The notes under the pieces were generated by a model that was given only the letters and a program-made list of their open reading frames with translations, did no database searches and was not told the DNA's origin. A stretch of DNA of 64,000 nt from Chloroflexota bacterium. Lineage in GTDB: Bacteria > Chloroflexota > Dormibacteria > Dormibacterales > Dormibacteraceae. The stretch covers positions 20,236-84,235 of the forward strand of contig VBFH01000033.1 in NCBI GenBank assembly GCA_005883575.1. Direction: 5' to 3'. Position 1 is the first letter of the stretch. Every line of letters starts with the position of its first letter. Both the position numbers and the translations under genes were made by a program. This document shows, in pieces, positions 1-64,000 of the stretch.

Positions 1-108
1 ATCGACAAGTCCGAAGAGTCTGGATGGGTATATGCCGGGCTCGGTGCAAGTGATTACTCGCCAGTTGACGTCCAGCTCAACATCGCGGGTTGGTGGAGCT
101 GTTCGTAG
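1..108 (+). CDS. 3' end of an unidentified gene (partial)
   Basis: Frame 1 is open from the window edge to a TAG at 106-108, giving 35 residues that end in WWSCS. The stretch is acidic and then aromatic, which looks more like a real protein end than random translation. The start lies outside the window. I do not recognise the family, and too little is visible to assign a function. Confidence 0.35.
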   Translation: MDKSEESGWVYAGLGASDYSPVDVQLNIAGWWSCS

Positions 109-243
109 TTCAAGGCCATTTTGGTCCGAAAGCTGACCGGTTAGCCTCGGGGCACTGTGTCAAGGCTCGTCATTGGAGTGGAATTGGGCCTATGACAAAC
201 CGCCAAAGCTGGCAGTCGAAATACTGCGAAGGTCACCTGAGAA

Positions 244-1419
244 TTGCGACGCCTCCATCTCGCGCGACTCGGTAAGGCCGCAGCTGTCGCCGCTGGCCTG
301 GTTGCTGTTCCGCTGATGCTGGAGGCACGGCTGACGCGGCATGAGCAACCGATCCGCGACTCCTGGCAGCGATCACCGATCGCTCGACGCGGCCGGACGC
401 TGCTCGGGTTCAGCTTTCGTCCGCGCCAGATCGAAGCCTTCGGCCTCGGGGGGCCACCGACACTCCAGGCGCTACTAGCCTATCCATTCGACCTGGTTCG
501 GCTTGCGGCCTACTGGAACCACATCGAAGTGCGAACGGGCGTCTTCGACACGAGTGAGCTTGATTGGCAACTCGAAGCCGCCGAAAGAGCCGGCAAGAGG
601 GTCATCTTTTCTGTCGGAGCCATCAAGAATTTCGGTTATCCCGAGTTCTTCGTGCCCAACCATAGGCTCGAACGGCCGTTACCTGAGGGTTCCCTGATCA
701 CGACGTTCACGCATGCGGATCTGCTGGCCGGAGCAATCGGGTTCATCGGGCACATCGTCAATAGGTACCGCGATCGCACCTCCATCGTCGCATGGCAGTT
801 GGAGCACGAAGCAGTCGATCCACTCGGAGTAGAGCATTCGTGGCGCCTCGGCGTTGACTTCGTCCAACGCGAGTTGGAGGCGCTCAGGAGTGCCGATACG
901 TCCCGACCAGTGATGATGAACGGCTTTCTGCCCACCTCGTCGGTGGTCAGGATCTCGCAGTGGTGGCGCACGCGCGATCAGGGTGATTCACTTGCGGTCG
1001 CCTCGCGACTGGCCGATATCGTCGGCATCGATTACTACCCTCGTCACGCTTTGCTTGCGCTGGGCTCAAGGACGCTCTACTTGAACGGCGCCGCCCTCCC
1101 TTGGCAGAAGGCGCTGACCGAAACAACCCTCAAAGGCGTATGGGGGCACGGCAAACGAGTGATGGTGGCAGAGGGTCAGGCAGAGCCGTGGGAGGCGATG
1201 ACCTTGCCCCCCAACCCAGCACTCCGGCAGATGTTCAGCTGCCGCCCAGAGGACCTCATCGGGAACTACAACATCACGATGAAATGGGCGTCTCTGAACC
1301 GACCGATCTTTGCGTATCTGTTTTGGGGAGCTGAGTACTGGATCCTTCGAGACCGGTCGGGCGACCCAACCTACCTGCGAGCAATGGCGCGAATACTGGA
1401 CGAGGCGGAGGCTCAATGA
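244..1419 (+). CDS. Secreted or membrane-anchored glycoside hydrolase-like TIM-barrel protein
   Basis: A 391-residue protein starting at TTG 244; an ATG at 316 (residue 25) is the alternative. The first ~27 residues form a basic then hydrophobic segment that could be a signal anchor. The remainder resembles clan GH-A glycosidases (GH5/GH42-like): a region containing RLAAYWNHIE, then WQLEHEA near residue 185 at the usual acid/base glutamate site (the normal Asn before Glu is His here), and VAEGQAEPWE near residue 310 as a candidate nucleophile strand. Its stop overlaps the next start by 4 nt (ATGA), so it is co-translated with the acetamidase. The substrate is unknown, and the glycosidase call rests on motif resemblance only. 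Confidence 0.55.
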   Translation: MRRLHLARLGKAAAVAAGLVAVPLMLEARLTRHEQPIRDSWQRSPIARRGRTLLGFSFRPRQIEAFGLGGPPTLQALLAYPFDLVRLAAYWNHIEVRTGVFDTSELDWQLEAAERAGKRVIFSVGAIKNFGYPEFFVPNHRLERPLPEGSLITTFTHADLLAGAIGFIGHIVNRYRDRTSIVAWQLEHEAVDPLGVEHSWRLGVDFVQRELEALRSADTSRPVMMNGFLPTSSVVRISQWWRTRDQGDSLAVASRLADIVGIDYYPRHALLALGSRTLYLNGAALPWQKALTETTLKGVWGHGKRVMVAEGQAEPWEAMTLPPNPALRQMFSCRPEDLIGNYNITMKWASLNRPIFAYLFWGAEYWILRDRSGDPTYLRAMARILDEAEAQ

Positions 1420-2351
1420 CCACGCACTACATGTCACCGACACGAGCCACACTTCATGGCCACTTCTCGGCCGCGCTGGCACCGGCGCTCGAGGTCGATC
1501 CCGGCGATACGATCCGCGCCCGAACTCTGAGCGCCTACTGGGACGATGCCGGCTTCGAGCGCCAACACCCTTTGGATGAAGGCCATGCCCTGCTCGGGCC
1601 CGTATTTGTCCGCGGGGCCAAGGCAGGCGATGCGCTTGCAATCGACATCGTGAAGGTGCGGCCCGCGCGTTCGGGCAGAACAGCGGCGGGCGACTTCCCA
1701 AGCCTCGTCAACGACCGCCTCGGGCTGACCGGTCGCGGCCATCAACGAATCGACTGGGAGATCGACCCAGAGACCATGGTCGCCCGGGCGCTGGGCTTCG
1801 AGGTCCCGGTGCAACCGTTTCTGGGTGTGATCGGCATGCCACCCGCTGACACTGGTATTCACTCGACAAATCCGCCCCGGCCAACCGGCGGAAACATTGA
1901 CTGCCGCGAGCTGGTGGCCGGCAGCACGCTCGTGCTCCCGGTCGCGGTCACGGGCGGCTTGCTGAGCTTCGGCGACGGCCACGCCGCCCAGGGCGACGGC
2001 GAGGTGGGCGGCACCGCCATCGAGTGCGCCACGGATGAAGCGGAGCTCCGCGTTGGCCTCATCGAGGCCGCAAACCTGAAGACACCCGAAGCTCACACGC
2101 CGCTCGGATTCATGACCTTCGGCTTCTCGCCGGATCTGAACGAGGCGTTGATGATCGCGCTAGAGGCGATGGTTGAACGTTTGCAGTTTGATTTGGAGCT
2201 GGATCGGGTCAAGGCCACCGCGCTCGCCAGCGTGAGCATCGATCTGCGCGTGACCCAGGTTGCGAACGAAACACTCGGTGTTCACGCACTGCTGCCGGCT
2301 GGGCGGCTCAGGCGCGGAGGTCAGGTTGTGTCCATCAGGAAGCGTTTGTGA
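1416..2351 (+). CDS. Acetamidase/formamidase family protein
   Basis: A 311-residue protein with the layout of the FmdA_AmdA family, which hydrolyses short amides to ammonia and a carboxylate. Family-typical segments are GVIGMPPADTG, then PRPTGGNIDCREL, and GDGHAAQGDGEVGGTA, which carries the conserved metal-site Asp/His region. It starts at an ATG overlapping the previous stop. Its 3' end overlaps the convergent DUF2877 gene by 17 nt (2335-2351). Lying at the end of a nitrogen-scavenging operon suggests a role in releasing ammonia from amides, but that is inference. A second paralogue lies at 35961-36902. Confidence 0.85.
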   Translation: MTTHYMSPTRATLHGHFSAALAPALEVDPGDTIRARTLSAYWDDAGFERQHPLDEGHALLGPVFVRGAKAGDALAIDIVKVRPARSGRTAAGDFPSLVNDRLGLTGRGHQRIDWEIDPETMVARALGFEVPVQPFLGVIGMPPADTGIHSTNPPRPTGGNIDCRELVAGSTLVLPVAVTGGLLSFGDGHAAQGDGEVGGTAIECATDEAELRVGLIEAANLKTPEAHTPLGFMTFGFSPDLNEALMIALEAMVERLQFDLELDRVKATALASVSIDLRVTQVANETLGVHALLPAGRLRRGGQVVSIRKRL

Positions 2352-3033
2352 TCGAGCCGATTAGCCAGAATTCAGGCTCGGTAGGGCGCCACGTCGAGCA
2401 GCTCTCGGCGTCGGTTGGGCATCCTTCCGGCTCTGACGCTGCCAGCTGAAGGCCCAGCCTCAAGCATCGCCCGGAGCTGTGGCCGAACCGATCCAGCGCA
2501 TCCGCATCTCCGCGCTCGAGGTAGGCGTGAGCGGGCTCCGCCAGCTCGCCGCGCGCGGCGTGTTCGAGCAGCGTCGCCGAAAGCCGTGTAGTGAGAGGTC
2601 CCGCAACACCGGCGATCGCCATCGCCTCGTCTCGCAAACCGTGGAAGAGCGTCAGCCCTGCGGCGTAGCCGGCCAGGATGTCGTCCCCCGCCGGCGTCAG
2701 ACCCGGGCCGCGTCCGGCCAGCGATTCGGGTTTGAGGCGCGGGTGGGGGTGACCTCTCGGCACATGCCGGACCCTCGGCACGGGATTCCATTCCGGACCT
2801 GCTTCAATCACCGAGTCATCGATCCGCAGCGTGCCCGTGCCCAGCGATGCCCGGCAGCCTCGCGGAGCGCGGACGGAGGTCTCGACACCGTTCGGCATGC
2901 GCGGCGCCCTCGGCACGGTGACGGCGAGGACGAAGCGGCCGAAGTCGATGTAACCCTGCCCGACTCCGACGCCAACCACAGCCTGGCCGAAGAACCACGG
3001 AAGGATCGAAGCGCTGACCGAGACCGCCCTCAC
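2335..3033 (-). CDS. DUF2877 protein, AllH/YlbF-like component of an oxamate carbamoyltransferase-type system
   Basis: About 232 residues from a GTG at 3033 that overlaps the upstream stop as GTGA; an open frame extends further upstream but would overlap the previous gene. The diagnostic DUF2877 segment GRGPGLTPAGDDILAGYA lies in the middle. In E. coli the equivalent protein works with FdrA and a DUF1116 protein to transfer a carbamoyl group between oxamate and phosphate. All three are present in this operon, and this is the last gene. Its 3' end runs 17 nt into the convergent acetamidase gene, so the two transcripts must overlap. Confidence 0.8.
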   Translation of the reverse strand: MRAVSVSASILPWFFGQAVVGVGVGQGYIDFGRFVLAVTVPRAPRMPNGVETSVRAPRGCRASLGTGTLRIDDSVIEAGPEWNPVPRVRHVPRGHPHPRLKPESLAGRGPGLTPAGDDILAGYAAGLTLFHGLRDEAMAIAGVAGPLTTRLSATLLEHAARGELAEPAHAYLERGDADALDRFGHSSGRCLRLGLQLAASEPEGCPTDAESCSTWRPTEPEFWLIGSITNAS

Positions 3034-3422
3034 GCCTGGGCCGCGTGCAACGAATCCATGTACGTGCGCCAATCCCCGAACTCCGAGATGTCGCGATGCC
3101 GGGCCTCGGCCAGCTCGCGCGGGTAGAGGATCCCATCGACGACGCGTCCGTCCTCGAGCGAGACCGGTCCGCGGTACAGGCGCGGCGGTTCGCCGGCCTC
3201 CACCCGAGCCCAAACCCCCGGCGGCATCCGATAGAGCTCCCCCGCCACCGTCACGCCGCCCGACTCGACCTCGAACATGCCCGGGTGCACGTCCGCGATC
3301 GAATACAGCCGATAACGGGGCGCGGTGCGGAACTCCCCGAGGAATTCCGCACCGTCCAGGTTCGCGTGCAGCTTCTGCCCGCGCATCAGCGTCCCGTTCA
3401 CGAACAGGACGATCGATTCCAC
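3030..3422 (-). CDS. Gamma-glutamylcyclotransferase-like protein related to the allophanate hydrolase C-terminal domain
   Basis: 130 residues from GTG 3422, chosen because it lies 8 nt after the permease stop and has GAGG just upstream. It opens with the LFVNGTLMRGQKLHANL strand-loop, followed by FRTAPRYRLYSI, then GELYRMP, and ends in DISEFGDWRTYMDSL. This matches the small beta-barrel domain fused to the C-terminus of allophanate hydrolases, here standing alone. In that family the domain helps process N-carboxyurea-type intermediates. A stand-alone copy between a permease and DUF2877 suggests a helper in ureide breakdown, but the actual reaction is not known to me. Confidence 0.7.
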   Translation of the reverse strand: MESIVLFVNGTLMRGQKLHANLDGAEFLGEFRTAPRYRLYSIADVHPGMFEVESGGVTVAGELYRMPPGVWARVEAGEPPRLYRGPVSLEDGRVVDGILYPRELAEARHRDISEFGDWRTYMDSLHAAQA

Positions 3423-3430
3423 GAAACGCC

Positions 3431-5161
3431 TCAGCTCAGCGCCGGCGCCGGCTCCGGCTCTGGCTTGGCGACCATCTTCGGCGCCTCGATCACGGCCGCC
3501 GGCTCCTCCAGCTGGTGCGGCGCGGGCTTGACCTTCCACACGTAAACGAAGGCCAGACAGATCGCGCCGCTGATGATGTACGCGAGGGCGACGTCCCACG
3601 TCTGCGAGAAGTCCCACGTGGTGCCGTTGTAGGCGAGCGACGGCGCGTTGATGAAGCCGAACAATGCGATCACGGCCCCGGCAAAGGAGTAGATGGCGGC
3701 CTTCATGAACTCGCGGTCGATGATGAAGACCGCGATCGCGCCCAGGATCAGGCCGGCCAGCACGGCGCCGCCGCCGACCCGTACGAGGCCGTCGTAGATG
3801 ACGCCGTTTCCGACCAGGGCGCTCAAGGCTACGTGCGACGTGTCGCCCGCCGCGACCGTCTTCTGGACGCCGAAGACGCCGACCGTGGCCAGCGTGTTAT
3901 CGATCAAGCCCTGCGCCCAGTTGGCGATGTTGGGGACAAGGGCCAGCACCACGCCCGCCGCGTGCGCACGCGGGGTGGCCTGAAACGCCTGGGCGCCGAT
4001 GACCAGGCCGATGAAGAGGAGGATGGGGACCAGCGCCTGGATCGGGAAGATCGCCAGCAGCAATCCCACCAGGCCGCCAAAGCAGATCAAGGCGACGAAC
4101 GCGCCCGTTGCCAGCGAGTAGCCGATGCGACCGCCGGCCGCTTTCCAGCCAGGGTGGCCGATGTAGACGGCGGGTGGGAACGGCGAGCCGAGCGCCGAGC
4201 CGACGACGGCGCCGATGCCGTCCGCAGCCAGAATGTAACGCAGGTTGTACGAGTCGCCCGCGGCCGCTGCGCTCTCCACGTTGTTCATACCCTCGGTGAA
4301 GTTGTAGACGCCGAGCGGGATGGCAGTGACCAGCAGCGGGCCGATGTCGCTCAGCCCGTTGAAGAGATGGCCGAGGTTGCCGAAGTTGGGCGCGTGCAGG
4401 CCGATGGGCCCAGAGGCGTCACTGAACGAGCCCATCCAGAGCTGCGTCTGCGTCGTCCAGCCCGCGGCCAGCGCGAGCCAGCCGACCACCGTCGCCAGCA
4501 CCACCGCGGCGAGCCCGGCGGGCACGTTGCCCGGCAGGCGGACGTTGGCGGTCCAGCCGACGAGGATGATCACGAAAGCGGCGAAGGCCACGTACGGAAC
4601 CTCGAACATCTGCGCCGCGGGGCGCATGGAGATGAAGGTGATCGAGATCCCGGCCAGCGTGCCCAGCATCGCCGCCCGCGGCGTGTACTTGCGGATCGAT
4701 GGTCCGATGAAGGCACCGAGGAGGACGATGACGCCGATGATGAACGCCCACGCCAGGCCGCTCTCCCACGCCAGGACGGCGGCCGCGCCAGCGCCGCCGG
4801 CCTCGTCCTTGTGCTTCAAGAAGGTCGGCAGCATGATCACGAAGGTCACCAGGAACATGTGCGGCACGCTCGGTCCGTACGGCATGGCCGCGACCGAGGT
4901 GCGGTTCTCCTTCCTGGACAGCCGATACGCGAGGTAGGCGTACCAGAAGTTGCCGATGATGAGCGCGATGCCCAGGGCGGGCAGGATGCTGCCGTAGACG
5001 TTGTCGGGCGCGATCTTGACCACGCCCAGACACAAGCCGCTCAAGACGATGACGTTCAGCATCACGTTGGTGCCGAGCCCGAAGAACGCGTTCAAGTCGC
5101 CGCGGACCCACAGCGGGATCTTCAGCGGCGAGATCTGGCGGCCCTCGACTGCAGTGCTCAT
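3431..5161 (-). CDS. NCS2-family purine/uracil/ureide permease
   Basis: A 576-residue polytopic membrane protein starting at ATG 5161, overlapping the upstream stop as ATGA. It has roughly 12-14 hydrophobic segments. The signature YNFTEGMNNVESAAAAGD sits in the middle, like the transmembrane 8 region of AzgA/NCS2 nucleobase carriers. The N-terminal MPYGPSVPHMF motif and the hydrophilic C-tail rich in Pro, Glu and Ala are also visible. NCS2 proteins normally import nucleobases with protons or sodium. Placement inside the carbamoyltransferase operon suggests it imports the purine, pyrimidine or ureide that feeds the pathway. It is longer than most NCS2 proteins (about 430-500). Confidence 0.85.
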   Translation of the reverse strand: MSTAVEGRQISPLKIPLWVRGDLNAFFGLGTNVMLNVIVLSGLCLGVVKIAPDNVYGSILPALGIALIIGNFWYAYLAYRLSRKENRTSVAAMPYGPSVPHMFLVTFVIMLPTFLKHKDEAGGAGAAAVLAWESGLAWAFIIGVIVLLGAFIGPSIRKYTPRAAMLGTLAGISITFISMRPAAQMFEVPYVAFAAFVIILVGWTANVRLPGNVPAGLAAVVLATVVGWLALAAGWTTQTQLWMGSFSDASGPIGLHAPNFGNLGHLFNGLSDIGPLLVTAIPLGVYNFTEGMNNVESAAAAGDSYNLRYILAADGIGAVVGSALGSPFPPAVYIGHPGWKAAGGRIGYSLATGAFVALICFGGLVGLLLAIFPIQALVPILLFIGLVIGAQAFQATPRAHAAGVVLALVPNIANWAQGLIDNTLATVGVFGVQKTVAAGDTSHVALSALVGNGVIYDGLVRVGGGAVLAGLILGAIAVFIIDREFMKAAIYSFAGAVIALFGFINAPSLAYNGTTWDFSQTWDVALAYIISGAICLAFVYVWKVKPAPHQLEEPAAVIEAPKMVAKPEPEPAPALS

Positions 5162-5859
5162 ACCCTTCCTCCTACAGACTGGCCCGCCTCGAGCGCGACG
5201 AGCAGCTTTTCCGAGCTGGACACCCAGCCGAAGATGCCTCCCTGCGCCTTGATCATGCGAAGCGCGTACTCCTGGAACTCCGGGAAGTAAGATCCGACGC
5301 AGTCTTCGAGCACCAGGCACTCGTAGCCGCGGTCGTTGGCCTCCCGCACCGTGGTGTTGACGCAAACCTCGGTTGTGACTCCGGTTACGACCAGGCTCTC
5401 GATGCCGCGGTTGTGGAGCATGAAGTCGAGGTCGGTGGCGAAGAACGCGCCCTTGCCCGGCTTGTCGACCACCGTCTCATCGCCGATGGGCTTCAGCTCG
5501 TCGATGATGTCGTGCCCGTGGGAGCCGCGCACCAGGATGCGGCCCATGGGACCGACGTCACCGATGCCACAGCTCAATCGCCCGCGCGCGATCTTCGAAG
5601 GCGGGCAGTCGGACAGGTCCGGGCGGTGTCCTTCTCGCGTATGGATGACGGTGTAGCCGCCCTCGCGCATCACGCCGAGCACGCGCTGGAGCGGCGCGAT
5701 GACGCGCCGCAGGTTGCTGACGTCGTTGCCCAGCTGCTCGCCGAAGCCGCCAGGTTCGACGAAGTCGCGCTGCATGTCGATCAACAGCAGCGCGGTGCGC
5801 TTGGGGTCGAGCTCGAACTCGTACGGCTCGGCTTCCACCGTCAGCTTGTGTTCCGTCAT
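5158..5859 (-). CDS. Isochorismatase-fold cysteine amidohydrolase (ureidoacrylate/biuret-type)
   Basis: 233 residues with the complete Asp-Lys-Cys triad of cysteine hydrolases in this fold: LLLIDMQRDF (Asp, near residue 28), VDKPGKGAFF (Lys, near 133) and GVTTEVCVNTT (Cys, near 166). Family members cleave amide bonds in biuret, ureidoacrylate, N-carbamoylsarcosine and similar molecules. ATG 5859 overlaps the carbamate kinase stop (ATGA), and its own stop overlaps the permease start. In this operon it probably splits off ammonia or carbamate from a ureide intermediate. Which substrate it uses cannot be read from the sequence. Confidence 0.82.
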   Translation of the reverse strand: MTEHKLTVEAEPYEFELDPKRTALLLIDMQRDFVEPGGFGEQLGNDVSNLRRVIAPLQRVLGVMREGGYTVIHTREGHRPDLSDCPPSKIARGRLSCGIGDVGPMGRILVRGSHGHDIIDELKPIGDETVVDKPGKGAFFATDLDFMLHNRGIESLVVTGVTTEVCVNTTVREANDRGYECLVLEDCVGSYFPEFQEYALRMIKAQGGIFGWVSSSEKLLVALEAGQSVGGRV

Positions 5860-6842
5860 TGCCTTCTTTCTCCTTTCGCCGCCTGGACGGTCCCGACCAG
5901 CCGGGTCCCGGTCTCGCCTCGCAAGGCTGCCGCCAGCCGATCTGTCGACGTGATGAGCACCTCACCGCCTCCCGCCCGCAGGTAGTCGAGCGCCGCCCGG
6001 ATCTTCGGTCCCATGCTGCCGGGCGGGAACTGACCCTCGGCCAGGTGGCGCTCCGCCTCCTCGAGCGTGATCCGGTCCAGGAATCGCTGATCCGGCTTGC
6101 CGAAGTTCACCGCCACCTGCGGCACCCCGGTCGTGATCACGAAAAGGTCGGCCCCGATTCCTGCGGCCAGCAGCGACGAGGCGAAATCCTTGTCGATCAC
6201 TGCCTCGATGCCGTGGAAGCCGCCTCCCGGCTCCTCCACGACCGGGATCCCGCCGCCGCCTGCGGCGATGACGATGAACCCGCCTCGGACCAGCGCGGCC
6301 ACGGCGTCCAGCTCGAGGACTCGTATCGGTCGTGGAGAGGCGACCACCCGCCGCCAGCCGCGGCCCGAGTCCTCCACCATCGCCCAGCCCTCGCGTGCTC
6401 GCAGCTCCATAGCCTCGGCAGCTGGGAACCACGAGCCGATGGGCTTGGTCGGATTCGACAACGCAGGGTCCGTCTCGCTAACCACGGTATGGGTGATGAC
6501 TGCGACCACCGTTCGATCGACCCCGGTCGCCCGGAGCTCGTTGGTCAGCGCGCCGCTGACGATGTAGCCGATGCCACCCTGCGAGTCCGCCACCGCGACG
6601 TCGAGTCCGATGCGCGGGATGTTGGTGTCGATGCGGGCGACGATGTCGGAGCGGCGAAGGATGAAGCCGGCCTGGGGCCCGTTGCCGTGCGTCACCACGA
6701 CTGTCCATCCGTCGGCCACCATGGCGGCGATCTCGTGCGAGATCCGGGACGCGGCTATGAACTGATCGGCGATGCTGCCGTGCTGGTTGTCCGGCACCAG
6801 GGCGTTGCCACCGATCGCGACCACGGCGGTGCGGTTGCTCAC
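5856..6842 (-). CDS. arcC: Carbamate kinase
   Basis: 328 residues from GTG 6842, which overlaps the DUF1116 stop as GTGA. Amino acid kinase motifs are clear: AIGGNAL at the N-terminus, VVVTHGNGPQAG, AAGGGGIPV, VIDKDFASSLLA and the C-terminal GSMGPKIRAAL. The enzyme makes ATP from carbamoyl phosphate and ADP, releasing ammonia and carbon dioxide. The neighbouring carbamoyltransferase genes would supply the carbamoyl phosphate, so this is the energy-yielding last step, comparable to the catabolic carbamate kinase of E. coli allantoin fermentation. I see no arginine deiminase genes here, so a role in arginine breakdown is less likely. Confidence 0.93.
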   Translation of the reverse strand: MSNRTAVVAIGGNALVPDNQHGSIADQFIAASRISHEIAAMVADGWTVVVTHGNGPQAGFILRRSDIVARIDTNIPRIGLDVAVADSQGGIGYIVSGALTNELRATGVDRTVVAVITHTVVSETDPALSNPTKPIGSWFPAAEAMELRAREGWAMVEDSGRGWRRVVASPRPIRVLELDAVAALVRGGFIVIAAGGGGIPVVEEPGGGFHGIEAVIDKDFASSLLAAGIGADLFVITTGVPQVAVNFGKPDQRFLDRITLEEAERHLAEGQFPPGSMGPKIRAALDYLRAGGGEVLITSTDRLAAALRGETGTRLVGTVQAAKGERRQ

Positions 6843-8245
6843 AGCCCGGCTTCGACGGCGGCCAGCGCCTCGACGAAGCACGCGATCGGCGCGCGAGCGA
6901 TGCCGGCGCCGATCTGACCGACACCTGGACGGCGGTGCGCGATCCCCGTGTCGATAACCGGCGCCGAGCCTGTGTCCAGCACCTTGCGCAGGTCGATCCC
7001 GGTCGGGCTTCCGAGGAATCTCAACGGCGGCAGCTGGAAGTCGCGGCTGCGGGCGAGCGTTATGTCCGCCATCTCGACCGTGTAAGCCATCGCGTCCGCC
7101 GGCGTGCCGCCGACGAATCCGACGACCGCCGGCGCCGCCGCCATCGCGAAGCCGCCGATGCCGGCCGTCTCGGTGATCGCGCTGTCGCCGAGGTCAGGGT
7201 TAGCGTCCTCTGGACCGTAGCCCGGGAAGTACAGGCCGTCCGGAACCGGCGCCGGCGTGACGAACCAGCGCTCTCCGCAGCCGCTCACGCGAATGCCGAA
7301 GTCGACCCCGTTGCGCGCCATCGTGGTCACGAGCGTGGAGTGGGGGACGCCCTCGCCCGCCGCCGTCATCAGCTTGCAGGCCGCCATGTTGGCGTTGAGC
7401 GCGAAATGGTTGTTGTCGCGCATGAACTCCAGGACGCGTACGCCCGCCTCGCCCTGCCGCGCCAGGGCGGGCGCCAGCTGCCTGCTCCACAGCGAGGTCG
7501 AGCCGACGTTGCGGTTGTGGCACTCGTCGCCCATTTGCAGCGCCTGCGCGATGTTCGACTTCATGTTGATCGGCTCCTTCAGCGAGCGGAGGGCGGCCCC
7601 CAGCGTGGGCCCGACCTCCGCGACCATCCACCGCAGCTTGGTCAGCACCTCATCGTCGTTGGCGCCGAAGCGCAGCGCCTTGCCGATTCCCTCGTTGAGG
7701 TTTGAGTACGCGCGCCTTCCCGTCGAAGGGTCCTCGAGCACGTAGACCGGCATCGAGGGCGAGATGAGCCCCGCCATCGGGCCGACCGCGTCGTGGTGAT
7801 GGCACGGCGCGAACTTCACGTCACCCGACGCCGCGATCTCCTCCGCGCGTACCAGGTCCGGCGCCCAGCCCTCGAGCACGATCGCGCCCGCGACCGCGCC
7901 GCGCATCGGGCCACACATATGCTCCCACTCGATCGGGGGCCCGGCATGGAGCAGCAGCCGGCCTTCGGCCAGGGCGGGTATCGCCTCGCGCGCGGCGACG
8001 ACGTCGAGCAGCACGGCCTGCGCCGCCAGCACCAGCTCGATCGCGGTCGCGTTGGCCTTCTCGATCCGCTCGTCGTTCATGAGCCGCGCGAGCCGCATCG
8101 CCGCGTCCGCGTCGCCCAGCGCGGGCGGACGCCAGTCGAGCGTGATCACCGAAACCCCGGCGGCGGCGATCGGCTCCGCGAAGCTGGCGAGCCCGACGTT
8201 GACCGCCTTCAGCTCACCGGCCATCAGCTCGTCGAGCCCGCTCAC
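6839..8245 (-). CDS. DUF1116 protein, AllG/YlbE-like component of an oxamate carbamoyltransferase-type system
   Basis: 468 residues from GTG 8245 (GTGA overlap with the FdrA stop). Typical segments are VNVGLASFAEPI with TLDWRPPA close behind at the N-terminus, CGPMRGAVAGAIVLEGWA, FAPCHHHDAVGPMAG, and HNRNVGSTSLWSRQLAP. The family is known to be encoded next to FdrA and DUF2877 proteins, and in E. coli the trio forms oxamic transcarbamylase. The conserved His-rich FAPCHHHDAVGPM segment looks like a substrate or metal site, which is inference. It is the second gene of the operon, directly before carbamate kinase. Confidence 0.88.
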   Translation of the reverse strand: MSGLDELMAGELKAVNVGLASFAEPIAAAGVSVITLDWRPPALGDADAAMRLARLMNDERIEKANATAIELVLAAQAVLLDVVAAREAIPALAEGRLLLHAGPPIEWEHMCGPMRGAVAGAIVLEGWAPDLVRAEEIAASGDVKFAPCHHHDAVGPMAGLISPSMPVYVLEDPSTGRRAYSNLNEGIGKALRFGANDDEVLTKLRWMVAEVGPTLGAALRSLKEPINMKSNIAQALQMGDECHNRNVGSTSLWSRQLAPALARQGEAGVRVLEFMRDNNHFALNANMAACKLMTAAGEGVPHSTLVTTMARNGVDFGIRVSGCGERWFVTPAPVPDGLYFPGYGPEDANPDLGDSAITETAGIGGFAMAAAPAVVGFVGGTPADAMAYTVEMADITLARSRDFQLPPLRFLGSPTGIDLRKVLDTGSAPVIDTGIAHRRPGVGQIGAGIARAPIACFVEALAAVEAGL

Positions 8246-9723
8246 ACCCGCGCCCCCACCAGGTCGGCCGCCAGCTGGACCGCCGCCGTGCTGCTCGGCG
8301 CCAGGACCGCGCCCGCCTCGGAGAGCTCGCGGTGCTGCGCGGCCAGGCTCTGACGGTCGCCGGGCGTGCCGCACACGAAAGCGATGACCAGCGGCCCGCC
8401 CTCCGCCTCCCTGATCGCGGGCGCCAGCGCCCCGGCCGGGTCGTCGGCCGAGCCCGTGCCCAGCACGACGTCGAGAAGGACGACCGCGGTGTCCGGTGCT
8501 TGGATCGCCGCGCGCACGAACTCGACCCTCAGGGTCGGGTCGATCATCGGGTGGGGACGGCCGACGGTGAACTGGTCCGCGCCGAGGTCGAGCACGAGGT
8601 GGCCGGGTGGGAACGCGATCGGATGGCCGCTCACCCAATGGCCGATCGACGTCTTGACGTCGCCCAGCAGCAGGCTCGCCTCGTAGGCGAAGGTGCCGCC
8701 GGAGAAGATCGCCCGGATAGCGGTCCGGCCGCCGGCGACCCTTGTCGCGACCGGCGGTGCGGGCGCGGCGTGCATGGTGCGACCGAGTGACAGGCCGCAT
8801 GCGATCCCGGCGGCCTCCGCCAGCGTGGTGGCGGGGTGCACGTTCGGCGCGGTCGCCTCGAGCTTCGAGCCGATGAAGTTGACAACGACCTGCTTTTCCG
8901 AGCGGGCTGCCCGCTCCATCACCTTCTGGGCCACGCTCGGCGCCGGCGGCTTGGACACGAGCACGACGACCTTGGTGGCGGGGTCGGCGTCCAGCGCCTC
9001 GAACGCGAACAGCATCGAGCGGGCCCCGACCTTCTCCGACAGGTCGTGGCTGCCCACGCCGATCAGCTGGCTCACGCCTGCGCCCCCGGCGTCGACGAGG
9101 CAGGAGATCTCCTGGCTGCCCGTGCCGGACGCCCCGATCAGACCGATGTCGCCGCGCCGGACCGCGTTCGCGAAGCCGAGCGGGACACCGTTGATGATCG
9201 CGGTGCCGCAGTCCGGGCCCATGACAAGCAGCCCGCGGTGCGAGGCCTCCTCTTTGAGCATCACCTCGTCCTCGACCGGCACGTTGTCGCTGAACAGGAA
9301 AACGTGCATGCCGAGCTTCAGCGCCTTCAGCGCCTCGGCCGCGGCGTACGCGCCAGGCGTCGAGATCAGGGCCAGGTTGGCGCCCGCCACCTGGGCCAGG
9401 GCGCGGGGCCGGCGCGCGCCATGCTCCCCTGCGGACGTGGGCGCCGGCAAGGCGGTCAGCCCGGTCTCCGCATCCGCCAGCAGGCCGTCGACAAGGTTGT
9501 CCTCGGAGCGGACCGCGATCACCAGATCGTTCGGCCCAGCAGAGCTGCCGGCATCGTCCAGGAGCCCGGCCTCGCGCAGGATGTCCTTGTTGGCCGGCGT
9601 GCCCATCATCAGTGAGGCATCGTCGACCTCAGGCCGGGCCGTCAGCCCGGCGGCGATTCGCATCAGCACAACCGAGTCGAAGTACGCGTTGCGCTTGACC
9701 CGCGTTTTCGCGACCAGCGACAT
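8242..9723 (-). CDS. fdrA: FdrA family protein, AllF-like acyl-CoA-synthetase-fold subunit of a carbamoyltransferase
   Basis: 493 residues from ATG 9723; a TTG three codons upstream (9732) is an alternative. It resembles the succinyl-CoA synthetase alpha fold: NAYFDSVVLMRIA with MGTPANKDIL close behind, then VMGPDCGTAIINGVPLGF, and the glycine loop IGLIGASGTGSQEIS. The second half carries LVLDLGADQFTVGRPHPMID, also FdrA-typical. With DUF1116 and DUF2877 it should transfer a carbamoyl group from a ureide such as oxalurate to phosphate. It is the first gene of the operon and is divergent from the PucR regulator across about 100 nt. Confidence 0.9.
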   Translation of the reverse strand: MSLVAKTRVKRNAYFDSVVLMRIAAGLTARPEVDDASLMMGTPANKDILREAGLLDDAGSSAGPNDLVIAVRSEDNLVDGLLADAETGLTALPAPTSAGEHGARRPRALAQVAGANLALISTPGAYAAAEALKALKLGMHVFLFSDNVPVEDEVMLKEEASHRGLLVMGPDCGTAIINGVPLGFANAVRRGDIGLIGASGTGSQEISCLVDAGGAGVSQLIGVGSHDLSEKVGARSMLFAFEALDADPATKVVVLVSKPPAPSVAQKVMERAARSEKQVVVNFIGSKLEATAPNVHPATTLAEAAGIACGLSLGRTMHAAPAPPVATRVAGGRTAIRAIFSGGTFAYEASLLLGDVKTSIGHWVSGHPIAFPPGHLVLDLGADQFTVGRPHPMIDPTLRVEFVRAAIQAPDTAVVLLDVVLGTGSADDPAGALAPAIREAEGGPLVIAFVCGTPGDRQSLAAQHRELSEAGAVLAPSSTAAVQLAADLVGARV

Positions 9724-9821
9724 CAGGCGCAACTCTAGGCCTGGCCGCCTGCTCCGTCACTGGCGCCTCCCGCCCGAAATTCCGCCCTTGGATTGGCAGG
9801 ATTCGCCATATAGTTCGGTGC
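9724..9821. promoter_or_regulatory. Divergent control region between the fdrA operon and pucR-like gene
   Basis: This 98-nt gap must hold the promoters for both the catabolic operon (leftward) and the regulator (rightward). For the regulator, TATAGT at 9809-9814 lies 7 nt before the GTG start, the spacing expected of a -10 element on a leaderless message. No Shine-Dalgarno sequence is visible. A weak -35 (TTGGAT, 9788-9793) is only 15 nt upstream of it. I could not pick a convincing promoter for the leftward operon. PucR-type regulators usually bind such gaps. Confidence 0.4.
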
Positions 9822-11378
9822 GTGAGCGTGGCGCGGGTCGAGCCCGCGACGCACCGCGTCGGGATCACCGTCCGGGAGGCGCTCGTCCTGCCGTCCCTGG
9901 CGCGCGGCCGTCTGGCCGCCGGCGCCCGCGGCCTGGAGCGCCGGATCACCTCGGTGAACATGATGGAGGTCCCCGACATCGGGGCCTACCTGCGCGCCGG
10001 CGAGCTGCTGGTGACGACGGCCTATCCGCTGCGCGACGACGCCCGCGCTGTCAACGAGCTGGTCCAGATGCTCGCGTTGAAGGGCCTCGCGGGCCTCGCG
10101 CTGAAGCCCGGCCGCTACATCGAGGCCCTGCCGGGGGCCATGGTCGCGGGCGCCGAGCGCCTCGGCTTCCCGCTCATCGAGCTGCCCGACGACGCGTCGT
10201 TCAACGACATCCTGGCCGACGTGCTCGGCTCGATCCTGAACCGGCACGCGCTGCAGCTCGAGCGGGCCCGGGCCATCCACGACCGGCTGAACGCGGTCGC
10301 GCTCGCGGGCGGATCGCTCCACGAGCTGATCGACGCGCTCTCGTCGCTGGTCGGCCAGGCGAGTGCGGTGTTCGACACCCACGGCGAGGTGGTGGCGTCG
10401 GTCGGAGTGCAGCCTGTTTCGCGGTCTCCGCGCACCTCGCGTCCCATCCAGGCCGGCCCGCAGCGCCACGGCGAGATGGTGCTTTGGACGGACGAAGCGG
10501 AGCTCGGGTTGGACGGCGTCATAGCGCTGGAGCACGCAGCGACCATCGCCGCGCTGGAGATGGCGCAGGCGCGCCTGCTGCTGTCACGCGAGCAGCGCCA
10601 CCGCGTGCTGCTGCTGGAGGAGCTCGTCTCGGGTCGCCCGCAAAACTCGGGCGAGATCGCGGAGCGTGTGGCGGCGTATGGATGGAATCTGGCCACGCCG
10701 CGGGCGGCGCTCGTCGCAATCGTGCGCAACGACGCCGGCGACTCGCCTGAGGTCGGCGGGCGTCCGCTGGAGGAGCAGCTCCTCACCCAAATGCGCTCGG
10801 TGCTGGGCCGTGAGGCGATCGGTTGGGGGCTGCGCTCAGGGATCGCGGTCCTGGCGGAGGCCGACGGATCCGCCGTGACGACCGTGAAGAGCGCCGCCGA
10901 TCGCCTGGCCGCAGCCATCCGGCGCGAGCATCCGGCGCTGCACGTCGCGGTTGGGATCGGACGCGTTTGCGCCGGCGCCGAAGATCTTCATCACAGCTAC
11001 CGCGAGGCGCAGGAGGCCGCGAGCCTCGGTCATGAGCTGAGGGGATCGGACTTCGTCATCAGTCGCGAGGAGCTGGGTGTCTACCGGCTGCTCCAGTCGC
11101 TGGTTGCCGACGAGACCCTGCGTCGCTTCTGCGAAGAGACGCTGAGGCCCCTGCTCGACTACGACACACGGCACCGCGGCTCCCTGGTGCGGACCCTGGA
11201 GACCTACCTGAGGCTCGACCGCAACAAGGCGGCGGCCGCGCGCGAGCTGTTCGTGCACTACAACACCCTTCGCTACCGGCTGCAGCAGATCTCGACTCTC
11301 ACCGGCGGGCTCGACCGTCACCCGACGAGCCGGCTTGCTCTGGAGGTCGCGGTCCACGGGCTGAAGCTTCTGCGCTGA
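9822..11378 (+). CDS. PucR family transcriptional regulator
   Basis: 518 residues starting at GTG 9822. The N-terminal ~120 residues (TVREALVLPSLARGRLAAG through MMEVPDIGAYLRAGELLVT) match the PucR purine-catabolism sensor domain. A middle GGDEF-like linker follows, and the C-terminus has the PucR helix-turn-helix: TYLRLDRNKAAAARELFVH then NTLRYRLQQISTLTG. Such proteins sense purine-breakdown products (allantoin in B. subtilis) and switch on nitrogen-scavenging genes. Being divergent from the fdrA operon makes it the obvious local regulator. The message may be leaderless. Confidence 0.9.
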   Translation: MSVARVEPATHRVGITVREALVLPSLARGRLAAGARGLERRITSVNMMEVPDIGAYLRAGELLVTTAYPLRDDARAVNELVQMLALKGLAGLALKPGRYIEALPGAMVAGAERLGFPLIELPDDASFNDILADVLGSILNRHALQLERARAIHDRLNAVALAGGSLHELIDALSSLVGQASAVFDTHGEVVASVGVQPVSRSPRTSRPIQAGPQRHGEMVLWTDEAELGLDGVIALEHAATIAALEMAQARLLLSREQRHRVLLLEELVSGRPQNSGEIAERVAAYGWNLATPRAALVAIVRNDAGDSPEVGGRPLEEQLLTQMRSVLGREAIGWGLRSGIAVLAEADGSAVTTVKSAADRLAAAIRREHPALHVAVGIGRVCAGAEDLHHSYREAQEAASLGHELRGSDFVISREELGVYRLLQSLVADETLRRFCEETLRPLLDYDTRHRGSLVRTLETYLRLDRNKAAAARELFVHYNTLRYRLQQISTLTGGLDRHPTSRLALEVAVHGLKLLR

Positions 11379-11438
11379 GCGCCCGATGGCTGGGCGGCAT
11401 CGAGTGAGCCGGCGAGTCTTGCGCCTCAGCCGATCCTC

Positions 11439-12815
11439 GTGCACAGTACTTTCGGCGACATGATCGGCGAGCGTGCTGACTTCCGAAGCCTGGCCGGTGA
11501 GATCGCCGGCGAAATCATTCTGCCCGGTGACGCCGGCTACGAGGCGGGACGGCGGGTCTGGAACGGCATGATCGACAAGCGCCCACTGGGCATAGTCCGA
11601 TGCTCCGGGTCCGGCGATGTCCTCGCGGCCATCGCCTTCGCGAGAGCCTACGGAATCGTCGTGGCGGTTCGGGGCGGAAGTCACAACATCGCGGGCAACG
11701 CGACGTGTGACGACGGCCTGGTGATCGACCTCTCGCCTATGAAAAGCATTGATGTTGATCAGACCAGGCGGAGGGTGCGAGTCGATGGCGGGGTCGTATG
11801 GGGTGAGCTCGACGCGGCGACGCAGAGGTTCGGACTTGCCACCAATGGCGGGCTGATGCCGTCCACCGGCATCGCCGGCTTCACCCTCGGCGGCGGCCTG
11901 GGTCACCTGATGCGAAGTTACGGCCTGGCTTGCGACAGCCTGGTCTCGGCTGAGGTGGTGACTGCCGACGGTCGCAAGCTCATGGCGAGCGCCGAACAGA
12001 ATGACGATCTCTACTGGGCGATCCGCGGCGGCGGCGGCAACTTTGGCGTGGTGACCTCCTTTGAGTTCCGCCTCCACGAGGTCGGCCCAATCATGCTTGG
12101 AGGACGCCTGGGTTATCCGCTGGCTGACGGACCTGAAGTCTTGCGGTTCTATCGCGAGTTCATCGCCGGTGCACCCGACCAATTGATTGTCTATGCGGGC
12201 TTCTCGACAAGCCCCGAGGGCGAGCCGCGGCTCGGGATGCGCGCGGTTTTCAACGGCCCCATCGCCGAAGGCGAATCACTGCTCAAGCCGCTCCGCCAGT
12301 TCGGCACCCCGGTCCAGGATGACATCAAGCCACGTACGTACGTGGACATTCAGAAGATCGTCGAGCCGATGTTTCCGCCCGGTCGGCTCAACTACTGGAA
12401 GGCCAACTTTGTCGACATCTTGAGTGACGAGCTGATCGACCTTCTGGTCGCGGCTTACGGCCGAGTTCCCTCGCGGTACTCGAACATTGCAGTGGAACCG
12501 ATGGGTGGCGTCGTCGCGCGCGTACCTGACACTGACACTGCCTTCCATCACCGCGCACCCGCTTACAGCCTGCTGATCCTTGGAGGATGGCTTGGCGCAA
12601 ACGAGAGCGAGGCCAACATCGCCTGGGTTCGCGAGCTCTGGGATGCGACCCGCCCTCTCTCATCGAGCGCTGTGTATGTCAACTACCTCGGGGCGGAAGG
12701 CGATGCCAGGGTCAAGGACGCTTATGGTCCGAACCACGCGCGGCTCTCCGAGATCAAGCGCAAATACGACCCTGACAACTTCTTTCGACTCAATCAGAAC
12801 GTCGAGCCGGCATAA
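11439..12815 (+). CDS. FAD-linked oxidase with BBE-type C-terminus
   Basis: 458 residues from GTG 11439 (an ATG at 11460 is possible). The N-terminal FAD-binding PCMH-type domain shows RGGSHNIAG, with His82 placed to bind flavin covalently, and TGIAGFTLGGGLGHL. The C-terminal BBE segment YGPNHARLSEIKRKYDPDN is complete. The usual second flavin-linking Cys before the GGG(x)G loop is missing (Ser/Thr in MPSTGIAG), so only one covalent flavin bond is expected. Relatives oxidise sugars or alkaloid-like alcohols and amines. It is followed after 14 nt by a cyclase-family gene and probably shares its message. Confidence 0.82.
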   Translation: MHSTFGDMIGERADFRSLAGEIAGEIILPGDAGYEAGRRVWNGMIDKRPLGIVRCSGSGDVLAAIAFARAYGIVVAVRGGSHNIAGNATCDDGLVIDLSPMKSIDVDQTRRRVRVDGGVVWGELDAATQRFGLATNGGLMPSTGIAGFTLGGGLGHLMRSYGLACDSLVSAEVVTADGRKLMASAEQNDDLYWAIRGGGGNFGVVTSFEFRLHEVGPIMLGGRLGYPLADGPEVLRFYREFIAGAPDQLIVYAGFSTSPEGEPRLGMRAVFNGPIAEGESLLKPLRQFGTPVQDDIKPRTYVDIQKIVEPMFPPGRLNYWKANFVDILSDELIDLLVAAYGRVPSRYSNIAVEPMGGVVARVPDTDTAFHHRAPAYSLLILGGWLGANESEANIAWVRELWDATRPLSSSAVYVNYLGAEGDARVKDAYGPNHARLSEIKRKYDPDNFFRLNQNVEPA

Positions 12816-12829
12816 GCCGTGGTCTCAGA

Positions 12830-13606
12830 ATGGATTCAGTGCTAAAGGATCTCATCGCAGCAATCGCGGACTCGAGGATCGAGGTGATCGATCTGACAGC
12901 ACCGCTCTCTGAAAAGACGCCGATCATTCAGCTTCCGCCACCGTTCGCAAACACAAGGCGCTTCGAGCTGACGCAGATCAGTCACTACGACGAACGTGGA
13001 CCCGCCTGGTACTGGAACGACATCGCCACGGGCGAACATGTGGGCACACACCTCGATGCACCGATCCATTGGATCACTGGCCGCGAGCAAAGCGATGTCT
13101 CGCAAATTCCAGCTCAGCAGCTGATCGCACCAGCAGTGGTCATCGACAAAAGCCGCGAGTGCGCGAACAACCCTGACTACCTGCTGGAGGTCTCTGACAT
13201 TGAGGCGTGGCAGCGCGAGCACGGTCCCCTGCCGGATGGTGGCTGGCTTCTCTACCGGACTGGATGGGATGCTCGAGCTGGCGACCAACACAGATTTCTG
13301 AACGCAGACGATTCCGGACCCCACACACCGGGCATTTCCGTCGCGTGTGCCCGATGGCTGGCCGAGGTGGCGCGGGTCATCGGGGTAGGCGTCGAAACCG
13401 TTGGCACCGATGCTGGCAAGGCGCACAGCTTCGATCCCGCATTCCCTTGTCACGCATACCTGCTCGGTGCGGGCAAGTATGGCCTGACCCAGCTAGCCAA
13501 CCTGGCTCGAGTGCCGCCGACGGGCGCGATCCTCATCGCCGGTCCTCTGCCCATCGTGCACGGTTCCGGAAGCCCGGCCCGTGTGCTGGCGCTGATCGAG
13601 CGGTAA
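12830..13606 (+). CDS. Cyclase family metal-dependent hydrolase (kynurenine formamidase-like)
   Basis: 258 residues with the family hallmark HxGTHxDxPxH at residues 70-80 (HVGTHLDAPIH), supplying metal-binding His70, His74, Asp76 and His80. A later VGVETVGTDAGKAHS region followed by the H of PCHAYLL is also conserved. Members hydrolyse N-formylkynurenine, isatin or related amides and lactams. The sequence does not say which. It sits between a BBE flavoprotein and a ThDP enzyme with gaps of 14 and 7 nt, so the three likely act in one pathway of unknown substrate. Confidence 0.85.
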   Translation: MDSVLKDLIAAIADSRIEVIDLTAPLSEKTPIIQLPPPFANTRRFELTQISHYDERGPAWYWNDIATGEHVGTHLDAPIHWITGREQSDVSQIPAQQLIAPAVVIDKSRECANNPDYLLEVSDIEAWQREHGPLPDGGWLLYRTGWDARAGDQHRFLNADDSGPHTPGISVACARWLAEVARVIGVGVETVGTDAGKAHSFDPAFPCHAYLLGAGKYGLTQLANLARVPPTGAILIAGPLPIVHGSGSPARVLALIER

Positions 13607-13613
13607 GCAGACA

Positions 13614-15257
13614 ATGCGCGTCGCCGAAGCCATCGGCCGCGCAGTCGCCCGGCTGGGGACCCGCGATTTCTTCGGACTGGTCGGCAGCGGCAATTTCCAC
13701 CTGGCCAATGAGATGCAGGCGAGCGGGATGCGTTACGTCGGCGCACGCCATGAGACCGGAGCGGTCACGATGGCCGACGCTTACGCCCGGGCGTCGGGAC
13801 GGCTGGGCGTCTGTACGGTTCACCAGGGGCCCGGTGTGACCAACGCCTTGACGGGCCTGACAGAAGCTGCGAAGACGCGCACACCACTCCTGCTGCTGGC
13901 CGCCGAAGCTACTGCCCCGCTCTCCAATTTCTTTATCGATGAAGAAGGAGCGGCCAAGGTGGCGGGCGCTGTCCACCGACGGCTGAGCTCGCCTGCTGCG
14001 GCCGTCAAGGAGATTGCGGACGCTGCCCGGATTGCGGTCGGCGAACGCAGGACAGTCCTCATCTCGCTGCCGCTCGAGGTGCAAGCAGGCGAGTGCGAAC
14101 CGCCCGACGGCCTGGAAGAGCCCGCACCGCCTGAGGCCAAGGCAGCGCCGGCTACCGACGTCGAAACTCTGGCCCGGTGGCTGGAGACTGCCGAGCGCCC
14201 GTTGCTGTTGGCTGGTCGCGGTGCCGTTTTGTCTTCGGCGCGCGAACCGCTCGAGCGCCTGGCCGATCAGACCGGCGCGCTGCTCGCGACGACGGCTGTC
14301 GCCGATGGGCTCTTCGCCGGAAATCCCTGGTACATAGGGATCAGCGGCGGATTTGCGTCGCCGGTTGGGGCGGAGCTCATCGCGGCGTCCGACCTGGTCG
14401 TCGCCTTCGGCGCTTCGCTCAACATGTGGACCACGCGGCGTGGGCGTCTGATCGGGCCGGGAGCGAAGGTCGCTCAAGTGGACCTCGAGGCGAATGCCCT
14501 TGGCGCGCACCGCGCTGTGGAGCTGGGGCTGGTCGGTGACGTCGCTGCGACGGCGCGGGCGCTGTGCGCCGCCTTGGGATCGCACCGCTCGGATCCCTCG
14601 CATCGGTGGCGAAGCGATGGACTGGCGGAAAGGATCCGCCATGCCGGCTGGCGCGAGCAGGAGTTCGAGGACCTCTCGGGCGGCGGTCGCATCGATCCAA
14701 GGACCTTGACGATCGCGCTGCATGGACTTCTGCCGCAAATGCGCATGCTCGCCGTCGACTCGGGCCACTTCATGGGCTGGGCGCCCATGTTCATGGATGT
14801 TCCGGACGGCCGATCCTTTGTCTTCACGCAGTCTTTCATGTCGATTGGACTTGGGATGGCCACGGGGATCGGGGCGGCGATAGCTCGACCCGACCGCCTG
14901 ACCGTGGTCGCGCTGGGGGACGGCGGCGCTTTGATGGGGCTACCGGAGCTCGAGACTCTGGGACGGCTTGGGCTTGATGCGCTGGTTGTGGTCTACAACG
15001 ATGCTTCCTATGCAGCCGAAGTTCACCATTTCGCGCATGAGCAGCCGCGCATGGATACGGTGCGATTCCCGGAAACCGACTTCGCGTCGCTCGCGAGAGC
15101 AGTGGGGATGGAGGCGGCGACTGTTCGGAGCCTGGACGATATGGAGGTCGTTCGCGACTGGTTGAATCATGGCCGGCCCAAGCCCTTGCTCCTGGACGCC
15201 AAGGTGGTGCCGACGGTTGTTGCAGAGTGGCTGGAGGAGGCGTTCCGGGGCCACTAA
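13614..15257 (+). CDS. Thiamine-diphosphate-dependent enzyme (acetolactate synthase/decarboxylase superfamily)
   Basis: 547 residues in the three-domain order of this superfamily: an N-terminal PYR domain with the activating Glu47 in ARHETGAVTMADAYAR and VHQGPGVTNALTG; a central domain around residues 180-320; and a C-terminal PP domain with the ThDP/Mg motif GDGGALM near residue 438 ending in VVVYNDASYAAE. Members carboligate or decarboxylate 2-keto acids. The length suits acetolactate synthase-like enzymes, but there is no small regulatory subunit nearby, which argues against branched-chain amino acid synthesis. It is the last gene of the three-gene run starting at 11439. Confidence 0.85.
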   Translation: MRVAEAIGRAVARLGTRDFFGLVGSGNFHLANEMQASGMRYVGARHETGAVTMADAYARASGRLGVCTVHQGPGVTNALTGLTEAAKTRTPLLLLAAEATAPLSNFFIDEEGAAKVAGAVHRRLSSPAAAVKEIADAARIAVGERRTVLISLPLEVQAGECEPPDGLEEPAPPEAKAAPATDVETLARWLETAERPLLLAGRGAVLSSAREPLERLADQTGALLATTAVADGLFAGNPWYIGISGGFASPVGAELIAASDLVVAFGASLNMWTTRRGRLIGPGAKVAQVDLEANALGAHRAVELGLVGDVAATARALCAALGSHRSDPSHRWRSDGLAERIRHAGWREQEFEDLSGGGRIDPRTLTIALHGLLPQMRMLAVDSGHFMGWAPMFMDVPDGRSFVFTQSFMSIGLGMATGIGAAIARPDRLTVVALGDGGALMGLPELETLGRLGLDALVVVYNDASYAAEVHHFAHEQPRMDTVRFPETDFASLARAVGMEAATVRSLDDMEVVRDWLNHGRPKPLLLDAKVVPTVVAEWLEEAFRGH

Positions 15258-15540
15258 CACGATCCGTTGCGCGGTTGGGCCTCTCGATACAGCGCTAAGC
15301 GGCCCGCTCTCCCCCACCGGGTAGCGGTCCGTCCTCCTGTGCCGCGCCCATCTCTCACTGTGACCCCACTTTCAGCACGGGTCAAGTGCCGCCTGCCAGG
15401 TCGGCGCTGCGCCCGAGAACTTCGTACTGTTTGGGCTGGGTTGGCCGGGCTCGGTGTCCTTCTAGTTCGGTCGGAGCATGCGCTCGGGAAAGATGCCCGC
15501 ACCTCCGTCGGGATCGCCTAGATCACCCGTGGATGGCGAA
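15258..15540. other. Gap with no convincing gene
   Basis: About 280 nt between the ThDP enzyme and the membrane protein. The membrane protein frame could extend back to 15478, but its conserved part begins well downstream. I see no tRNA, terminator hairpin with a T-run, or clear promoter. Confidence 0.4.
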
Positions 15541-16575
15541 ATGGAAGGTGATCGTGGGCAGGCCCGCAGCGAGGTCGGCGTGGCGGATCCATCTCTAGAT
15601 CTGCGGCGTGCTCGTCACTACCGGCTCTTTTTCGGGCTGGCCGCTGCGGTGAGCGCCGCGTTCGCGATCTGGGCAGGGCTCTTTCCGTCCAACGTCCTCG
15701 ACGTCTTCCAGGTAGACCGCCCCGCCTACTCGATTCTCCTCCGCGGCCTGGGCCTCGTCGACGGTCTGCTCGCCGTCGGCTACGCGTACGCCGCATTCAA
15801 TTTGCGAAGAGCAAAACCATTCATCGCGATCGGGCTCGCGGTCAGGGTGATCGGTCCGGTCGCCTGGGTGCTCGCGGTGGCCGGCGGCCAGCTGACGGCG
15901 CGCACCTTCACGCTCGTCATCTTCCTCGATCTGGTCTGGTGGATTCCCTTCGCGCTTTTCCTGCTCGAGGGAACCCGTGGCGGCGAATCCCTTCGCGCGC
16001 TCGCGCCGTACGCGTGCGCCGTGCTCAACCTGACGGCCGCGGGGGCTCTCCTGCTTGTCCTTCGGCCTGGCACCGAGGTCGTGCCCGATCCAGCCAGCCG
16101 CATCCAATACATAACCAACAACGAGCTCCTCTGGCGAGCCGGTTGGGTCTGCTGGATCGCGGCCGCCCTCAGCCTGCTCGCCTTCTACGCGTGGTGGGCT
16201 GCTCGCGTGCCGGCCTGGGGTTGGGGAGTTGCAGCCCTCGCGATCGCTTCGGTCGGTCTTCTGTTCGACCTGACCGCAGAATCTCTGCTGATCGCCTGGC
16301 TGCCCAAGGACTACGCCACCGTCGCACCCGCAACAAGCTTGCTGACCGGCGGTCCTGGCAACGGCCTCTATACGGTGGCGGGCGCTTTGCTTACCCTCGC
16401 CACCCCAGGACTAAGGGGTTGGTTTGCGACCTGGACTTGGACCATCTGGGCGGCAGGGTTCGGGCTCTCAGCGTTCACCCTCGCGGGTAACTTCCTGGGC
16501 GTCGCCGTCTGCTCGGGCGTGCTCTTCGCACTGTTTTGCCCCTGGGCGGCGGTGATGGGTCGCAAGCAGGCTTGA
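15541..16575 (+). CDS. Polytopic membrane protein of unknown function
   Basis: 344 residues from ATG 15541; a start at 15478 would add 21 low-quality residues. About nine hydrophobic segments are visible, beginning at LFFGLAAAVSAAFAIWAG and ending with the long aliphatic stretch before WAAVMGRKQA. No catalytic motif stands out. The TGA stop overlaps a TTG start of the next gene (TTGA), so it is probably translationally coupled to the NAD(P)-binding protein that follows. I do not recognise the family. Confidence 0.65.
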   Translation: MEGDRGQARSEVGVADPSLDLRRARHYRLFFGLAAAVSAAFAIWAGLFPSNVLDVFQVDRPAYSILLRGLGLVDGLLAVGYAYAAFNLRRAKPFIAIGLAVRVIGPVAWVLAVAGGQLTARTFTLVIFLDLVWWIPFALFLLEGTRGGESLRALAPYACAVLNLTAAGALLLVLRPGTEVVPDPASRIQYITNNELLWRAGWVCWIAAALSLLAFYAWWAARVPAWGWGVAALAIASVGLLFDLTAESLLIAWLPKDYATVAPATSLLTGGPGNGLYTVAGALLTLATPGLRGWFATWTWTIWAAGFGLSAFTLAGNFLGVAVCSGVLFALFCPWAAVMGRKQA

Positions 16576-17576
16576 GGCGGATCGTGCTGCTCGGTGGCAG
16601 CGGCTTTTTCGGCTCGGCGATTGCAGAAGCCTTGCGTGCGAGAGGAATCGAAGCGCGCACCCCGTCGCACGCTCAGGTGGACGTCGAAAAGAGTGACGCC
16701 CTGCAGTCGAGCCTCCATCCAGGTGACGTCGTCATCGACGCAGCCGGCCCGTTTCACCAACGCACAACGACGCTGCTGGAGGTCGCGATCAAGCGCGGAT
16801 TCGACGTCATCGACCTCTCCGACAACCTCGACTACGCGCTGATGGTCCACGCCATGGACGAGCGCCTGAAAGCCGCGGACGTCCGAGTTTTCACCTCCTG
16901 CAGCGCAGTTTCGGCCGTGACCGCCGCGGCCGTTCGCACGAGCGATATTCGACAGCCGATTGGAGTCTCGGTTTGCCTCTTGCCCGCCAGCCGCCACACC
17001 GCGAGCTCAGGTACCGCCGCTTCGCTGCTCCGCTCGTTGAGCCGCCCGATTCTTGAACTTCGCGACGGCCATCTGACCGCCGCAACTGGTTGGAGCCGGT
17101 CACGAGTCTTCCGTCTTGCGCAAGGTGGCCGCGAGGTGCGTGGATACCTGGCTGAAAGCGCCGACGCGGTCACATTGCCCCGTGCGTGGCCCAGCTTGCG
17201 CGACGTTGAGTTCTTCGTCGATACCCAGGTCTTCGGGTTGAACCGCACTGTGGCGATGGCGCTGCGACTCCCCGGCTCCGGGAGAATGCTTGAATACCTC
17301 GCACTCCTTGGGCTTCCTCTTGCCCGCCTGGCGGGCTCGCGCTTCGGCGGCTACATCATTGAGGTGGTTGCCGGCGACTCTCGTGTGGCAAAGACAGCGC
17401 TGGTGGCGCGGCGTGGCAGCTACCTAACCGCCGTTCTCCCGGCAACGCTCACAGCCAGGTCGTTGGCCGGTGGCGATTCACCGCCTCCAGGTGTCGTGCC
17501 AGCCGACCGCCATTGCGACCCTGACGAGCTCTTCGTCGAGCTCCGCAAGCTCGAGGTCGAGATCCACCAGTACTAG
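16572..17576 (+). CDS. NAD(P)-binding saccharopine dehydrogenase-like protein
   Basis: 334 residues from TTG 16572, chosen because it overlaps the previous stop and immediately precedes the nucleotide-binding loop VLLGGSGFFGSAIAEAL. VVIDAAGPF followed by VAIKRGFDVIDLSD is typical of the Sacchrp_dh_NADP group. The rest (residues 150-300) has few recognisable motifs. Likely a soluble or membrane-peripheral oxidoreductase acting with the preceding membrane protein; the substrate is unknown. Its last ~130 nt overlap an antisense frame that continues from the regulator fragment at 17617-17817. Confidence 0.7.
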   Translation: MRRIVLLGGSGFFGSAIAEALRARGIEARTPSHAQVDVEKSDALQSSLHPGDVVIDAAGPFHQRTTTLLEVAIKRGFDVIDLSDNLDYALMVHAMDERLKAADVRVFTSCSAVSAVTAAAVRTSDIRQPIGVSVCLLPASRHTASSGTAASLLRSLSRPILELRDGHLTAATGWSRSRVFRLAQGGREVRGYLAESADAVTLPRAWPSLRDVEFFVDTQVFGLNRTVAMALRLPGSGRMLEYLALLGLPLARLAGSRFGGYIIEVVAGDSRVAKTALVARRGSYLTAVLPATLTARSLAGGDSPPPGVVPADRHCDPDELFVELRKLEVEIHQY

Positions 17577-17616
17577 GCGCTGCTCTCGACGGACGGCGAA
17601 TTCGTTTCGCGCGTCT

Positions 17617-17817
17617 GAACGAGCCGTCGACGATATATACCGAGACGATTTCATCGCGTTCTTGCAAGCGGCGCGCTGCCTCAAGAGCCAGTCGGGTCTT
17701 TCCGATGCCACCCGGGCCGGTCAGGGTGATCAAACGTGAGCGACGTTCGGCGACCAGCACCTCCGCGATCTCGTTCTCGCGGCCGATGAAGCTCGTGGGC
17801 TGATCCGGAAAACTCAT
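17617..17817 (-). pseudogene. Fragment of a LuxR/AfsR-type regulator ATPase domain
   Basis: From ATG 17817 the frame reads PTSFIGRENEIAEV and then LITLTGPGGIGKTRLALEAA (Walker A Lys40), the unmistakable opening of the NB-ARC-like ATPase in large LuxR- or AfsR-type regulators. After about residue 65 the similarity stops and the frame runs on as Arg/Pro-rich sequence into the antisense of the neighbouring gene, ending at 17449. A complete protein would be 700-1000 residues, and neither the effector nor the DNA-binding domain is present. I read this as a degraded remnant. Confidence 0.6.
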
Positions 17818-18073
17818 AACCCGCCACCCGGGAGCTGGGCGATTCGGCTGGACGCGCCCCAGCGCCACTAATCATGCACCACCGGCAGGGGCCGCGCAGT
17901 TTCAGCGCTTGAACCGATCGGCGACGCTTCGGCGCAGCCCCACACCTCTATTCCGGCGATACGTTCAGGCCGATTTTTGAGACCGACTTTGAGACCGAAC
18001 TGAGACTGCGCCTGAAACGCACAGCTCCCAGAATCACTCCCATGACAAGCCGACTCTCGCTAACGGCAGACCG
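17818..18073. other. Gap with a 12-nt-period direct repeat
   Basis: No gene is visible. TTTGAGACCGA occurs at 17976-17986 and again at 17988-17998, followed by a partial third copy (TGAGACT, 18001-18007). The repeat lies about 70 nt upstream of the exported-protein gene at 18074 and could be a binding site or simple slippage. Confidence 0.4.
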
Positions 18074-18748
18074 ATGAGGCACGTCGCCGGCCCCAACCGC
18101 GGCCGTGTCCTTGGGCTGCTGGCCGTGGCTGTCATCGTGGTGTCCGGTCTTGTTGGCGGTGCCGCCTGGATCGCCTGGCAAGTCATCGACAACATTGATG
18201 CTCCAGGTCCGGGAGCGACTGGCAGCGGCCCATGCGGACCTGCCGACTCGGTCAACATCAAACTGATATTCGGTGACGGACGTGTGGTCCATGCGTGCAC
18301 CAGGGATCGTCCTGCGTGTCCAAACCAGACTATTACCGGCACCCTCAACGGACAGAGTCAGACGACGAGGTCGCAGTTCCGCCTTAACAATCAGCTTCGA
18401 AGTTCCTCTCGGCGCTATATGTTCTTGGTTGGATTTGACATTCCTTTTGGGCCGGAAATGCCCGAGAGGATTCTTCAGATCAATCCTCAGTCATTCATGC
18501 CCGATACCTCCCAATCGGAACCTGGCATCTTGAGCGCTGCGCACGCGGAAATCCAGATGACGCCGCGCGATCCGATCGGGGATGCCTACACTCCGGGGGC
18601 GGGGACGCTCACCGTGTCTTCCGCCCACGGGATAGTTCGCGGACACATCAACGCCACCTTCGATCAGGGTTCGCGTCCGGATCGGCCCGAGGCTAAGACG
18701 CACGTGGGGCCGGCAAGTCTTACAGGCGATTTCACCTGCATCAGGTAG
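18074..18748 (+). CDS. Membrane-anchored or exported protein of unknown function
   Basis: 224 residues. One hydrophobic helix (about residues 12-34, LGLLAVAVIVVSGLVGG) follows a basic N-terminus, so the protein is either secreted or tethered with an outside C-terminal domain. The outer part has three Cys near its start (GPCGPAD, HACTRDRPAC) and one at the very end (FTCIR), suggesting disulfides. No family is recognised. There is no strong Shine-Dalgarno sequence. Confidence 0.65.
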   Translation: MRHVAGPNRGRVLGLLAVAVIVVSGLVGGAAWIAWQVIDNIDAPGPGATGSGPCGPADSVNIKLIFGDGRVVHACTRDRPACPNQTITGTLNGQSQTTRSQFRLNNQLRSSSRRYMFLVGFDIPFGPEMPERILQINPQSFMPDTSQSEPGILSAAHAEIQMTPRDPIGDAYTPGAGTLTVSSAHGIVRGHINATFDQGSRPDRPEAKTHVGPASLTGDFTCIR

Positions 18749-18835
18749 GCACAATGGGAGCTGGTTCCTTGCGCTTGTGCACAGGCTTGCGGGCCGCTGC
18801 GATCTAGCGATAGCCTTCGTCGAGAGAATTCAGCT

Positions 18836-19207
18836 GTGCCTGACGCGATGGCGCCAGACGGTTCAGAAATCTATTTCCGCGTGCTCGATGCGGAGCGGGC
18901 AAGCCTGGTCGAGGTCATCCTGGCGCCCGGGCGCACAAGCCGCCCGGTGCGTCACCGAACGGTTGAGGAGATCTGGTATTTCCTCGCCGGGTCAGGTGAG
19001 GTGTGGTTGCGGTCGCCCGACGGCGCCAACACGACACACCGACTGAGACAGGGGTCGACGGTGACGATTCCTACAAATTGGGACTTTCAATTTCGTTCCG
19101 ACGGTGTGGACCCGCTCAGGTTCCTGTGCTTCACCATACCGCCCTGGCCCGGCAACGATGAAGCGATCTTGGTTTCCGAAGGCGGCCTTGGCCCGGCGAA
19201 CGTTTGA
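18836..19207 (+). CDS. Small cupin-domain protein
   Basis: 123 residues from GTG 18836 (ATG 18848 possible). A single beta-barrel cupin is recognisable: the region VRHRTVEEIWYFLAGSGEV matches cupin motif 1 (His, His-like and Glu ligands) and LRQGSTVTIPTNWDFQF matches motif 2, where the usual His is replaced by Trp/Asp. Such proteins bind a metal and small ligands or isomerise sugars. The function is not assigned. Confidence 0.75.
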   Translation: MPDAMAPDGSEIYFRVLDAERASLVEVILAPGRTSRPVRHRTVEEIWYFLAGSGEVWLRSPDGANTTHRLRQGSTVTIPTNWDFQFRSDGVDPLRFLCFTIPPWPGNDEAILVSEGGLGPANV

Positions 19208-19291
19208 TTCGCGGAAATCGACCGATCCCGTGAAATTCGCATGGGAACTGCGTAGGGCGTGGGGCGTTTCTATTTAGTTGGAGGTGCGCTG

Positions 19292-19717
19292 ATGGATTTG
19301 GCGACCCTTGCAGTCGACGTCGTGATCGCCCTGTGGATAACCGCCGTCATCGTGGCGGTGGCGCGCGCATGGCAGTCCCGCATGCCGCGACTCGCTCCTC
19401 TGGCTCCCGAAGCACAAGGCCGTTATCGGCAGGCCTGGGAGAATGTCATGGCGCGATTCATATCCGCACCGCGAGAATCAGTTCGGCAGGCCGACTCCTT
19501 GGTGACTTCCGTGCTGCGTGACAGAGGTCATCCTCTCGACTACGAGCGGCTTCCACGCCAGATGATCGAGGCTCGCCGCAAGACGATCGACGGCGAGGAG
19601 CGCGGCCAGACGGAGCCACTCCGCCAGGCTCTGCTTGCTTACCGCGCCGTCTTCGAGCAGGCACTGGGCGGCCGCGGCCGGGAAAAGGCACCGGATCGCC
19701 GCCGGGAGATGGCCTGA
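19292..19717 (+). CDS. Small single-pass membrane protein of unknown function
   Basis: 141 residues from ATG 19292, selected because GGAGGTG lies 7 nt upstream. An N-terminal transmembrane helix (TLAVDVVIALWITAVIVAV) is followed by a charged, helical cytoplasmic tail rich in Arg and Gln. The region ESVRQADSLVTSVLRDRGHP resembles segments of small Actinobacteria-type membrane proteins of unknown role. It converges with the YggU-family gene 16 nt away. Confidence 0.65.
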   Translation: MDLATLAVDVVIALWITAVIVAVARAWQSRMPRLAPLAPEAQGRYRQAWENVMARFISAPRESVRQADSLVTSVLRDRGHPLDYERLPRQMIEARRKTIDGEERGQTEPLRQALLAYRAVFEQALGGRGREKAPDRRREMA

Positions 19718-19733
19718 CCGCCGCTCTGGACGT

Positions 19734-19979
19734 CTAAGCAAAGCGACCCCGCACGCTGATCTCGTTGTCGACCTCGACGAGCTTCAGGCGGCTGTGCGCG
19801 CCCGAGCGCAGCCTGACCCTCGACTCCGGCACATCGAAAAGCTTGGCGACGGCCGCGAGCACTGCCTCGTTGGCGGCGCCCTCGACCGGCGGTGCGTTGA
19901 CCCACAGCTCCAGCAGGCCGTCCTTCCATAAGGACCTGGTACGCGAGGCTCGCGGATGGACGCGGACGCTGATCACCAC
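19734..19979 (-). CDS. DUF167/YggU family protein
   Basis: 81 residues starting at GTG 19979. It matches the UPF0235 family: VRVHPRASRT at the N-terminus, LELWVNAPPVEGAANEAV in the middle and VRLRSGAHSRLKLVEV at the end. Size and motifs fit the whole domain. The cellular role of this widespread family is unknown. Confidence 0.85.
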   Translation of the reverse strand: MVISVRVHPRASRTRSLWKDGLLELWVNAPPVEGAANEAVLAAVAKLFDVPESRVRLRSGAHSRLKLVEVDNEISVRGRFA

Positions 19980-20061
19980 GCCGCCTCAACGTCATGTGAT
20001 GCCTCCGCTTCTCGATCTTCGCACCTTCCGAAGGCCTTAGCCATCGACCGCAAGAGGGTGA

Positions 20062-20083
20062 AGGGAGCGCGTCGGCGCTCCCT
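20062..20083 (-). terminator. Hairpin after the 20090-20971 gene pair
   Basis: A perfect 9-bp stem (AGGGAGCGC with GCGCTCCCT) and 4-nt loop lie 6 nt past the minus-strand stop at 20090. The tract after it is only weakly T-rich (TTCACCCTCTT), so it may act as a terminator or stabilise the 3' end. Confidence 0.55.
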
Positions 20084-20089
20084 CGTCAC

Positions 20090-20524
20090 CTACTCGTCGA
20101 AAAAGACGCCGTTGCGCTCTCGGCCGATAACGGAACGCACGTTTGTGGTGGTGTTCGCGGGGTCTGAGACGAAAGAAAAGCCAGGAGCTGTTGCTGACCA
20201 TTCGATCTGCACGGCGCACAGACGGAACCTGCCGGTAAAACGGTGTACCGAGTCGGTCACGTTCATGGGCTTCGCGATCGCTTGCCACCGCATTTCGAAT
20301 GACACGCTGGCGGGGTCGCTCGGACCGTCAATCAATGCGTTGTGGAGGTCGTGGTAGTCCTCCTCATCGAGGTCGTCCAGCGCCAGCGAGGCGGTGCCCT
20401 CCTCGAGTTTGACTTCTAGAGAGTCGCCTGCGACCGGCTGTGTCCAAAACAGGCCGCTTTCTCGGATGCCAGGGTTGAAGTCGTGGACCTGGTTGGAGCC
20501 AACGGCTCCATTGAACAGGTCCAT
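20090..20524 (-). CDS. Conserved-looking protein of unknown function, directly after an in-frame TGA
   Basis: 144 residues from ATG 20524. It opens MDLFNGAVGSNQVHDFNPGI, continues ESGLFWTQPVAGDS, and has an acidic stretch LDDLDEEDYHDLHNAL. No signal peptide is present. Its ATG immediately follows the TGA of the upstream Tat protein with no gap (TGAATG), and both share one reading frame. It could be made by termination-reinitiation, or as a readthrough extension that would export it through the upstream Tat signal. Family and function are not recognised. Confidence 0.65.
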   Translation of the reverse strand: MDLFNGAVGSNQVHDFNPGIRESGLFWTQPVAGDSLEVKLEEGTASLALDDLDEEDYHDLHNALIDGPSDPASVSFEMRWQAIAKPMNVTDSVHRFTGRFRLCAVQIEWSATAPGFSFVSDPANTTTNVRSVIGRERNGVFFDE

Positions 20525-20971
20525 TCAAATGAAGGCGAAGGTTCCGTGGTGCTTGCGGCCGTCCTCGCCAATGTACAGGCCACTCATGAACCCGTTATCC
20601 ACCTGGTAACTGAGCCGGGTCTGGGTGCCGGTAGCGAGGTCGGTGCCGGTGCCGGCGCCCGTGACGCGACATATCCCCACCAGGCCGTTGAAGTCGGTGA
20701 TCTCGGACGGCTCGTTAATCGGTCCTGGGCCGAAGACCGGAACGGGCGGGAAATGGTGGATTGGAATCCCAAATGGCGCTACACCGCCGGGAATGGGACG
20801 CGGGAAAACAGTAGCCACTCCGTCGAAGGCCGCCTTGGCAACCTCGGGCAGCCACCAGCCCGCGGTGACGGCTGCACCACCCGCCAAGGCGGCGGAGCCA
20901 AGGAATGTCCGTCGGGTCATGGGCCGGACCCAGAAATGGGAGTGGCCAACGTGGCCGTGGCTCAAGTTCAT
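20525..20971 (-). CDS. Tat-exported protein of unknown function
   Basis: 148 residues from ATG 20971, set by a perfect AGGAGG 6 nt upstream. A twin-arginine signal, MTRRTFLGSAALAGGAAV, starts at residue 18 after a short His-containing leader; starting at that inner ATG is possible. The mature part is mostly beta-like with a glycine/threonine-rich middle (VTGAGTGTDLATGTQTRL). It ends with a TGA followed at once by the ATG of an in-frame partner. Transcription probably starts at the promoter at 21038-21066. Confidence 0.7.
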   Translation of the reverse strand: MNLSHGHVGHSHFWVRPMTRRTFLGSAALAGGAAVTAGWWLPEVAKAAFDGVATVFPRPIPGGVAPFGIPIHHFPPVPVFGPGPINEPSEITDFNGLVGICRVTGAGTGTDLATGTQTRLSYQVDNGFMSGLYIGEDGRKHHGTFAFI

Positions 20972-21037
20972 CCGCACCTCCTGCCGAAAATCGGCCTATT
21001 GCGCCTGTGAACAGCTGATGAGCCTGGATTCCTGGCG

Positions 21038-21066
21038 GGTATAGCACTCGCTTGCCTGCGCGTCAA
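21038..21066 (-). promoter_or_regulatory. Sigma-70-type promoter for the Tat gene pair
   Basis: On the minus strand TTGACG (21066-21061) and TATACC (21043-21038) are separated by exactly 17 nt. The predicted start lies about 60 nt before the AGGAGG and ATG at 20971. A 6-bp hairpin (TGGGCG/CGCCCA, 21067-21082) abuts the -35. Confidence 0.6.
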
Positions 21067-21160
21067 TGGGCGTTCACGCCCACCTAGGAGACAAGCCATT
21101 CCGTCACCGCCGTCCGTCGTTTCGTAGCAAACAAAGGAGCCAAAAGGACAAGCCGAATAC

Positions 21161-22336
21161 CTACATCAGGCGGTGGTACAGCTCGAGGGTCCGCGACGCG
21201 ATGCTCGGCCACCCAAACCTCTCCAGCACACGCTGCCGTCCCGCCTTGCCCATCTTCGAGGCCCGGGCTGGATCACTCAACAACTCCTGGATCCGGGAGG
21301 CCAGCGTCGTGGTGAAGTCCTGGGGGTGATCGACGTCGTAATCGACCATGTAACCTGTCTCGCCTTCGACGACGATTTCCGGAATGCCGCCCACACGGGA
21401 CGCAATCACCGCGCTCTCACAGGCCATCGCTTCGAGGAGCACCAGACCGAAAGGCTCATAGATCGACGGGCACACGAACACCGTTGCACCCGAATGAAGG
21501 CGGATCAGATCATCGCGAGGCAGGAACCGGTTGATCCAGACCAAATTCCCTCGCTCGGTGCGAACCCGTTCCGCCAGGGCGTCCACCTCGGCTCCGATCT
21601 CGGCAGTGTCGGGTGAGCTCGCCGCTATCACCAACTGAAATTGAGGATCGAGATCGAGAGCCGCGGCCAGAAGCAGCGGCAATCCTTTCTGTCTTGTGAT
21701 CCGACCGTTGAAGAAAGCGTATGGGCGGCTCGGGTCGATGCCAAAGCGCGCGAGCGTTTCCAGCGACGGTTCCGGCTTGTAGATCTCTGGGTCGATGCCG
21801 TTGTGGATTACGTGGATACGGTCCGGGTCCACTTTGGGATAGCAGTCGACGACGTCCTGGCGCACTGCTCCCGAGACGGCGATAACGCCGTCCGCCGCTT
21901 CGATCGCGGTTCGCTCGCAGAACATCGACAACGCATAGCCACCGCCGAGCTGCTCCGCCTTCCATGGTCTGAGCGGCTCCAGGCTGTGAACGGTCAGAAC
22001 ATGCGGAATCGACCACGTGAGCTTCGCCAGGTGGCCGCCGAGGTTCGCATACCACGTATGGCTGTGCACGATGCCGGCGCCTTTGACCCCAGCTGCCATC
22101 GCAAGGTTGATCGACATAGCCTGCAGCGCGGCCGCCTCTGGCTTCGGCTCCGATAGAGCCGTCCAGGGTTGATGGCTGATGACGCCTGGCTCATCTCGCG
22201 GTGCGCCCCAGCAGTGGACCGAAACGTCGGTGAGACGGCGCAGCTCACGGACGAGGTATTCGACGTGCGTGCCAGCACCTCCATAGACCTCAGGCGGATA
22301 TTCACGCGTGAGCACGGCGACTCGAGGCGCTGCCAT
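21161..22336 (-). CDS. GT4 glycosyltransferase, glycogen synthase/maltose-1-phosphate synthase-like
   Basis: 391 residues from ATG 22336. The GT-B fold is clear: the N-terminal acceptor loop LTREYPPEVYGGAGTHVEYL, HSHTWYANLGG, then NGRITRQKGLPLLL, and the C-terminal donor site SIYEPFGLVLLEAMACESAV. The N-terminus matches the actinobacterial GlgA/GlgM type, which uses ADP-glucose to extend glucan or form maltose-1-phosphate. Length fits. It follows the GT2 gene on the same strand after 38 nt. Glycogen or alpha-glucan synthesis is likely; the exact donor and acceptor are not provable here. Confidence 0.85.
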   Translation of the reverse strand: MAAPRVAVLTREYPPEVYGGAGTHVEYLVRELRRLTDVSVHCWGAPRDEPGVISHQPWTALSEPKPEAAALQAMSINLAMAAGVKGAGIVHSHTWYANLGGHLAKLTWSIPHVLTVHSLEPLRPWKAEQLGGGYALSMFCERTAIEAADGVIAVSGAVRQDVVDCYPKVDPDRIHVIHNGIDPEIYKPEPSLETLARFGIDPSRPYAFFNGRITRQKGLPLLLAAALDLDPQFQLVIAASSPDTAEIGAEVDALAERVRTERGNLVWINRFLPRDDLIRLHSGATVFVCPSIYEPFGLVLLEAMACESAVIASRVGGIPEIVVEGETGYMVDYDVDHPQDFTTTLASRIQELLSDPARASKMGKAGRQRVLERFGWPSIASRTLELYHRLM

Positions 22337-22374
22337 CACCGCCAGTTTGGCATCAGGTCTGGCGCTCCCTCAGG

Positions 22375-24588
22375 TCATGTCGGTGAGGGTGAGGGCGACG
22401 GTGATGTGGAACCCGAGGGCGACCCGGACGGCGAACCCGACGGAGACGCCGAGGGCGATGGCGACGGAGATGGGGATGGCTTAGGGGAAGGTGACGCAGC
22501 CGAGCCGGCCTGCCCGAGCAGGCCCGGCCCCACAGGCTCCGGAGGAGCCGGCGGAGTGGCGAGGGAGATGAGAACCAGGATCACCAGGGCGATCGCACCT
22601 ACCGCCGCCGACATCGCGACCGTTCCCCCACCCGTCGCGGGCCAGGCACCGGTGCTCTGCGCCGAGCTCCGGTAGGCGCGCCTCATGGGCGTCAGGTGGA
22701 TCCCTTCGGCAGACGCGCTTGCCCAGATCCCGTTCGCATAAACGCCCGCCTGGAACAGCAGAAGCACGGTCAACGCCGCGCTTGCCACCGACGGCACCCG
22801 GACCAACATGGCAAGCGCGGCAACCGCACCTGACGCCGCCAGCAGGGTTTCCACCTGGGCGGACCGCAGCGTCTCGACCACCGATGCCTCACCTTCCTTG
22901 GACTTGGGCGTGCGCAGGAACGCGGTGTGGAAGCGCACGAGCCCGCGAAGGCACGCGAGCGCCACAACCCAGCTGAGCGCGAACCACACCTGCAGCCCGG
23001 CAAACGCATCTCGCCAGGTGCAACGGGTCTTGAGCTTCATCGCCCACACGGCTCGCAGAAGGCCCGAGGCGAGAAAGGCGATGGGGAGACCAAGCGCCAA
23101 GCCCGTCAGCTGGCGGATCGGCAGCTGGTGGTGAAGCGCGGTTGAGATCGCAGTCAGCAGCAGCAGCAGCGTGAAGCAGAACATCAGCACGTCGCCGAAC
23201 CACTGCACGTTGCCGAGCAGGTAGTGCACTCGCTGGGCGACAGTCAGCTTCCCGCCTCGGCCTGGCAGCAGCAGGCGCGACCAATGGAGTCTGAGGATCT
23301 GAACGCCTCCGAGCGCCCAGCGAAACCGCTGCTGCTTGAGCCCTTCGAAGCTCAATGGCATCAGGCCCTGACCGAAGGGCCGCGGCTCATAGACGCCAAC
23401 CTGGCCACTGGCAAGCATGCGAAGGCTTGCCTCGGCATCTTCCGTCACCACGTCCGTGTTCCAGCCGCCGATATCCTGGAGCGCGCTGCGCCGGATCACG
23501 CCCATCGTGCCCGCGAAGATGATCGCGTTTCGGTGCGCGCGGGCAGGCATGGTGATCTCGAAGAAGTACTGATAGCTGTAATACAGGCCCCGTAGGTACT
23601 GGTCATCTATCCAGTCCCGATAGTTCTGAGGACTCTGGACGAACGCAACCTCCGGATCCGCGAAGTGGCCGACGACGGAGCGCAGCCAATCAGGCTTGAC
23701 CACGTAGTCCGAGTCGACGACGCCGATGAGCTCGATGTCGGCGGGCAGCCGGCGGGTGGCTTCATTGAGCGCCCCCGCCTTGAAACCGGGCCAGTTCTCC
23801 AAGTGCATGAATTGAAAGCGCGGTCCAAGTCGTTCACATTCCGCCTTCAGGGCTGTCCAGTTCTCACGGTCGGGCGTGTTGTTATCGACGACCTGGACAA
23901 TCAGGTTGGGGTAGTCGAGTTTCACAAGCGCCGACAGCGTCTCTCGCATGACCTCGAGCGGTTCGTTATAGGCCGGGACCTGGACGGCAACCTTCGGCAG
24001 GGAGTGTGGTTCCACGTGGTGGACCGGATCCGATACCCGGCTGAGTGTGTCGACGATCTCGAAGAGGTACGACATGGACAGTGAGAGAGCGGCTACCTCG
24101 AGGATCAGCAGCAGCGACGAGGCGACGAGGTAAACAGGGTCGCGCGCCACCACATAAGTGATGTCCGCCGCGTAGACGAGATAGCTCAGCGAGCCGAGGG
24201 TCGCGGCGGCAAACAGCTGCGCACCGAGCCAGCTCCAGCGCCGCATCGCGAGCCGAAACGCAATCGTGGCGACGAGCGCTGTCAGGGCCAGGTAGTAGTC
24301 CAGGGTCCGGTTGCCGCCGACCAGCACGGCAACCGCTGTCGTCAAGCTCAGGACCACGACCCCGAAGGGAAGCCCGGCCCGGAGTCGGGCGCGGATCATG
24401 CCCGGAACGAACGCCGAGATGGTGGTGATCGCGCTGAGGGCGCCAAACCAAAGCGCGGCGTGGAGCAGCACGAAGAGAAAACGCCGCCAGGGCGCGGTTG
24501 CCCCGTTGTCGCGAGTGCGGGCCGAAACGCCGAATTTTTTTAAGGCCGGCTTCCGACGCCCGCGTTTGGCAGACCGTGGGCCCCACAT
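22375..24588 (-). CDS. GT2 processive glycosyltransferase, cellulose-synthase-like, with Ser-Pro-rich tail
   Basis: 737 residues. Several N-terminal transmembrane helices (residues ~35-150) precede a cytoplasmic GT2 domain with VQVPAYNEP, DNNTPDRENW, GVVDSDYVVKPDWL (metal-binding DSD), VTEDAEASLRML (TED) and QQRFRWALGG (QxxRW), the full D, DxD, TED, QxxRW set of processive beta-glycan synthases. Further transmembrane helices follow. The last ~40 residues are a low-complexity Ser-Pro-Gly tail coded by 22378-22500, unusual for this family. It probably makes and secretes a beta-glucan-like polymer. No BcsB or PilZ partner is visible. Confidence 0.85.
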   Translation of the reverse strand: MWGPRSAKRGRRKPALKKFGVSARTRDNGATAPWRRFLFVLLHAALWFGALSAITTISAFVPGMIRARLRAGLPFGVVVLSLTTAVAVLVGGNRTLDYYLALTALVATIAFRLAMRRWSWLGAQLFAAATLGSLSYLVYAADITYVVARDPVYLVASSLLLILEVAALSLSMSYLFEIVDTLSRVSDPVHHVEPHSLPKVAVQVPAYNEPLEVMRETLSALVKLDYPNLIVQVVDNNTPDRENWTALKAECERLGPRFQFMHLENWPGFKAGALNEATRRLPADIELIGVVDSDYVVKPDWLRSVVGHFADPEVAFVQSPQNYRDWIDDQYLRGLYYSYQYFFEITMPARAHRNAIIFAGTMGVIRRSALQDIGGWNTDVVTEDAEASLRMLASGQVGVYEPRPFGQGLMPLSFEGLKQQRFRWALGGVQILRLHWSRLLLPGRGGKLTVAQRVHYLLGNVQWFGDVLMFCFTLLLLLTAISTALHHQLPIRQLTGLALGLPIAFLASGLLRAVWAMKLKTRCTWRDAFAGLQVWFALSWVVALACLRGLVRFHTAFLRTPKSKEGEASVVETLRSAQVETLLAASGAVAALAMLVRVPSVASAALTVLLLFQAGVYANGIWASASAEGIHLTPMRRAYRSSAQSTGAWPATGGGTVAMSAAVGAIALVILVLISLATPPAPPEPVGPGLLGQAGSAASPSPKPSPSPSPSPSASPSGSPSGSPSGSTSPSPSPSPT

Positions 24589-24662
24589 ATAGAGTTACGG
24601 GTGCGATCCAAGGTCGCCGTGGCGACACGGGTCGACGGCGCGGGGTAGGAGGGACGGCAAGG
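24589..24662. promoter_or_regulatory. Divergent control region between the GT2 and USP genes
   Basis: A near-perfect palindrome, GTCGCC-GT-GGCGAC at 24613-24626, sits in this 74-nt gap and could be an operator shared by both directions. AGGAGG lies about 10 nt before the GTG at 24663, a rather long spacing. Confidence 0.35.
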
Positions 24663-25574
24663 GTGATTCCCAGAAGTCGCGTCTTCGTCTCCCATGTCGG
24701 CACGCGTCCGCGGGTTCTCGCTCCGGTCCTGCTCGGCCAGATGGCACGACCGACGATCAGCGTTGGCGACGCGCTGGCGGCATCACCGGGTGCATCTGGC
24801 AATTTGCTCGCGCTGGTGGAGATTCGTGCCGGCCGTGACAACGAGGTCTTCGCTCAAGAACAGCGACGGCGTGACATGCTCCACTGGGTGGCAGGTCTGG
24901 AGTACGCAGGCGACGTTCGCCGTCGCATGAGCGTCACTCTGCGCATGACCGCCAATGCGGCGAGCAGCATTCGCGATGCGGTTGCCGAAACTGAAGCTAC
25001 GAGCCTGGTGCTCGAATGGCCCACCATCGCGAGCCCGCGCCGCCACGGACTGACCGACCTCACTCGCCAACTGTTGCCTGACCGTGGGACGGATATTGTG
25101 TTCGTCCGCTCCAACTCCCCGAACCATGCGATCACGCCGCGGTCGATCATGGCGTCCATCCGCGGAGGTCCTAGCGCTCGAGTCGTCGCGTCCACAGCAG
25201 CGGCGCTTGCAGATGCTTATGGCAGCGCGCTGACCCTGTTGCACATACAAACCGATTCGCAGCACCCAGACCGATCAAGAAGGGAGTGGGAGTCTTTCGA
25301 GCAGATCGTCGAGGAGATGCACCGTCCTTCGACCATGGTCCGGCTGCATCATCACGACAGTCCGGCGGCAGGGATCCTGGAGGAGGCTGTGGGTCATGAC
25401 CTCGTCATCATCGGATCGCGACTCAGTGCATCCAGCCCTAACGTCTTGGTGGGGCGCGAGCTCCTGCGCATGGTGCGACAGCTGGATTGCCCGGTCGTGA
25501 TGGTCAGGCCGAAGCACCTCACCCCGGCGGACTCCGCACATGCGAGTGCGATGAATGGGAACGGTCGGCGGTGA
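24663..25574 (+). CDS. Universal stress protein family protein (tandem domains)
   Basis: 303 residues from GTG 24663. The second half holds a recognisable UspA domain: VVASTAAALADAYGSALTLLHI, then HDLVIIGSRL with SPNVLVGRELLRMVRQLDCPVVMVRP, which resembles the ATP-binding G-2x-G-9x-G(S/T) pattern. The first half looks like a diverged, degenerate copy (LVLEWPTIASPRR). The stop overlaps the GT20 gene start as GTGA, so stress response and trehalose-type synthesis are translationally coupled. Confidence 0.78.
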   Translation: MIPRSRVFVSHVGTRPRVLAPVLLGQMARPTISVGDALAASPGASGNLLALVEIRAGRDNEVFAQEQRRRDMLHWVAGLEYAGDVRRRMSVTLRMTANAASSIRDAVAETEATSLVLEWPTIASPRRHGLTDLTRQLLPDRGTDIVFVRSNSPNHAITPRSIMASIRGGPSARVVASTAAALADAYGSALTLLHIQTDSQHPDRSRREWESFEQIVEEMHRPSTMVRLHHHDSPAAGILEEAVGHDLVIIGSRLSASSPNVLVGRELLRMVRQLDCPVVMVRPKHLTPADSAHASAMNGNGRR

Positions 25575-27163
25575 GCTCGCCGGAGCAAACGCCGGCGCTG
25601 CAGTCGATCGGCCGCGATGCGGCAAGGCTGCTGGGTCAGTTCTCGCCGATCATTCTGAGCAACCGCGCCCCTGTGGAACCCACATCCACCGGGCAGCTGG
25701 TGGCGGGGGCCGGTGGTCTGGTCAAGGCGCTGACCTCGCTCGCGAGCGCGACGAAAGCCTCCTGGGTGTCGGCTGCCCGAACCGATGCCGAGCGGGAGCT
25801 CGCGGGGTCCGACACACCGTTCAACTCCGATGCCGACAGCGACCGAGCGTTCCCGATCTTCTTCGCTCCCACCGAACCGGATGTATATCAACTCCATTAC
25901 GCGGTCATCAGCAATCCACTGCTGTGGTTCGCACACCACTACTTGTGGAACATCGCGATCGAGCCGGTCGTCGACCGGAGCATCTATAGGGCCTGGTTCG
26001 AGGGCTATCGCGTCGTCAACGCCGCGATCGCGGAGCGTGCGCTATCCATCAGCCGCCGCCTGCCTCGACGACCGCTGTTCCTGACCCAGGACTATCAGCT
26101 GTACCTCGCCCCGGAGGTCATCAGAGCCGCTCTGCCGGACGCGGCGATGCAGCACTTCATCCATGTCCCTTGGCCCGAGCCGCGGTACATGAAGGTGCTT
26201 CCCGCGGCGATGCGGGAGGGCATATTCAAAGGCCTCCTGGCGAACGACATCATTGGTCTGCAGACCAGCCTGGACGTGCACAACTTCTTGCGATGTTGCG
26301 TCGAGTTGATGGGACTCCGCGTCGCCGAGACTGAGGGCGCCATTTTCTATGGCGGTCGATTGGTGTGGGTTCGGGCGTACCCCGTCTCCATCGATGTGGA
26401 CGCAATGAGGCACCTCAGTGAATCGCCGCCAGTGCGCGAGCTGGAAGCAGAGGTGGCGGCCTGGCGTTCGGAAAAACTGATCGTCCGGGTGGACAGGACC
26501 GACCCGTCAAAGAACCTGATCCGAGGTTTTCTAGCCTATGAGCGGCTGCTGGAAGACCACCCCGAACACCACGGTCGGGTAACGCTCTGGGCTTTTCTGC
26601 AGCCCTCGCGACAGGACGTCGAGGCGTACCAGCAGTATCTGGATCTCGTTCGGTCCACGGTCGAGCGCATCAACAAGCGATTCCGAATGGGAGTCTGGGA
26701 ACCTACCCGCCTCGATCTGGGAGAGGACATTCACCGCGCCCTTGCCGCCTATCGTTCCTATGACGTCTTGCTGGTAAATCCCATTCTTGATGGAATGAAC
26801 CTGGTCGCGAAGGAGGGACCAGTCGTCAATCAACGTTCGGGTGTATTGGTGCTTTCGGAGTCAGCCGGCGCCCATGAGGAGCTCGGGGCCCAGGCGCTGA
26901 GCATCAATCCGTTTGACGTCGAGATAACCGCGCGAGCCATCCATCGGGCGCTGCAGATGAGCGTTGCCGAACGGGACGGGCGATCGAAGGCGATCAGCCA
27001 GACCGTCGCCGCCAATGATGTCGCTCGCTGGATCCGGCACCAGCTCGAAGACATTCGTTCCATAACGCCGCCACTTCGCGGGCATCCGACAGGGCCGAAT
27101 GGGCTGCGCGACGGGAGCCAATCGGTGAAGCGAACCACCGATGTGGAGCCGATCGGGCGCTAG
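25571..27163 (+). CDS. otsA: GT20 alpha,alpha-trehalose-phosphate synthase-like enzyme
   Basis: 530 residues from GTG 25571 (GTGA overlap). GT20 landmarks are present: SNRAPVEPTSTGQLVAGAGG at the N-terminus, LTQDYQLYLAPEVIR, HFIHVPWPEPRYMKVLP, VRVDRTDPSKNLIRGF with the donor-phosphate Arg and Lys, and LDGMNLVAKE near the C-terminus. The enzyme would join UDP/ADP-glucose to glucose-6-phosphate to give trehalose-6-phosphate. The loops (QDYQ for HDYH, WPEP) differ from E. coli OtsA, so a related product such as glucosylglycerol-phosphate is possible. No OtsB phosphatase is adjacent. Its stop overlaps that of the convergent sigma gene. Confidence 0.85.
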   Translation: MSSPEQTPALQSIGRDAARLLGQFSPIILSNRAPVEPTSTGQLVAGAGGLVKALTSLASATKASWVSAARTDAERELAGSDTPFNSDADSDRAFPIFFAPTEPDVYQLHYAVISNPLLWFAHHYLWNIAIEPVVDRSIYRAWFEGYRVVNAAIAERALSISRRLPRRPLFLTQDYQLYLAPEVIRAALPDAAMQHFIHVPWPEPRYMKVLPAAMREGIFKGLLANDIIGLQTSLDVHNFLRCCVELMGLRVAETEGAIFYGGRLVWVRAYPVSIDVDAMRHLSESPPVRELEAEVAAWRSEKLIVRVDRTDPSKNLIRGFLAYERLLEDHPEHHGRVTLWAFLQPSRQDVEAYQQYLDLVRSTVERINKRFRMGVWEPTRLDLGEDIHRALAAYRSYDVLLVNPILDGMNLVAKEGPVVNQRSGVLVLSESAGAHEELGAQALSINPFDVEITARAIHRALQMSVAERDGRSKAISQTVAANDVARWIRHQLEDIRSITPPLRGHPTGPNGLRDGSQSVKRTTDVEPIGR

Positions 27164-28446
27164 CTCGTCGCGACATCGTCCTGTACGGCCAGCATGTTGA
27201 GACGCGCGGCCTGGGCGGTGAGGTGGCGCCGTTCTGGAAGGCTTGTCGTTCGATCAGCCGCCGCTCGATAGTGCGCGAGTGCGGCCGTCGTATCGCCCGC
27301 CATCTCCAGCAGGTGTGCGCGGACCGAGTCGAGGCGGAAGTGCCCGGCCAGCCGTTCGTCGACCGTGTCGAGCATGGCCAGGCCCGCGGCCGGGCCGTCG
27401 ACCATGGCAGCCGCGACGGCGCGGTTGAGCGTGACGATCGGATTGCCGGTCATGTGTTCGAGCAACCCATATAGAGCGAGGATCTGGTTCCAATCGGTGT
27501 CGTCAGCTCGCGGAGCCCGGTCGTGAACGGCCGCGATCGCGGCCTGGAGCTGATACTCACCAACGACCCCTCGGCCGATTGCGCGGTTGATCAGGGCAAC
27601 CCCTTCGGCGATGAGCGCCCGATCCCACTTGGTTCGATCTTGTCCCACGAGCGTAACCAGCTCGCCTGAGGCGTCGGTTCGTGCCGGGCGTCTGGCATCG
27701 ATCAAGAGCATGAGGGCAAGCAGGCCGGCAACCTCGGCGTCGTCAGGAAGCATCCGCTGGATCATCCTGGACAATCGAATGGCCTCGTCCGATAAATCCG
27801 TGCGGTGCAGCTCGCGGCCGGTGCTGCTGGCGTAGCCCTCGTTGAAGATCAGGTACAGGACATGCAGCACTGAGCGCAATCTGGCCGGCAGCTGTTTCCG
27901 TGTCGGCATCCGGAACGGCACACCTGACGCTTTGATGCGCTGCTTCGCCCTCGAGATGCGTTGGGCCATCGTCGCCTCACCGACCAGAAATGCGTTCGCG
28001 ATCTGGGCTGTGGTGAGTCCACCGACGGCCCGCAGGGTCAGGGCAATGGCCGAGGCTGGGGTCAGCGCCGGATGGCAGCACATGAACAACAAGATCAACG
28101 TGTCGTCGTGCTCGGGGACCTCTCCCATCGGTGCCTCCTGCAGGAGTGCCAGGCTCTCCCGGTATCTCCGGGATTGTTCGCTCCGCCTCTGGTCGATCAG
28201 CCGCCGTACAGCGGTCTGAACGAGCCACCCGCGCGGCTTCGCCGGAACACCATCGCGCGGCCAGTGCAAGGCGGCCGCGAGCAATGCCTCCTGGACTGCG
28301 TCCTCAGCAGCGTCGAAGTCACCAGACCTGCGAACGAGCGCGCCCAGGACCTGCGGCGCAAGGTCGCGCAGCAGGTCCTCGACACTCGAGGCACGTTCAG
28401 CGCTCGTCGCCCACCTGTTGCAGGAATGCCTCCATCTCGGCGACAT
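27160..28446 (-). CDS. ECF sigma factor with C-terminal TPR-like extension (ECF42/DUF6596 type)
   Basis: 428 residues from ATG 28446, a start that overlaps the DGPF gene by 50 nt; no good later start is seen. Sigma region 2 (VRRSGDFDAAEDAVQEALLAA, PRGWLVQTAVRRLIDQRR) and region 4 (LTTAQIANAFLVGEATMAQR) are followed by a ~230-residue helical extension (FNEGYASSTGRELHRTDL, LNRAVAAAMVDGP) characteristic of the ECF42 group. These sigmas have no anti-sigma factor and pair with a DGPF protein, which is directly upstream here. Confidence 0.9.
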   Translation of the reverse strand: MSPRWRHSCNRWATSAERASSVEDLLRDLAPQVLGALVRRSGDFDAAEDAVQEALLAAALHWPRDGVPAKPRGWLVQTAVRRLIDQRRSEQSRRYRESLALLQEAPMGEVPEHDDTLILLFMCCHPALTPASAIALTLRAVGGLTTAQIANAFLVGEATMAQRISRAKQRIKASGVPFRMPTRKQLPARLRSVLHVLYLIFNEGYASSTGRELHRTDLSDEAIRLSRMIQRMLPDDAEVAGLLALMLLIDARRPARTDASGELVTLVGQDRTKWDRALIAEGVALINRAIGRGVVGEYQLQAAIAAVHDRAPRADDTDWNQILALYGLLEHMTGNPIVTLNRAVAAAMVDGPAAGLAMLDTVDERLAGHFRLDSVRAHLLEMAGDTTAALAHYRAAADRTTSLPERRHLTAQAARLNMLAVQDDVATS

Positions 28447-28837
28447 CGGACGGCGCTTTGTCCATTACCTGCCGCACCTGGATCGGCTGCTGCGTCGCGG
28501 CACCGCCAGGTCCCGGCACGGCGGAGATCTTCGCCGCGATCTCGATGGCGCGCGCCTCCGAGTCCACTTCGACGATTTGATAGCCGGCCAGCCACTCCTT
28601 GAACTCCTGGAAAGGACCATCGGTGACCACCGGCGCGTTCAGGCCGTCAGACGTCACGATCTTGGCGAGGTTGGGTCCCGCCAGCACCTGGGAATCGACC
28701 AGCTCACCGCTGCTGACCAACTCCTTGTGCAGGGCCTTGTAGTAGTCCAGATGGGCCGTGATCTCCTCGGGCTTCCACTCCTCCATCGGCGTGTCGACAA
28801 CGCCTCCCTCGAAATTGACGATCAACGCGTATCTCAT
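28397..28837 (-). CDS. DGPF-domain (YCII-like) partner of the ECF sigma factor
   Basis: 146 residues from ATG 28837 with GGGGAG about 7-9 nt upstream. The family motif VVTDGPFQEFKEWLAGY is intact, with IEVDS-like sequence (VEVDSEARAIEIAA) next and the N-terminal MRYALIVNFEGG strand. The DGPF domain has a ferredoxin-like fold and is thought to control or respond to its sigma factor; the ligand is unknown. The sigma gene start overlaps its last 50 nt. Confidence 0.9.
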   Translation of the reverse strand: MRYALIVNFEGGVVDTPMEEWKPEEITAHLDYYKALHKELVSSGELVDSQVLAGPNLAKIVTSDGLNAPVVTDGPFQEFKEWLAGYQIVEVDSEARAIEIAAKISAVPGPGGAATQQPIQVRQVMDKAPSDVAEMEAFLQQVGDER

Positions 28838-28885
28838 GATCTGACTCCCCGTCTTTTGGATGTGTGCCGATCCTGGCACCGTCAT

Positions 28886-28915
28886 GAGAACGGAGCAGGC
28901 CGTCCGTTCTCGACA
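28886..28915 (-). promoter_or_regulatory. Candidate ECF promoter and inverted repeat upstream of the DGPF-sigma operon
   Basis: On the minus strand TGTCGA (28915-28910) resembles the -35 described for ECF42 promoters. It is embedded in a perfect 9-bp inverted repeat GAGAACGGA/TCCGTTCTC (28886-28894 and 28903-28911, 8-nt spacer). CGTTCTC at the second arm occupies the -10 position. Autoregulation is inferred. Confidence 0.5.
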
Positions 28916-28963
28916 TCGCCTCCGCCCCGGCGCCAAACTAGCGGATCACTCCTGACGGCCTGT

Positions 28964-29779
28964 TCAGGCATCAGTTAGAAATTGGCGCACGGTCGCGTTG
29001 AAGGCGTCGGGTTTCTCCATGTTGCTGACATGGCCCGCGCCATGGATCACCCGGAGCTCCGATCCGGAAATCGCCGCATGAAACTGCTCCGCGACTGTCA
29101 AAGGACTGCGTTGATCGCCGTCACCCCAAACGAGCAACGTGGGCGCCTTGATCGTCGGGAGTACAGCGGTGGTGTCGGTGTGGGCCAGTGACGTGGCCAT
29201 GAGCCGGAAGCCAACTGGGTGGAAGTCGGCCACCACGGAAGCCATCTCGGCCGTGAGCTCGCGCGAAGCGTCGAGGAAGAAATCTGCGGGCACCCACTCG
29301 GCCACCACCTCGCGTGGGGGACGGAGAGCGTCCCTGTAGCATCTCGCGAGCCGCACCTCGACGATCTCCGGCGGGAGAGAGCCTTTCCAGCCCGCGTAGG
29401 TGTCCGCCAGGACCAGATGATCGACACGTGTGGGGTAGAGCCGATAGAGCTCCTGCGCGAGCATCCCGCCCCACGAGAGGCCGAGAAAGTGTGCCCGATC
29501 GATGGCGATGGCATCGAGGAACTCCCCCAAAGCAATGGCCCAATCGGTGACCGTGAACGGGGCAGTCGGGTCAGCTGAGGACCCGGCGCCTGGAGCGTCC
29601 CAAGCCACCACCCTGAACCGATCCGACAGGTCCGTGAGCTGAGGCATCCAGCACCGCGAGTCGCAGAGAAATCCGTGCAGCAGCACGAGTGCAGGGCCGT
29701 TGCCCGCCATGCGATACGCGACCTGCATTTCAGCAGCGTCGACGTACGCGAGCCTCAGCCCCGGCGCAGACATGACCAT
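28964..29779 (-). CDS. Alpha/beta hydrolase
   Basis: 271 residues with a complete catalytic set: LVLLHGFLCDS (oxyanion HG), GLSWGGMLAQEL (nucleophile Ser near 104), LLVWGDGDQRSPL (Asp) and IHGAGHVSNMEKP (His). It belongs to the 3-oxoadipate enol-lactonase/esterase-like branch by overall look. The substrate is unknown. It is divergent from the PadR operon, with a 126-nt gap. Confidence 0.85.
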   Translation of the reverse strand: MVMSAPGLRLAYVDAAEMQVAYRMAGNGPALVLLHGFLCDSRCWMPQLTDLSDRFRVVAWDAPGAGSSADPTAPFTVTDWAIALGEFLDAIAIDRAHFLGLSWGGMLAQELYRLYPTRVDHLVLADTYAGWKGSLPPEIVEVRLARCYRDALRPPREVVAEWVPADFFLDASRELTAEMASVVADFHPVGFRLMATSLAHTDTTAVLPTIKAPTLLVWGDGDQRSPLTVAEQFHAAISGSELRVIHGAGHVSNMEKPDAFNATVRQFLTDA

Positions 29780-29852
29780 GGCGTGGTTGTGATTTACAGC
29801 AGCGTAGACACTGCTGGTGAGCCTGGCGCCGGACCTTCCTCAGCCTGACCCC

Positions 29853-29901
29853 TTGACATCCGCCCCTGGCCGATACATACTCGACATACATACTAAGTAT
29901 G
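29853..29901 (+). promoter_or_regulatory. PadR operon promoter with overlapping operator
   Basis: TTGACA (29853-29858), 17 nt, then CATACT (29876-29881) forms a good promoter with the start near 29888. The start region carries an inverted repeat CATACT-A-AGTATG (29889-29901), and ATACATACT occurs twice (29873-29881, 29886-29894). Binding of the PadR protein here would block its own operon. No Shine-Dalgarno sequence precedes GTG 29906. Confidence 0.6.
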
Positions 29902-29905
29902 CTTA

Positions 29906-30448
29906 GTGGAGAGATTGTCGCTTAAGTACGGGGTGCTGGGCCTCCTGAAAGGAGAGCCGCTCCATGGATATGAGGTCAAGAACCGCTTTGAGGCGATGCT
30001 GGGTGGGACCTGGGAAGTCAACATCGGCCAGATCTACACGACCCTTCAGCGCCTCGAGCGCGACGGGCTCGTCCGGCCCGTCGGTCCTCGTGGCGACCGC
30101 GGCAAGCTGGTCTACGAGCTTGCCCCCGAAGGGCAGAAAGCGCTCGACCAGTGGCTCGCCCAGCCTGACTCCGGGCCACAACAGTTGCACGAGGACATCT
30201 ACGTGAAACTCCTTCTCGCGACCCGCATCGCGAACGGCGACCTGCACACCCTGCTCTCTCGCCAGAAGCGCGCCTACCTGCAGCGGCTGCGGGACCTCAA
30301 CCGGCTGGAAGAACGGGCACGCCGTGACGGCCGCGTCGACCTGACGCGGCTCGTGCGCGGCGCACTACTGCACACGGAGGCAGACCTCAAATGGATGGAC
30401 GAACTCTCTTCAGAGCGTTTCGGGACGGAGGGGGCGGCAACGGAATGA
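29906..30448 (+). CDS. PadR family transcriptional regulator
   Basis: 180 residues from GTG 29906. The N-terminal winged helix is typical: LKYGVLGLLKGEPLHGYEV, then IYTTLQRLERDGLVRP and GKLVYELAPEGQKAL. The C-terminal helical dimerisation part (residues ~90-175) fits the Vir_act_alpha_C domain. PadR proteins often repress exporter operons, and here the stop overlaps the ABC ATPase start (ATGA). It probably releases a repeat-bearing operator at 29873-29901 when a toxic compound binds. Confidence 0.93.
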   Translation: MERLSLKYGVLGLLKGEPLHGYEVKNRFEAMLGGTWEVNIGQIYTTLQRLERDGLVRPVGPRGDRGKLVYELAPEGQKALDQWLAQPDSGPQQLHEDIYVKLLLATRIANGDLHTLLSRQKRAYLQRLRDLNRLEERARRDGRVDLTRLVRGALLHTEADLKWMDELSSERFGTEGAATE

Positions 30449-31176
30449 GCGAGCTCGTCCGGCTCACCGGCGTCACCAAGGTCTATCAGGGCGGCATCAC
30501 CGGGGCGCTCAACGGCATGTCGGTCACGGTTGAGCGCGGCGAGTTCACGGCGATCATGGGACCCTCGGGCAGCGGTAAGTCCACGATGCTGAATCTTGTC
30601 GCAGGGCTTGACCGGCCGACCTCCGGGACCATCGCAGTCGGCGGCACCGATCTCGCCAAGTTCAGTGAGGCGGGGCTGGCCAGGTTTCGGCGCGACCACA
30701 TCGGCTTCGTCTTCCAGTTCTTCCACCTGCTCCCAAACTTGACCGCGCTCGAGAACGTCCTCATCCCGGCCCAGCTCAAAGGGAATCCCGCGCCCGAGCG
30801 AGCCCGGTCGCTCATCGATCAGCTCGGCATCACCGAGATCGCGGACAGGTATCCGGCGCGACTCAGCGGTGGCCAGCAGCAGCGCGTCGCGATCGCGCGG
30901 GCTCTCATCAACAGCCCAACGCTATTGCTCGCCGACGAGCCCACCGGCGCGCTCGACACGCACAGCGGCGAACAGGTGATGGAGCTCCTGGGCCAGCTTC
31001 ACCGCGACGGCCAGACGATCCTTCTCGTCACCCACGACGCCAAGCTCGCGACGCGGCACGCCGCGCGCGTGATCAGCGTGATGGACGGAAAGATCGTCGA
31101 CGACGCCAGGCTCGAGAGTCCGGAGCGAGCTCCTTCAGAGGTGATTCGCGTCCGCGGCGAGGAAACGTCGCGATGA
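30445..31176 (+). CDS. ABC exporter ATPase (MacB/LolD-type)
   Basis: 243 residues from ATG 30445. All nucleotide-binding motifs are present: Walker [11 protein letters not shown]-loop [18 protein letters not shown], signature LSGGQQQR, Walker [13 protein letters not shown] and switch THDAKLA. The spacing and the FFHLLP sequence are those of MacB/LolD/FtsE-like ATPases that drive FtsX-type permeases. It couples to the permease whose start overlaps its stop (ATGA). Confidence 0.95.
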
Positions 31177-33494
31177 CAGCAATCTTGGTCAAAGCGCTGG
31201 CCGACTTGCGCCGGCGACGTCTGCAGGCCGCCGTGATCTTCCTGACCGTTCTCTTCTCCATGGCCGCGGGGACGATGGCCATGACTTTGATGTCGCAAAC
31301 GCGTGACCCTTATCAGGCCGCATTCGAGAAACAGGAGGGCGCGCATCTGCAGGTGGCCTACAACGTGAGCACTGATCTTCAGTTGCTTCGCAAAACGCCC
31401 ACGATCATCGGCGCCTCGGCATCCGGCGGTCCATACCCCGCGAGCAACATTCAGTTCCGGTTTGGCGATCGAAAGTTCTACGTGGACGCGGTTGGTCGGG
31501 CCAACCCCGGCGGATCCGTTGAGATCCTCAAGGTCACATCAGGGCGCTGGCCGCTCGCCAATGACGAGATCGTCCTGACCAGGTCGTTCTCTGAGCTGAA
31601 CAAGATTTCAGTGGGCAACCGAGTGAAAGTCACCAGCGTCGCGCAGACCCCGACACTGACCGTCGTCGGCGAGGTAGTCGATATCGATGAGGGCAGCGCC
31701 GACCTGAGCAGCCAACGTGCGTGGGTGCTGCCGGCCGCGCTGCCAGCTCTTGCCACCCCTGATTCGTCCTACTACTTGATGGACTACCGCTTCGGCACCG
31801 ACCCGACGAGCGGCCAGCTGCAGTCCTCTGTCGACCGCTTGCGTGCGAGCCTCCCGCCGGGAAGCATCACCGGGTCCCTGAACTACCTCCTGATCCGAAG
31901 CATCTTCAACATCACCAACCAGATCCTCACCGGCGTGCTGGCTGCGTTCAGCATCTTTGCGCTCGCGGCGACGATCGCGATCGTGGCCACACTCGTGACC
32001 GGAATCGTGATCTCGGCCTACCGCGAGATCGGGATCATGAAAGCCATCGGGTTCACCCCATACCAGGTCGTGGGGGTCTTCGCCCTCCAGATAGTCCTTC
32101 CGGCGCTGGCCGCATGCCTGGTGGGCATACCAGTGGGGACGCTCGCGAGCCAGCCGCTGCTGGCCAACAGCTCACACGCTCTCGGGCTGGCATATGCGCC
32201 CACCTTCTCGATCGGGCTGGACCTACTCTTCCTTGTGGGTGGGCTCTTGGTGGTGGCGGTTGCGGCCACGGTACCCGCTCTCCGGGCCGGGCTCCTCAAG
32301 CCGGTCGCTGCGATCGCCAAGGCCTCCGCGCCTCGCGGCGCGGGCGGGCGCCTGCTGCGACAGGCCGCCGCACGAGCAAGGCTTCCACGGCCCGTGGTCC
32401 TTGGCATCGGCGACGCATTCGCCCGGCCCCTTCGAGCGATTCTCACCCTGGTCACGGTCTTGTTGGGGGTGGCGACCGTGGTCGTCGCGGTCGGGCTGCC
32501 GCGAAGCTTCGAGCTGATCAACAACAGCGAGACCGGCGCCGGCAACTACCAGGTGGTGGTCACCCGCACCAGCGCTTACGCAGATTCGGACGTGATGAGG
32601 TTGCTGAACGCGCAGCCCGAGACCGCGCGCGTCGTTGCGGTCGGCGGCGAGAACGTGGCTGTCCCGCGCCTAGGAGATCCGGTGAATACGCACTTGTTCC
32701 GCGGGGACTCGTCGCGACTGGGCTACATGGTCATCGCGGGACGCTGGTTCTCAGCGCCGGGCGAGGTCCTCGCACCGGCAGGTTTGCTTCACGACGCGCA
32801 CCTCAAGATCGGCGACAGCTTCACCGGCACCGCCAATGGCCAGCCATTGCAGCTCCGGGTGGTCGGAGAGGTCTATGACATCAACAACCTGGGCCATTCG
32901 CTGTTCATGGACCTGGCGACCATGGCCTCGGTCAAACCGGCAGTTGAACCGTTCTATTACGACGTCACGCTCGCTCCCGGAGCTGACGCGTCTGCTTATG
33001 TGCGGCGGATCGCCACCACGCAGCCCGACCTTCTGGATGTTCGCCAGAGCGACACGTCGCTCATCGCGCCCGTAAAGATCATTGACCTGGTGCTGCTGAT
33101 CATCGCGGGGGTACTTGCGCTCATCGGTGTCGGCGGTGTGTTCAACACCCTCTTGCTCAACACTCGGGAGCGGATCCGGGACACTGCGACTCTGAAGGCA
33201 CTGGGCATGAGCCCGCGTCAGGTGATCGTGATGGTGGGCGCTTCGGCGGCGCTACTCGCCATGGTCGGCGGGTTGGTGGCCATGCCCCTGGGCCTGTCGC
33301 TGCATCACGTCCTGAACGACGTGATCAGCAGCTCGGCCGGCAACGACACCCCGCCGGCCGCGTATGGGGTATTCAACCCGCTGGAGCTGGTGCTGATGCC
33401 GCTGCTCGGTGTGGTGGTCGCGATGGCGGCAGCACTGGTCCCGGGCCGCTGGGCGGCGGGCACCAACGTGGTCGAGGTGCTGCACGCGGAATGA
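31173..33494 (+). CDS. ABC transporter permease with two FtsX domains
   Basis: 773 residues. An N-terminal transmembrane helix (AAVIFLTVLFSMAAGTMA) is followed by a ~230-residue external domain, a three-helix FtsX block (about 250-370, including AYREIGIMKAIGFTPYQVVG), a second helix near 430 (ILTVTVLLG-like), a second external domain, and a terminal FtsX block (RERIRDTATLKALGMSPRQV). This duplicated layout matches macrolide/lipid/peptide-type exporters that work as mechanotransmitters. With the PadR and ATPase genes it forms a self-regulated efflux operon; the exported molecule is unknown. Confidence 0.92.
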   Translation: MTAILVKALADLRRRRLQAAVIFLTVLFSMAAGTMAMTLMSQTRDPYQAAFEKQEGAHLQVAYNVSTDLQLLRKTPTIIGASASGGPYPASNIQFRFGDRKFYVDAVGRANPGGSVEILKVTSGRWPLANDEIVLTRSFSELNKISVGNRVKVTSVAQTPTLTVVGEVVDIDEGSADLSSQRAWVLPAALPALATPDSSYYLMDYRFGTDPTSGQLQSSVDRLRASLPPGSITGSLNYLLIRSIFNITNQILTGVLAAFSIFALAATIAIVATLVTGIVISAYREIGIMKAIGFTPYQVVGVFALQIVLPALAACLVGIPVGTLASQPLLANSSHALGLAYAPTFSIGLDLLFLVGGLLVVAVAATVPALRAGLLKPVAAIAKASAPRGAGGRLLRQAAARARLPRPVVLGIGDAFARPLRAILTLVTVLLGVATVVVAVGLPRSFELINNSETGAGNYQVVVTRTSAYADSDVMRLLNAQPETARVVAVGGENVAVPRLGDPVNTHLFRGDSSRLGYMVIAGRWFSAPGEVLAPAGLLHDAHLKIGDSFTGTANGQPLQLRVVGEVYDINNLGHSLFMDLATMASVKPAVEPFYYDVTLAPGADASAYVRRIATTQPDLLDVRQSDTSLIAPVKIIDLVLLIIAGVLALIGVGGVFNTLLLNTRERIRDTATLKALGMSPRQVIVMVGASAALLAMVGGLVAMPLGLSLHHVLNDVISSSAGNDTPPAAYGVFNPLELVLMPLLGVVVAMAAALVPGRWAAGTNVVEVLHAE

Positions 33495-33610
33495 CGTCCG
33501 GCGGCTCGTTTTCGAGTATCGGATCGGGATTGGACGGGTATGCCGCCCTCGATATTTGTGAGCTTCGTCACTGTTACTGATCCGATGTCAGGCTAACCTT
33601 CCAAAAGTCT

Positions 33611-33838
33611 GTGGGAAGTCGTGACTATCGTGTCCTTGCTCTGCGTACCGCGAGAGCCAAAGGAAGCTCGGTCCTTCACTTGGTTCGCGAGGACGCCGAG
33701 GCTTCGCTTTGCGGCATCCCTCGGCCTGCCCTTGACTCGGACCGCCTGGTGGATGAGTTCGTCTGTGAGGACTGCATCGATTGGCTGCTGAAGCGTCGGG
33801 CCGTGTCCGGACAGCAGCGTCTAGCCGACTCGGTCTAG
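33611..33838 (+). CDS. Small Cys-containing protein of unknown function
   Basis: 75 residues from GTG 33611. HLVREDAEASLCG followed by FVCEDCIDWLLKR gives a possible Cys3/His zinc site (one Cys in LCG, then CxxC), a pattern seen in small Actinobacteria-type proteins of unknown role. No Shine-Dalgarno sequence is visible. Codon use looks coding, but the gene is short. Confidence 0.5.
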   Translation: MGSRDYRVLALRTARAKGSSVLHLVREDAEASLCGIPRPALDSDRLVDEFVCEDCIDWLLKRRAVSGQQRLADSV

Positions 33839-33843
33839 TGATG

Positions 33844-33868
33844 CTCGCCGACCGCGGCCGGCGGTGAG
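33844..33868. terminator. Weak hairpin between convergent genes
   Basis: CTCGCCG (33844-33850) can pair with CGGTGAG (33862-33868) with one G-U pair and an 11-nt loop. It lies between the stops of two convergent genes and could serve both, but there is no T-run. Confidence 0.3.
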
Positions 33869-33869
33869 T

Positions 33870-35108
33870 CTACAAACCTTGTAGATCGACCGTTTCGTCG
33901 GCTAGCGCGGCCGGATCCGGCCGCGCCCGCTTGGCGATCAACCGGCTCGCCGCCGCGAGCTCATCCTGCTCATCCAACTCTGGATCCCCGCCCCGATCGA
34001 GGCCGACCGCCGCCCGCAGCCCGCCGTCTGTCAGGTAGAAACCGACGATCTTCCGGTCTTTGGGCGAACCTCGCACGATGAAGCGATCCCACTTGCGGAC
34101 GTGGCCGACGTACTCGAGCTTGTGTTCGTACTGGTCCGACCAGAACGTATGGACATATCCATAGGCGGCGTCTGATCCGAGCATCGACCTGGCGGCCGCG
34201 GCCCCTTGCTTCTCAGCGTTGTTGTAATGCTCGACGCGGATACGGCCGAAGAGCGGATGCAGGTGGTTGGCCACGTCGCCGGCAGCGAATACTCCCGGCA
34301 CGTTGGTTCGGCACATGGCGTCGACCAGGACGCCGTTGTCGACCTCCACTCCCGTGTCCTGAAGGACGTCGATCGTCGGTCGAATGCCGACCGCAACGAC
34401 GGCGAGATCGCACGTGAGCCGGCGGCCCTTCCTGGTGGTCGCGCGTTCGACCCGTTTCGCGCCCTCGAAGCGGACGACCTCATCGCCCGTCATCAACTCG
34501 ACGCCCGCGTCGTGGTGGATGCCGGCCATGAGCTCCCCCATCTCCGGGCCAAGGACGGACTCGAGGGGTGACGCCCCGGGCAAAACGCCAGTCACCGCGA
34601 GGCCCATCTGAGTCAGCGAGGCGGCGACCTCCGAGCCGATGAAACCCATGCCAACCACCAATGCCCGCGCGCCGCGATGGGCGGCCTTCTTGATCGCATC
34701 GCAGTCGGCCACTGTCCTGAGCTGAAAGACGCCACGCAGGTCCGCGCCAGGGATGTCCAGATGCCTGTTCTCGCCCCCTGTGGCAATCAAGAGCTTGCCG
34801 TAGGGAACAGGTCTCCCGGAACTCAGCTCGACGCGATGCCCCTGGATTTCGATGCGAGTGGCCGTGGCGGTGACGCGATCGACGTGGTTGGAGTCGTACC
34901 ACCCGTCCTGGTTGACAAGCCAGCCGGACAGCGTTTCTTCGCCGCGGAGATACGTCTTGGACAGAGGCGGGCGGCCAAAAGGCGGGGTGGGCTCGTGGCC
35001 GATCAGTACAAGGCGGCCGTCATACCCTTCCTCGCGCAAGGTCCTGGCTGCGACTCCTCCCGACATCCCCGATCCGAGGATGACGATCGCTTCTTGGGCC
35101 GCCCGCAC
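33870..35108 (-). CDS. FAD-dependent NAD(P)H oxidoreductase (ferredoxin/rubredoxin reductase-like)
   Basis: 412 residues from GTG 35108; GTG 35144 would add 12 residues but leave just 12 nt to the divergent gene. FAD loop ILGSGMSGG at residue 10, GRPPLSKTYLRGE, the NAD(P) loop ALVVGMGFIGSEVAASL in the middle, VVAVGIRPTIDVL, and the second FAD motif VFAAGDVANHL are all present. A C-terminal reductase domain with WSDQYEHKLEYVGH completes the ferredoxin-reductase-type layout (AIF-like). It probably hands electrons from NAD(P)H to a ferredoxin or oxygenase, none of which is adjacent. Confidence 0.9.
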   Translation of the reverse strand: MRAAQEAIVILGSGMSGGVAARTLREEGYDGRLVLIGHEPTPPFGRPPLSKTYLRGEETLSGWLVNQDGWYDSNHVDRVTATATRIEIQGHRVELSSGRPVPYGKLLIATGGENRHLDIPGADLRGVFQLRTVADCDAIKKAAHRGARALVVGMGFIGSEVAASLTQMGLAVTGVLPGASPLESVLGPEMGELMAGIHHDAGVELMTGDEVVRFEGAKRVERATTRKGRRLTCDLAVVAVGIRPTIDVLQDTGVEVDNGVLVDAMCRTNVPGVFAAGDVANHLHPLFGRIRVEHYNNAEKQGAAAARSMLGSDAAYGYVHTFWSDQYEHKLEYVGHVRKWDRFIVRGSPKDRKIVGFYLTDGGLRAAVGLDRGGDPELDEQDELAAASRLIAKRARPDPAALADETVDLQGL

Positions 35109-35156
35109 ACCGCAACCATAGGGAAGGCCCGAATCACGCGCCACTCGCGACCGATA

Positions 35157-35960
35157 ATGTCGTTCATGCCGACGGTGCTACGTGACGGGATCCGCCTGCA
35201 CTACTCCGACATCGGAAGCGGCCCAGCGTTGTTCTTCCACACCGGCGGTGGGGGAGACGGGACGATGTGGCAGGCCGCGGGCTATCTGGACGCTCTGCCG
35301 GGCCGACGCCATCTACTGTTCGACCACCGCGGCCACGGACTGAGCGATCAGCCGAAGGACCTGCAGGCACACCGGCTCGACGAGTACATCGCGGACGTCA
35401 TCTCCGTGCTGGACTTCGCTGGAGTGAAGCGGGCGGCGATGGTCGGCTACTCCGACGGCGCCCGCCTCATTTACGCACTCGCGTCTCGCCATCCACAGCG
35501 TGTTGCTGCGATTGTCGGCATTGGCGGCGTCGCACATCCGAGTGACACCGACGCCTGGCGTCCGGAGCTGCTTGCGGAGGTGCGTCAGATGGGGTTCCGT
35601 GCATGGCTGGAGCAGATGTCGGCTAGCGAAACGGAGCCCGCGCCAGCATGGCTCATGGAAAACCTTGCGTCGACGCCGGGCGATATGTTCGAGCTCGAGA
35701 TCGAGGGCTGGGCGGACGCTCCCAGCGAGTGCGATGACTTTCCGCGCATCGAGGCTCCCACCCTCATCGTCTGCGGAGAGCTGGAGAACACCGACGGCGC
35801 CGCCGAGCTGGCCGCACGCGCGCTGCCGAATGGGACAGCGGTCGTCATGCCGGGATTCGGCCACATGCAGGCATTCTGGCGCACAGACGTCACCGCCCCG
35901 ATCATCAGCGAGTTCCTTGCAGAGCACGTGCCCGTGCCAACGACTGCGCTCAGCTCCTAA
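35157..35960 (+). CDS. Alpha/beta hydrolase
   Basis: 267 residues from ATG 35157 (ATG 35166 also possible). Catalytic set: HTGGGGDGTMW (oxyanion region), VGYSDGARLIYAL (nucleophile Ser near 103), APTLIVCGELEN (Asp-region, with Glu near the acid site) and MPGFGHMQAFW (His). The second-strand DHRGHGLSDQP is typical of lactonase/esterase-type hydrolases. The stop (TAA) abuts the convergent acetamidase stop with no gap. Confidence 0.85.
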   Translation: MSFMPTVLRDGIRLHYSDIGSGPALFFHTGGGGDGTMWQAAGYLDALPGRRHLLFDHRGHGLSDQPKDLQAHRLDEYIADVISVLDFAGVKRAAMVGYSDGARLIYALASRHPQRVAAIVGIGGVAHPSDTDAWRPELLAEVRQMGFRAWLEQMSASETEPAPAWLMENLASTPGDMFELEIEGWADAPSECDDFPRIEAPTLIVCGELENTDGAAELAARALPNGTAVVMPGFGHMQAFWRTDVTAPIISEFLAEHVPVPTTALSS

Positions 35961-36902
35961 CTAAGAAGATCGGCGGGCGGCGAGATGCTTGTCGATCGAT
36001 GCGACCAGCGAGTAGGTGGTGTCGACCATGTTGCCGACGTACAGCCCGCCGGCCTGTGTCAGAAGTTGGTAAGCATCGAGTCGTCGCCATCCATAGTCGG
36101 CTTCGAGCCAGGTGACGAGCTCGGCGTACGCGATCCGAGCCGCGTCCTCCATCGGGCGGGCGCTGCCGACGGCCATCAGGCGGTCGGCTGATTCGATTCT
36201 CGGCCAGGAGACTTCCTTGGCTTTGATCACATCGAAGACGACGGTGACCTTGGATGTGATTTCCAGCGCGACTCCACACAGCTCGCCCTGTCCTTGCCTG
36301 GCGTGCGTGTCGCCGGTGTAGAAGAGGGCGCCGTCGTTCCAAACCGGCAGGTAGACCGTATTACCGGGGCACACGTCGGGGACGTCCATGTTGCCGCCGA
36401 ATGGTCCCGGCGCGAGGGTCGAAATCGCCTCGAGATCCGGCGCCACCGCGAGGGTGCCCATGAAAGGTTGCCAGGGCAGCGAAAGTTGCAGCTCGTCATT
36501 GCGCAGATGACCGTTTTCGAGCCGCCACAGCCAAACCCTCTCCTCGAGCGGGGCCTGGAGTGTGCGCGTGATCGGGGTCGAGGTCAGCCCTCCGAAATAC
36601 GGTATCAAGCAGCTGATGGCGAAGTCTCTGGTCGGTGAGATGTCCTCGATTCGCACGGCAAGCGTGTCACCGGGTGCGGCGTCTTCGATATAGATCGGAC
36701 CCGTTTGCGGGTTGAGAAATTTGGCGCCCGCGAGTGCCCGACTCGGAATATCTCGAGCGGACTGAATCCTGCTTTCGAACGCATCCTCGCAGTGGATGAC
36801 AACGCGCTGACCCGGACTCACACGCGCGATTGGGTCGCGGTACGGGCTGAAGACGTAGCTGAACGTCGTCGGGATCACCTCGACTGAACCCTTGACTTGC
36901 AT
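35961..36902 (-). CDS. Acetamidase/formamidase family protein (second copy)
   Basis: 313 residues from ATG 36902. FmdA/AmdA family features: GPIYIEDAAPGDTLAV, GPFGGNMDVPDV, and GDTHARQGQGELCGVALE, which matches GDGHAAQGDGE of the copy at 1416-2351. Overall similarity between the two is limited, so they are probably old paralogues with different amide substrates. It is divergent from the VOC gene 62 nt away and convergent with the hydrolase. Confidence 0.85.
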   Translation of the reverse strand: MQVKGSVEVIPTTFSYVFSPYRDPIARVSPGQRVVIHCEDAFESRIQSARDIPSRALAGAKFLNPQTGPIYIEDAAPGDTLAVRIEDISPTRDFAISCLIPYFGGLTSTPITRTLQAPLEERVWLWRLENGHLRNDELQLSLPWQPFMGTLAVAPDLEAISTLAPGPFGGNMDVPDVCPGNTVYLPVWNDGALFYTGDTHARQGQGELCGVALEITSKVTVVFDVIKAKEVSWPRIESADRLMAVGSARPMEDAARIAYAELVTWLEADYGWRRLDAYQLLTQAGGLYVGNMVDTTYSLVASIDKHLAARRSS

Positions 36903-36964
36903 GCCCGTTCACATCCCAGAGTACATCCGCAAGGTATGAGATCTGCAACCATTGTCGTGAGCCG

Positions 36965-37450
36965 ATGACCAGGGCGCGGATCAATCACGTCAGCATCGGG
37001 GCGAAGAACCTGAGCGAGTCGGTGCAGTTCTACACGGACATCTTCGGCGCCGAGATCATCGACACTCCTAACTTCGGGTTCCCGGTGCAGTGGCTGCGCG
37101 TGGGCGACCTGCAGATCCATCTCTTCGAACGCCCTCACGCGGCGCCGGCATACCACCACGTAGCGCTTGCGGTCGACGACTTCGAAGCTGTTTTCCGCGC
37201 CACCCGGGACCGAGGCCTCCACGATGCCGAGACGATGGGCGCCCATCTCAACGAGCTGCCCAGCGGCCAGGTTCAGCTCTACATTCGCGACCCCGGCGGA
37301 AACCTCGTCGAGGTCAACTGGCCGGACGCCGCCATCCTGAGCGCCGAGGTAAGGCGTGAGATGGTGCGGTTAGAGGACCGCCATCCCCAAAACGAGTCGA
37401 ACCGTCGAGCCGAGCTCTACCTCGGCGCACGCCAAATTGAACCTCGCTGA
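36965..37450 (+). CDS. VOC-superfamily (glyoxalase/dioxygenase-like) protein
   Basis: 161 residues. Two beta-alpha-beta-beta-beta modules: [23 protein letters not shown] at the start and [22 protein letters not shown] in the middle, ending with [19 protein letters not shown]. Metal ligands are likely His8 and the second-module His and Glu. Such proteins are dioxygenases, lyases or epimerases. Its 3' end overlaps the SDR gene by 14 nt, so it is part of the VOC-SDR-Ldh2 run. Confidence 0.85.
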
Positions 37451-38195
37451 GCGGGTCGCGGTTGTGACAGGGGGTGGCACCGGGATCGGCCGAGCGGTGG
37501 GGCTCGTCCTCGCGAGAGATGGCTACAACGTCGTCCTCGCGGGGCGGCGCAAGGAGCCCCTCCTGACGGCGGTGCACGAGGCCGAATCTGCCGGCGCACG
37601 CGGCATCGCAGTCCCGACCGACGTCTCCGACCCGACCTCGGTGAAAGCGCTGTTCACCGCAGCACGCGAGGCGTTCGGCCGTGTCGACCTCCTTTTCAAC
37701 AACGCCGGGGTCAGTGCGCCGGCAGTCCCTCTCGAGGAGCTCGGCTACGACCAGTGGCGGCGCGTCGTCGAGACCAATCTGACTGGTGCTTTCCTCTGCA
37801 CTCAGGAGGCGATCAGGCAGATGAAGAACCAGGATCCGCGGGGAGGGCGGATCATCAACAACGGCTCGATCTCGGCACACGCTCCACGTCCCAACTCGGC
37901 GCCTTACACGGCCACCAAGCACGCCCTCACCGGCCTCACCAAGTCGACTTCACTCGACGGCCGGAAGTTCGACATCGCGTGCGGCCAGATCGACATCGGC
38001 AACGCAGCGACCGAGCTGACGGAGAAGCTTGCGGCGGGCGCGGAACAGCCAGACGGCGCGATCCTGCCCGAACCGAGGATCGACGTCGAGCATGTGGCGC
38101 GGGCGGTCCTCTATATGGCGGGCCTGCCCCTGGACGCAAATGTCCAGTTCATGACCGTCATGGCGACCAAGATGCCATTCATCGGCCGTGGCTGA
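37437..38195 (+). CDS. Short-chain dehydrogenase/reductase
   Basis: 252 residues from TTG 37437. Rossmann motif [16 protein letters not shown] in [11 protein letters not shown], catalytic Ser in [10 protein letters not shown] and [10 protein letters not shown] supplying Tyr and Lys: the full SDR set. Arg-rich AGRRKEP after strand 2 favours NADP. It overlaps the VOC gene by 14 nt and the next gene by 8 nt. It probably oxidises or reduces a hydroxyacid or sugar alcohol handled by the neighbours. Confidence 0.92.
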
Positions 38196-39246
38196 CGCTG
38201 TGAGTCAGGCCGCGGAGCAGGACATCCGGCTCCAGGCGGCCGAGCTGAAGCGGCTCGGCCAGGCGATCCTCGAGGCCGTGGGCACGCCGGTGGACCTCGC
38301 CTCGATCGTGGCTGCGTCATTGGTCGATGCCAACCTTGCCGGACACGACTCGCACGGGGTGATAAGGCTGCCCTCATACGTGGCCAGCGCTCGAACCGGG
38401 CGAGTCAAGCCCGCTGCCCGTGCCCAGGTGGAGTCGCTGGGCGACGCGTGCATGCGGGTCGATGGCGCATGGGGGTGGGGACAGCCGGCGGCGCATCTCG
38501 CCACCGACACAGTCGCCGATCTCGCGCGCGCCAACGGGGTCGGTCTCGTCACCATCGGCAGCTGCAACCACATCGGTCGGCTGGGCGAATACATCGAGAA
38601 GTTGACCCTAACGGGTCAGATCGGGCTCATGACGTGCAACTCGCCGCCGGCCGTCGCGCCCCACGGCGGCTACACGCGCTTGCTCGGCACCAATCCGATA
38701 GCGTGGGGCGCCCCACGGGAGCCAGGCAAGCCTCCCATAGTGGTGGACTTCGCGACCGCCACCATCGCCGAGGGCAAGCTCAGGATTGCGCACGCGGGCG
38801 GATCGATGGCGCCGCTCGGGGCCGTGGTCGACAAGCATGGCCGTCCCAGCGCAGAGACCGCTGCCTTCTACGACGGCGGTGCGCTCACCACCTTCGGCGG
38901 ACACAAAGGCTTCGGACTGAGCGTGATGGCCGAGGTCATGGGTGGGATCCTGTCAGGCACCGGCTCATCCTCCGACCCCGGTTTCAACAACGGCAACGGC
39001 ACGATGTTGCTAGCCATCGACGTGAGCAGGTTCTCGCGGGGGTTCGCCTTCGGCCAACACGTGGATGCGCTGGTGGGCCGCCTCCACGCGGCTCCGAGGG
39101 CCCCAGGATTCGACGAGATAGTCGCTCCCGGGGAACCGGAGTGGCGATCGCGTTTGCGGCGCACCGCGGAAGGGATCCCCGTCCCCGCCGGGACACGTCG
39201 CGCCATCAACGACCTCGCCGCGGAGCTTGGCTTGAGCCCGATATGA
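38188..39246 (+). CDS. Malate/L-lactate/ureidoglycolate dehydrogenase family (Ldh2-type) oxidoreductase
   Basis: 352 residues from GTG 38188. Family hallmarks are [14 protein letters not shown] (catalytic-site His), [13 protein letters not shown], and [17 protein letters not shown] with [17 protein letters not shown]. These NAD(P)-enzymes oxidise 2-hydroxyacids such as ureidoglycolate, sulfolactate, malate or 2,3-diketogulonate. Substrate specificity is not readable. It ends 9 nt from the convergent SMP-30 gene stop. Confidence 0.9.
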
Positions 39247-39255
39247 GATCGCGGG

Positions 39256-40113
39256 TCAGCCGCGAAACATATATGGCTGTCGCCCGACGTGACCAGGTCG
39301 GCAGCGGAACAGCCCCCCGGCGTGCGGCTCGTTTTCGAGCTGCTCTGGGGACAAGCCCCTCGCGGCGGTCGTGATGTAGAGGTCCGACATGTCCGGTCCA
39401 CCGAAAGCGCAGCTGCTCACCTTGCTCACCGGAACTTTGACCTCGAGATCAAACGCTCCGTCCGGCCGGTAGCGGCGGACCGACCAGCCTCCCCATAGGG
39501 CGACCCAAAGACCGCCATCTGAATCCAAGGTCATGCCGTCGGGCGCGCCGTCATTCTTGTCGATCCGGATCAGGGGTCGTCGGTTTCCGACAGATCCCGC
39601 CGACGGTTCGAAGTCGAGCACGTCGATGCGATAGGCCCTGCTGTCGATGTAGTACATGAGGCGATCGTCTTCGGCCCAGTCGAGCCCGTTCGAGACTGTG
39701 ACGCCGGCAATGACACGGTCGACGGTGCAGTCGAGGTTCAACCGGTACAGGGCGCCGGCACCGGGCGTTTCGGCATGCGCCATGCTCCCGGCCCAGAACC
39801 TCCCGCGCCTGTCGCACTTCCCGTCGTTCATGCGGTTGTCCGGCTGGCCAGGCTCCGCGACGGCCACGGCATCCGTCCTCCCGGACTTGGGATCGATAAG
39901 CTGAAAGCCATTCCCAACTGCCGCGATCAGCTTCCGCGATGTCGTCGGGGCGACCGCGCCGACGTCGGCACCGACGTCGATTTGCCCGACACCGCTGGTT
40001 GCCGGATCGAACCACTGGATGAGGTGGCGCGTGATGTCGACCCAGACCAGCCGCTGCTCCCCCTCGAGCCACACGGGCCCTTCGCCGATCTCGTTGTGCC
40101 GGTCCGCGACCAA
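39256..40113 (-). CDS. SMP-30/gluconolactonase family lactonase
   Basis: 285 residues from TTG 40113; a stop 45 nt upstream limits the choice. The six-bladed propeller family shows GEGPVWLEGEQRLVWVDI (metal Glu), NRMNDGKCDRRGRFW (Asn/Asp), SNGLDWAEDDRLMYYIDS and DGAPDGMTLDSDGGLWVALW (Asp), the usual metal-site set. Members open sugar lactones such as gluconolactone and arabinolactone. Its presence near dehydrogenases and an aldolase supports a sugar-acid pathway. Confidence 0.88.
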   Translation of the reverse strand: MVADRHNEIGEGPVWLEGEQRLVWVDITRHLIQWFDPATSGVGQIDVGADVGAVAPTTSRKLIAAVGNGFQLIDPKSGRTDAVAVAEPGQPDNRMNDGKCDRRGRFWAGSMAHAETPGAGALYRLNLDCTVDRVIAGVTVSNGLDWAEDDRLMYYIDSRAYRIDVLDFEPSAGSVGNRRPLIRIDKNDGAPDGMTLDSDGGLWVALWGGWSVRRYRPDGAFDLEVKVPVSKVSSCAFGGPDMSDLYITTAARGLSPEQLENEPHAGGLFRCRPGHVGRQPYMFRG

Positions 40114-40149
40114 CTCAACCGCCAGGGACTTCAGCTCGAAACCGGCCTC

Positions 40150-40299
40150 CTACCGCCTTGGAATGAAGGCCCCGTCGACGACTGCGAGGGTCCGGACCGT
40201 GATACGGCATTCCTCGTCGCCTCGGAGCATGCACCGGGCCTCGTGGATCGTGATCGCCTCGTCATACATCGTGGCCGAGCCACGAATGATTCCCCTCAT
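40150..40299 (-). CDS. 49-residue ORF resembling the tail of a V4R/heme-NO-binding domain
   Basis: From ATG 40299 the frame reads MYDEAITIHEARCMLRGDEE then CRITVRTLAVVD, ending in a TAG at 40150. The EARCMLRGDEECRI core is the characteristic ending of V4R and heme-NO/oxygen-binding domains. It may be a short functional protein or the last piece of a lost gene. It lies between the GT39-like gene and the SMP-30 gene on the same strand. Confidence 0.4.
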   Translation of the reverse strand: MRGIIRGSATMYDEAITIHEARCMLRGDEECRITVRTLAVVDGAFIPRR

Positions 40300-40363
40300 G
40301 GCACGAAACCCCCAGCCCAAACGCGCGATCTATTTGATTCTAGTTCCCGCGTGATTGGCAGAG

Positions 40364-41848
40364 CTAGCGTCGATACACACTCACTACGACCGTCTGCTCC
40401 ACCGCTCCGGTCAGCGAAGTGGGTCCTTTCGTGACCTCCTGAAAGAGGAGCGTCGAATCGGAAGGGGGGGTGTCCTGCGGCGTGAGCACCAGCAGGTCAC
40501 CCGGCTGCGCCGCCGCGATTTCGCTGGGAGAAGCGATGACTTGCACGCCGACGCTGCCGAGTGGGTCGCCGGAGGTCGGATCCGGCTTCAGGACCACCAG
40601 CGCGTCTTCGGGGCCAAGGTAGCGGGAGACAAGAATGGGGTGGCCTTGCGCAAGTTCATGCGCACGCGCGACAGCGTCCAGCCCGCCCGCCTCGAACGCC
40701 GGGCCGGCACGGTTGGGATAGGCCTGCGCGTAGTCCAGGTAGTAAGGGACTGAGACCAGCAGGACACAAGCCACGGCAGCTGCTACGCGGGCTCGATGAA
40801 GGCGCAGCCAGGGGACAAGCGCTTGCCAGCCAAATGCGAGGAGGACCAGGAGGAAAGGCAGCACGACGACGTCCCGCCGCGCGCTGACGCCCACGGCAAA
40901 GGCTGGAGCGGCGGGCGCGATGAGCGTGCCCAGCAAAGCGATGGTGGCCAGAGGCTCACCTCGCCTGCGGAAGGCTGCGACCACTCCGAGAGCCAGAGGG
41001 ATTGCCGCAGTCACGAAAAGCAATCCTTCGAATCCGGTGGAGTGCCGCCGGTTGCTATCGCCGTGAATGAACAACAAGCCAGGCCCCTGGTACTGGAGGT
41101 AATCCGTCAAGACGTGCCACGCGCCCCCGATGAGCCCGCTGCCCTTGAAGACGCTGACCGCCTCGAGCCTGGCGGTCGCCGCGCTCCCGGCCGTGACGAG
41201 GACGATCAAAGCGAGCACAACTGGCAGCGCCAATGCGGCCAGCGCCGGCCGCCTTAGAGTGCGGCGAAACGCAAAGACCACGATCAGCAGCAGCGCGGGA
41301 GTAAAGAAACGGGCGGGCTGGGCGGTGAAGCACGCGGCACCAAGCGCGATGCCCGCGACGAGCCAGGAGCGGAGGCGCCGGTCGCCGCCGCCGGCGAGCG
41401 CCGCGAGCGCGAGCACGTAGCAGAGCGGCGTGAAGGTGTCCGCCTCGAGCATGGTGCGGCTGAGATGGAAAAACCACGGCTCGAATGCAGCCTCCAGCAC
41501 GAGGATCAACGTGACCGCGTACGACCGCGTCAGCCGCCAGGCGAGCCAGCCCGCGGAAAGAGCGAGCGCGATGCCGCCGAGTGCGTTGGGCAATCGAATC
41601 ACCCACGGCGTCAACGGGAGGAACAAAGTGACCAGCGCTTCGAGGTACACGCCGACGGGGCCTTTGTAGTCCCCCGACGAGCGGAAGAACAGTGGCCAGT
41701 GCGCGCCGAACTGGTCGGTCCCAAAGTGTGAGATCGTCCAGCCGTTGTAGGCGAAACCCGCCTCATCGCTGAAAAGTCCGGGCGGGGCAGTGCCGAGGCC
41801 GATCACGTGGCTTGCGATCACCGCGATTGCAACTACCGCACCGAGCAC
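40364..41848 (-). CDS. GT39-like polytopic glycosyltransferase
   Basis: 494 residues from GTG 41848. PPGLFSDEAGFAYNGW at the N-terminus contains the acidic (DEA) first-loop motif of GT-C enzymes such as PMT/ArnT-type. About ten hydrophobic helices follow, ending in a ~100-residue external domain (QAYPNRAGPAFEAGGLDAVA onward). It would move a sugar from a lipid carrier to a protein, lipid or polymer. It lies 23 nt after the aldolase stop on the same strand, though a metabolic link is doubtful. Confidence 0.75.
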   Translation of the reverse strand: MLGAVVAIAVIASHVIGLGTAPPGLFSDEAGFAYNGWTISHFGTDQFGAHWPLFFRSSGDYKGPVGVYLEALVTLFLPLTPWVIRLPNALGGIALALSAGWLAWRLTRSYAVTLILVLEAAFEPWFFHLSRTMLEADTFTPLCYVLALAALAGGGDRRLRSWLVAGIALGAACFTAQPARFFTPALLLIVVFAFRRTLRRPALAALALPVVLALIVLVTAGSAATARLEAVSVFKGSGLIGGAWHVLTDYLQYQGPGLLFIHGDSNRRHSTGFEGLLFVTAAIPLALGVVAAFRRRGEPLATIALLGTLIAPAAPAFAVGVSARRDVVVLPFLLVLLAFGWQALVPWLRLHRARVAAAVACVLLVSVPYYLDYAQAYPNRAGPAFEAGGLDAVARAHELAQGHPILVSRYLGPEDALVVLKPDPTSGDPLGSVGVQVIASPSEIAAAQPGDLLVLTPQDTPPSDSTLLFQEVTKGPTSLTGAVEQTVVVSVYRR

Positions 41849-41871
41849 GTAATAGCGCCGGGTTCCGGTAA

Positions 41872-42624
41872 TCAGACGCTCCTCCGGATCATCTCCTTTG
41901 CGCCTTTAGCGATCTGTTCGGAAGCAGCCGCGAGAAGCCTGGTGTCGGATTGCAGGCCCAGCATCACGAAGCCGGCCTCGTGCCACTGCGCCGCGACCTC
42001 GGGCGATCCGCACATGATTCCTGCCGCCACCCCGTGTGCGCCGGCGGCTCTCCTTATCGCCTCGATCAAGCGCCGATGCTCCGGATTACTGCCTTCATAG
42101 CTGGACTCGACCCCGGCCGAAACAGCGAGATCGTTCGGGCCGACGAACACCGCATCGATTCCGGGTACAGCCAGGATTTCATCAGCGCGAGCGACTGCCT
42201 GTACGGTTTCGATCATCACCACGCAGATCGGATTGCGCCATTCGGTGTCGACCTCACGCGCCCGGATTGGACCCATGCTTCGAATGCCGTCGGGCGGATA
42301 GCGGGAGGCGTCAACCGCGGCGCCGGCTTCCTCGACTGAGTTGACCATGGGCACGATCACGCCGCCAGCTCCGGCATCGAGGGCTTTCATGATCGCGCCC
42401 GGCTCATTCCACGGTACCCGTACGAGTGATGGCACTCCGCCCGCCGAAATGGCCTGGAGCATCGGCAGCATGACGTCGTAGCCGATGAGCCCGTGCTGCG
42501 TGTCGATGCACACCCAGTCGTGCCCCGAACGAGCCGCTACTTCAGCCGTCCATGGGCTGGGGATCGTGCACCATGCGCCAAGCGTGGGCTCGCCTGCCTT
42601 CCACCGGTCCCGCAGGGACGTCAA
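41872..42624 (-). CDS. HpcH/HpaI class II aldolase
   Basis: 250 residues from TTG 42624, which overlaps the dehydrogenase stop as TTGA. WVCIDTQHGLIGYD supplies the His/Gln site, VVMIETVQAVARAD the metal-binding Glu, and GIDAVFVGPNDLAVS the metal-binding Asp. Members cleave 2-keto-4-hydroxy acids into pyruvate and an aldehyde. Coupled translation with a D-2-hydroxyacid dehydrogenase suggests a shared sugar-acid or aromatic-acid breakdown route. Confidence 0.92.
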   Translation of the reverse strand: MTSLRDRWKAGEPTLGAWCTIPSPWTAEVAARSGHDWVCIDTQHGLIGYDVMLPMLQAISAGGVPSLVRVPWNEPGAIMKALDAGAGGVIVPMVNSVEEAGAAVDASRYPPDGIRSMGPIRAREVDTEWRNPICVVMIETVQAVARADEILAVPGIDAVFVGPNDLAVSAGVESSYEGSNPEHRRLIEAIRRAAGAHGVAAGIMCGSPEVAAQWHEAGFVMLGLQSDTRLLAAASEQIAKGAKEMIRRSV

Positions 42625-43610
42625 GGCACCTTCGCCGGCGTCACGCCGTTGACGACGTTGATCGGAGGGAGGCCATCCAGAACGCGAAGGAGGTTTTCCC
42701 CCACCACGCCAAGCAGCCTGGCCTCTGCCTCCAGCGTCGCGCCTCCCCGATGAGGCGCGAGAACCACGTTCTCCATGCTGCGCAGCGGAGAGGCTTTCGG
42801 GAGCGGTTCGACCTGGAACACATCGAGTCCCGCGCCGGCCAGATGCCCCGAGCGCAGCGCATCGACCAGCGCCGATTCGTCGATGATTGCTCCCCGCGCG
42901 GCGTTGATCAGGTACGAGCCCTGTTTCATCTGGGCGACTCTCTCGGAGCCGAGGAGAGAGTTGGTATCGACATCCAGCGGCGTGTGAACGCAGACGATAT
43001 CGCTCTCATGCAGCAGGGTCTCGAGGTCGACCATCGTCGCGCCGGCGAAGGTCCGCGGCACCGAATCGGTAAACAGGATTCTGGAGCCGAATGCGGCCAC
43101 GCGACGCGCCACCGACGAGCCGACGTTGCCCAGGCCGATGATGCCGACTGTCATCGCGCCGAGCTCGCGGCCCATCGTATCCTCGCCGCGCAGGAGGTCG
43201 TCGACACTCCATCGGCCGGCCCGAAGCTGCCGGTCGAGCCAGAACGAGCGCCGTATCAGGGCGATCATCGCCATCACCGTCCAGTCCGCCACCGAATCTT
43301 TGTTGTAGCCGGCTGCGTTGGCGACTGGAATGCCGCGCTCGGCGGCAAAGCGATGGTCGATGGAGTCGAATCCCACTGCGGCCTGCTGGATCAGCATGCA
43401 GCGATGCATCTCCTCGAGCACGGTCCGGTCGATCTGATGTTTGTGCCGCTTGTCGGCGATAACAAGGTGGGCCTCAGCGCAGGCGGCCACAACGGCCGGC
43501 TGCGCGGGCGGGTCCGGGACGGCTTCGATCTCCACCTCGTGCCGGCCCTTGAACATGGCTCGCACCGTTCGCTCATCGAAGGGGCTCAGGCAGGCGACGC
43601 GGGCGAGCAT
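42621..43610 (-). CDS. D-2-hydroxyacid dehydrogenase
   Basis: 329 residues from ATG 43610. NAD loop VGIIGLGNVGSSVARRV, catalytic Arg in LINAARGAIIDESALVDAL, the Glu in LDVFQVEPLP and the His in VVLAPHRGGATLEAEA are all in order. It resembles the glyoxylate/hydroxypyruvate reductase and phosphoglycerate dehydrogenase branch, without an ACT domain. First gene of the dehydrogenase-aldolase-GT39 run. Confidence 0.92.
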   Translation of the reverse strand: MLARVACLSPFDERTVRAMFKGRHEVEIEAVPDPPAQPAVVAACAEAHLVIADKRHKHQIDRTVLEEMHRCMLIQQAAVGFDSIDHRFAAERGIPVANAAGYNKDSVADWTVMAMIALIRRSFWLDRQLRAGRWSVDDLLRGEDTMGRELGAMTVGIIGLGNVGSSVARRVAAFGSRILFTDSVPRTFAGATMVDLETLLHESDIVCVHTPLDVDTNSLLGSERVAQMKQGSYLINAARGAIIDESALVDALRSGHLAGAGLDVFQVEPLPKASPLRSMENVVLAPHRGGATLEAEARLLGVVGENLLRVLDGLPPINVVNGVTPAKVP

Positions 43611-43683
43611 TCGAGTCGAAGGCTAGCAGCGTCTGATTCCGTGGCGTCCGATCGCGCCACCTCGCGCGCGCGCCTTCTTCTTA

Positions 43684-43729
43684 TATATGTGTCAGGCGAG
43701 CGGGTCTATATGTGTCAGGCGAGCGGGTC
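43684..43729. repeat. Two perfect 23-bp tandem copies
   Basis: A unit running TATATGTGTCAGGC to GAGCGGGTC (23 nt) occurs at 43684-43706 and again directly at 43707-43729 without a mismatch. It sits between a minus-strand dehydrogenase start and the LLM gene stop (43737). Two copies with no spacer are not a CRISPR; possible roles are a protein site or a recombination duplication. Confidence 0.85.
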
Positions 43730-43736
43730 GCGAGAT

Positions 43737-44660
43737 CTAGCGCCGGCCAGCCGCGGCGAGTAGCTCACTCACCGTCTCGGCATATTCGCTGAGGCCTGGA
43801 CGAGCGAGGCGCACCACAAGATGACTAGCGCCGGCGTCGCGGTAGGCCGCGAACCATTCGGAAGCCGATTCCAGGGTCCCGGCATGGCACGCCTGGGCCC
43901 TGGACATCACCTCTGCCGGCACGCCGTAGTACGCGCGCATGTATGCGTCCAGCTCGCCTGCGGCAGCAAGCGGTGTGTCAGCGACGGCCACGGTTAGATA
44001 AGCCCCCGTCGCGACGCTCTCCGGATCGCGGCTTACGCGTTCAGCCGCCTGGCGGACGGCGCGCAGACCCGACGCATAGTCGGCCGGGGTTGGGCTGAAG
44101 GGGAGCCAGCCGTCGAAAATTTCTCCGGCCAGTCGGAGCATCCGAGGCCCGCTGCCGCCCAACCAAAGCGGCGGGCCGGCTGGACGCAATGGTCGTGGCT
44201 GGAGGTCGATGCCTGTCTCTGCATTCCTCCACAACCCCCGGATTCGTTCGACGGTGCTAAGCATGGAGCTAACACGCCGGTCGCTGGCAACTCCAAGCGC
44301 CTTCAGCTCTGCATGCGTACCCGGGAGCTCGGCCCCTGGCCCGATGCCTACGACGACCCGACCTTTGGCAAGGCGGTCGAGAGTGGCGATGGCGTGCGCC
44401 AGCGAGAGAGGGTGCCGGAGCAGTGGCAGCAGGACCGCGGTACCGAGTGTGACACGCGTCGTTGCGCCGGCAACGGCGGCGAGCAGGGTCAGCGGCTCGC
44501 CGCGAGGACGCGCGAGCAGAGAATCGCCGACCCACACCGAGTCGTACCCGGCCTGTTCTGCCCGCCGCGCCGCCCCGACGACGTAGCTCAAGTCACTGTC
44601 CGCCCACAGCAGAACCTCACGGGACGGAAGCAAAAGCCCGGTTTCGGCCTGTTGGACCAT
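43737..44660 (-). CDS. LLM-class (F420/flavin-dependent) oxidoreductase
   Basis: 307 residues from ATG 44660, one base inside the preceding stop (TGATG). The bacterial luciferase-like TIM barrel is recognisable: YDSVWVGDSLLARPRGEPLTLLA, ATTRVTLGTAVLLPLLRHP, RVVVGIGPGAELPG, and PLWLGGSGPRMLRLAGE. Many relatives in high-GC organisms use cofactor F420, but flavin cannot be excluded and no F420 biosynthesis gene is in the window. Translationally coupled to the phosphatase upstream. Confidence 0.85.
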   Translation of the reverse strand: MVQQAETGLLLPSREVLLWADSDLSYVVGAARRAEQAGYDSVWVGDSLLARPRGEPLTLLAAVAGATTRVTLGTAVLLPLLRHPLSLAHAIATLDRLAKGRVVVGIGPGAELPGTHAELKALGVASDRRVSSMLSTVERIRGLWRNAETGIDLQPRPLRPAGPPLWLGGSGPRMLRLAGEIFDGWLPFSPTPADYASGLRAVRQAAERVSRDPESVATGAYLTVAVADTPLAAAGELDAYMRAYYGVPAEVMSRAQACHAGTLESASEWFAAYRDAGASHLVVRLARPGLSEYAETVSELLAAAGRR

Positions 44661-45181
44661 CAAACCATCGGTTCGATTCGGTAGCGACCGGCTTCCTCGA
44701 CCACCGTGACCCCGCCGCCTTTGGCGATTGGCTGGACGATCTGACCGGTCAGCCCGAGCACGGCGGCCTCGGTGGTCGGCGAGTGACCCACGACCAGGGC
44801 GCGACCGCCTTCGGAAAGCGATTCAAAGGTCGCCTTCAGCGCCGCGCCCAGCATCGCGCATTCCTTCTCGACCAGCTCCGGATCGACCTTGCGAAACGCT
44901 TCCAGGTCTTTGCCTTTGGCCTGCCGCGCGGCGGCGAACCAACGCTCCTCGACGCTGGATCGGAATCCGCTATTGACGACCACACCTCCGACCACGACGC
45001 GTCCCATCCCCGCCAGGATGCAGGCGAGTGTCTGGGTGGCGCGCTGCGCACCGGAAGAGACGAGCACGTCGTAACCAGTTTCCGATCGCCTGCCTATTTC
45101 CAGCGCCATGCGCACCCCATCCGGGGTGAGCACATCGCCATCGGCATCGGTGTGTCGCCTGAGGTCGACGGTCCTGGCCAT
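44660..45181 (-). CDS. Histidine phosphatase (SixA-like)
   Basis: 173 residues from ATG 45181. VDLRRHTDADGDVLTPDGV has the catalytic Arg-His pair, SSGAQRATQTL has the second Arg, and LVVGHSPTTEAAV provides the second His, the pattern of the small SixA group. It would dephosphorylate a protein or small phosphoester. It is divergent from the GH63 gene with a 52-nt gap. Confidence 0.85.
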   Translation of the reverse strand: MARTVDLRRHTDADGDVLTPDGVRMALEIGRRSETGYDVLVSSGAQRATQTLACILAGMGRVVVGGVVVNSGFRSSVEERWFAAARQAKGKDLEAFRKVDPELVEKECAMLGAALKATFESLSEGGRALVVGHSPTTEAAVLGLTGQIVQPIAKGGGVTVVEEAGRYRIEPMV

Positions 45182-45233
45182 CACTCTCTATGTTTGCAGC
45201 AAGACGCACCGTGCATCGGACGATTTCACTCGG

Positions 45234-47834
45234 ATGGCTTCAGAAGACAGAGCGCGCGGACAGCGAACAGCGTACGGTTCGGCGCCTTGGCGCCGGTGGG
45301 GTCCGTATCTGAGCGAACGCGCCTGGGGCACCGTGCGTGAGGACTACAGCCCCTCGGGCCAGGCCTGGGAATTCTTTCCACACGATCACGCGCGCTCACG
45401 CGTGTATCGCTGGAACGAGGACGGCCTCGCAGGTTGGTGCGATGACCATCAGGTTCTTTGCTTCGCCCTCGCCTTGTGGAACGGCCGCGATCCGATCGTC
45501 AAGGAAAGGATCTTCGGCCTGACCGGGAACGAGGGCAACCACGGCGAGGACGCCAAGGAGTACTGGTTTTACCTCGACTCCACTCCCTCCCACTCCTGGA
45601 TGCGCTGGCGCTACCTGTACCCACAAGACGCGTTCCCGTATGCCGAGCTGGTCGAGGAGAATCGGCGCCGCAGCCGCTCGGAGCCCGAGTACGAGCTCCT
45701 CGATACGGGCGTCTTTGACGGCGACAGGTACTGGGAGATCACAGCCGACTACGCGAAGGCGGCTGAAGACGACATCCTGATCCGGATCATGGTGCACAAC
45801 GCCGGACCCGACCGGGAGGAGATCGACGTCCTGCCGACGCTCTGGTTCCGCAACACGTGGGCATGGGGCGGCGATGACCGCGTCCCAATCATTCGAGCGG
45901 CGGACTCTGAGTTGGTCGCCGAGCATTGGGACCTGGGACGGATGAGCCTCGCGTCAGAAGCGGCGCCGGAACTGCTGTTCTGCGACAACGAGACCAACGC
46001 GGAGCGCCTGTGGGGGGTCTCCGGACGCAGCCGCTTCCCGAAGGATGGCATCAATGACCACGTTGTCGCAGGTGCCTCCACAGTCAATCTGCAACGAACT
46101 GGCACCAAGGCCGCATTCCGCCACCACCTGAGAGTCGGCCCTGGTGCAAACGCGACGATCCGGCTCAGGCTCAGCGCATCGGGAGCGCGCGTCGACAGCG
46201 ACTTTGACGCCATTCTCGACCGGCGGCGGGCCGAAGCAGACGAGTTCTATGCGGAGCTGATGTCACCCGCCACGCCTCCGGATCAAGCGCTTGTGCTGAG
46301 ACAGGCGATGGCGGGGATGCTCTGGTCGAAACAGTTCTACAACTACAGCGTTCAGCGCTGGCTCCAGGGCGATCCCGCCGGCCCGAAGCCTCCTCCAGAA
46401 CGACTGTCCGGCCGCAACTCGGCCTGGCAGCACCTCGACAACCGCGACGTGATCTCGATGCCCGACAAGTGGGAGTACCCCTGGTATGCCGCGTGGGACC
46501 TCGCGTTTCACTGCGTCGCGCTGGCGCGTGTCGACCCGGAGTTTGCCAAGTCCCAGCTCCTTCTTCTGTGCCGTGAGTGGTACATGCATCCCAACGGGCA
46601 GCTGCCGGCTTACGAGTGGGCATTCGGCGACGTCAACCCACCGGTCCATGCGTGGGCCGCGCTGAGGGTCTTTGAGATCGACGGGTTTCGCGACTACGAC
46701 TATCTGGAGCGCATCTTTCACAAGCTGCTCCTGAACTTCACCTGGTGGGTCAATCGCAAAGACAGCGAAGGCAACAACGTCTTCCAGGGCGGATTCCTCG
46801 GGCTCGACAACATCGGTCTCTTCGATCGCTCATCACTGCCTGTCTCCGGTCACCTCGAGCAGTCCGACGGCACGGCATGGATGGCCATGTACTGCCAGAA
46901 CATGCTCGAGCTGTCGCTTTTGCTCGCCCAGCACGACCGCGCATACGAAGACCTGGCGATCAAGTTCTTCGAGCACTTTGCGCTCATCGCCTCGGCGCTC
47001 AACGGCCAGGGCCTGTGGAACGAGGAGGATGGCTTCTACTACGACGTCCTGCACCTGGCGGACGGATCAACCCGGCCGCTGCGCGTGCTCTCGATGGTCG
47101 GTCTCGTACCCCTTTTCGCGGTCACCACGCTGGGTCCGGAAACGATGGCTCGGCTGCCCGAGTTTGCCCGACGAGCGGACTGGTTCACCACGCACCGGCC
47201 GGAAGCAATGGGCGTGATCGAGCACATGCGCGAAGAGAGCCACGCCGGGTGGCGAATGCTTTCCATCGTCTCGCCTGAGCGTCTGCGGCGAATTCTGATG
47301 CGGGTCCTGGATCCGGACAGGTTCCTATCTCAACATGGAGTTCGCGCGCTCTCCAGGTGGCACCGCGATCATCCGCTGGAGCTTGAGGTTGGCGGCTACA
47401 CCGCACACCTCGTGTATGAGCCTGCGGAGTCGAGCACGGGCCTTTTCGGCGGCAACTCCAACTGGCGCGGCCCGATCTGGATGCCGGTCAACTACCTTCT
47501 CGTCGAGGCGCTCAGGGTTTACCACCGCTACCTCGGTCCAGGGTTCAGGGTCGAATGCCCGACCGGGTCGCGCCACGAGCTGAATCTCGATGAGGTGGCG
47601 GATGAGATCACGCGAAGGTTGATAGGGATCTTTGTCGACACCGACGGCCGGCGTCCGGTGTTCGGCCCATACCAGCGCTTTCAGCTCGATCCGGCTTGGC
47701 ACGAGCTCATCCCGTTCCACGAGTACTTCAACGGAGACTCAGGCGCGGGCATCGGCGCCTCGCATCAAACCGGATGGACGGGGCTCGTAGGCGACCTGGT
47801 GATCCGGCTCAACCAGCAACGTCCGACCACATGA
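45234..47834 (+). CDS. GH63-family glycosidase (mannosylglycerate hydrolase-like)
   Basis: 866 residues from ATG 45234. The N-terminus has GPYLSERAWGTVREDYSPSG, typical of bacterial GH63, followed by the lid region FGLTGNEGNHGEDAKEYWF. The (alpha/alpha)6 catalytic barrel shows DKWEYPWYAAWDLAFHC (catalytic Asp in WDLAFH), NGQLPAYEWAFGDVNPPVHAWA (Glu), and GGNSNWRGPIWMPVNYL near the C-terminus (second acid). Bacterial relatives include mannosylglycerate and glucosylglycerate hydrolases. With the trehalose-type genes, turnover of compatible solutes is plausible. Confidence 0.88.
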   Translation: MASEDRARGQRTAYGSAPWRRWGPYLSERAWGTVREDYSPSGQAWEFFPHDHARSRVYRWNEDGLAGWCDDHQVLCFALALWNGRDPIVKERIFGLTGNEGNHGEDAKEYWFYLDSTPSHSWMRWRYLYPQDAFPYAELVEENRRRSRSEPEYELLDTGVFDGDRYWEITADYAKAAEDDILIRIMVHNAGPDREEIDVLPTLWFRNTWAWGGDDRVPIIRAADSELVAEHWDLGRMSLASEAAPELLFCDNETNAERLWGVSGRSRFPKDGINDHVVAGASTVNLQRTGTKAAFRHHLRVGPGANATIRLRLSASGARVDSDFDAILDRRRAEADEFYAELMSPATPPDQALVLRQAMAGMLWSKQFYNYSVQRWLQGDPAGPKPPPERLSGRNSAWQHLDNRDVISMPDKWEYPWYAAWDLAFHCVALARVDPEFAKSQLLLLCREWYMHPNGQLPAYEWAFGDVNPPVHAWAALRVFEIDGFRDYDYLERIFHKLLLNFTWWVNRKDSEGNNVFQGGFLGLDNIGLFDRSSLPVSGHLEQSDGTAWMAMYCQNMLELSLLLAQHDRAYEDLAIKFFEHFALIASALNGQGLWNEEDGFYYDVLHLADGSTRPLRVLSMVGLVPLFAVTTLGPETMARLPEFARRADWFTTHRPEAMGVIEHMREESHAGWRMLSIVSPERLRRILMRVLDPDRFLSQHGVRALSRWHRDHPLELEVGGYTAHLVYEPAESSTGLFGGNSNWRGPIWMPVNYLLVEALRVYHRYLGPGFRVECPTGSRHELNLDEVADEITRRLIGIFVDTDGRRPVFGPYQRFQLDPAWHELIPFHEYFNGDSGAGIGASHQTGWTGLVGDLVIRLNQQRPTT

Positions 47835-48328
47835 GCTGGATCCGCGTCGTGAATCTGCTCGCCGGGTTGGCCCTTCTGCTTACTGCCTGTGGCGCGCCCA
47901 CTCCGTCGGTATCAGCCCCTGGTTCACCGTCGCCGACGCCGCCCTCCGCGCCCACAGTTCCAGCCGAAGCAGGCCTCTCCCTGTCCAGCTCTCCCTACGG
48001 GATGATCATCGTCGATCGTTCCGGCCGGACGCTGTACCTCTTCGACCTCGAGCGAAACCACGTGCCCAGGTGCTACGGAGCATGCGCTGTGGCCTGGCCC
48101 CCGATGCCTGCCCAGGAGGGAGCGACACCGGGCCCTGGGCTCAACCCAGCCCTGATTGCGATGGCTGTGCGAACGGACGGGACTTCGCAGCTGACCTACA
48201 ACGGCCACCCGCTCTATTACTACGCAGGCGACCATTCGGCAGGCGAGATCAAATGCCAGGCTGCCATCGAGTTCGGCGGCGGTTGGTACGTGATCGACGC
48301 CCAGGGCAACAAGATCAGCGCGCCGTGA
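47831..48328 (+). CDS. Lipoprotein with COG4315 secreted repeats
   Basis: 165 residues from ATG 47831 (ATGA overlap with GH63). A lipobox LLLTAC at residues 15-20 marks lipidation, followed by a Pro/Ser-rich linker (GSPSPTPPSAPTVP). The mature domain has two copies of the predicted lipoprotein repeat: MIIVDRSGRTLYLFDLE with CYGACAVAWPPM, and LTYNGHPLYYYAGDHSAGEI with CQAAI. These repeats are common in secreted proteins of unknown role. Confidence 0.9.
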   Translation: MSWIRVVNLLAGLALLLTACGAPTPSVSAPGSPSPTPPSAPTVPAEAGLSLSSSPYGMIIVDRSGRTLYLFDLERNHVPRCYGACAVAWPPMPAQEGATPGPGLNPALIAMAVRTDGTSQLTYNGHPLYYYAGDHSAGEIKCQAAIEFGGGWYVIDAQGNKISAP

Positions 48329-48500
48329 GGCGGGCCAGATCACCCGCTTCAGGACTTTCTTCGGCTCGGACTGATCCGGCTGCCGCCCATCTCCGTACTG
48401 GTAAGAGACTCGACAATTGGACAAATGCCGAGTCGGCGGACCACCGGATCCGCCAACTTCCTGGATCGGATTGCACGACAGTGCAGAGGAGGTACGGACT

Positions 48501-49508
48501 GTGGCCGACCATCTCGATGTGCCGGGTCCAATTGCGATCACGGTCGACGACGACACGGCGAACATCGGCCCGCCGATGGGGGACCCCAAGACCGACATCA
48601 CGGACGTTTACGCGTTCCTCAAGCCAGGGGATTCGAGCAAGTCGATCCTGATCCTGAACGTCAACCCGCTGGCCCCGGCGCTGGCCTCGTCGTTCGACAG
48701 CGCCGCGATTTACCAGATCAACGTGGACACGAACGGGGACGCAGTCGCCGACAGGTCCTTCAGGATTCGGTTCTCCGACCTCCAGGACGGCGAGCAGAAG
48801 GCGACGGTCCACCTGGCGACCGGCGCTCTCGCGGCCAGGCTCAACGACGGCGGACCGGCGGTCATCGCCGGGGCGCCAGTGTCTTTCGGCGCCGCTGCTC
48901 GGGTCACCACCCGCGGCGATTACAGGTTCTTCGCGGGGATCCGCAGTGATCCCTTCTTCTTTGACCTCCTCGGGTTCATCGACGATTTCAATTTCAGCCA
49001 TGGCGACTTCTTTGCAGACAAGAACGTGTTCGCCATCGTCTTGGAAGTTCCGAACAGCGCCCTTGGCACGACGCCGCACACAACAAGCCTCTGGGGGCGC
49101 ACCCTGCTCGCTCGAAACGGAACCCTGGTTCGTGACGATCGGATGGCCCGCGCCGCGATCAACACGGTGTTCAACCATGGCCAGGACAAGAACGTCTTCA
49201 ACTCGATCGATCCGGACAAGGATCTGACGGCGACCACGACGGAGGGCATCACATTTGTGCAGAGCTTCCGCAACACGCTCGCTGCTCTCGGCGGCGATAC
49301 CGCGCTGGCGACCGTCCTGCTGCCGGACGTGCTGAACTACGACTTCTCCAAACCCACAAGCTACGCCGCGCTCAATGGCCGGCGACTACACGACGATGTG
49401 ATCGACATCTCGCTGAGCCTGATCACCGGCGGTGGTCTCACCACCGATCACGTTGGACCTCACACGGACTATCTCTCTGGTTTCCCGTACGTCGGGACGC
49501 CGCACTAG
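48501..49508 (+). CDS. DUF4331 family protein
   Basis: 335 residues from GTG 48501, set by AGGAGGT 7 nt upstream. ANIGPPMGDPKTDITDVYAF matches the DUF4331 opening, YQINVDTNGDAVADRSFRI the middle, and ADKNVFAIVLEVPNSAL plus DRMARAAINTVF the later part. Most relatives carry a signal peptide, but none is visible here even if the frame is extended back to 48417. A Tat-signal protein follows after 8 nt and may be its exported partner. The function of this beta-rich family is unknown. Confidence 0.88.
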   Translation: MADHLDVPGPIAITVDDDTANIGPPMGDPKTDITDVYAFLKPGDSSKSILILNVNPLAPALASSFDSAAIYQINVDTNGDAVADRSFRIRFSDLQDGEQKATVHLATGALAARLNDGGPAVIAGAPVSFGAAARVTTRGDYRFFAGIRSDPFFFDLLGFIDDFNFSHGDFFADKNVFAIVLEVPNSALGTTPHTTSLWGRTLLARNGTLVRDDRMARAAINTVFNHGQDKNVFNSIDPDKDLTATTTEGITFVQSFRNTLAALGGDTALATVLLPDVLNYDFSKPTSYAALNGRRLHDDVIDISLSLITGGGLTTDHVGPHTDYLSGFPYVGTPH

Positions 49509-49516
49509 GAGGGCAT

Positions 49517-49993
49517 ATGAAGACGATGGATCGACGCGACTTCCTCAAGATCGCCGGAGCGGGCAGCGTGGTCGTCGCCGCCGGCGTCGCAATGCCTGTG
49601 GCCGGCTTTTTCGGATGGACCGGCAAGGACGTGCTCCGGTTTCGCGCCGTGAGCGGCATGCCCAAAGCGCCCCTGCCCACGTACGCCTCGTACGTGATCG
49701 AGGGCCAGGTGAACCTCCGCGCCCGAACCGGTCAGCTCGCAAAAAGCGTCCATGCCGGCGCCCCGAACGCGATGAGCGGGGTGGTGTTCCCGGGAACAGC
49801 TCGGTCGATTCGCGTGACCGATGTCAAGCAGTCTGGAAACGAGGTGCTCATCACCGGTGAGCTCACCGAACGTTCATCGCTGTTGAAGGGCGAGAGCCCA
49901 CTCTTCACCATCCGTATCGATCGCTCAACCGGACTGGCGCAGGCCGACTTCCTGGGCACCAACGTCGTGATGAAGTTGGATGAGCACAACTGA
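49517..49993 (+). CDS. Tat-exported protein of unknown function
   Basis: 158 residues. The N-terminus MDRRDFLKIAGAGSVVVAAG is a textbook twin-arginine signal. The mature part is a small beta-rich domain (YVIEGQVNLRARTGQLAKSV, SIRVTDVKQSGNEVLITGEL, STGLAQADFLGTNVVMKLD) with no visible cofactor site. Close spacing to the DUF4331 gene suggests the two work together outside the cytoplasm. Confidence 0.8.
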   Translation: MKTMDRRDFLKIAGAGSVVVAAGVAMPVAGFFGWTGKDVLRFRAVSGMPKAPLPTYASYVIEGQVNLRARTGQLAKSVHAGAPNAMSGVVFPGTARSIRVTDVKQSGNEVLITGELTERSSLLKGESPLFTIRIDRSTGLAQADFLGTNVVMKLDEHN

Positions 49994-50009
49994 TCACTGG
50001 TCGGATGCG

Positions 50010-50038
50010 GCGCGCGGGGCCTTCAAGGCCTCGCGCGC
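50010..50038. terminator. Strong hairpin between convergent genes
   Basis: A 12-bp stem (50010-50021 with 50027-50038, one G-U pair) and TTCAA loop lies between the Tat protein stop and the convergent aldo/keto reductase stop. No T-run follows in either direction, so it may end or protect both messages. Confidence 0.55.
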
Positions 50039-50049
50039 TTCGCGTCTCT

Positions 50050-50808
50050 CTAGCGGAGTGACTCGAACTCCGCATCGGTCAGCTCGATGTTCAACGCGGC
50101 CATGTTCTCCTTCACATGCTCGAGGGACAGCGTGCCGGGGATCGGGAGCATCACCGGCGAGCGCCGTAGGAGCCACGCGAGCATGATCTGCGTCTGCGTC
50201 GCTTCGTGTCGCCTGGCGATCTCGACGAGCGCAGCGCTCCTGTGCGCGCGCAGCGGAAAGAAAGGAACGAAGACGATGCCTTCGCCGGCGCAGTAGTCGA
50301 CGACGGATTCGTACTTGCGCTCGGACAGGTTGTAGTGGTTCTGCACGGCGGTGATGGGCACGACCTGCCGGGCGCGCTCGATCTGGTCGATCCCGACCTC
50401 GGAGATGCCGACGTGCCGGATCTTGCCGCGATCCTGGTACTGCTTGATGGCGCCAAGACTCTCCTCGAGCGGAGTCGCGGGATCGACTCGATGCAGGTAG
50501 TAGAGAGGGATGGTTTCGGCCCTGAGTCGGCGAAGGCTCTGCTCGATCTCGGCGTGCAGCACCTCAGGGCGGCCGTGTCCGGCGCCACCGATGCCGCCCT
50601 TGGTGGCCACGACGATCGTTTCGGGGATGGGGGAGAGAGCGGCGGCGATCGTCTCTTCGCTGTCGCCGCCGGTGTACGAGTGTGCCGTGTCGATCATCTG
50701 CACGCCGGCGGCGACCGCGGCCTTGACGAGCGCGATGCGATCGCGCGTTTTCGTCAGCCGGTTGGTGCCGAGCCCGATGCGAGCCACATCGATGTCGCCG
50801 AGCTTCAT
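50050..50808 (-). CDS. Aldo/keto reductase
   Basis: 252 residues. Catalytic tetrad: Asp and Tyr in MIDTAHSYTGGDSE, Lys in VVATKGGIGG and His in LYYLHRVDP. NADPH-binding part: WLLRRSPVMLPIPGTLSLEH. It would reduce an aldehyde or ketone. It lies 31 nt after xylulokinase with an AGAGAG Shine-Dalgarno-like stretch, probably in one operon with xylulokinase and FtsH. Confidence 0.92.
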   Translation of the reverse strand: MKLGDIDVARIGLGTNRLTKTRDRIALVKAAVAAGVQMIDTAHSYTGGDSEETIAAALSPIPETIVVATKGGIGGAGHGRPEVLHAEIEQSLRRLRAETIPLYYLHRVDPATPLEESLGAIKQYQDRGKIRHVGISEVGIDQIERARQVVPITAVQNHYNLSERKYESVVDYCAGEGIVFVPFFPLRAHRSAALVEIARRHEATQTQIMLAWLLRRSPVMLPIPGTLSLEHVKENMAALNIELTDAEFESLR

Positions 50809-50839
50809 GGGCTCTCTCTAAGCTAGCGCGCAGCCTCGG

Positions 50840-52357
50840 TTAGAACGTGAGGCTCGCGCCGCCAAGCGCGGACAGCCGGTGCATCGCCCCCGATGTCGAG
50901 GCATAAAGACTCGCGTAGACCTCGTGATACTCGCGATACAGGCGCGACGCGTCGGGATCAGGCTCGGTGACGTCTGGTCCGAGTCGGATGCGCGACGTTA
51001 CATCTAGGACGGACGCATATGCACCGCAGGCAAGACCGGCAAGCAGGGCGGCGCCGAAGGCAGGGCCCTCGTCGACGGCATTCCGGTAGACCGGCATGCC
51101 GAAGATGTCCGCCTGCAACTGCCGCCACACCGGGTTGCGCGCTCCTCCTCCGGTGGCCCTGACGTCGGTGATCGGCAAAGGCAGAGCCGCGATCAGATCG
51201 AGGCATTGCTTCAGGCTGTGCACCACACCTTCCATCACCGCACGGGTGAGGTGGGCGAGTGTATGGGTCATGTTCAGACCCACGAATGCGCCTCGGGCGG
51301 CAGGGTCGAGGACTGGTGTCCGCTCCCCGGATAGGTAAGGAAGGAAGACGAGGCCGCCTGCGCCCGGTGGCGCCTGGTTCGCAAGCGCGGCCAACGCGTC
51401 ATAGCTGTTGCCCACAGCGATGTCGCGCCACCACCGCAAGGAGCCTCCAGCCGAGAGCGTCACCCCCATTACGTGGTAAGCGCCAGGAAGCGCATGGCAG
51501 AAGGAATGCAGGCGACCCAGCGAGTCGATCACAGGCTCGTCGCTGTGGGCGAAGACGACTCCGCTCGTGCCGACCGACGAGCTGACGGCGCCGGGGCGGA
51601 CGATGCCATTGCCGACCGCGCCGGCGGCGTTGTCACCGCCGCCCGCGGCCACGATCAGGCCGGCCCGCAGTCCGGTCACGCCCGCGGCGGAAGCCGTGAC
51701 CGCGCCGGTGATGTCGGGCCCTTCGTGCACAGCGGGTAGCCACTCGCCAGGAATCGCGAGCGCGTCCAGGATCTCGTCCGACCAACGGCGTTTGCGCAGA
51801 TCGAGCAGCAGCGTCCCGGACGCGTCGGAGACGTCGGTGGCGTACTCGCCGGTCAGCCTCAGCCGGACGTAGTCCTTTGGGAGCAAGACCCGTCGAAGAC
51901 GGGCATACGCCGCAGGCTCCTCGTCTCGGAGCCAAAGGATCTTGGGGGCTTGAAAACCTGTCAGCGCGGGATTCCCGGTGACCTGAACCAGGCGCTGCGG
52001 GCCGACCTTTTCCGTGATGTCCCGGCATTGCCTCTGGGTGCGTTGGTCGTTCCAGAGCAGAGCCGGCCGAATGACACTATCGCTCTCGTCGAGGAAGACG
52101 GCGCCATGCATCTGGCCCGTCAGGCCGAGGGCAAGCGGCGTCTGCGAGGTCTCCGAGATGACGCTGCTCAGGACGGCGCGGCTTGCCGCCCACCAATCTT
52201 CGGGCTCCTGCTCGGTCCAGCCGGGGCGCGGCATCGCCATCGGATACTCTTCGGTCGCAGCGGCCAGGATGTCACCGGCGAGATCGATTGCGACGGCGCG
52301 TGCTCCCGTGGTTCCGACATCGAGTCCGATCAGCGAACCTTCGTCTGGTTTCGCCAT
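50840..52357 (-). CDS. xylB: Xylulokinase
   Basis: 505 residues. FGGY-family features include the phosphate loop IGLDVGTTGARAVAI, LTGQMHGAVFLDE and ALLWNDQR (the QMHG and ND signature of xylulokinases), AAGGGDNAAGAVGNG, and the ATP-side ATGGGARNPVWRQL. It phosphorylates xylulose to xylulose-5-phosphate. Length fits. No xylose isomerase or transporter gene is visible, so the sugar source may lie elsewhere. It starts 41 nt after the FtsH stop. Confidence 0.88.
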   Translation of the reverse strand: MAKPDEGSLIGLDVGTTGARAVAIDLAGDILAAATEEYPMAMPRPGWTEQEPEDWWAASRAVLSSVISETSQTPLALGLTGQMHGAVFLDESDSVIRPALLWNDQRTQRQCRDITEKVGPQRLVQVTGNPALTGFQAPKILWLRDEEPAAYARLRRVLLPKDYVRLRLTGEYATDVSDASGTLLLDLRKRRWSDEILDALAIPGEWLPAVHEGPDITGAVTASAAGVTGLRAGLIVAAGGGDNAAGAVGNGIVRPGAVSSSVGTSGVVFAHSDEPVIDSLGRLHSFCHALPGAYHVMGVTLSAGGSLRWWRDIAVGNSYDALAALANQAPPGAGGLVFLPYLSGERTPVLDPAARGAFVGLNMTHTLAHLTRAVMEGVVHSLKQCLDLIAALPLPITDVRATGGGARNPVWRQLQADIFGMPVYRNAVDEGPAFGAALLAGLACGAYASVLDVTSRIRLGPDVTEPDPDASRLYREYHEVYASLYASTSGAMHRLSALGGASLTF

Positions 52358-52398
52358 CCTCGCCTCGGGTGCGGAAATAGACGCGAAGTCCTGGCTGT

Positions 52399-54354
52399 TC
52401 AGCTGATGGGCCGAGTACCGGCCAGCTCGGCCCCGGCCGGTCTTGCGGCGGCGCTTTCCTGCCGCGTAATCCCCGTCACGCTGAGGATCTGATTCTCGTC
52501 GAGGGAATCGTTCTTCAAGAGGGCCCGGGCCAGCGCGTCGAGCTGGGACCGGTGTTCGCCAAGGCCTTTCTCAGCGGCGACCAGGCACTCTTCCGAGATC
52601 CGGCGCACCTCGTCGTCGATCAGGTTCGCCGTACCCTCGCCGTACGGCCGCTGCTGGAAAGAGCTGCCATCGTTGTCGCCGTAATTGAGGGGCCCGACCT
52701 TCGGGCTCATGCCCCAGCGCACGACCATCTGCTGCGCGATCCGCGTCACCTGCATGAGGTCGTTCTCCGCGCCGGTGGTCACGACGCCATAGATGAGCTT
52801 TTCTGCCGCACGACCTCCCAGCGCCCCGATCATGCGCGCGCGGAGGTAGTCCTCCCCGTAGTTGAAACGGTCGTCGATCGGACTCTGCAGCGTCACGCCG
52901 AGCGCCTGACCGCGCGGGACGATGGTGACCTTCTTCACCGGGTCAGCGCCCGGCACCAGCAGGCCGAGCAGAGCATGGCCCGACTCGTGGTACGCGATCC
53001 TCTCTCGGTCGAGGTCGCTGAGCATGATCTTCCGCTCGGCGCCGAGAAGCGTCCGCTCGATGGCCTCACTGAAATCGGCCATTGTGACCGCCGGTTCGTT
53101 CTTGCGCGCCGCGCCCAGGGCGGCCTCATTCACGAGGTTGCGCAGGTCGGCGCCGACAAGTCCGGGCGTTTGCGCTGCCACCTGGTCCAGGTTGGCGTCG
53201 GGACCAAGCAACACGTTTCGTGTATGGATGCGGAGGATCGCCGCCCTTCCGCGCCGGTCGGGCGGCTGGACGGTGATGCGGCGGTCGAAGCGGCCCGGCC
53301 GGAGCAGGGCAGGGTCGAGGACGTCGGCGCGGTTCGTCGCCGCAAGCACGATCACGCCCTCGCGGGAGTCGAATCCATCCATCTCGGTCAGGATCTGGTT
53401 GAGGGTCTGTTCTTGCTCATCGTTGCCGCCGATCCTCAAAGCCGCCGAGCGGCTGCGGCCGACGGCGTCCAGCTCGTCGATGAAGATGATCGACGGCGCA
53501 GCGGCGCGGGCCTTCGCAAAGAGATCGCGCACCCTCGACGCGCCGACACCGACGATTGCCTCGATGAACTCCGAGGCGGCGATGCTGAAGAACGGCACCT
53601 TTGCCTCGCCGGCCACCGCGCGGGCGAGCAGAGTCTTTCCCGTGCCGGGTGCGCCGATCAGCAGCACGCCTTTCGGCATCGTGCCGCCGAGGCGCTGGTA
53701 CTTCTGCGGTTCGCGTAGAAAATCGACCACCTCCTGCAGGTCCGCTTTGACCTCGTCGATGCCGGCCACGTCGTCGAACGTGACCGACGGCCGCTCCGCG
53801 TTGTAAAGCCGGGCGCGGCTCTGGCCGAAGCTGCCGAGGATTCCACCCGCGCCGCCCGCGGCCGCGCGACGGGATAGATACAGGAATCCCAGCACCAGCA
53901 GGATGGTCGGACCGAAGCTAAACAGCAGCGTTTCCCACAGAGGTGCGGCGGCGGTGGGGTCCTTCGCGTTGATCACGACCTTGTGCTGCTGCAAAAGGGT
54001 CTCGAGGTCGTCGGTGGCGAAGGCCGGGCGCTGTGTCTGGAACTTGGTCGAGCTGGCGCCGCTGGAATCGCTCACCGCTTTCTTGGTGAAACCGGTTATC
54101 GACTCGCCGGTGGACGTGATGCTCGTCACATTTCCGGCGTTGACCTGATCAAGAAATGAGTTGTATGAGATCGTGACGGTCGCCGGCTGGGCTGCAGAGA
54201 AAAAAAGGTTGCTGATCAAGATATTGGCGGCGAAAAGGACCGCCAGCGCGATCCAGAAACGAAGCGATCGCATCGGCGCAATCGGGTCGGGCTTTTTCGG
54301 CGGGGCGTTCGCGGGCTGGCGGCCAGACCCGGCCGGCTCAGGGCTCTGCGCCAT
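52399..54354 (-). CDS. ftsH: ATP-dependent zinc metalloprotease FtsH
   Basis: 651 residues from ATG 54354. Two membrane helices (FWIALAVLFAANILISNLFF near 32-50; LLFSFGPTILLVLGFLYLSR near 145-165) bracket a periplasmic-type domain. The AAA module has Walker A GAPGTGKT near residue 235, Walker B IIFIDELDAVG, and the SRH. The protease site HESGHALLGLL (near 455) supplies the zinc His pair. It degrades damaged membrane and regulatory proteins. A full-length, standard FtsH. Confidence 0.95.
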   Translation of the reverse strand: MAQSPEPAGSGRQPANAPPKKPDPIAPMRSLRFWIALAVLFAANILISNLFFSAAQPATVTISYNSFLDQVNAGNVTSITSTGESITGFTKKAVSDSSGASSTKFQTQRPAFATDDLETLLQQHKVVINAKDPTAAAPLWETLLFSFGPTILLVLGFLYLSRRAAAGGAGGILGSFGQSRARLYNAERPSVTFDDVAGIDEVKADLQEVVDFLREPQKYQRLGGTMPKGVLLIGAPGTGKTLLARAVAGEAKVPFFSIAASEFIEAIVGVGASRVRDLFAKARAAAPSIIFIDELDAVGRSRSAALRIGGNDEQEQTLNQILTEMDGFDSREGVIVLAATNRADVLDPALLRPGRFDRRITVQPPDRRGRAAILRIHTRNVLLGPDANLDQVAAQTPGLVGADLRNLVNEAALGAARKNEPAVTMADFSEAIERTLLGAERKIMLSDLDRERIAYHESGHALLGLLVPGADPVKKVTIVPRGQALGVTLQSPIDDRFNYGEDYLRARMIGALGGRAAEKLIYGVVTTGAENDLMQVTRIAQQMVVRWGMSPKVGPLNYGDNDGSSFQQRPYGEGTANLIDDEVRRISEECLVAAEKGLGEHRSQLDALARALLKNDSLDENQILSVTGITRQESAAARPAGAELAGTRPIS

Positions 54355-54417
54355 CAACCGATCCTAGTCCTTCCATCTCGGCACGGAGCGTGGCCCGAGG
54401 CCGGCGAACGCCCGAGG

Positions 54418-55785
54418 TCAGGACAAGGCCGGGACTCTGGGCAGCTCCTCGATGGCGGCATCGATCCGCGACTGGGACAGCTCGATGTCTTCGAGCTTGC
54501 CGGCGAAGTACGCGTCATACGCCGACATGTCGAAGTGGCCGTGGCCTGACAGGCCGAAGAGGATGCTCCGCTTCTCGCCCGCCTCTCGTGCGGCCGCCGC
54601 TTCCTCGGCCACGGCGCGCAGCGCGTGGGCGGACTCAGGCGCGGGCAGGAATCCTTCGCAGCGTGCGAAGTTCACCGCCTCGGCAAAGACCTCTTTCTGC
54701 TTGTAGGCGCGGGCCTCGACCACCTTGTGGTCGACGAGCGCGCACAGCGAGGGTGCGTCTCCGTGGTAGCGGAGCCCGCCCGAGTGGATTCGATCCGGAA
54801 CGAAGCTGTGGCCGAGCGTGAACATCTTGACCACAGGTCCCATTCCGACCGCATCGCCGAAGTCGTATGCATAGACGCCGCGCGTCAGCGTCGGACACGC
54901 GGCCGGTTCGGCGGCGACGAAACGGGTGTGCGGCATGCGGCCCTTCAACCGGTCGCCGATGAACGGGTACGTGAGGCCGGCGAAGTTGGATCCCCCTCCG
55001 ACGCAGGCGATCACTACATCCGGATACTCGCCGGCCATCTCCATCTGCTTTTTTGCCTCCAGACCCATCACCGTCTGGTGGAGCAGGACATGGTTCACCA
55101 CCGAGCCGAGCGAGTATTTGGCGTCGTCGTGCGTGGCGGCGTCCTCGACCGCTTCCGAGATCGCGATTCCCAAGCTCCCCGGGGAGTCGGGGTCATCCGC
55201 CAGGATGCCGCGGCCGGCGTTCGTCAGGTTGGTGGGTGACGCGTACACCTTCGCGCCCCACGTCTCCATCATCGCCCGGCGATACGGCTTCTGGTCGTAG
55301 GACACCTTGACCATGTAGACCGTGACCTCGAGGCCGAAGAGCGCGCCCGCAAAAGCGAGGGCCGAGCCCCACTGGCCGGCGCCTGTCTCAGTGGTCAGCC
55401 GCTTCACACCTTCCTTGGCGTTGTAGTAGGCCTGCGGCACCGCGGTGTTCGGCTTGTGCGAACCCGCGGGAGAGACGCCCTCGTACTTGAAGTAGATGTG
55501 GGCGGGCGTGTCGAGCGCCTTCTCGAGGCGGTCGGCCCGGTAGACCGGGCTTGGCCGCCAGATCCGGTAGATCTCGCGTACCTCGTCCGGGATCTCGATC
55601 CAGGGCTCAGCCGAGACCTCCTGCGCGATGATCGCCTGCGGGAAGATCGGCGCCAGGTCGGCCGGTCCCATCGGCAGGAGGGTCTGGGGGTTCAGGTATG
55701 GCGCCGGTGGCGCGGGCATGTCGGGCAGGATGTTGTACCAGCGCTCGGGGATGTCCTCTTCGTTGAGAAGGATCTTCTTGATCAC
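54418..55785 (-). CDS. TrpB2-type tryptophan synthase beta chain
   Basis: 455 residues from GTG 55785, chosen for AGGAGG 10 nt upstream and the typical TrpB2 start ([17 protein letters not shown]). The PLP Lys111 is in [23 protein letters not shown] binds substrate, and [10 protein letters not shown] cradles the PLP phosphate. TrpB2 (about 450 residues) condenses indole with serine and often lacks a TrpA partner. No other trp gene is near. It follows the aminobenzoyl-CoA-type gene by 64 nt, possibly linking indole/anthranilate chemistry. Confidence 0.93.
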
Positions 55786-55849
55786 GGCTCCCAGCCTCCT
55801 GAATCCGTTCGGAAGGTGCCTTTTCCGAAAGGTTAGCGCTACCGGCTTT

Positions 55850-58201
55850 CTAGGGTCGCCAGCGAAGGTGCCGCCCTCGCCCTGACCCTCCACGGATCAG
55901 CTCCAGGCGGGGCCGAGGGCCGTCGGTACGTCCCGTCGGCGGCTTCCTGCTGCCGCGCTGGAACTGCACGGGCCACGTCATGGCGACTTCCTGGTCGGCG
56001 GCAGCGTGCAGAGTCCATGCGGGGTCGTAAAGGTGCGCCCGCCCGAGCGCGCAGAGGTCGGCCCGGCCGGCCAGGATGATGCTGTTCACGTCGTCGTATC
56101 CGCTGATCGCCCCGACCGCAATCGTGGCGACTCCGGCCACGTTTCGGATCCGGTCCGCGAAAGGAGTCTGGTAGCTTCGCCCAAAGCTGGGCTGCTCGTC
56201 CGCCACCGTTTGACCGGTCGACACATCGATCGCGTCAACGCCATGGGCGGCGAAGGCTCGCGCAACTTCAACCGAGTCGTCCGCGCTCAGCCCGCCGTCA
56301 TACCAGTCGACCGCCGAAACCCGCGCCGTCATCGGTTTCGCGGCCGGCCATTCCGCTCGGATGGCATCGAAAACCTCGAGTGGATAGCGCAGCCGGTTGT
56401 CGAGGCTGCCACCGTACTCGTCGCGGCGCACGTTGGTGAGGGGCGAGATGAAGCTGGCCAGCAGATAACCGTGCGCGCAGTGGAGCTCGAGGAGGTCGAA
56501 CCCTGCCCGCTCGGCCATGCGCGTGGCGGCGACGAACTGGTCGCACACCAGCTCCATGTCGGCGCGCGTCATCTCGCGCGGTACCTGGCTTTTCGGCAGG
56601 TAGGGGAGAGGCGAGGGTGCGATCAGACCCCAGTTATCGGAGTCCAGCGGCTCGTCCATACCTTCCCACATCAGCTTGGTCGAACCTTTGCGACCCGAAT
56701 GGCCGAGCTGGATTCCGATCTTGGCCGGCGTTTGTCCGTGCACGAACTCAACCAGACGCGTGAACGCGGCCTCGTGCTCTGGCAGATACATGCCCGCGCA
56801 GCCTGGACTGATGCGGCCTTCGCGGGAAACACAAACCATCTCGGTCATCACCAGAGCCGCACCTCCCAGCGCCTTGCTGCCCAGGTGCACCAGGTGGAAG
56901 TCGCCGATCAAACCGTCCACGGCCATGTACATGTCCATTGACGACACGATCACCCGGTTGGCGAGGTCGAGTTCGCGAAGGCGGATCGGGACGAACATCG
57001 GCGGCACGGGCGGGCGGCCCTTGTTGAACCAGCGATCGACCTCGGCCACGAACTCGGGATCACGCGCCTTGAGATTCCAGTACGTGACGCGGCGGCTTCG
57101 GGTGAGCAGGTTGAACGCGAACTGGAGCGGCTCCTGATGCATGTACTGGGAGATGTTCTCGAACCACTCGAGGCTTGCCTGCGCCGCTCGCTGCGCGCTT
57201 TCGACCACCGGCCGGCGCTCCGTCTCGTAGGCGGCCAGAGCCGCGTCCACGCTCGGGTTCTCGTGCAGGCACGCGGCCAGCGCCAGCGCGTCCTCCATCG
57301 CCAGCTTGGTCCCGGAACCGATCGAGAAGTGAGCGGTGTGCGCGGCGTCCCCGATCAGGAGCAGGTTCCCGTCGCGCCACGCTCCCGTGCGCACCGTCGG
57401 GAAGCGAATCCATCGGCTGTTGTTGGCGATCAGCGGCTGCCCCTGCAGCGCGGCGGCGAACACCTCGGTGCAGAAGGCGATTCCCTGATCGTCGCTCTCA
57501 CCAGGTTTCCACGACCGGTCGGCCGAGTCGATCTGGCCGCTGCGCGTCCATGTGCCCTCCTCGAGCTCGACGATGAAGGTGCTCATCGTGTCGCTGTAGG
57601 GATACGCGTGGGCCTGCACCGTTCCGATGTCGGTCTCCGCGATTAAGAATTTGAAAGCTTCGAAAACCAGCGGCGTGCCAAGCCACATGTAGCGCGCGTG
57701 TCGCAGATCGATCCGGGGCTGGAACACCTCCGCACGTGCGTTTCGAGTCAGGCTGTTGACGCCGTCGGCGCCGACCACCAGATCAAACGAACCGCAAAGC
57801 TGCTCGAGTTCGGGTGCCGGCATGCGGTAGTGGATGGCGACCCCGAACTCCTCGCACCGGTCGCGCAGGATGGCAAGCAGCCGGCGACGGCTGATGGCCG
57901 CGAAGCCATGCCCACCCGAGGTCAGGACCTGGCCTCGAAAGTGCACGTCGATGTCATCCCAGATCGCGAAGTCTTTCGCCAGCCTTTCGTAGAAAGCGGC
58001 ATCGGCGTGCTCGATGCCCCCCAGCGTCTCGTCGGAAAAGACCACGCCGAACCCAAAGGTGTCCTCGGCGGCGTTTCGCTCCCATACCTCGATCTCGTGC
58101 TTCGGGTTCAGCAGCTTGACGAGCGTCGCCAGGTACAGGCCGGCCGGTCCGCCGCCGATGATCGCGATCTTCAGCGCCGGCGTGGAGCCCTTACCTTTCA
58201 C
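55850..58201 (-). CDS. Bifunctional FAD monooxygenase/OYE-type reductase (2-aminobenzoyl-CoA or salicylyl-CoA type)
   Basis: 783 residues from GTG 58201. N-terminal flavin monooxygenase: [29 protein letters not shown], and [20 protein letters not shown]. From about residue 405 an Old Yellow Enzyme domain follows: [37 protein letters not shown], and a C-terminal FMN site ([10 protein letters not shown]). This fusion is known from 2-aminobenzoyl-CoA monooxygenase/reductase and salicylyl-CoA 5-hydroxylase. The adjacent aryl-CoA ligase overlaps by 11 nt and makes the CoA-ester route likely. Confidence 0.9.
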
Positions 58202-59801
58202 GCAGCCGGAACCGCTGCAGCTTGCCGGTCGCGGTCCGAGGCAGCGCGTTGGCGAAGTCGATCACTCGCGGGTACTTGTACGGCGCGATCTGAGTCTTGA
58301 CGAAGTCCTGCAGCGTCTTGGCGGGCTCCGGGCCGAGCTCCGCGCCTGGCTGAAGCACGACCACCGCCTTGACGATCATGCCGCGCTCCTCGTCTGGCGC
58401 GCCCACGACCGCCGCCTCGGCCACGGCAGGGTGGCGAAGGAGCGCTTCCTCGACCTCAGGTCCGGCGATGTTGTAGCCCGCGGAGATGATCATGTCGTCC
58501 GCGCGCGCCTGATAACGGAAGTAGCCGTCACCGTCGCGCACGTAAACGTCACCGGTGACGTTCCAGCCGTTCTGGACGTAGGTGGTCTGGCGGTCGCCGC
58601 GCAGGTACCGGCAGCCTGTCGGTCCCTTCACCGCCAACCGGCCGAGTTCTCCGTCGGGCACGGGTCTTCCGTCCTCGTCTTGGACCTCGGCCACGTATCC
58701 GGACACCGCGCGGCCGGTGCTCCCAGGCCGGATCTCGTCGCCGGCCGCGGAGATGAAGATGTGCAGCATCTCTGTCGACCCGATGCCGTCGATGACGCGC
58801 ATGCCACAGGCGTCAAAGACCGCCTCCCACGTTGCCTGCGGAAGCGTTTCACCTGCCGACACGCATGCACGCAGGGAGCTCAGCTCGGCCCCGGCGAGGT
58901 TTGGCACCATCGCCCGATAGGCGGTCGGCGCCGTGGCGAGCACGGTTATCCCGTGGCGTTCGACCGCCTCGAGCAGGCGTTGGGGTGATGGCTGCTCGAG
59001 GAGGTAGACGGCGGCGCCGGCCCGGAGAGGAAAAACCAGACTCTGGCCCAGGCCGAACGTGAAGGCGAGGGGTGGGCTGGCTGCGAAGAGATCCTTGGGG
59101 ACCGGCTGCAAGATGTGGCGCGAGAACGTGTCGGCGATGGCGAGCACGTCGCGATGAAAGTGCATGGTCGCCTTCGGCTTTCCCGTCGTGCCTGACGTGA
59201 AGGCGAGCATGCAAACGTCCTCAGCGCTCGTGGATACGTTTTTGAACTTCGAGCCTTTGCTGGCCGCAACCTTCGTCAGGTCGTCCTGATCAGCGCCCCC
59301 ATAAGCAAAGATCTGGAAACCGTCGGGAGCAGCGGCATCGAGGTCTTCGATGAAGCGGTGATCGCAGATCGCCATGGTTACGGCCGCGATCTCGATCATC
59401 GTTTCGAGCTCGCGCGTCCGGAGCAAGGGCATGGTAGTCACGACAACCCCGCCGGCCTTGACGACGCCGAACCAGCTCGCCACCAGCCAAGGATTGTTGG
59501 GGCCTCGGAGCAGCACCCGGTTGCCGGGCACCAGACCCATCTCGTGGATCAGCGCCTGCGCGACCTGGTTCGACTTCGTGAGCAGCTCGTTGTACGTCCA
59601 AGTCTCAGCGTCGGTGACGATGCACCGCTTGTCTCCGGCGCCCGCCTCGACGTGGCGGTCTAGAAGCTCGGCCGCGCAGTTCAGCGCCGGCGGGTAGGCA
59701 AGCTCGGGAAGGGTGAACATGAACTCAGGCCACTGCGCACGAGGAGGTAGGTTCTCCCGGGTGAAGGTGTCGACATGAGCCGATCGTGCGACCTGCTTCA
59801 A
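58191..59801 (-). CDS. Aryl-CoA ligase (2-aminobenzoate/benzoate-CoA ligase-like)
   Basis: 536 residues from TTG 59801. The N-terminus SAHVDTFTRENLPP is typical of 2-aminobenzoate-CoA ligases. Adenylation motifs: LAFTSGTTGKPKATMHFH, DGIGSTEMLHIF, and GDVYVRDGDGYFRYQARADD, with C-terminal Lys in LPRTATGKLQRF. It activates an aromatic acid with ATP and CoA, feeding the monooxygenase whose start lies in its last 11 nt. Divergent from RidA. Confidence 0.9.
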   Translation of the reverse strand: MKQVARSAHVDTFTRENLPPRAQWPEFMFTLPELAYPPALNCAAELLDRHVEAGAGDKRCIVTDAETWTYNELLTKSNQVAQALIHEMGLVPGNRVLLRGPNNPWLVASWFGVVKAGGVVVTTMPLLRTRELETMIEIAAVTMAICDHRFIEDLDAAAPDGFQIFAYGGADQDDLTKVAASKGSKFKNVSTSAEDVCMLAFTSGTTGKPKATMHFHRDVLAIADTFSRHILQPVPKDLFAASPPLAFTFGLGQSLVFPLRAGAAVYLLEQPSPQRLLEAVERHGITVLATAPTAYRAMVPNLAGAELSSLRACVSAGETLPQATWEAVFDACGMRVIDGIGSTEMLHIFISAAGDEIRPGSTGRAVSGYVAEVQDEDGRPVPDGELGRLAVKGPTGCRYLRGDRQTTYVQNGWNVTGDVYVRDGDGYFRYQARADDMIISAGYNIAGPEVEEALLRHPAVAEAAVVGAPDEERGMIVKAVVVLQPGAELGPEPAKTLQDFVKTQIAPYKYPRVIDFANALPRTATGKLQRFRLRER

Positions 59802-59827
59802 TCCCTCTGCCTCGACATACTACCTTC
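59802..59827. promoter_or_regulatory. 26-nt bidirectional promoter core between the ligase and RidA genes
   Basis: The hexamers CATACT (59816-59821, plus) and TAGTAT (59822-59817, minus) are nearly the same bases read on opposite strands, each 4/6 to TATAAT. CATACT ends 6 nt before the RidA ATG, as for a leaderless message. Confidence 0.45.
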
Positions 59828-60238
59828 ATGCAGCCCGGCGGCCGGCCTCGGAACATCAACCCCGAAGAGCTAGGTCCGGCGAGGGGTTTCTCGCATGCGA
59901 CCGTCGCCGGAGACACCGTCTGGCTCGGGGGTCAGATCGGATCTGACGAAACCGGCAAGGTCGTCGATCACGGCGACGTCGTGGCGCAGTTCGCCCGCGC
60001 GATTCGCAACGTTGGGACGGCACTGCGGGCGGCGGGCTGCGCGCCCGAGGACACGGTCAAGCTCACCTATTACGTGACCGAGCTGAAGACCTACAAGCAA
60101 AATCTGGCCGCGATCGGTCACGCATACCGTGAGGTGTTCGGGCGCCACTATCCGGCGACGACGTTGATCGAGGTGCGCTCACTTTTCGACCCGGCCGCCT
60201 TGGTCGAGATCGATGCCGTCGCGGTGCGCCGGCAGTGA
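59828..60238 (+). CDS. RidA family enamine/imine deaminase
   Basis: 136 residues from ATG 59828. The family core is clear: GFSHATVAGDTVWLGGQIG at the start, then KLTYYVTELKTY, and the Arg in LIEVRSLFDPAALVEIDAVA that contacts the substrate carboxylate. RidA proteins speed hydrolysis of enamines and imines to ketones and ammonia. Beside an aminobenzoyl-CoA-type pathway, a specific deamination of a cyclic enamine intermediate is plausible. Stop and next start overlap as GTGA. Confidence 0.9.
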   Translation: MQPGGRPRNINPEELGPARGFSHATVAGDTVWLGGQIGSDETGKVVDHGDVVAQFARAIRNVGTALRAAGCAPEDTVKLTYYVTELKTYKQNLAAIGHAYREVFGRHYPATTLIEVRSLFDPAALVEIDAVAVRRQ

Positions 60239-61032
60239 GGCGCTGGGACCATTTCGACTACGAGGAGCGCGACGGGGTCGCGACCCTCACGTTCTCGAGG
60301 CCGGAGCGGCTGAACTCGTTGACCTTTGAGATTTACGCGGACATCCGCGACCTCACAGACTCACTGAGGCGCCGCAACGACATCCGTGTGCTGGTGGTCA
60401 GGGGCCGCGGGCGCGGATTTTGCTCGGGCGGCGACGTCGACGAGATCATCGCCGAGCTGTTGAAGCGCGGGACGCGCGAGGTATACGAGTTCGCGCACAT
60501 GACTGGCGAGTGCGTTCGCAACCTGCGGGAGATTCCGCAGCCGGTAATCGCCGCGGTCAACGGGATCGCGGCGGGCGCCGGGGCGGTGATCGCGGCCGCG
60601 GCCGACATCCGGATTCTCGCCGCATCCGCGAGCTTCCGTTTTCTCTTCACCAGCGTCGGACTCTCGGGCGGCGACATGGGTGTCTGCTGGCTGCTGCCGC
60701 GGATCGTCGGCCTCGGCAGGGCGACGGAAGCGCTCTTGCTGGGCGGCAAGATCGAGAGTCAACAGGCCGAGGCGTGGGGCCTCGCCTCGAGGGTCGTTCC
60801 GGACGACGAGCTGGACGCGGCGGTGGCGGAGTACGTCGCCAGGCTGAAGGAGCTCGCTCCTTGGGGCCTGGCGATGACCAAGGAGATGCTCAACCGCGAG
60901 GCGTCGACGGATTACTCGAGCGCCATCGAGCTGGAGGCGTTCACTCAGTCGTTGCTGATGACCGCCGAGGATTTCCGGGAGTTCCACTCCGGGTTTTCTG
61001 GAAAGCGCAAGCCAGAGTTCACCGGTCACTGA
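60235..61032 (+). CDS. Enoyl-CoA hydratase/isomerase family protein
   Basis: 265 residues from GTG 60235. Crotonase motifs RGFCSGGDVDEI (first oxyanion loop) and IAAGAGAVIAAAADIRI are intact, while the second site reads GLSGGDMGVCWLLPRIVG: Asp sits where the catalytic Glu is normally found. This variant is common in aromatic-CoA pathway crotonases. It may hydrate or open a ring of a cyclohexene-type CoA ester. Coupled to RidA by GTGA. Confidence 0.9.
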   Translation: MRRWDHFDYEERDGVATLTFSRPERLNSLTFEIYADIRDLTDSLRRRNDIRVLVVRGRGRGFCSGGDVDEIIAELLKRGTREVYEFAHMTGECVRNLREIPQPVIAAVNGIAAGAGAVIAAAADIRILAASASFRFLFTSVGLSGGDMGVCWLLPRIVGLGRATEALLLGGKIESQQAEAWGLASRVVPDDELDAAVAEYVARLKELAPWGLAMTKEMLNREASTDYSSAIELEAFTQSLLMTAEDFREFHSGFSGKRKPEFTGH

Positions 61033-61058
61033 TTCTGAGTAGTCAGGCAACCTCACGG

Positions 61059-61107
61059 GGGGTCCCATAGGGGTCCCATTGTTATGTCATAAACCCCGCG
61101 CTAGAGT
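61059..61107 (+). promoter_or_regulatory. Phosphatase gene promoter with 11-bp direct repeats
   Basis: GGGGTCCCATA (61059-61069) and GGGGTCCCATT (61070-61080) are adjacent 11-bp units, followed by GTTATGTCATA. They abut or overlap TTGTTA (61079-61084), which is 17 nt from TAGAGT (61102-61107). Eleven-bp repeats are the hallmark spacing of PhoB/PhoP boxes, fitting a phosphatase gene. Confidence 0.5.
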
Positions 61108-61119
61108 CCGATCACCCGG

Positions 61120-63417
61120 ATGCGGCCTGCGCGGTTGGTTCTTGCAGCGCTCACAACACTTGCGTGCATTGGCGCGTCGCTGTGTTTGGACCCGCGGCTG
61201 GCCTCGGCGATTCCATCCGCCTTTTCACCTATCACCGCGCTGGCTTCGACACCGGTTCTTCTGCGCTACCCGTACCTGACCGACGTCACTCAGTCGTGGG
61301 CCATGGTCAGCCTGGCCACGGACACCTTGTCACCGGCTCCCGTGGTCAAGTGGGGTCCCGCGGCCGGTAACTGCGCATCGCCTCCGAATTCTGTCGCCGC
61401 CACGTTTGTGATCTCGTTCGGCAGTACAGACAAGCAGTTCAAAGCGGAGCTGACGGGTCTTCAGCCCAACGCGGCCTACTGCTATCGCGTTCTCCAGGCG
61501 GGCGTCGACCTCCTCGGATCGGCACCCGTATTCACGAGCGCGCTCGCCTCAGGCGCCACTGACCCCTTTACGTTTGCGGTGATCGGTGACTGGGGTGCAG
61601 GAACCACGGACGAGAACAAGGTTCTGACCCAGATCGCAGCCGCAGCCCCGAACTTCATCATCTCCGCGGGAGACAACGCCTACAACTCGGGCACGCAGAC
61701 GGATTACGGCGACATCAACGGTGGGAATGTCTTTGCTCCGATGTACTGGCCGCTGGTGGGGAAAACCACCCCGGCCTTCATGATCGAAGGGAATCACGGC
61801 TTCACTGGGAATCTGCCGTACTTTCAGAACTGGCCGCAAGACTCAACTGTCGCCGCGTGCGCACAAAACGGGTGCCGCTATCAGCCCGACACGTATTGCT
61901 GCACCGGGACGCTTGGCTCGACCAGCCACTCATATCCGAGCAGTTGGTATGCCTTTGACTGGGGCAACAGCCGCTTCTACGTCCTCGAAGGAGCATGGGG
62001 AGATTCGACGGGCGCCTACCTGGGCGACTTTCAGGGACACTTCAACGGTCCAGTCGTGGGATGCCCGATTTGCGGCACCGAGCTGACATGGCTCGCCAAC
62101 GACTTGGCAAACCATACGGCGGCGCATAAGTTTGCGTTCTGGCACTACCCGCTTTACTCGGATAGCAGCACGCAACCCTCAGATACGTACCTCGACGGAT
62201 CGACAAATCTGGAAGGCGTGCTCGCTTCCAATGGGGTGAACATCGTCTTCAACGGTCACGCTCATGACTACGAGCGCAACTACCCCCAGATCGCCGGCAG
62301 TCCCATGTTGAGCTACGTCACGGGAGGGGGTGGGGCTGCGCTCGGAAGCGTGTCGCGACACGGTAGCTTCGACGCGTACGCACGCGCCGTCTATCACTAC
62401 CTGAAGGTCACGGTCAACGGTTCGTCGGTGACTGTGACACCGGTAGACGAGAACGGCGCCACCTTCGACGTTCAGACGTACACCTTCCCTCCGCAGTCCC
62501 AGACGGGCAATGACTTCTCGATCAGCGTCAACCCGAGCAGCGTGTCCGTGGTCCAGGGCCAGAGCGTGAGCTCGACCATCAGCACGGCCGTGACCAGCGG
62601 GAGCGCGCAGACGATAACGCTGACCGCCGGCGGCTTGCCATCAGGAGCGACCGCGTCCTTCAACCCGAGCACAGTCACCGCTGGAGGCAGCTCGACACTG
62701 ACGATTAGCACGGCTGCTTCAACTCCCGGCGGGACTTACACCGTGACGGTGACGGGGACGGGCGCCTCGGCCACACACAGCACCTCGGTCTCACTCACGG
62801 TGACCGTGCCTGATGACTTCTCGATCAGCGCCAGCCCGAACAGCGTGTCCGTGGTTCAGGGCCAGAGCGTGAGCTCGACCATCAGCACGGCTGTGACCAG
62901 CGGAAACGCGGAGGCGATAACGCTGAGCGCCAGCGGCTTGCCCAGGAAGGCCAAGGCGTCCTTCAACCCGAGCGTGGTCACCGCTGGAGGCAGCTCGACC
63001 CTGACAATCAGCACCGCCGCCTCGACCCCAAGCGGGAGTTACACCGTCACCGTGACCGGAACAGGCGCCTCGGCCACGCACAGCACCTCGGTCTCACTCA
63101 CCGTGACCCTGCCTGACGACTTCTCGATCAGCGCCAGCCCGAACAGCGTGTCCGTGGTCCAGGGCCAGAGCGTGAGCTCGACCATCAGCACCACCGTGAT
63201 CAGCGGGAACCCGCAGTCGGTGACCTTGAGCGCCTCTGGACTGCCCTGGGGCGACCGCCTCCTTCAATCCCAGCTCGGTCACCGCCGGTGGCAGCTCGAC
63301 GCTGACCCTGAGCACCACCTCTTCGACCCCAGGTGGGAGTTACACCGTCACCGTGACCGGAACAGGGGCCTCGGCCTCGCACAGCACATCGGTCTCACTC
63401 ACCGTGACCCTGCCTGA
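61120..63417 (+). CDS. Secreted purple-acid-phosphatase-like protein with tandem repeats; frameshifted
   Basis: Starts at ATG 61120 with a signal peptide (about residues 1-30, VLAALTTLACIGASLCL). A fibronectin-like N-domain precedes the metallophosphatase: VIGDWGAG (D), GDNAY, GNHGF (NH), FWHYPLYSD (H) and NGHAHDYERN (HxH), the seven-ligand set of purple acid phosphatases. From 62509 it enters ~101-residue Ser/Thr-rich repeats. In repeat 3 two bases are missing (near 63246-63250), so the frame shifts and ends at 63417 after ~57 wrong residues. The remaining repeats continue in another frame to the window edge. Confidence 0.88.
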   Translation: MRPARLVLAALTTLACIGASLCLDPRLASAIPSAFSPITALASTPVLLRYPYLTDVTQSWAMVSLATDTLSPAPVVKWGPAAGNCASPPNSVAATFVISFGSTDKQFKAELTGLQPNAAYCYRVLQAGVDLLGSAPVFTSALASGATDPFTFAVIGDWGAGTTDENKVLTQIAAAAPNFIISAGDNAYNSGTQTDYGDINGGNVFAPMYWPLVGKTTPAFMIEGNHGFTGNLPYFQNWPQDSTVAACAQNGCRYQPDTYCCTGTLGSTSHSYPSSWYAFDWGNSRFYVLEGAWGDSTGAYLGDFQGHFNGPVVGCPICGTELTWLANDLANHTAAHKFAFWHYPLYSDSSTQPSDTYLDGSTNLEGVLASNGVNIVFNGHAHDYERNYPQIAGSPMLSYVTGGGGAALGSVSRHGSFDAYARAVYHYLKVTVNGSSVTVTPVDENGATFDVQTYTFPPQSQTGNDFSISVNPSSVSVVQGQSVSSTISTAVTSGSAQTITLTAGGLPSGATASFNPSTVTAGGSSTLTISTAASTPGGTYTVTVTGTGASATHSTSVSLTVTVPDDFSISASPNSVSVVQGQSVSSTISTAVTSGNAEAITLSASGLPRKAKASFNPSVVTAGGSSTLTISTAASTPSGSYTVTVTGTGASATHSTSVSLTVTLPDDFSISASPNSVSVVQGQSVSSTISTTVISGNPQSVTLSASGLPWGDRLLQSQLGHRRWQLDADPEHHLFDPRWELHRHRDRNRGLGLAQHIGLTHRDPA

Positions 63418-64000
63418 CGACTTCTCGATCAGCGCCAGCCCGAACAGCCTGTCCGTGGTCCAGGGCCAGAGCGGGAGCTCGACCATCAGCACCACCGTGA
63501 CCAGCGGGTCGGCACAGACGGTGACGCTGAGCGCGAGCGGACTGCCTTCTGGGGCGACCGCCTCCTTCAATCCCAGCTCGGTCACCGCCGGTGGCAGCTC
63601 GACCCTGACCCTGAGCACCACCTCTTCGACTCCGGGCGGCACTTACACCGTGACCGTGACCGGGACGGGCGCCTCGGTCACCCACAGCACCTCGGTCTCA
63701 CTCACCGTGACCCTGCCTGACGACTTCTCGATCAGCGCCAGCCCGAACAGCCTGTCCGTGGTCCAGGGCCAGAGCGTGAGCTCGACCATCAGCACCACCG
63801 TGACCAGCGGGAACGCGCAGACGCTGACGCTGAGCGCGAGCGGACTGCCTTCTGGGGCGACCGCCTCCTTCAATCCCAGCTCGGTCACCGCCGGTGGCAG
63901 CTCGACCCTGACCCTGAGCACCACCTCTTCGACTCCGGGCGGCACTTACACCGTGACCGTGACCGGGACGGGCGCCTCGGTCACCCACAGCACCGCGGTC
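62509..64000 (+). repeat. Five tandem 303-bp (101-residue) repeats
   Basis: Units begin at 62509, 62812, 63115, 63416 and 63719, each opening with (N/D)DFSIS..P.S.SVVQGQS. Spacings are 303, 303, 301 and 303 bp; the 301 marks a 2-bp loss. Each unit looks like an Ig-like beta-sandwich for the cell surface (VTAGGSSTLT, GTYTVTVTGTGASATHS). The last unit is cut by the window end. High nucleotide identity between units suggests recent duplication. Confidence 0.92.
63251..64000 (+). pseudogene. Out-of-frame continuation of the phosphatase repeats (partial)
   Basis: After the 2-bp deletion the true repeat reading (ATASFNPSSVTAGGSSTLTL) resumes one frame over and stays open through repeats 4 and 5 to the end of the window, with no stop. 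If the deletion is a sequencing or assembly slip in repetitive DNA, this is simply the rest of the gene at 61120. Confidence 0.7.

What the first reader, a model, noticed from the sequence alone, without database searches (positions are those of the whole stretch)
2335..9723. Complete compact ureide-to-ATP operon built around an FdrA/DUF1116/DUF2877 carbamoyltransferase
Seven genes on the minus strand hold all three parts of an oxamate carbamoyltransferase-type system, carbamate kinase, an isochorismatase-fold amidohydrolase, an NCS2 permease and an allophanate-hydrolase-C-like protein, joined mostly by 4-nt overlaps. No ring-opening amidohydrolase or allantoinase is present, so either the imported substrate is already a linear ureide or an unlisted member does the ring opening. 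Seen: gene order, motifs and overlaps. Known: FdrA/DUF1116/DUF2877 form oxamic transcarbamylase in E. coli. Inferred: the pathway and its energy-saving role.
Basis: partly seen in the sequence, partly recalled or inferred. Interest (0 to 1): 0.75.

Follow-up and report, generated by a model that had tools for sequence, protein, structure and literature searches.

The report
Predicted triuret-to-ATP operon with AllFGH transferase
A seven-gene bacterial operon, six of whose genes have counterparts side by side in over a quarter of complete E. coli genomes, pairs a likely triuret-cutting enzyme with a likely carbamoyltransferase and a kinase, and would harvest ATP from a urea-like compound that the known triuret pathway only hydrolyses.

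Summary
The operon is real and exact (2335-9723, minus strand): AllF, AllG, carbamate kinase, isochorismatase-like hydrolase, permease, standalone allophanate-hydrolase-C protein (AHC), AllH; five of six junctions overlap by 4 nt. The hydrolase matches triuret hydrolase TrtA, not biuret hydrolase BiuH, at all six discriminating positions and falls with solved TrtA in a 100/100 clade. TrtA makes carboxybiuret, as does cyanuric acid hydrolase AtzD; elsewhere AllFG sits beside either. Among 46 TrtA loci from evenly drawn genomes of two phyla, 12 carry AllFG and 14 BiuH, never both; own-type AHC is in 12 of 12 AllFG loci and 2 of 34 others. This assembly shows no second such hydrolase, no AH_C-bearing AtzF and no urease. 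I infer that AllFGH phosphorolyses carboxybiuret (or biuret) to carbamoyl phosphate, giving ATP where the known route only hydrolyses. A six-gene counterpart with another permease is in 1547 of 5426 complete E. coli genomes. Substrate, step order and AHC's role are untested.

The parts
8242..9723 (-). allF (FdrA), first gene, putative carbamoyltransferase subunit, ATG at 9723
   Evidence: NF004760 481 bits over cut-off; Ligase_CoA and CoA_binding
6839..8245 (-). allG (DUF1116), carbamoyltransferase subunit, GTG start, 4-nt overlap with allF
   Evidence: PF06545 E 1.8e-87; junction GTGA
5856..6842 (-). carbamate kinase, GTG start, 4-nt overlap with allG
   Evidence: NF009007 381 bits, cut-off 266; junction GTGA
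5158..5859 (-). isochorismatase-like hydrolase of triuret hydrolase (TrtA) type, 4-nt overlap with kinase gene
   Evidence: best PDB match TrtA 6XIX E 3.2e-81; 6 of 6 TrtA positions and D24/K129/C162/Q202; 100/100 clade with TrtA
3431..5161 (-). permease of NCS2/SLC23-like fold, predicted importer, no Pfam family, 4-nt overlap with hydrolase gene
   Evidence: no family; AlphaFold model; Foldseek hits SVCT1, SLC26, AZG1, UraA, UapA
3030..3422 (-). standalone AH_C protein (AHC), 130 aa, GTG start; predicted decarboxylase for an N-carboxy ureide
   Evidence: PF21986 E 4.3e-32; closest solved relative 5C5Z, identical over 129 aa to the AHC of the E. coli CFT073 operon
2335..3033 (-). allH (DUF2877), carbamoyltransferase subunit, GTG start, 4-nt overlap with AHC gene
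   Evidence: PF11392 E 9.8e-15; only AllH match in the genome; junction GTGA
9822..11378 (+). divergent PucR-family regulator, likely controls the operon
   Evidence: PF07905, PF13556, PF17853; a PucR gene is also divergent in 5 of the 6 other AllFG-bearing TrtA loci of the Chloroflexota sample

Best explanation
This operon encodes a triuret-hydrolase-type enzyme together with AllF, AllG, AllH and carbamate kinase, and is predicted to import triuret and turn it into ammonia, CO2, urea and one ATP by phosphorolysis instead of pure hydrolysis. Inferred steps: (1) the permease imports triuret; (2) the TrtA-type hydrolase cuts a terminal amide to carboxybiuret and NH3; (3) AllF-AllG-AllH, which in E. 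coli interconvert oxalurate with oxamate and carbamoyl phosphate, transfer the terminal carbamoyl of carboxybiuret to phosphate, giving carbamoyl phosphate and allophanate; (4) AHC decarboxylates the N-carboxy ureide (allophanate to urea, or, in the reverse order, carboxybiuret to biuret before step 3); either order gives the same net products; (5) carbamate kinase makes ATP from carbamoyl phosphate. Shown here: gene content, family membership, TrtA-type residues, recurrent linkage, and no match to BiuH, AH_C-bearing AtzF or urease in this 95.5% complete assembly. Everything about substrates and reactions is inference.
For: TrtA residues F35, N41, A134, E160, Y187, I205 all present (BiuH 6AZO has Y, Y, S, D, T, V), catalytic D24/K129/C162 and Q202 kept (positions from JBC 2020 PMC7948467 passages). 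The 51 tree rows with the E160/Y187 pair, solved TrtA included, form a 100/100 clade without BiuH. Same paper: TrtA and AtzD both yield carboxybiuret. Of 80 AllG loci, 14 have such a hydrolase and 17 AtzD (2 both); 6 of 6 AtzD tested (of 17) pass NCBI's cyanuric acid hydrolase cut-off, and that of Moorella mulderi matches a solved cyanuric acid hydrolase, 6BUM, at 740 bits. Seven of 16 genomes with AtzD-AllFG loci (completeness not told) have neither a BiuH-scale hit (best under 100 bits) nor any AH_C, leaving AllFGH as the candidate next step. Substitution: the same permease type and TrtA stand with BiuH and AtzH in G059; 46 TrtA loci: 12 AllFG, 14 BiuH, none both (Fisher p 0.009); own-type AHC in 12 of 12 AllFG and 2 of 34 others (p 2e-9). 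Own genome.
Against: No activity shown for any AllFGH-linked member. Solved TrtA lies with BiuH-paired copies on a long branch (0.66); AllFGH-linked hydrolases lie outside it, so triuret specificity is extrapolated. Own-type AHC is absent from the 17 AtzD loci (L069 has an AtzF-type one) and from the 9 loci with H160/F187 hydrolases, so its role is not explained by carboxybiuret alone. Two TrtA-permease-AHC loci lack AllFG nearby (L092, L097). My AllH profile found no AllH in 2 of the 12 AllFG loci (L098, L112). G700 with the operon also has BiuH and AtzF elsewhere, and G694 has a second, untyped hydrolase copy. On the AllG tree TrtA and cyclase contexts mix almost as much as TrtA and AtzD (merging saves 4 and 5 of 10 changes). 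Fisher values ignore relatedness, and the 46 include the window itself and three loci of one genome (G766). NCBIfam's BiuH model is its best hit there (283 bits, under the 370 cut-off), and no TrtA-named model was listed. Four of 13 Chloroflexota genomes with the hydrolase, this one included, show no urease, so urea would be excreted.
Confidence: 0.58

Rival explanations
1. Oxalurate operon: AllFGH keep their E. coli reaction (oxalurate plus Pi to oxamate plus carbamoyl phosphate), the permease imports oxalurate, and the hydrolase is an oxamate amidohydrolase or makes oxalurate from its amide.
For: E. coli AllFGH is reported to be oxamic transcarbamylase (abstract); oxaluric acid (abstract start in listing), like triuret (passage), can arise from uric acid oxidation.
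Against: Hydrolase has all six TrtA positions and lies in the TrtA clade; a standalone AH_C, a domain named for allophanate hydrolase, is in 12 of 12 such loci and has no obvious role in an oxalurate route; E. coli K-12 AllG is a distant long-branch row.
Confidence: 0.15
2. Biuret operon: the hydrolase makes allophanate from biuret, and AllFGH phosphorolyse allophanate to carbamoyl phosphate plus carbamate.
For: Best NCBIfam hit is BiuH (E 1.9e-84); BiuH-type hydrolases do occur with AllFGH genes in L004 and L104; a Rhodococcus BiuH accepts both biuret and triuret (passage).
Against: TrtA rather than BiuH residues; score under the BiuH cut-off; separate clade from BiuH; genomes with AtzD-AllFG but no BiuH-scale hit need AllFGH to act before allophanate.
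Confidence: 0.15
3. Two parallel pathways that are merely neighbours: triuret or biuret hydrolysis by the hydrolase, and separate oxalurate use by AllFGH plus kinase, as proposed for comammox and archaeal nitrifiers; or pyrimidine (Rut-like) degradation as proposed for the E. coli copy.
For: Both readings are in print (mSystems 2025 PMC12625717, passages; PLoS One 2026 PMC12928451, passages).
Against: Here the genes interleave in one overlapping operon, and no BiuH or AH_C-bearing AtzF for the hydrolase's product was found in the genome; RutB model 123 bits, cut-off 378.
Confidence: 0.12

Closest known systems
E. coli K-12 allFGHK oxamate branch of allantoin degradation
   Same: AllF, AllG, AllH and carbamate kinase together
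   Different: K-12 has allantoin genes next to it; here a TrtA-type hydrolase, AHC and another permease. No allantoinase-type hit in 1-14000; AllC, AllD and AllE were not searched for
Triuret pathway TrtA-TrtB-BiuH-AtzF (JBC 2020)
   Same: TrtA-type first enzyme
   Different: BiuH and AtzF are replaced by AllFGH, kinase and standalone AHC; carbamoyl phosphate instead of full hydrolysis (inferred)
E. coli CFT073 4529438-4535402; the like region of strain BEN2908 is described as GR29 in PLoS One 2026
   Same: TrtA-type hydrolase, AllH, AllF, AllG, carbamate kinase, AHC
   Different: NCS1 CodB-like permease and LysR regulator; read in print as pyrimidine use
biuH and allFGHK clusters of comammox and ammonia-oxidising archaea (mSystems 2025)
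   Same: isochorismatase-like hydrolase beside allFGHK
   Different: comammox also carry atzF; the authors treat the two as separate pathways; no standalone AHC in the passages seen
AtzD-AllFG loci (Moorella mulderi, Melaminivora, Clostridium asparagiforme, Eggerthellaceae and others)
   Same: AllFG, in several with kinase and AllH, beside an enzyme that makes carboxybiuret
   Different: cyanuric acid ring opening instead of TrtA; no own-type AHC

Membership tests
Oxamate carbamoyltransferase AllFGH | All three subunits AllF, AllG, AllH by family model | tested here: met
   NF004760, PF06545, PF11392 over cut-offs
Oxamate carbamoyltransferase AllFGH | Carbamoyl transfer between oxalurate or oxamate and carbamoyl phosphate | not testable with these tools
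   needs enzyme assay
Triuret hydrolase TrtA | Catalytic D24, K129, C162 plus Q202 | tested here: met
Triuret hydrolase TrtA | TrtA rather than BiuH residues at F35, N41, A134, E160, Y187, I205 | tested here: met
   6 of 6
Triuret hydrolase TrtA | Phylogenetic placement with characterised TrtA | tested here: met
   100/100 clade of 51 with 6XIX; the solved enzyme is on a long sub-branch
Triuret hydrolase TrtA | Activity on triuret, not biuret | not testable with these tools
   needs enzyme assay
Biuret hydrolase BiuH | NCBIfam NF050097 over its curated cut-off of 370 bits | tested here: not met
   282.6 bits; a BiuH-type copy in G059 scores 423
Ureidoacrylate amidohydrolase RutB | TIGR03614 over cut-off 378 bits | tested here: not met
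   122.7 bits
Allophanate hydrolase AtzF | Amidase domain plus AH_C domain | tested here: not met
   AH_C only, 130 aa; no other AH_C match in the genome
Carbamate kinase | NCBIfam carbamate kinase model over cut-off | tested here: met
   NF009007 380.9 bits, cut-off 266; arcC TIGR00746 331.5, under its 358 cut-off
NCS2 (PF00860) permease | Pfam Xan_ur_permease match | tested here: not met
   no match
NCS2 (PF00860) permease | SLC23/UraA-type fold | tested here: met
   Foldseek prob 1.00 to SVCT1, UraA, UapA, also SLC26; TM by query 0.4-0.5

The most novel reading that the evidence does not exclude
AllFGH is not just an allantoin enzyme but a family of acylurea phosphorylases, and with carbamate kinase it forms a second, ATP-yielding trunk for carboxybiuret that serves both triuret (via TrtA plus a dedicated AHC decarboxylase) and cyanuric acid (via AtzD) across many phyla, including over a quarter of complete E. 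coli genomes.
Probability: 0.45. Interest if true: 0.8.

Novelty: new variant of a known kind. Interest (0 to 1): 0.62.

Why it matters
If true, triuret and cyanuric acid, which can come from urea fertiliser, pesticides and uric acid oxidation (passages), would have an energy-conserving fate that should also work without oxygen; a solved protein named only as a glutamyl-tRNA amidotransferase (5C5Z) and an operon in 1547 of 5426 complete E. coli genomes would get a function; and two readings in print would be replaced by one that a single enzyme assay can decide.

Tried and rejected
Rejected: plain BiuH (residues, cut-off, tree), RutB, complete AtzF. Considered and left weak: the AllG tree as a test that TrtA and AtzD contexts interchange (67 of 95 rows labelled: merging TrtA with AtzD saves 5 of 10 changes, with cyclase 4, so little discrimination). 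Urease linkage as a test of urea release is mixed: 9 of 13 hydrolase-bearing Chloroflexota genomes have a match (G330 only marginal, 23.6 bits), on the operon's contig in G229, but none in G000, G093, G353, G368; a regex for the urease active site found none in 16 operon stretches, but the G229 stretch ends before that motif. Rfam: no hit in 1-14000. Literature: in the held open-access library I found no paper linking AllFGH to triuret or cyanuric acid as its substrate source; only the mSystems paper has the genes side by side (one search showed 20 of 68 papers; two searches gave nothing on AH_C chemistry or on the CFT073 protein's function).

Rows dropped: L047's hydrolase is in two pieces (E160 and C162 not covered); it was labelled TrtA-type in the AllG tree but left out of the hydrolase tree and of the 46-locus table. 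Two rows of unclear residue type (second hydrolases of L132 and L135) were left out of the hydrolase tree. L005 (G419) was in the Pseudomonadota sample but, having been found through AllG, is not in the 46. Of 57 hydrolase places, 51 lie in fetched regions, one in L005 and five were not fetched (second copies in G829, G694, G556, G732, G645). Of 39 fetched Pseudomonadota stretches 36 held a TrtA-type hydrolase; of 13 Chloroflexota hydrolase loci, 10.
Full report
What is there. Seven genes on the minus strand, 9723 to 2335, in the order AllF, AllG, carbamate kinase, isochorismatase-like hydrolase, permease, AHC, AllH, with family models over their cut-offs for all but the permease. Start sites follow from the junctions: GTGA, GTGA, ATGA, ATGA, a short gap, GTGA. 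A PucR regulator lies divergently at 9822-11378, as a PucR does in 5 of the 6 other AllFG-bearing TrtA loci of the Chloroflexota sample. The genome belongs to Chloroflexota: its phylum sample contains a one-contig genome of 11.3 Mb whose AllG position matches that of Ktedonosporobacter rubrisoli (locus L022).

The hydrolase is TrtA-like. Its best solved relative is triuret hydrolase 6XIX (275 bits) ahead of BiuH 6AZO (251) and RutB (108). Against the residues that the TrtA paper lists as separating triuret from biuret hydrolases (passages read), it has all six TrtA letters and the catalytic residues. In a tree of 82 hydrolases the rows with E160/Y187, solved TrtA among them, form a 100/100 clade of 51, with BiuH and a third class (H160/F187) on the other side. 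Caution: solved TrtA and 12 of the BiuH-paired copies form one long sub-branch; the AllFGH-linked copies are outside it and, as far as I know, unassayed.

What AllFGH would act on. TrtA and AtzD both make carboxybiuret (passage). Among 80 AllG-bearing loci found by similarity to the window's AllG (so not a random sample), 14 have such a hydrolase, 17 an AtzD, 2 both, and 26 a cyclase-family gene, the last never with the first two. Six of six AtzD proteins tested, of 17, pass NCBI's cyanuric acid hydrolase cut-off; that of Moorella mulderi matches a solved cyanuric acid hydrolase at 740 bits. Of 16 genomes with AtzD-AllFG loci, whose completeness is not told, 12 have no BiuH/TrtA-scale hit (best 120.4 bits), 9 have no AH_C, and 7 have neither. 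In these 7 AllFGH is the only candidate next step seen, so it should accept carboxybiuret or biuret.

Natural substitution. I searched 400 Chloroflexota genomes (at least 80% complete) and 398 Pseudomonadota genomes, drawn evenly by the tool. In Chloroflexota 13 carry the hydrolase at E<=1e-50; 12 of those 13 carry AllG against 71 of 400 overall, and in 8 it is next door. In Pseudomonadota 36 of 398 carry it at E<=1e-70. Reading 46 TrtA-type loci from both, the window among them: 12 have AllFG, 14 have a BiuH-type partner, none has both (p 0.009); the own-type standalone AHC is in 12 of 12 AllFG loci and 2 of 34 others (p 2e-9); carbamate kinase is in 12 of 12 AllFG loci and AllH was detected in 10 of 12; 10 of the 14 BiuH loci have the AtzF-type AH_C. 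My AHC profile, built from five loci of the window's cluster, scores the AtzF type 65-90 bits and the own type 149-224. One Chloroflexota relative (G059) has the same permease type and TrtA with BiuH and AtzH. These p-values ignore relatedness; three of the 46 loci are from one genome (G766). The labels are spread over the trees: TrtA context on the AllG tree needs at least 5 changes on strongly supported branches, AllFG linkage on the hydrolase tree at least 4, which suggests repeated assembly or transfer of the set. At least one genome with the operon also has BiuH and AtzF elsewhere (G700), so the two routes are alternatives at locus level, not strictly at genome level.

This genome. One hydrolase of the family at E<=1e-30, one AH_C, the operon's own, one AllH, no urease alpha. 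The assembly is 95.5% complete, so absences are probable, not certain.

E. coli. The AHC of E. coli CFT073 is identical over 129 aa to solved chain 5C5Z and lies in an operon with carbamate kinase, AllG, AllF, AllH and a hydrolase carrying 6 of 6 TrtA letters, beside an NCS1 permease and a LysR regulator. That six-gene stretch, permease not included, has a match in 1547 of 5426 complete E. coli genomes (1542 over at least 80% of it), 127 of 1616 places being on plasmids; only the CFT073 hydrolase was typed. PLoS One 2026 (passages) describes such a region as likely pyrimidine use; mSystems 2025 (passages) treats allFGHK beside biuH in nitrifiers as a separate oxalurate route. I found no paper in the held library giving AllFGH triuret- or cyanuric-acid-derived substrates.

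Mechanism and limits. Net reaction proposed: triuret to 2 NH3, 2 CO2 and urea with one ATP. The order of steps 3 and 4 is a choice: I prefer carboxybiuret as AllFGH substrate because oxalurate, the known one, also carries a carboxylate, and allophanate as AHC substrate because it resembles N-carboxycarbamate, which I recall as the AH_C substrate in AtzF (recalled; no call). AHC's absence from AtzD and H160/F187 loci is unexplained. The permease is NCS2-like by fold only.

Noticed in passing
L006, L011, L012, L030, L032, L033, L036, L042: AtzD (cyanuric acid hydrolase family) with AllFG, in several also carbamate kinase and an unclassified permease; looks like a phosphorolytic cyanuric acid route, also in Melaminivora, a genus whose name recalls melamine.
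   Followed up: partly
L011, L016, L037, L038, L053, L056, L057, L062, L067: Third hydrolase class with H160/F187 beside AllFG, in seven of nine flanked by two permeases of the window's type and in none with AHC; substrate unknown.
   Followed up: partly
L115, L117, L119, L120, L122, L123, L124, L126, L127, L129, L133: TrtA-type hydrolase plus the window's permease type with no BiuH, AllFG or AH_C within the stretch; the downstream route is unclear.
   Followed up: partly
L114, L121, L138 (G766): One genome with two TrtA-AllHFG-kinase-AHC operons (the hydrolase of L138 lacks Q202) and a third hydrolase copy with AllH only.
   Followed up: no
L097 (G206): Kinase, TrtA-type hydrolase, permease and AHC in order but no AllFGH next to them; that genome's one AllG hit lies on another contig beside a cyclase-family gene (L108).
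   Followed up: partly
window 1416-2351: Acetamidase/formamidase-family gene on the plus strand, convergent with allH and overlapping its end by 17 bases; could act on a product amide.
   Followed up: no
window 11439-13606: A predicted FAD-linked oxidase (by sequence look only) and a PF04199 cyclase-family gene downstream of pucR; cyclase genes mark a different AllFGH context in 26 of 80 loci.
   Followed up: no
E. coli, hits: 127 of 1616 places of the operon lie on plasmids, and one listed chromosomal copy has an IS2-family transposase under the match.
   Followed up: no
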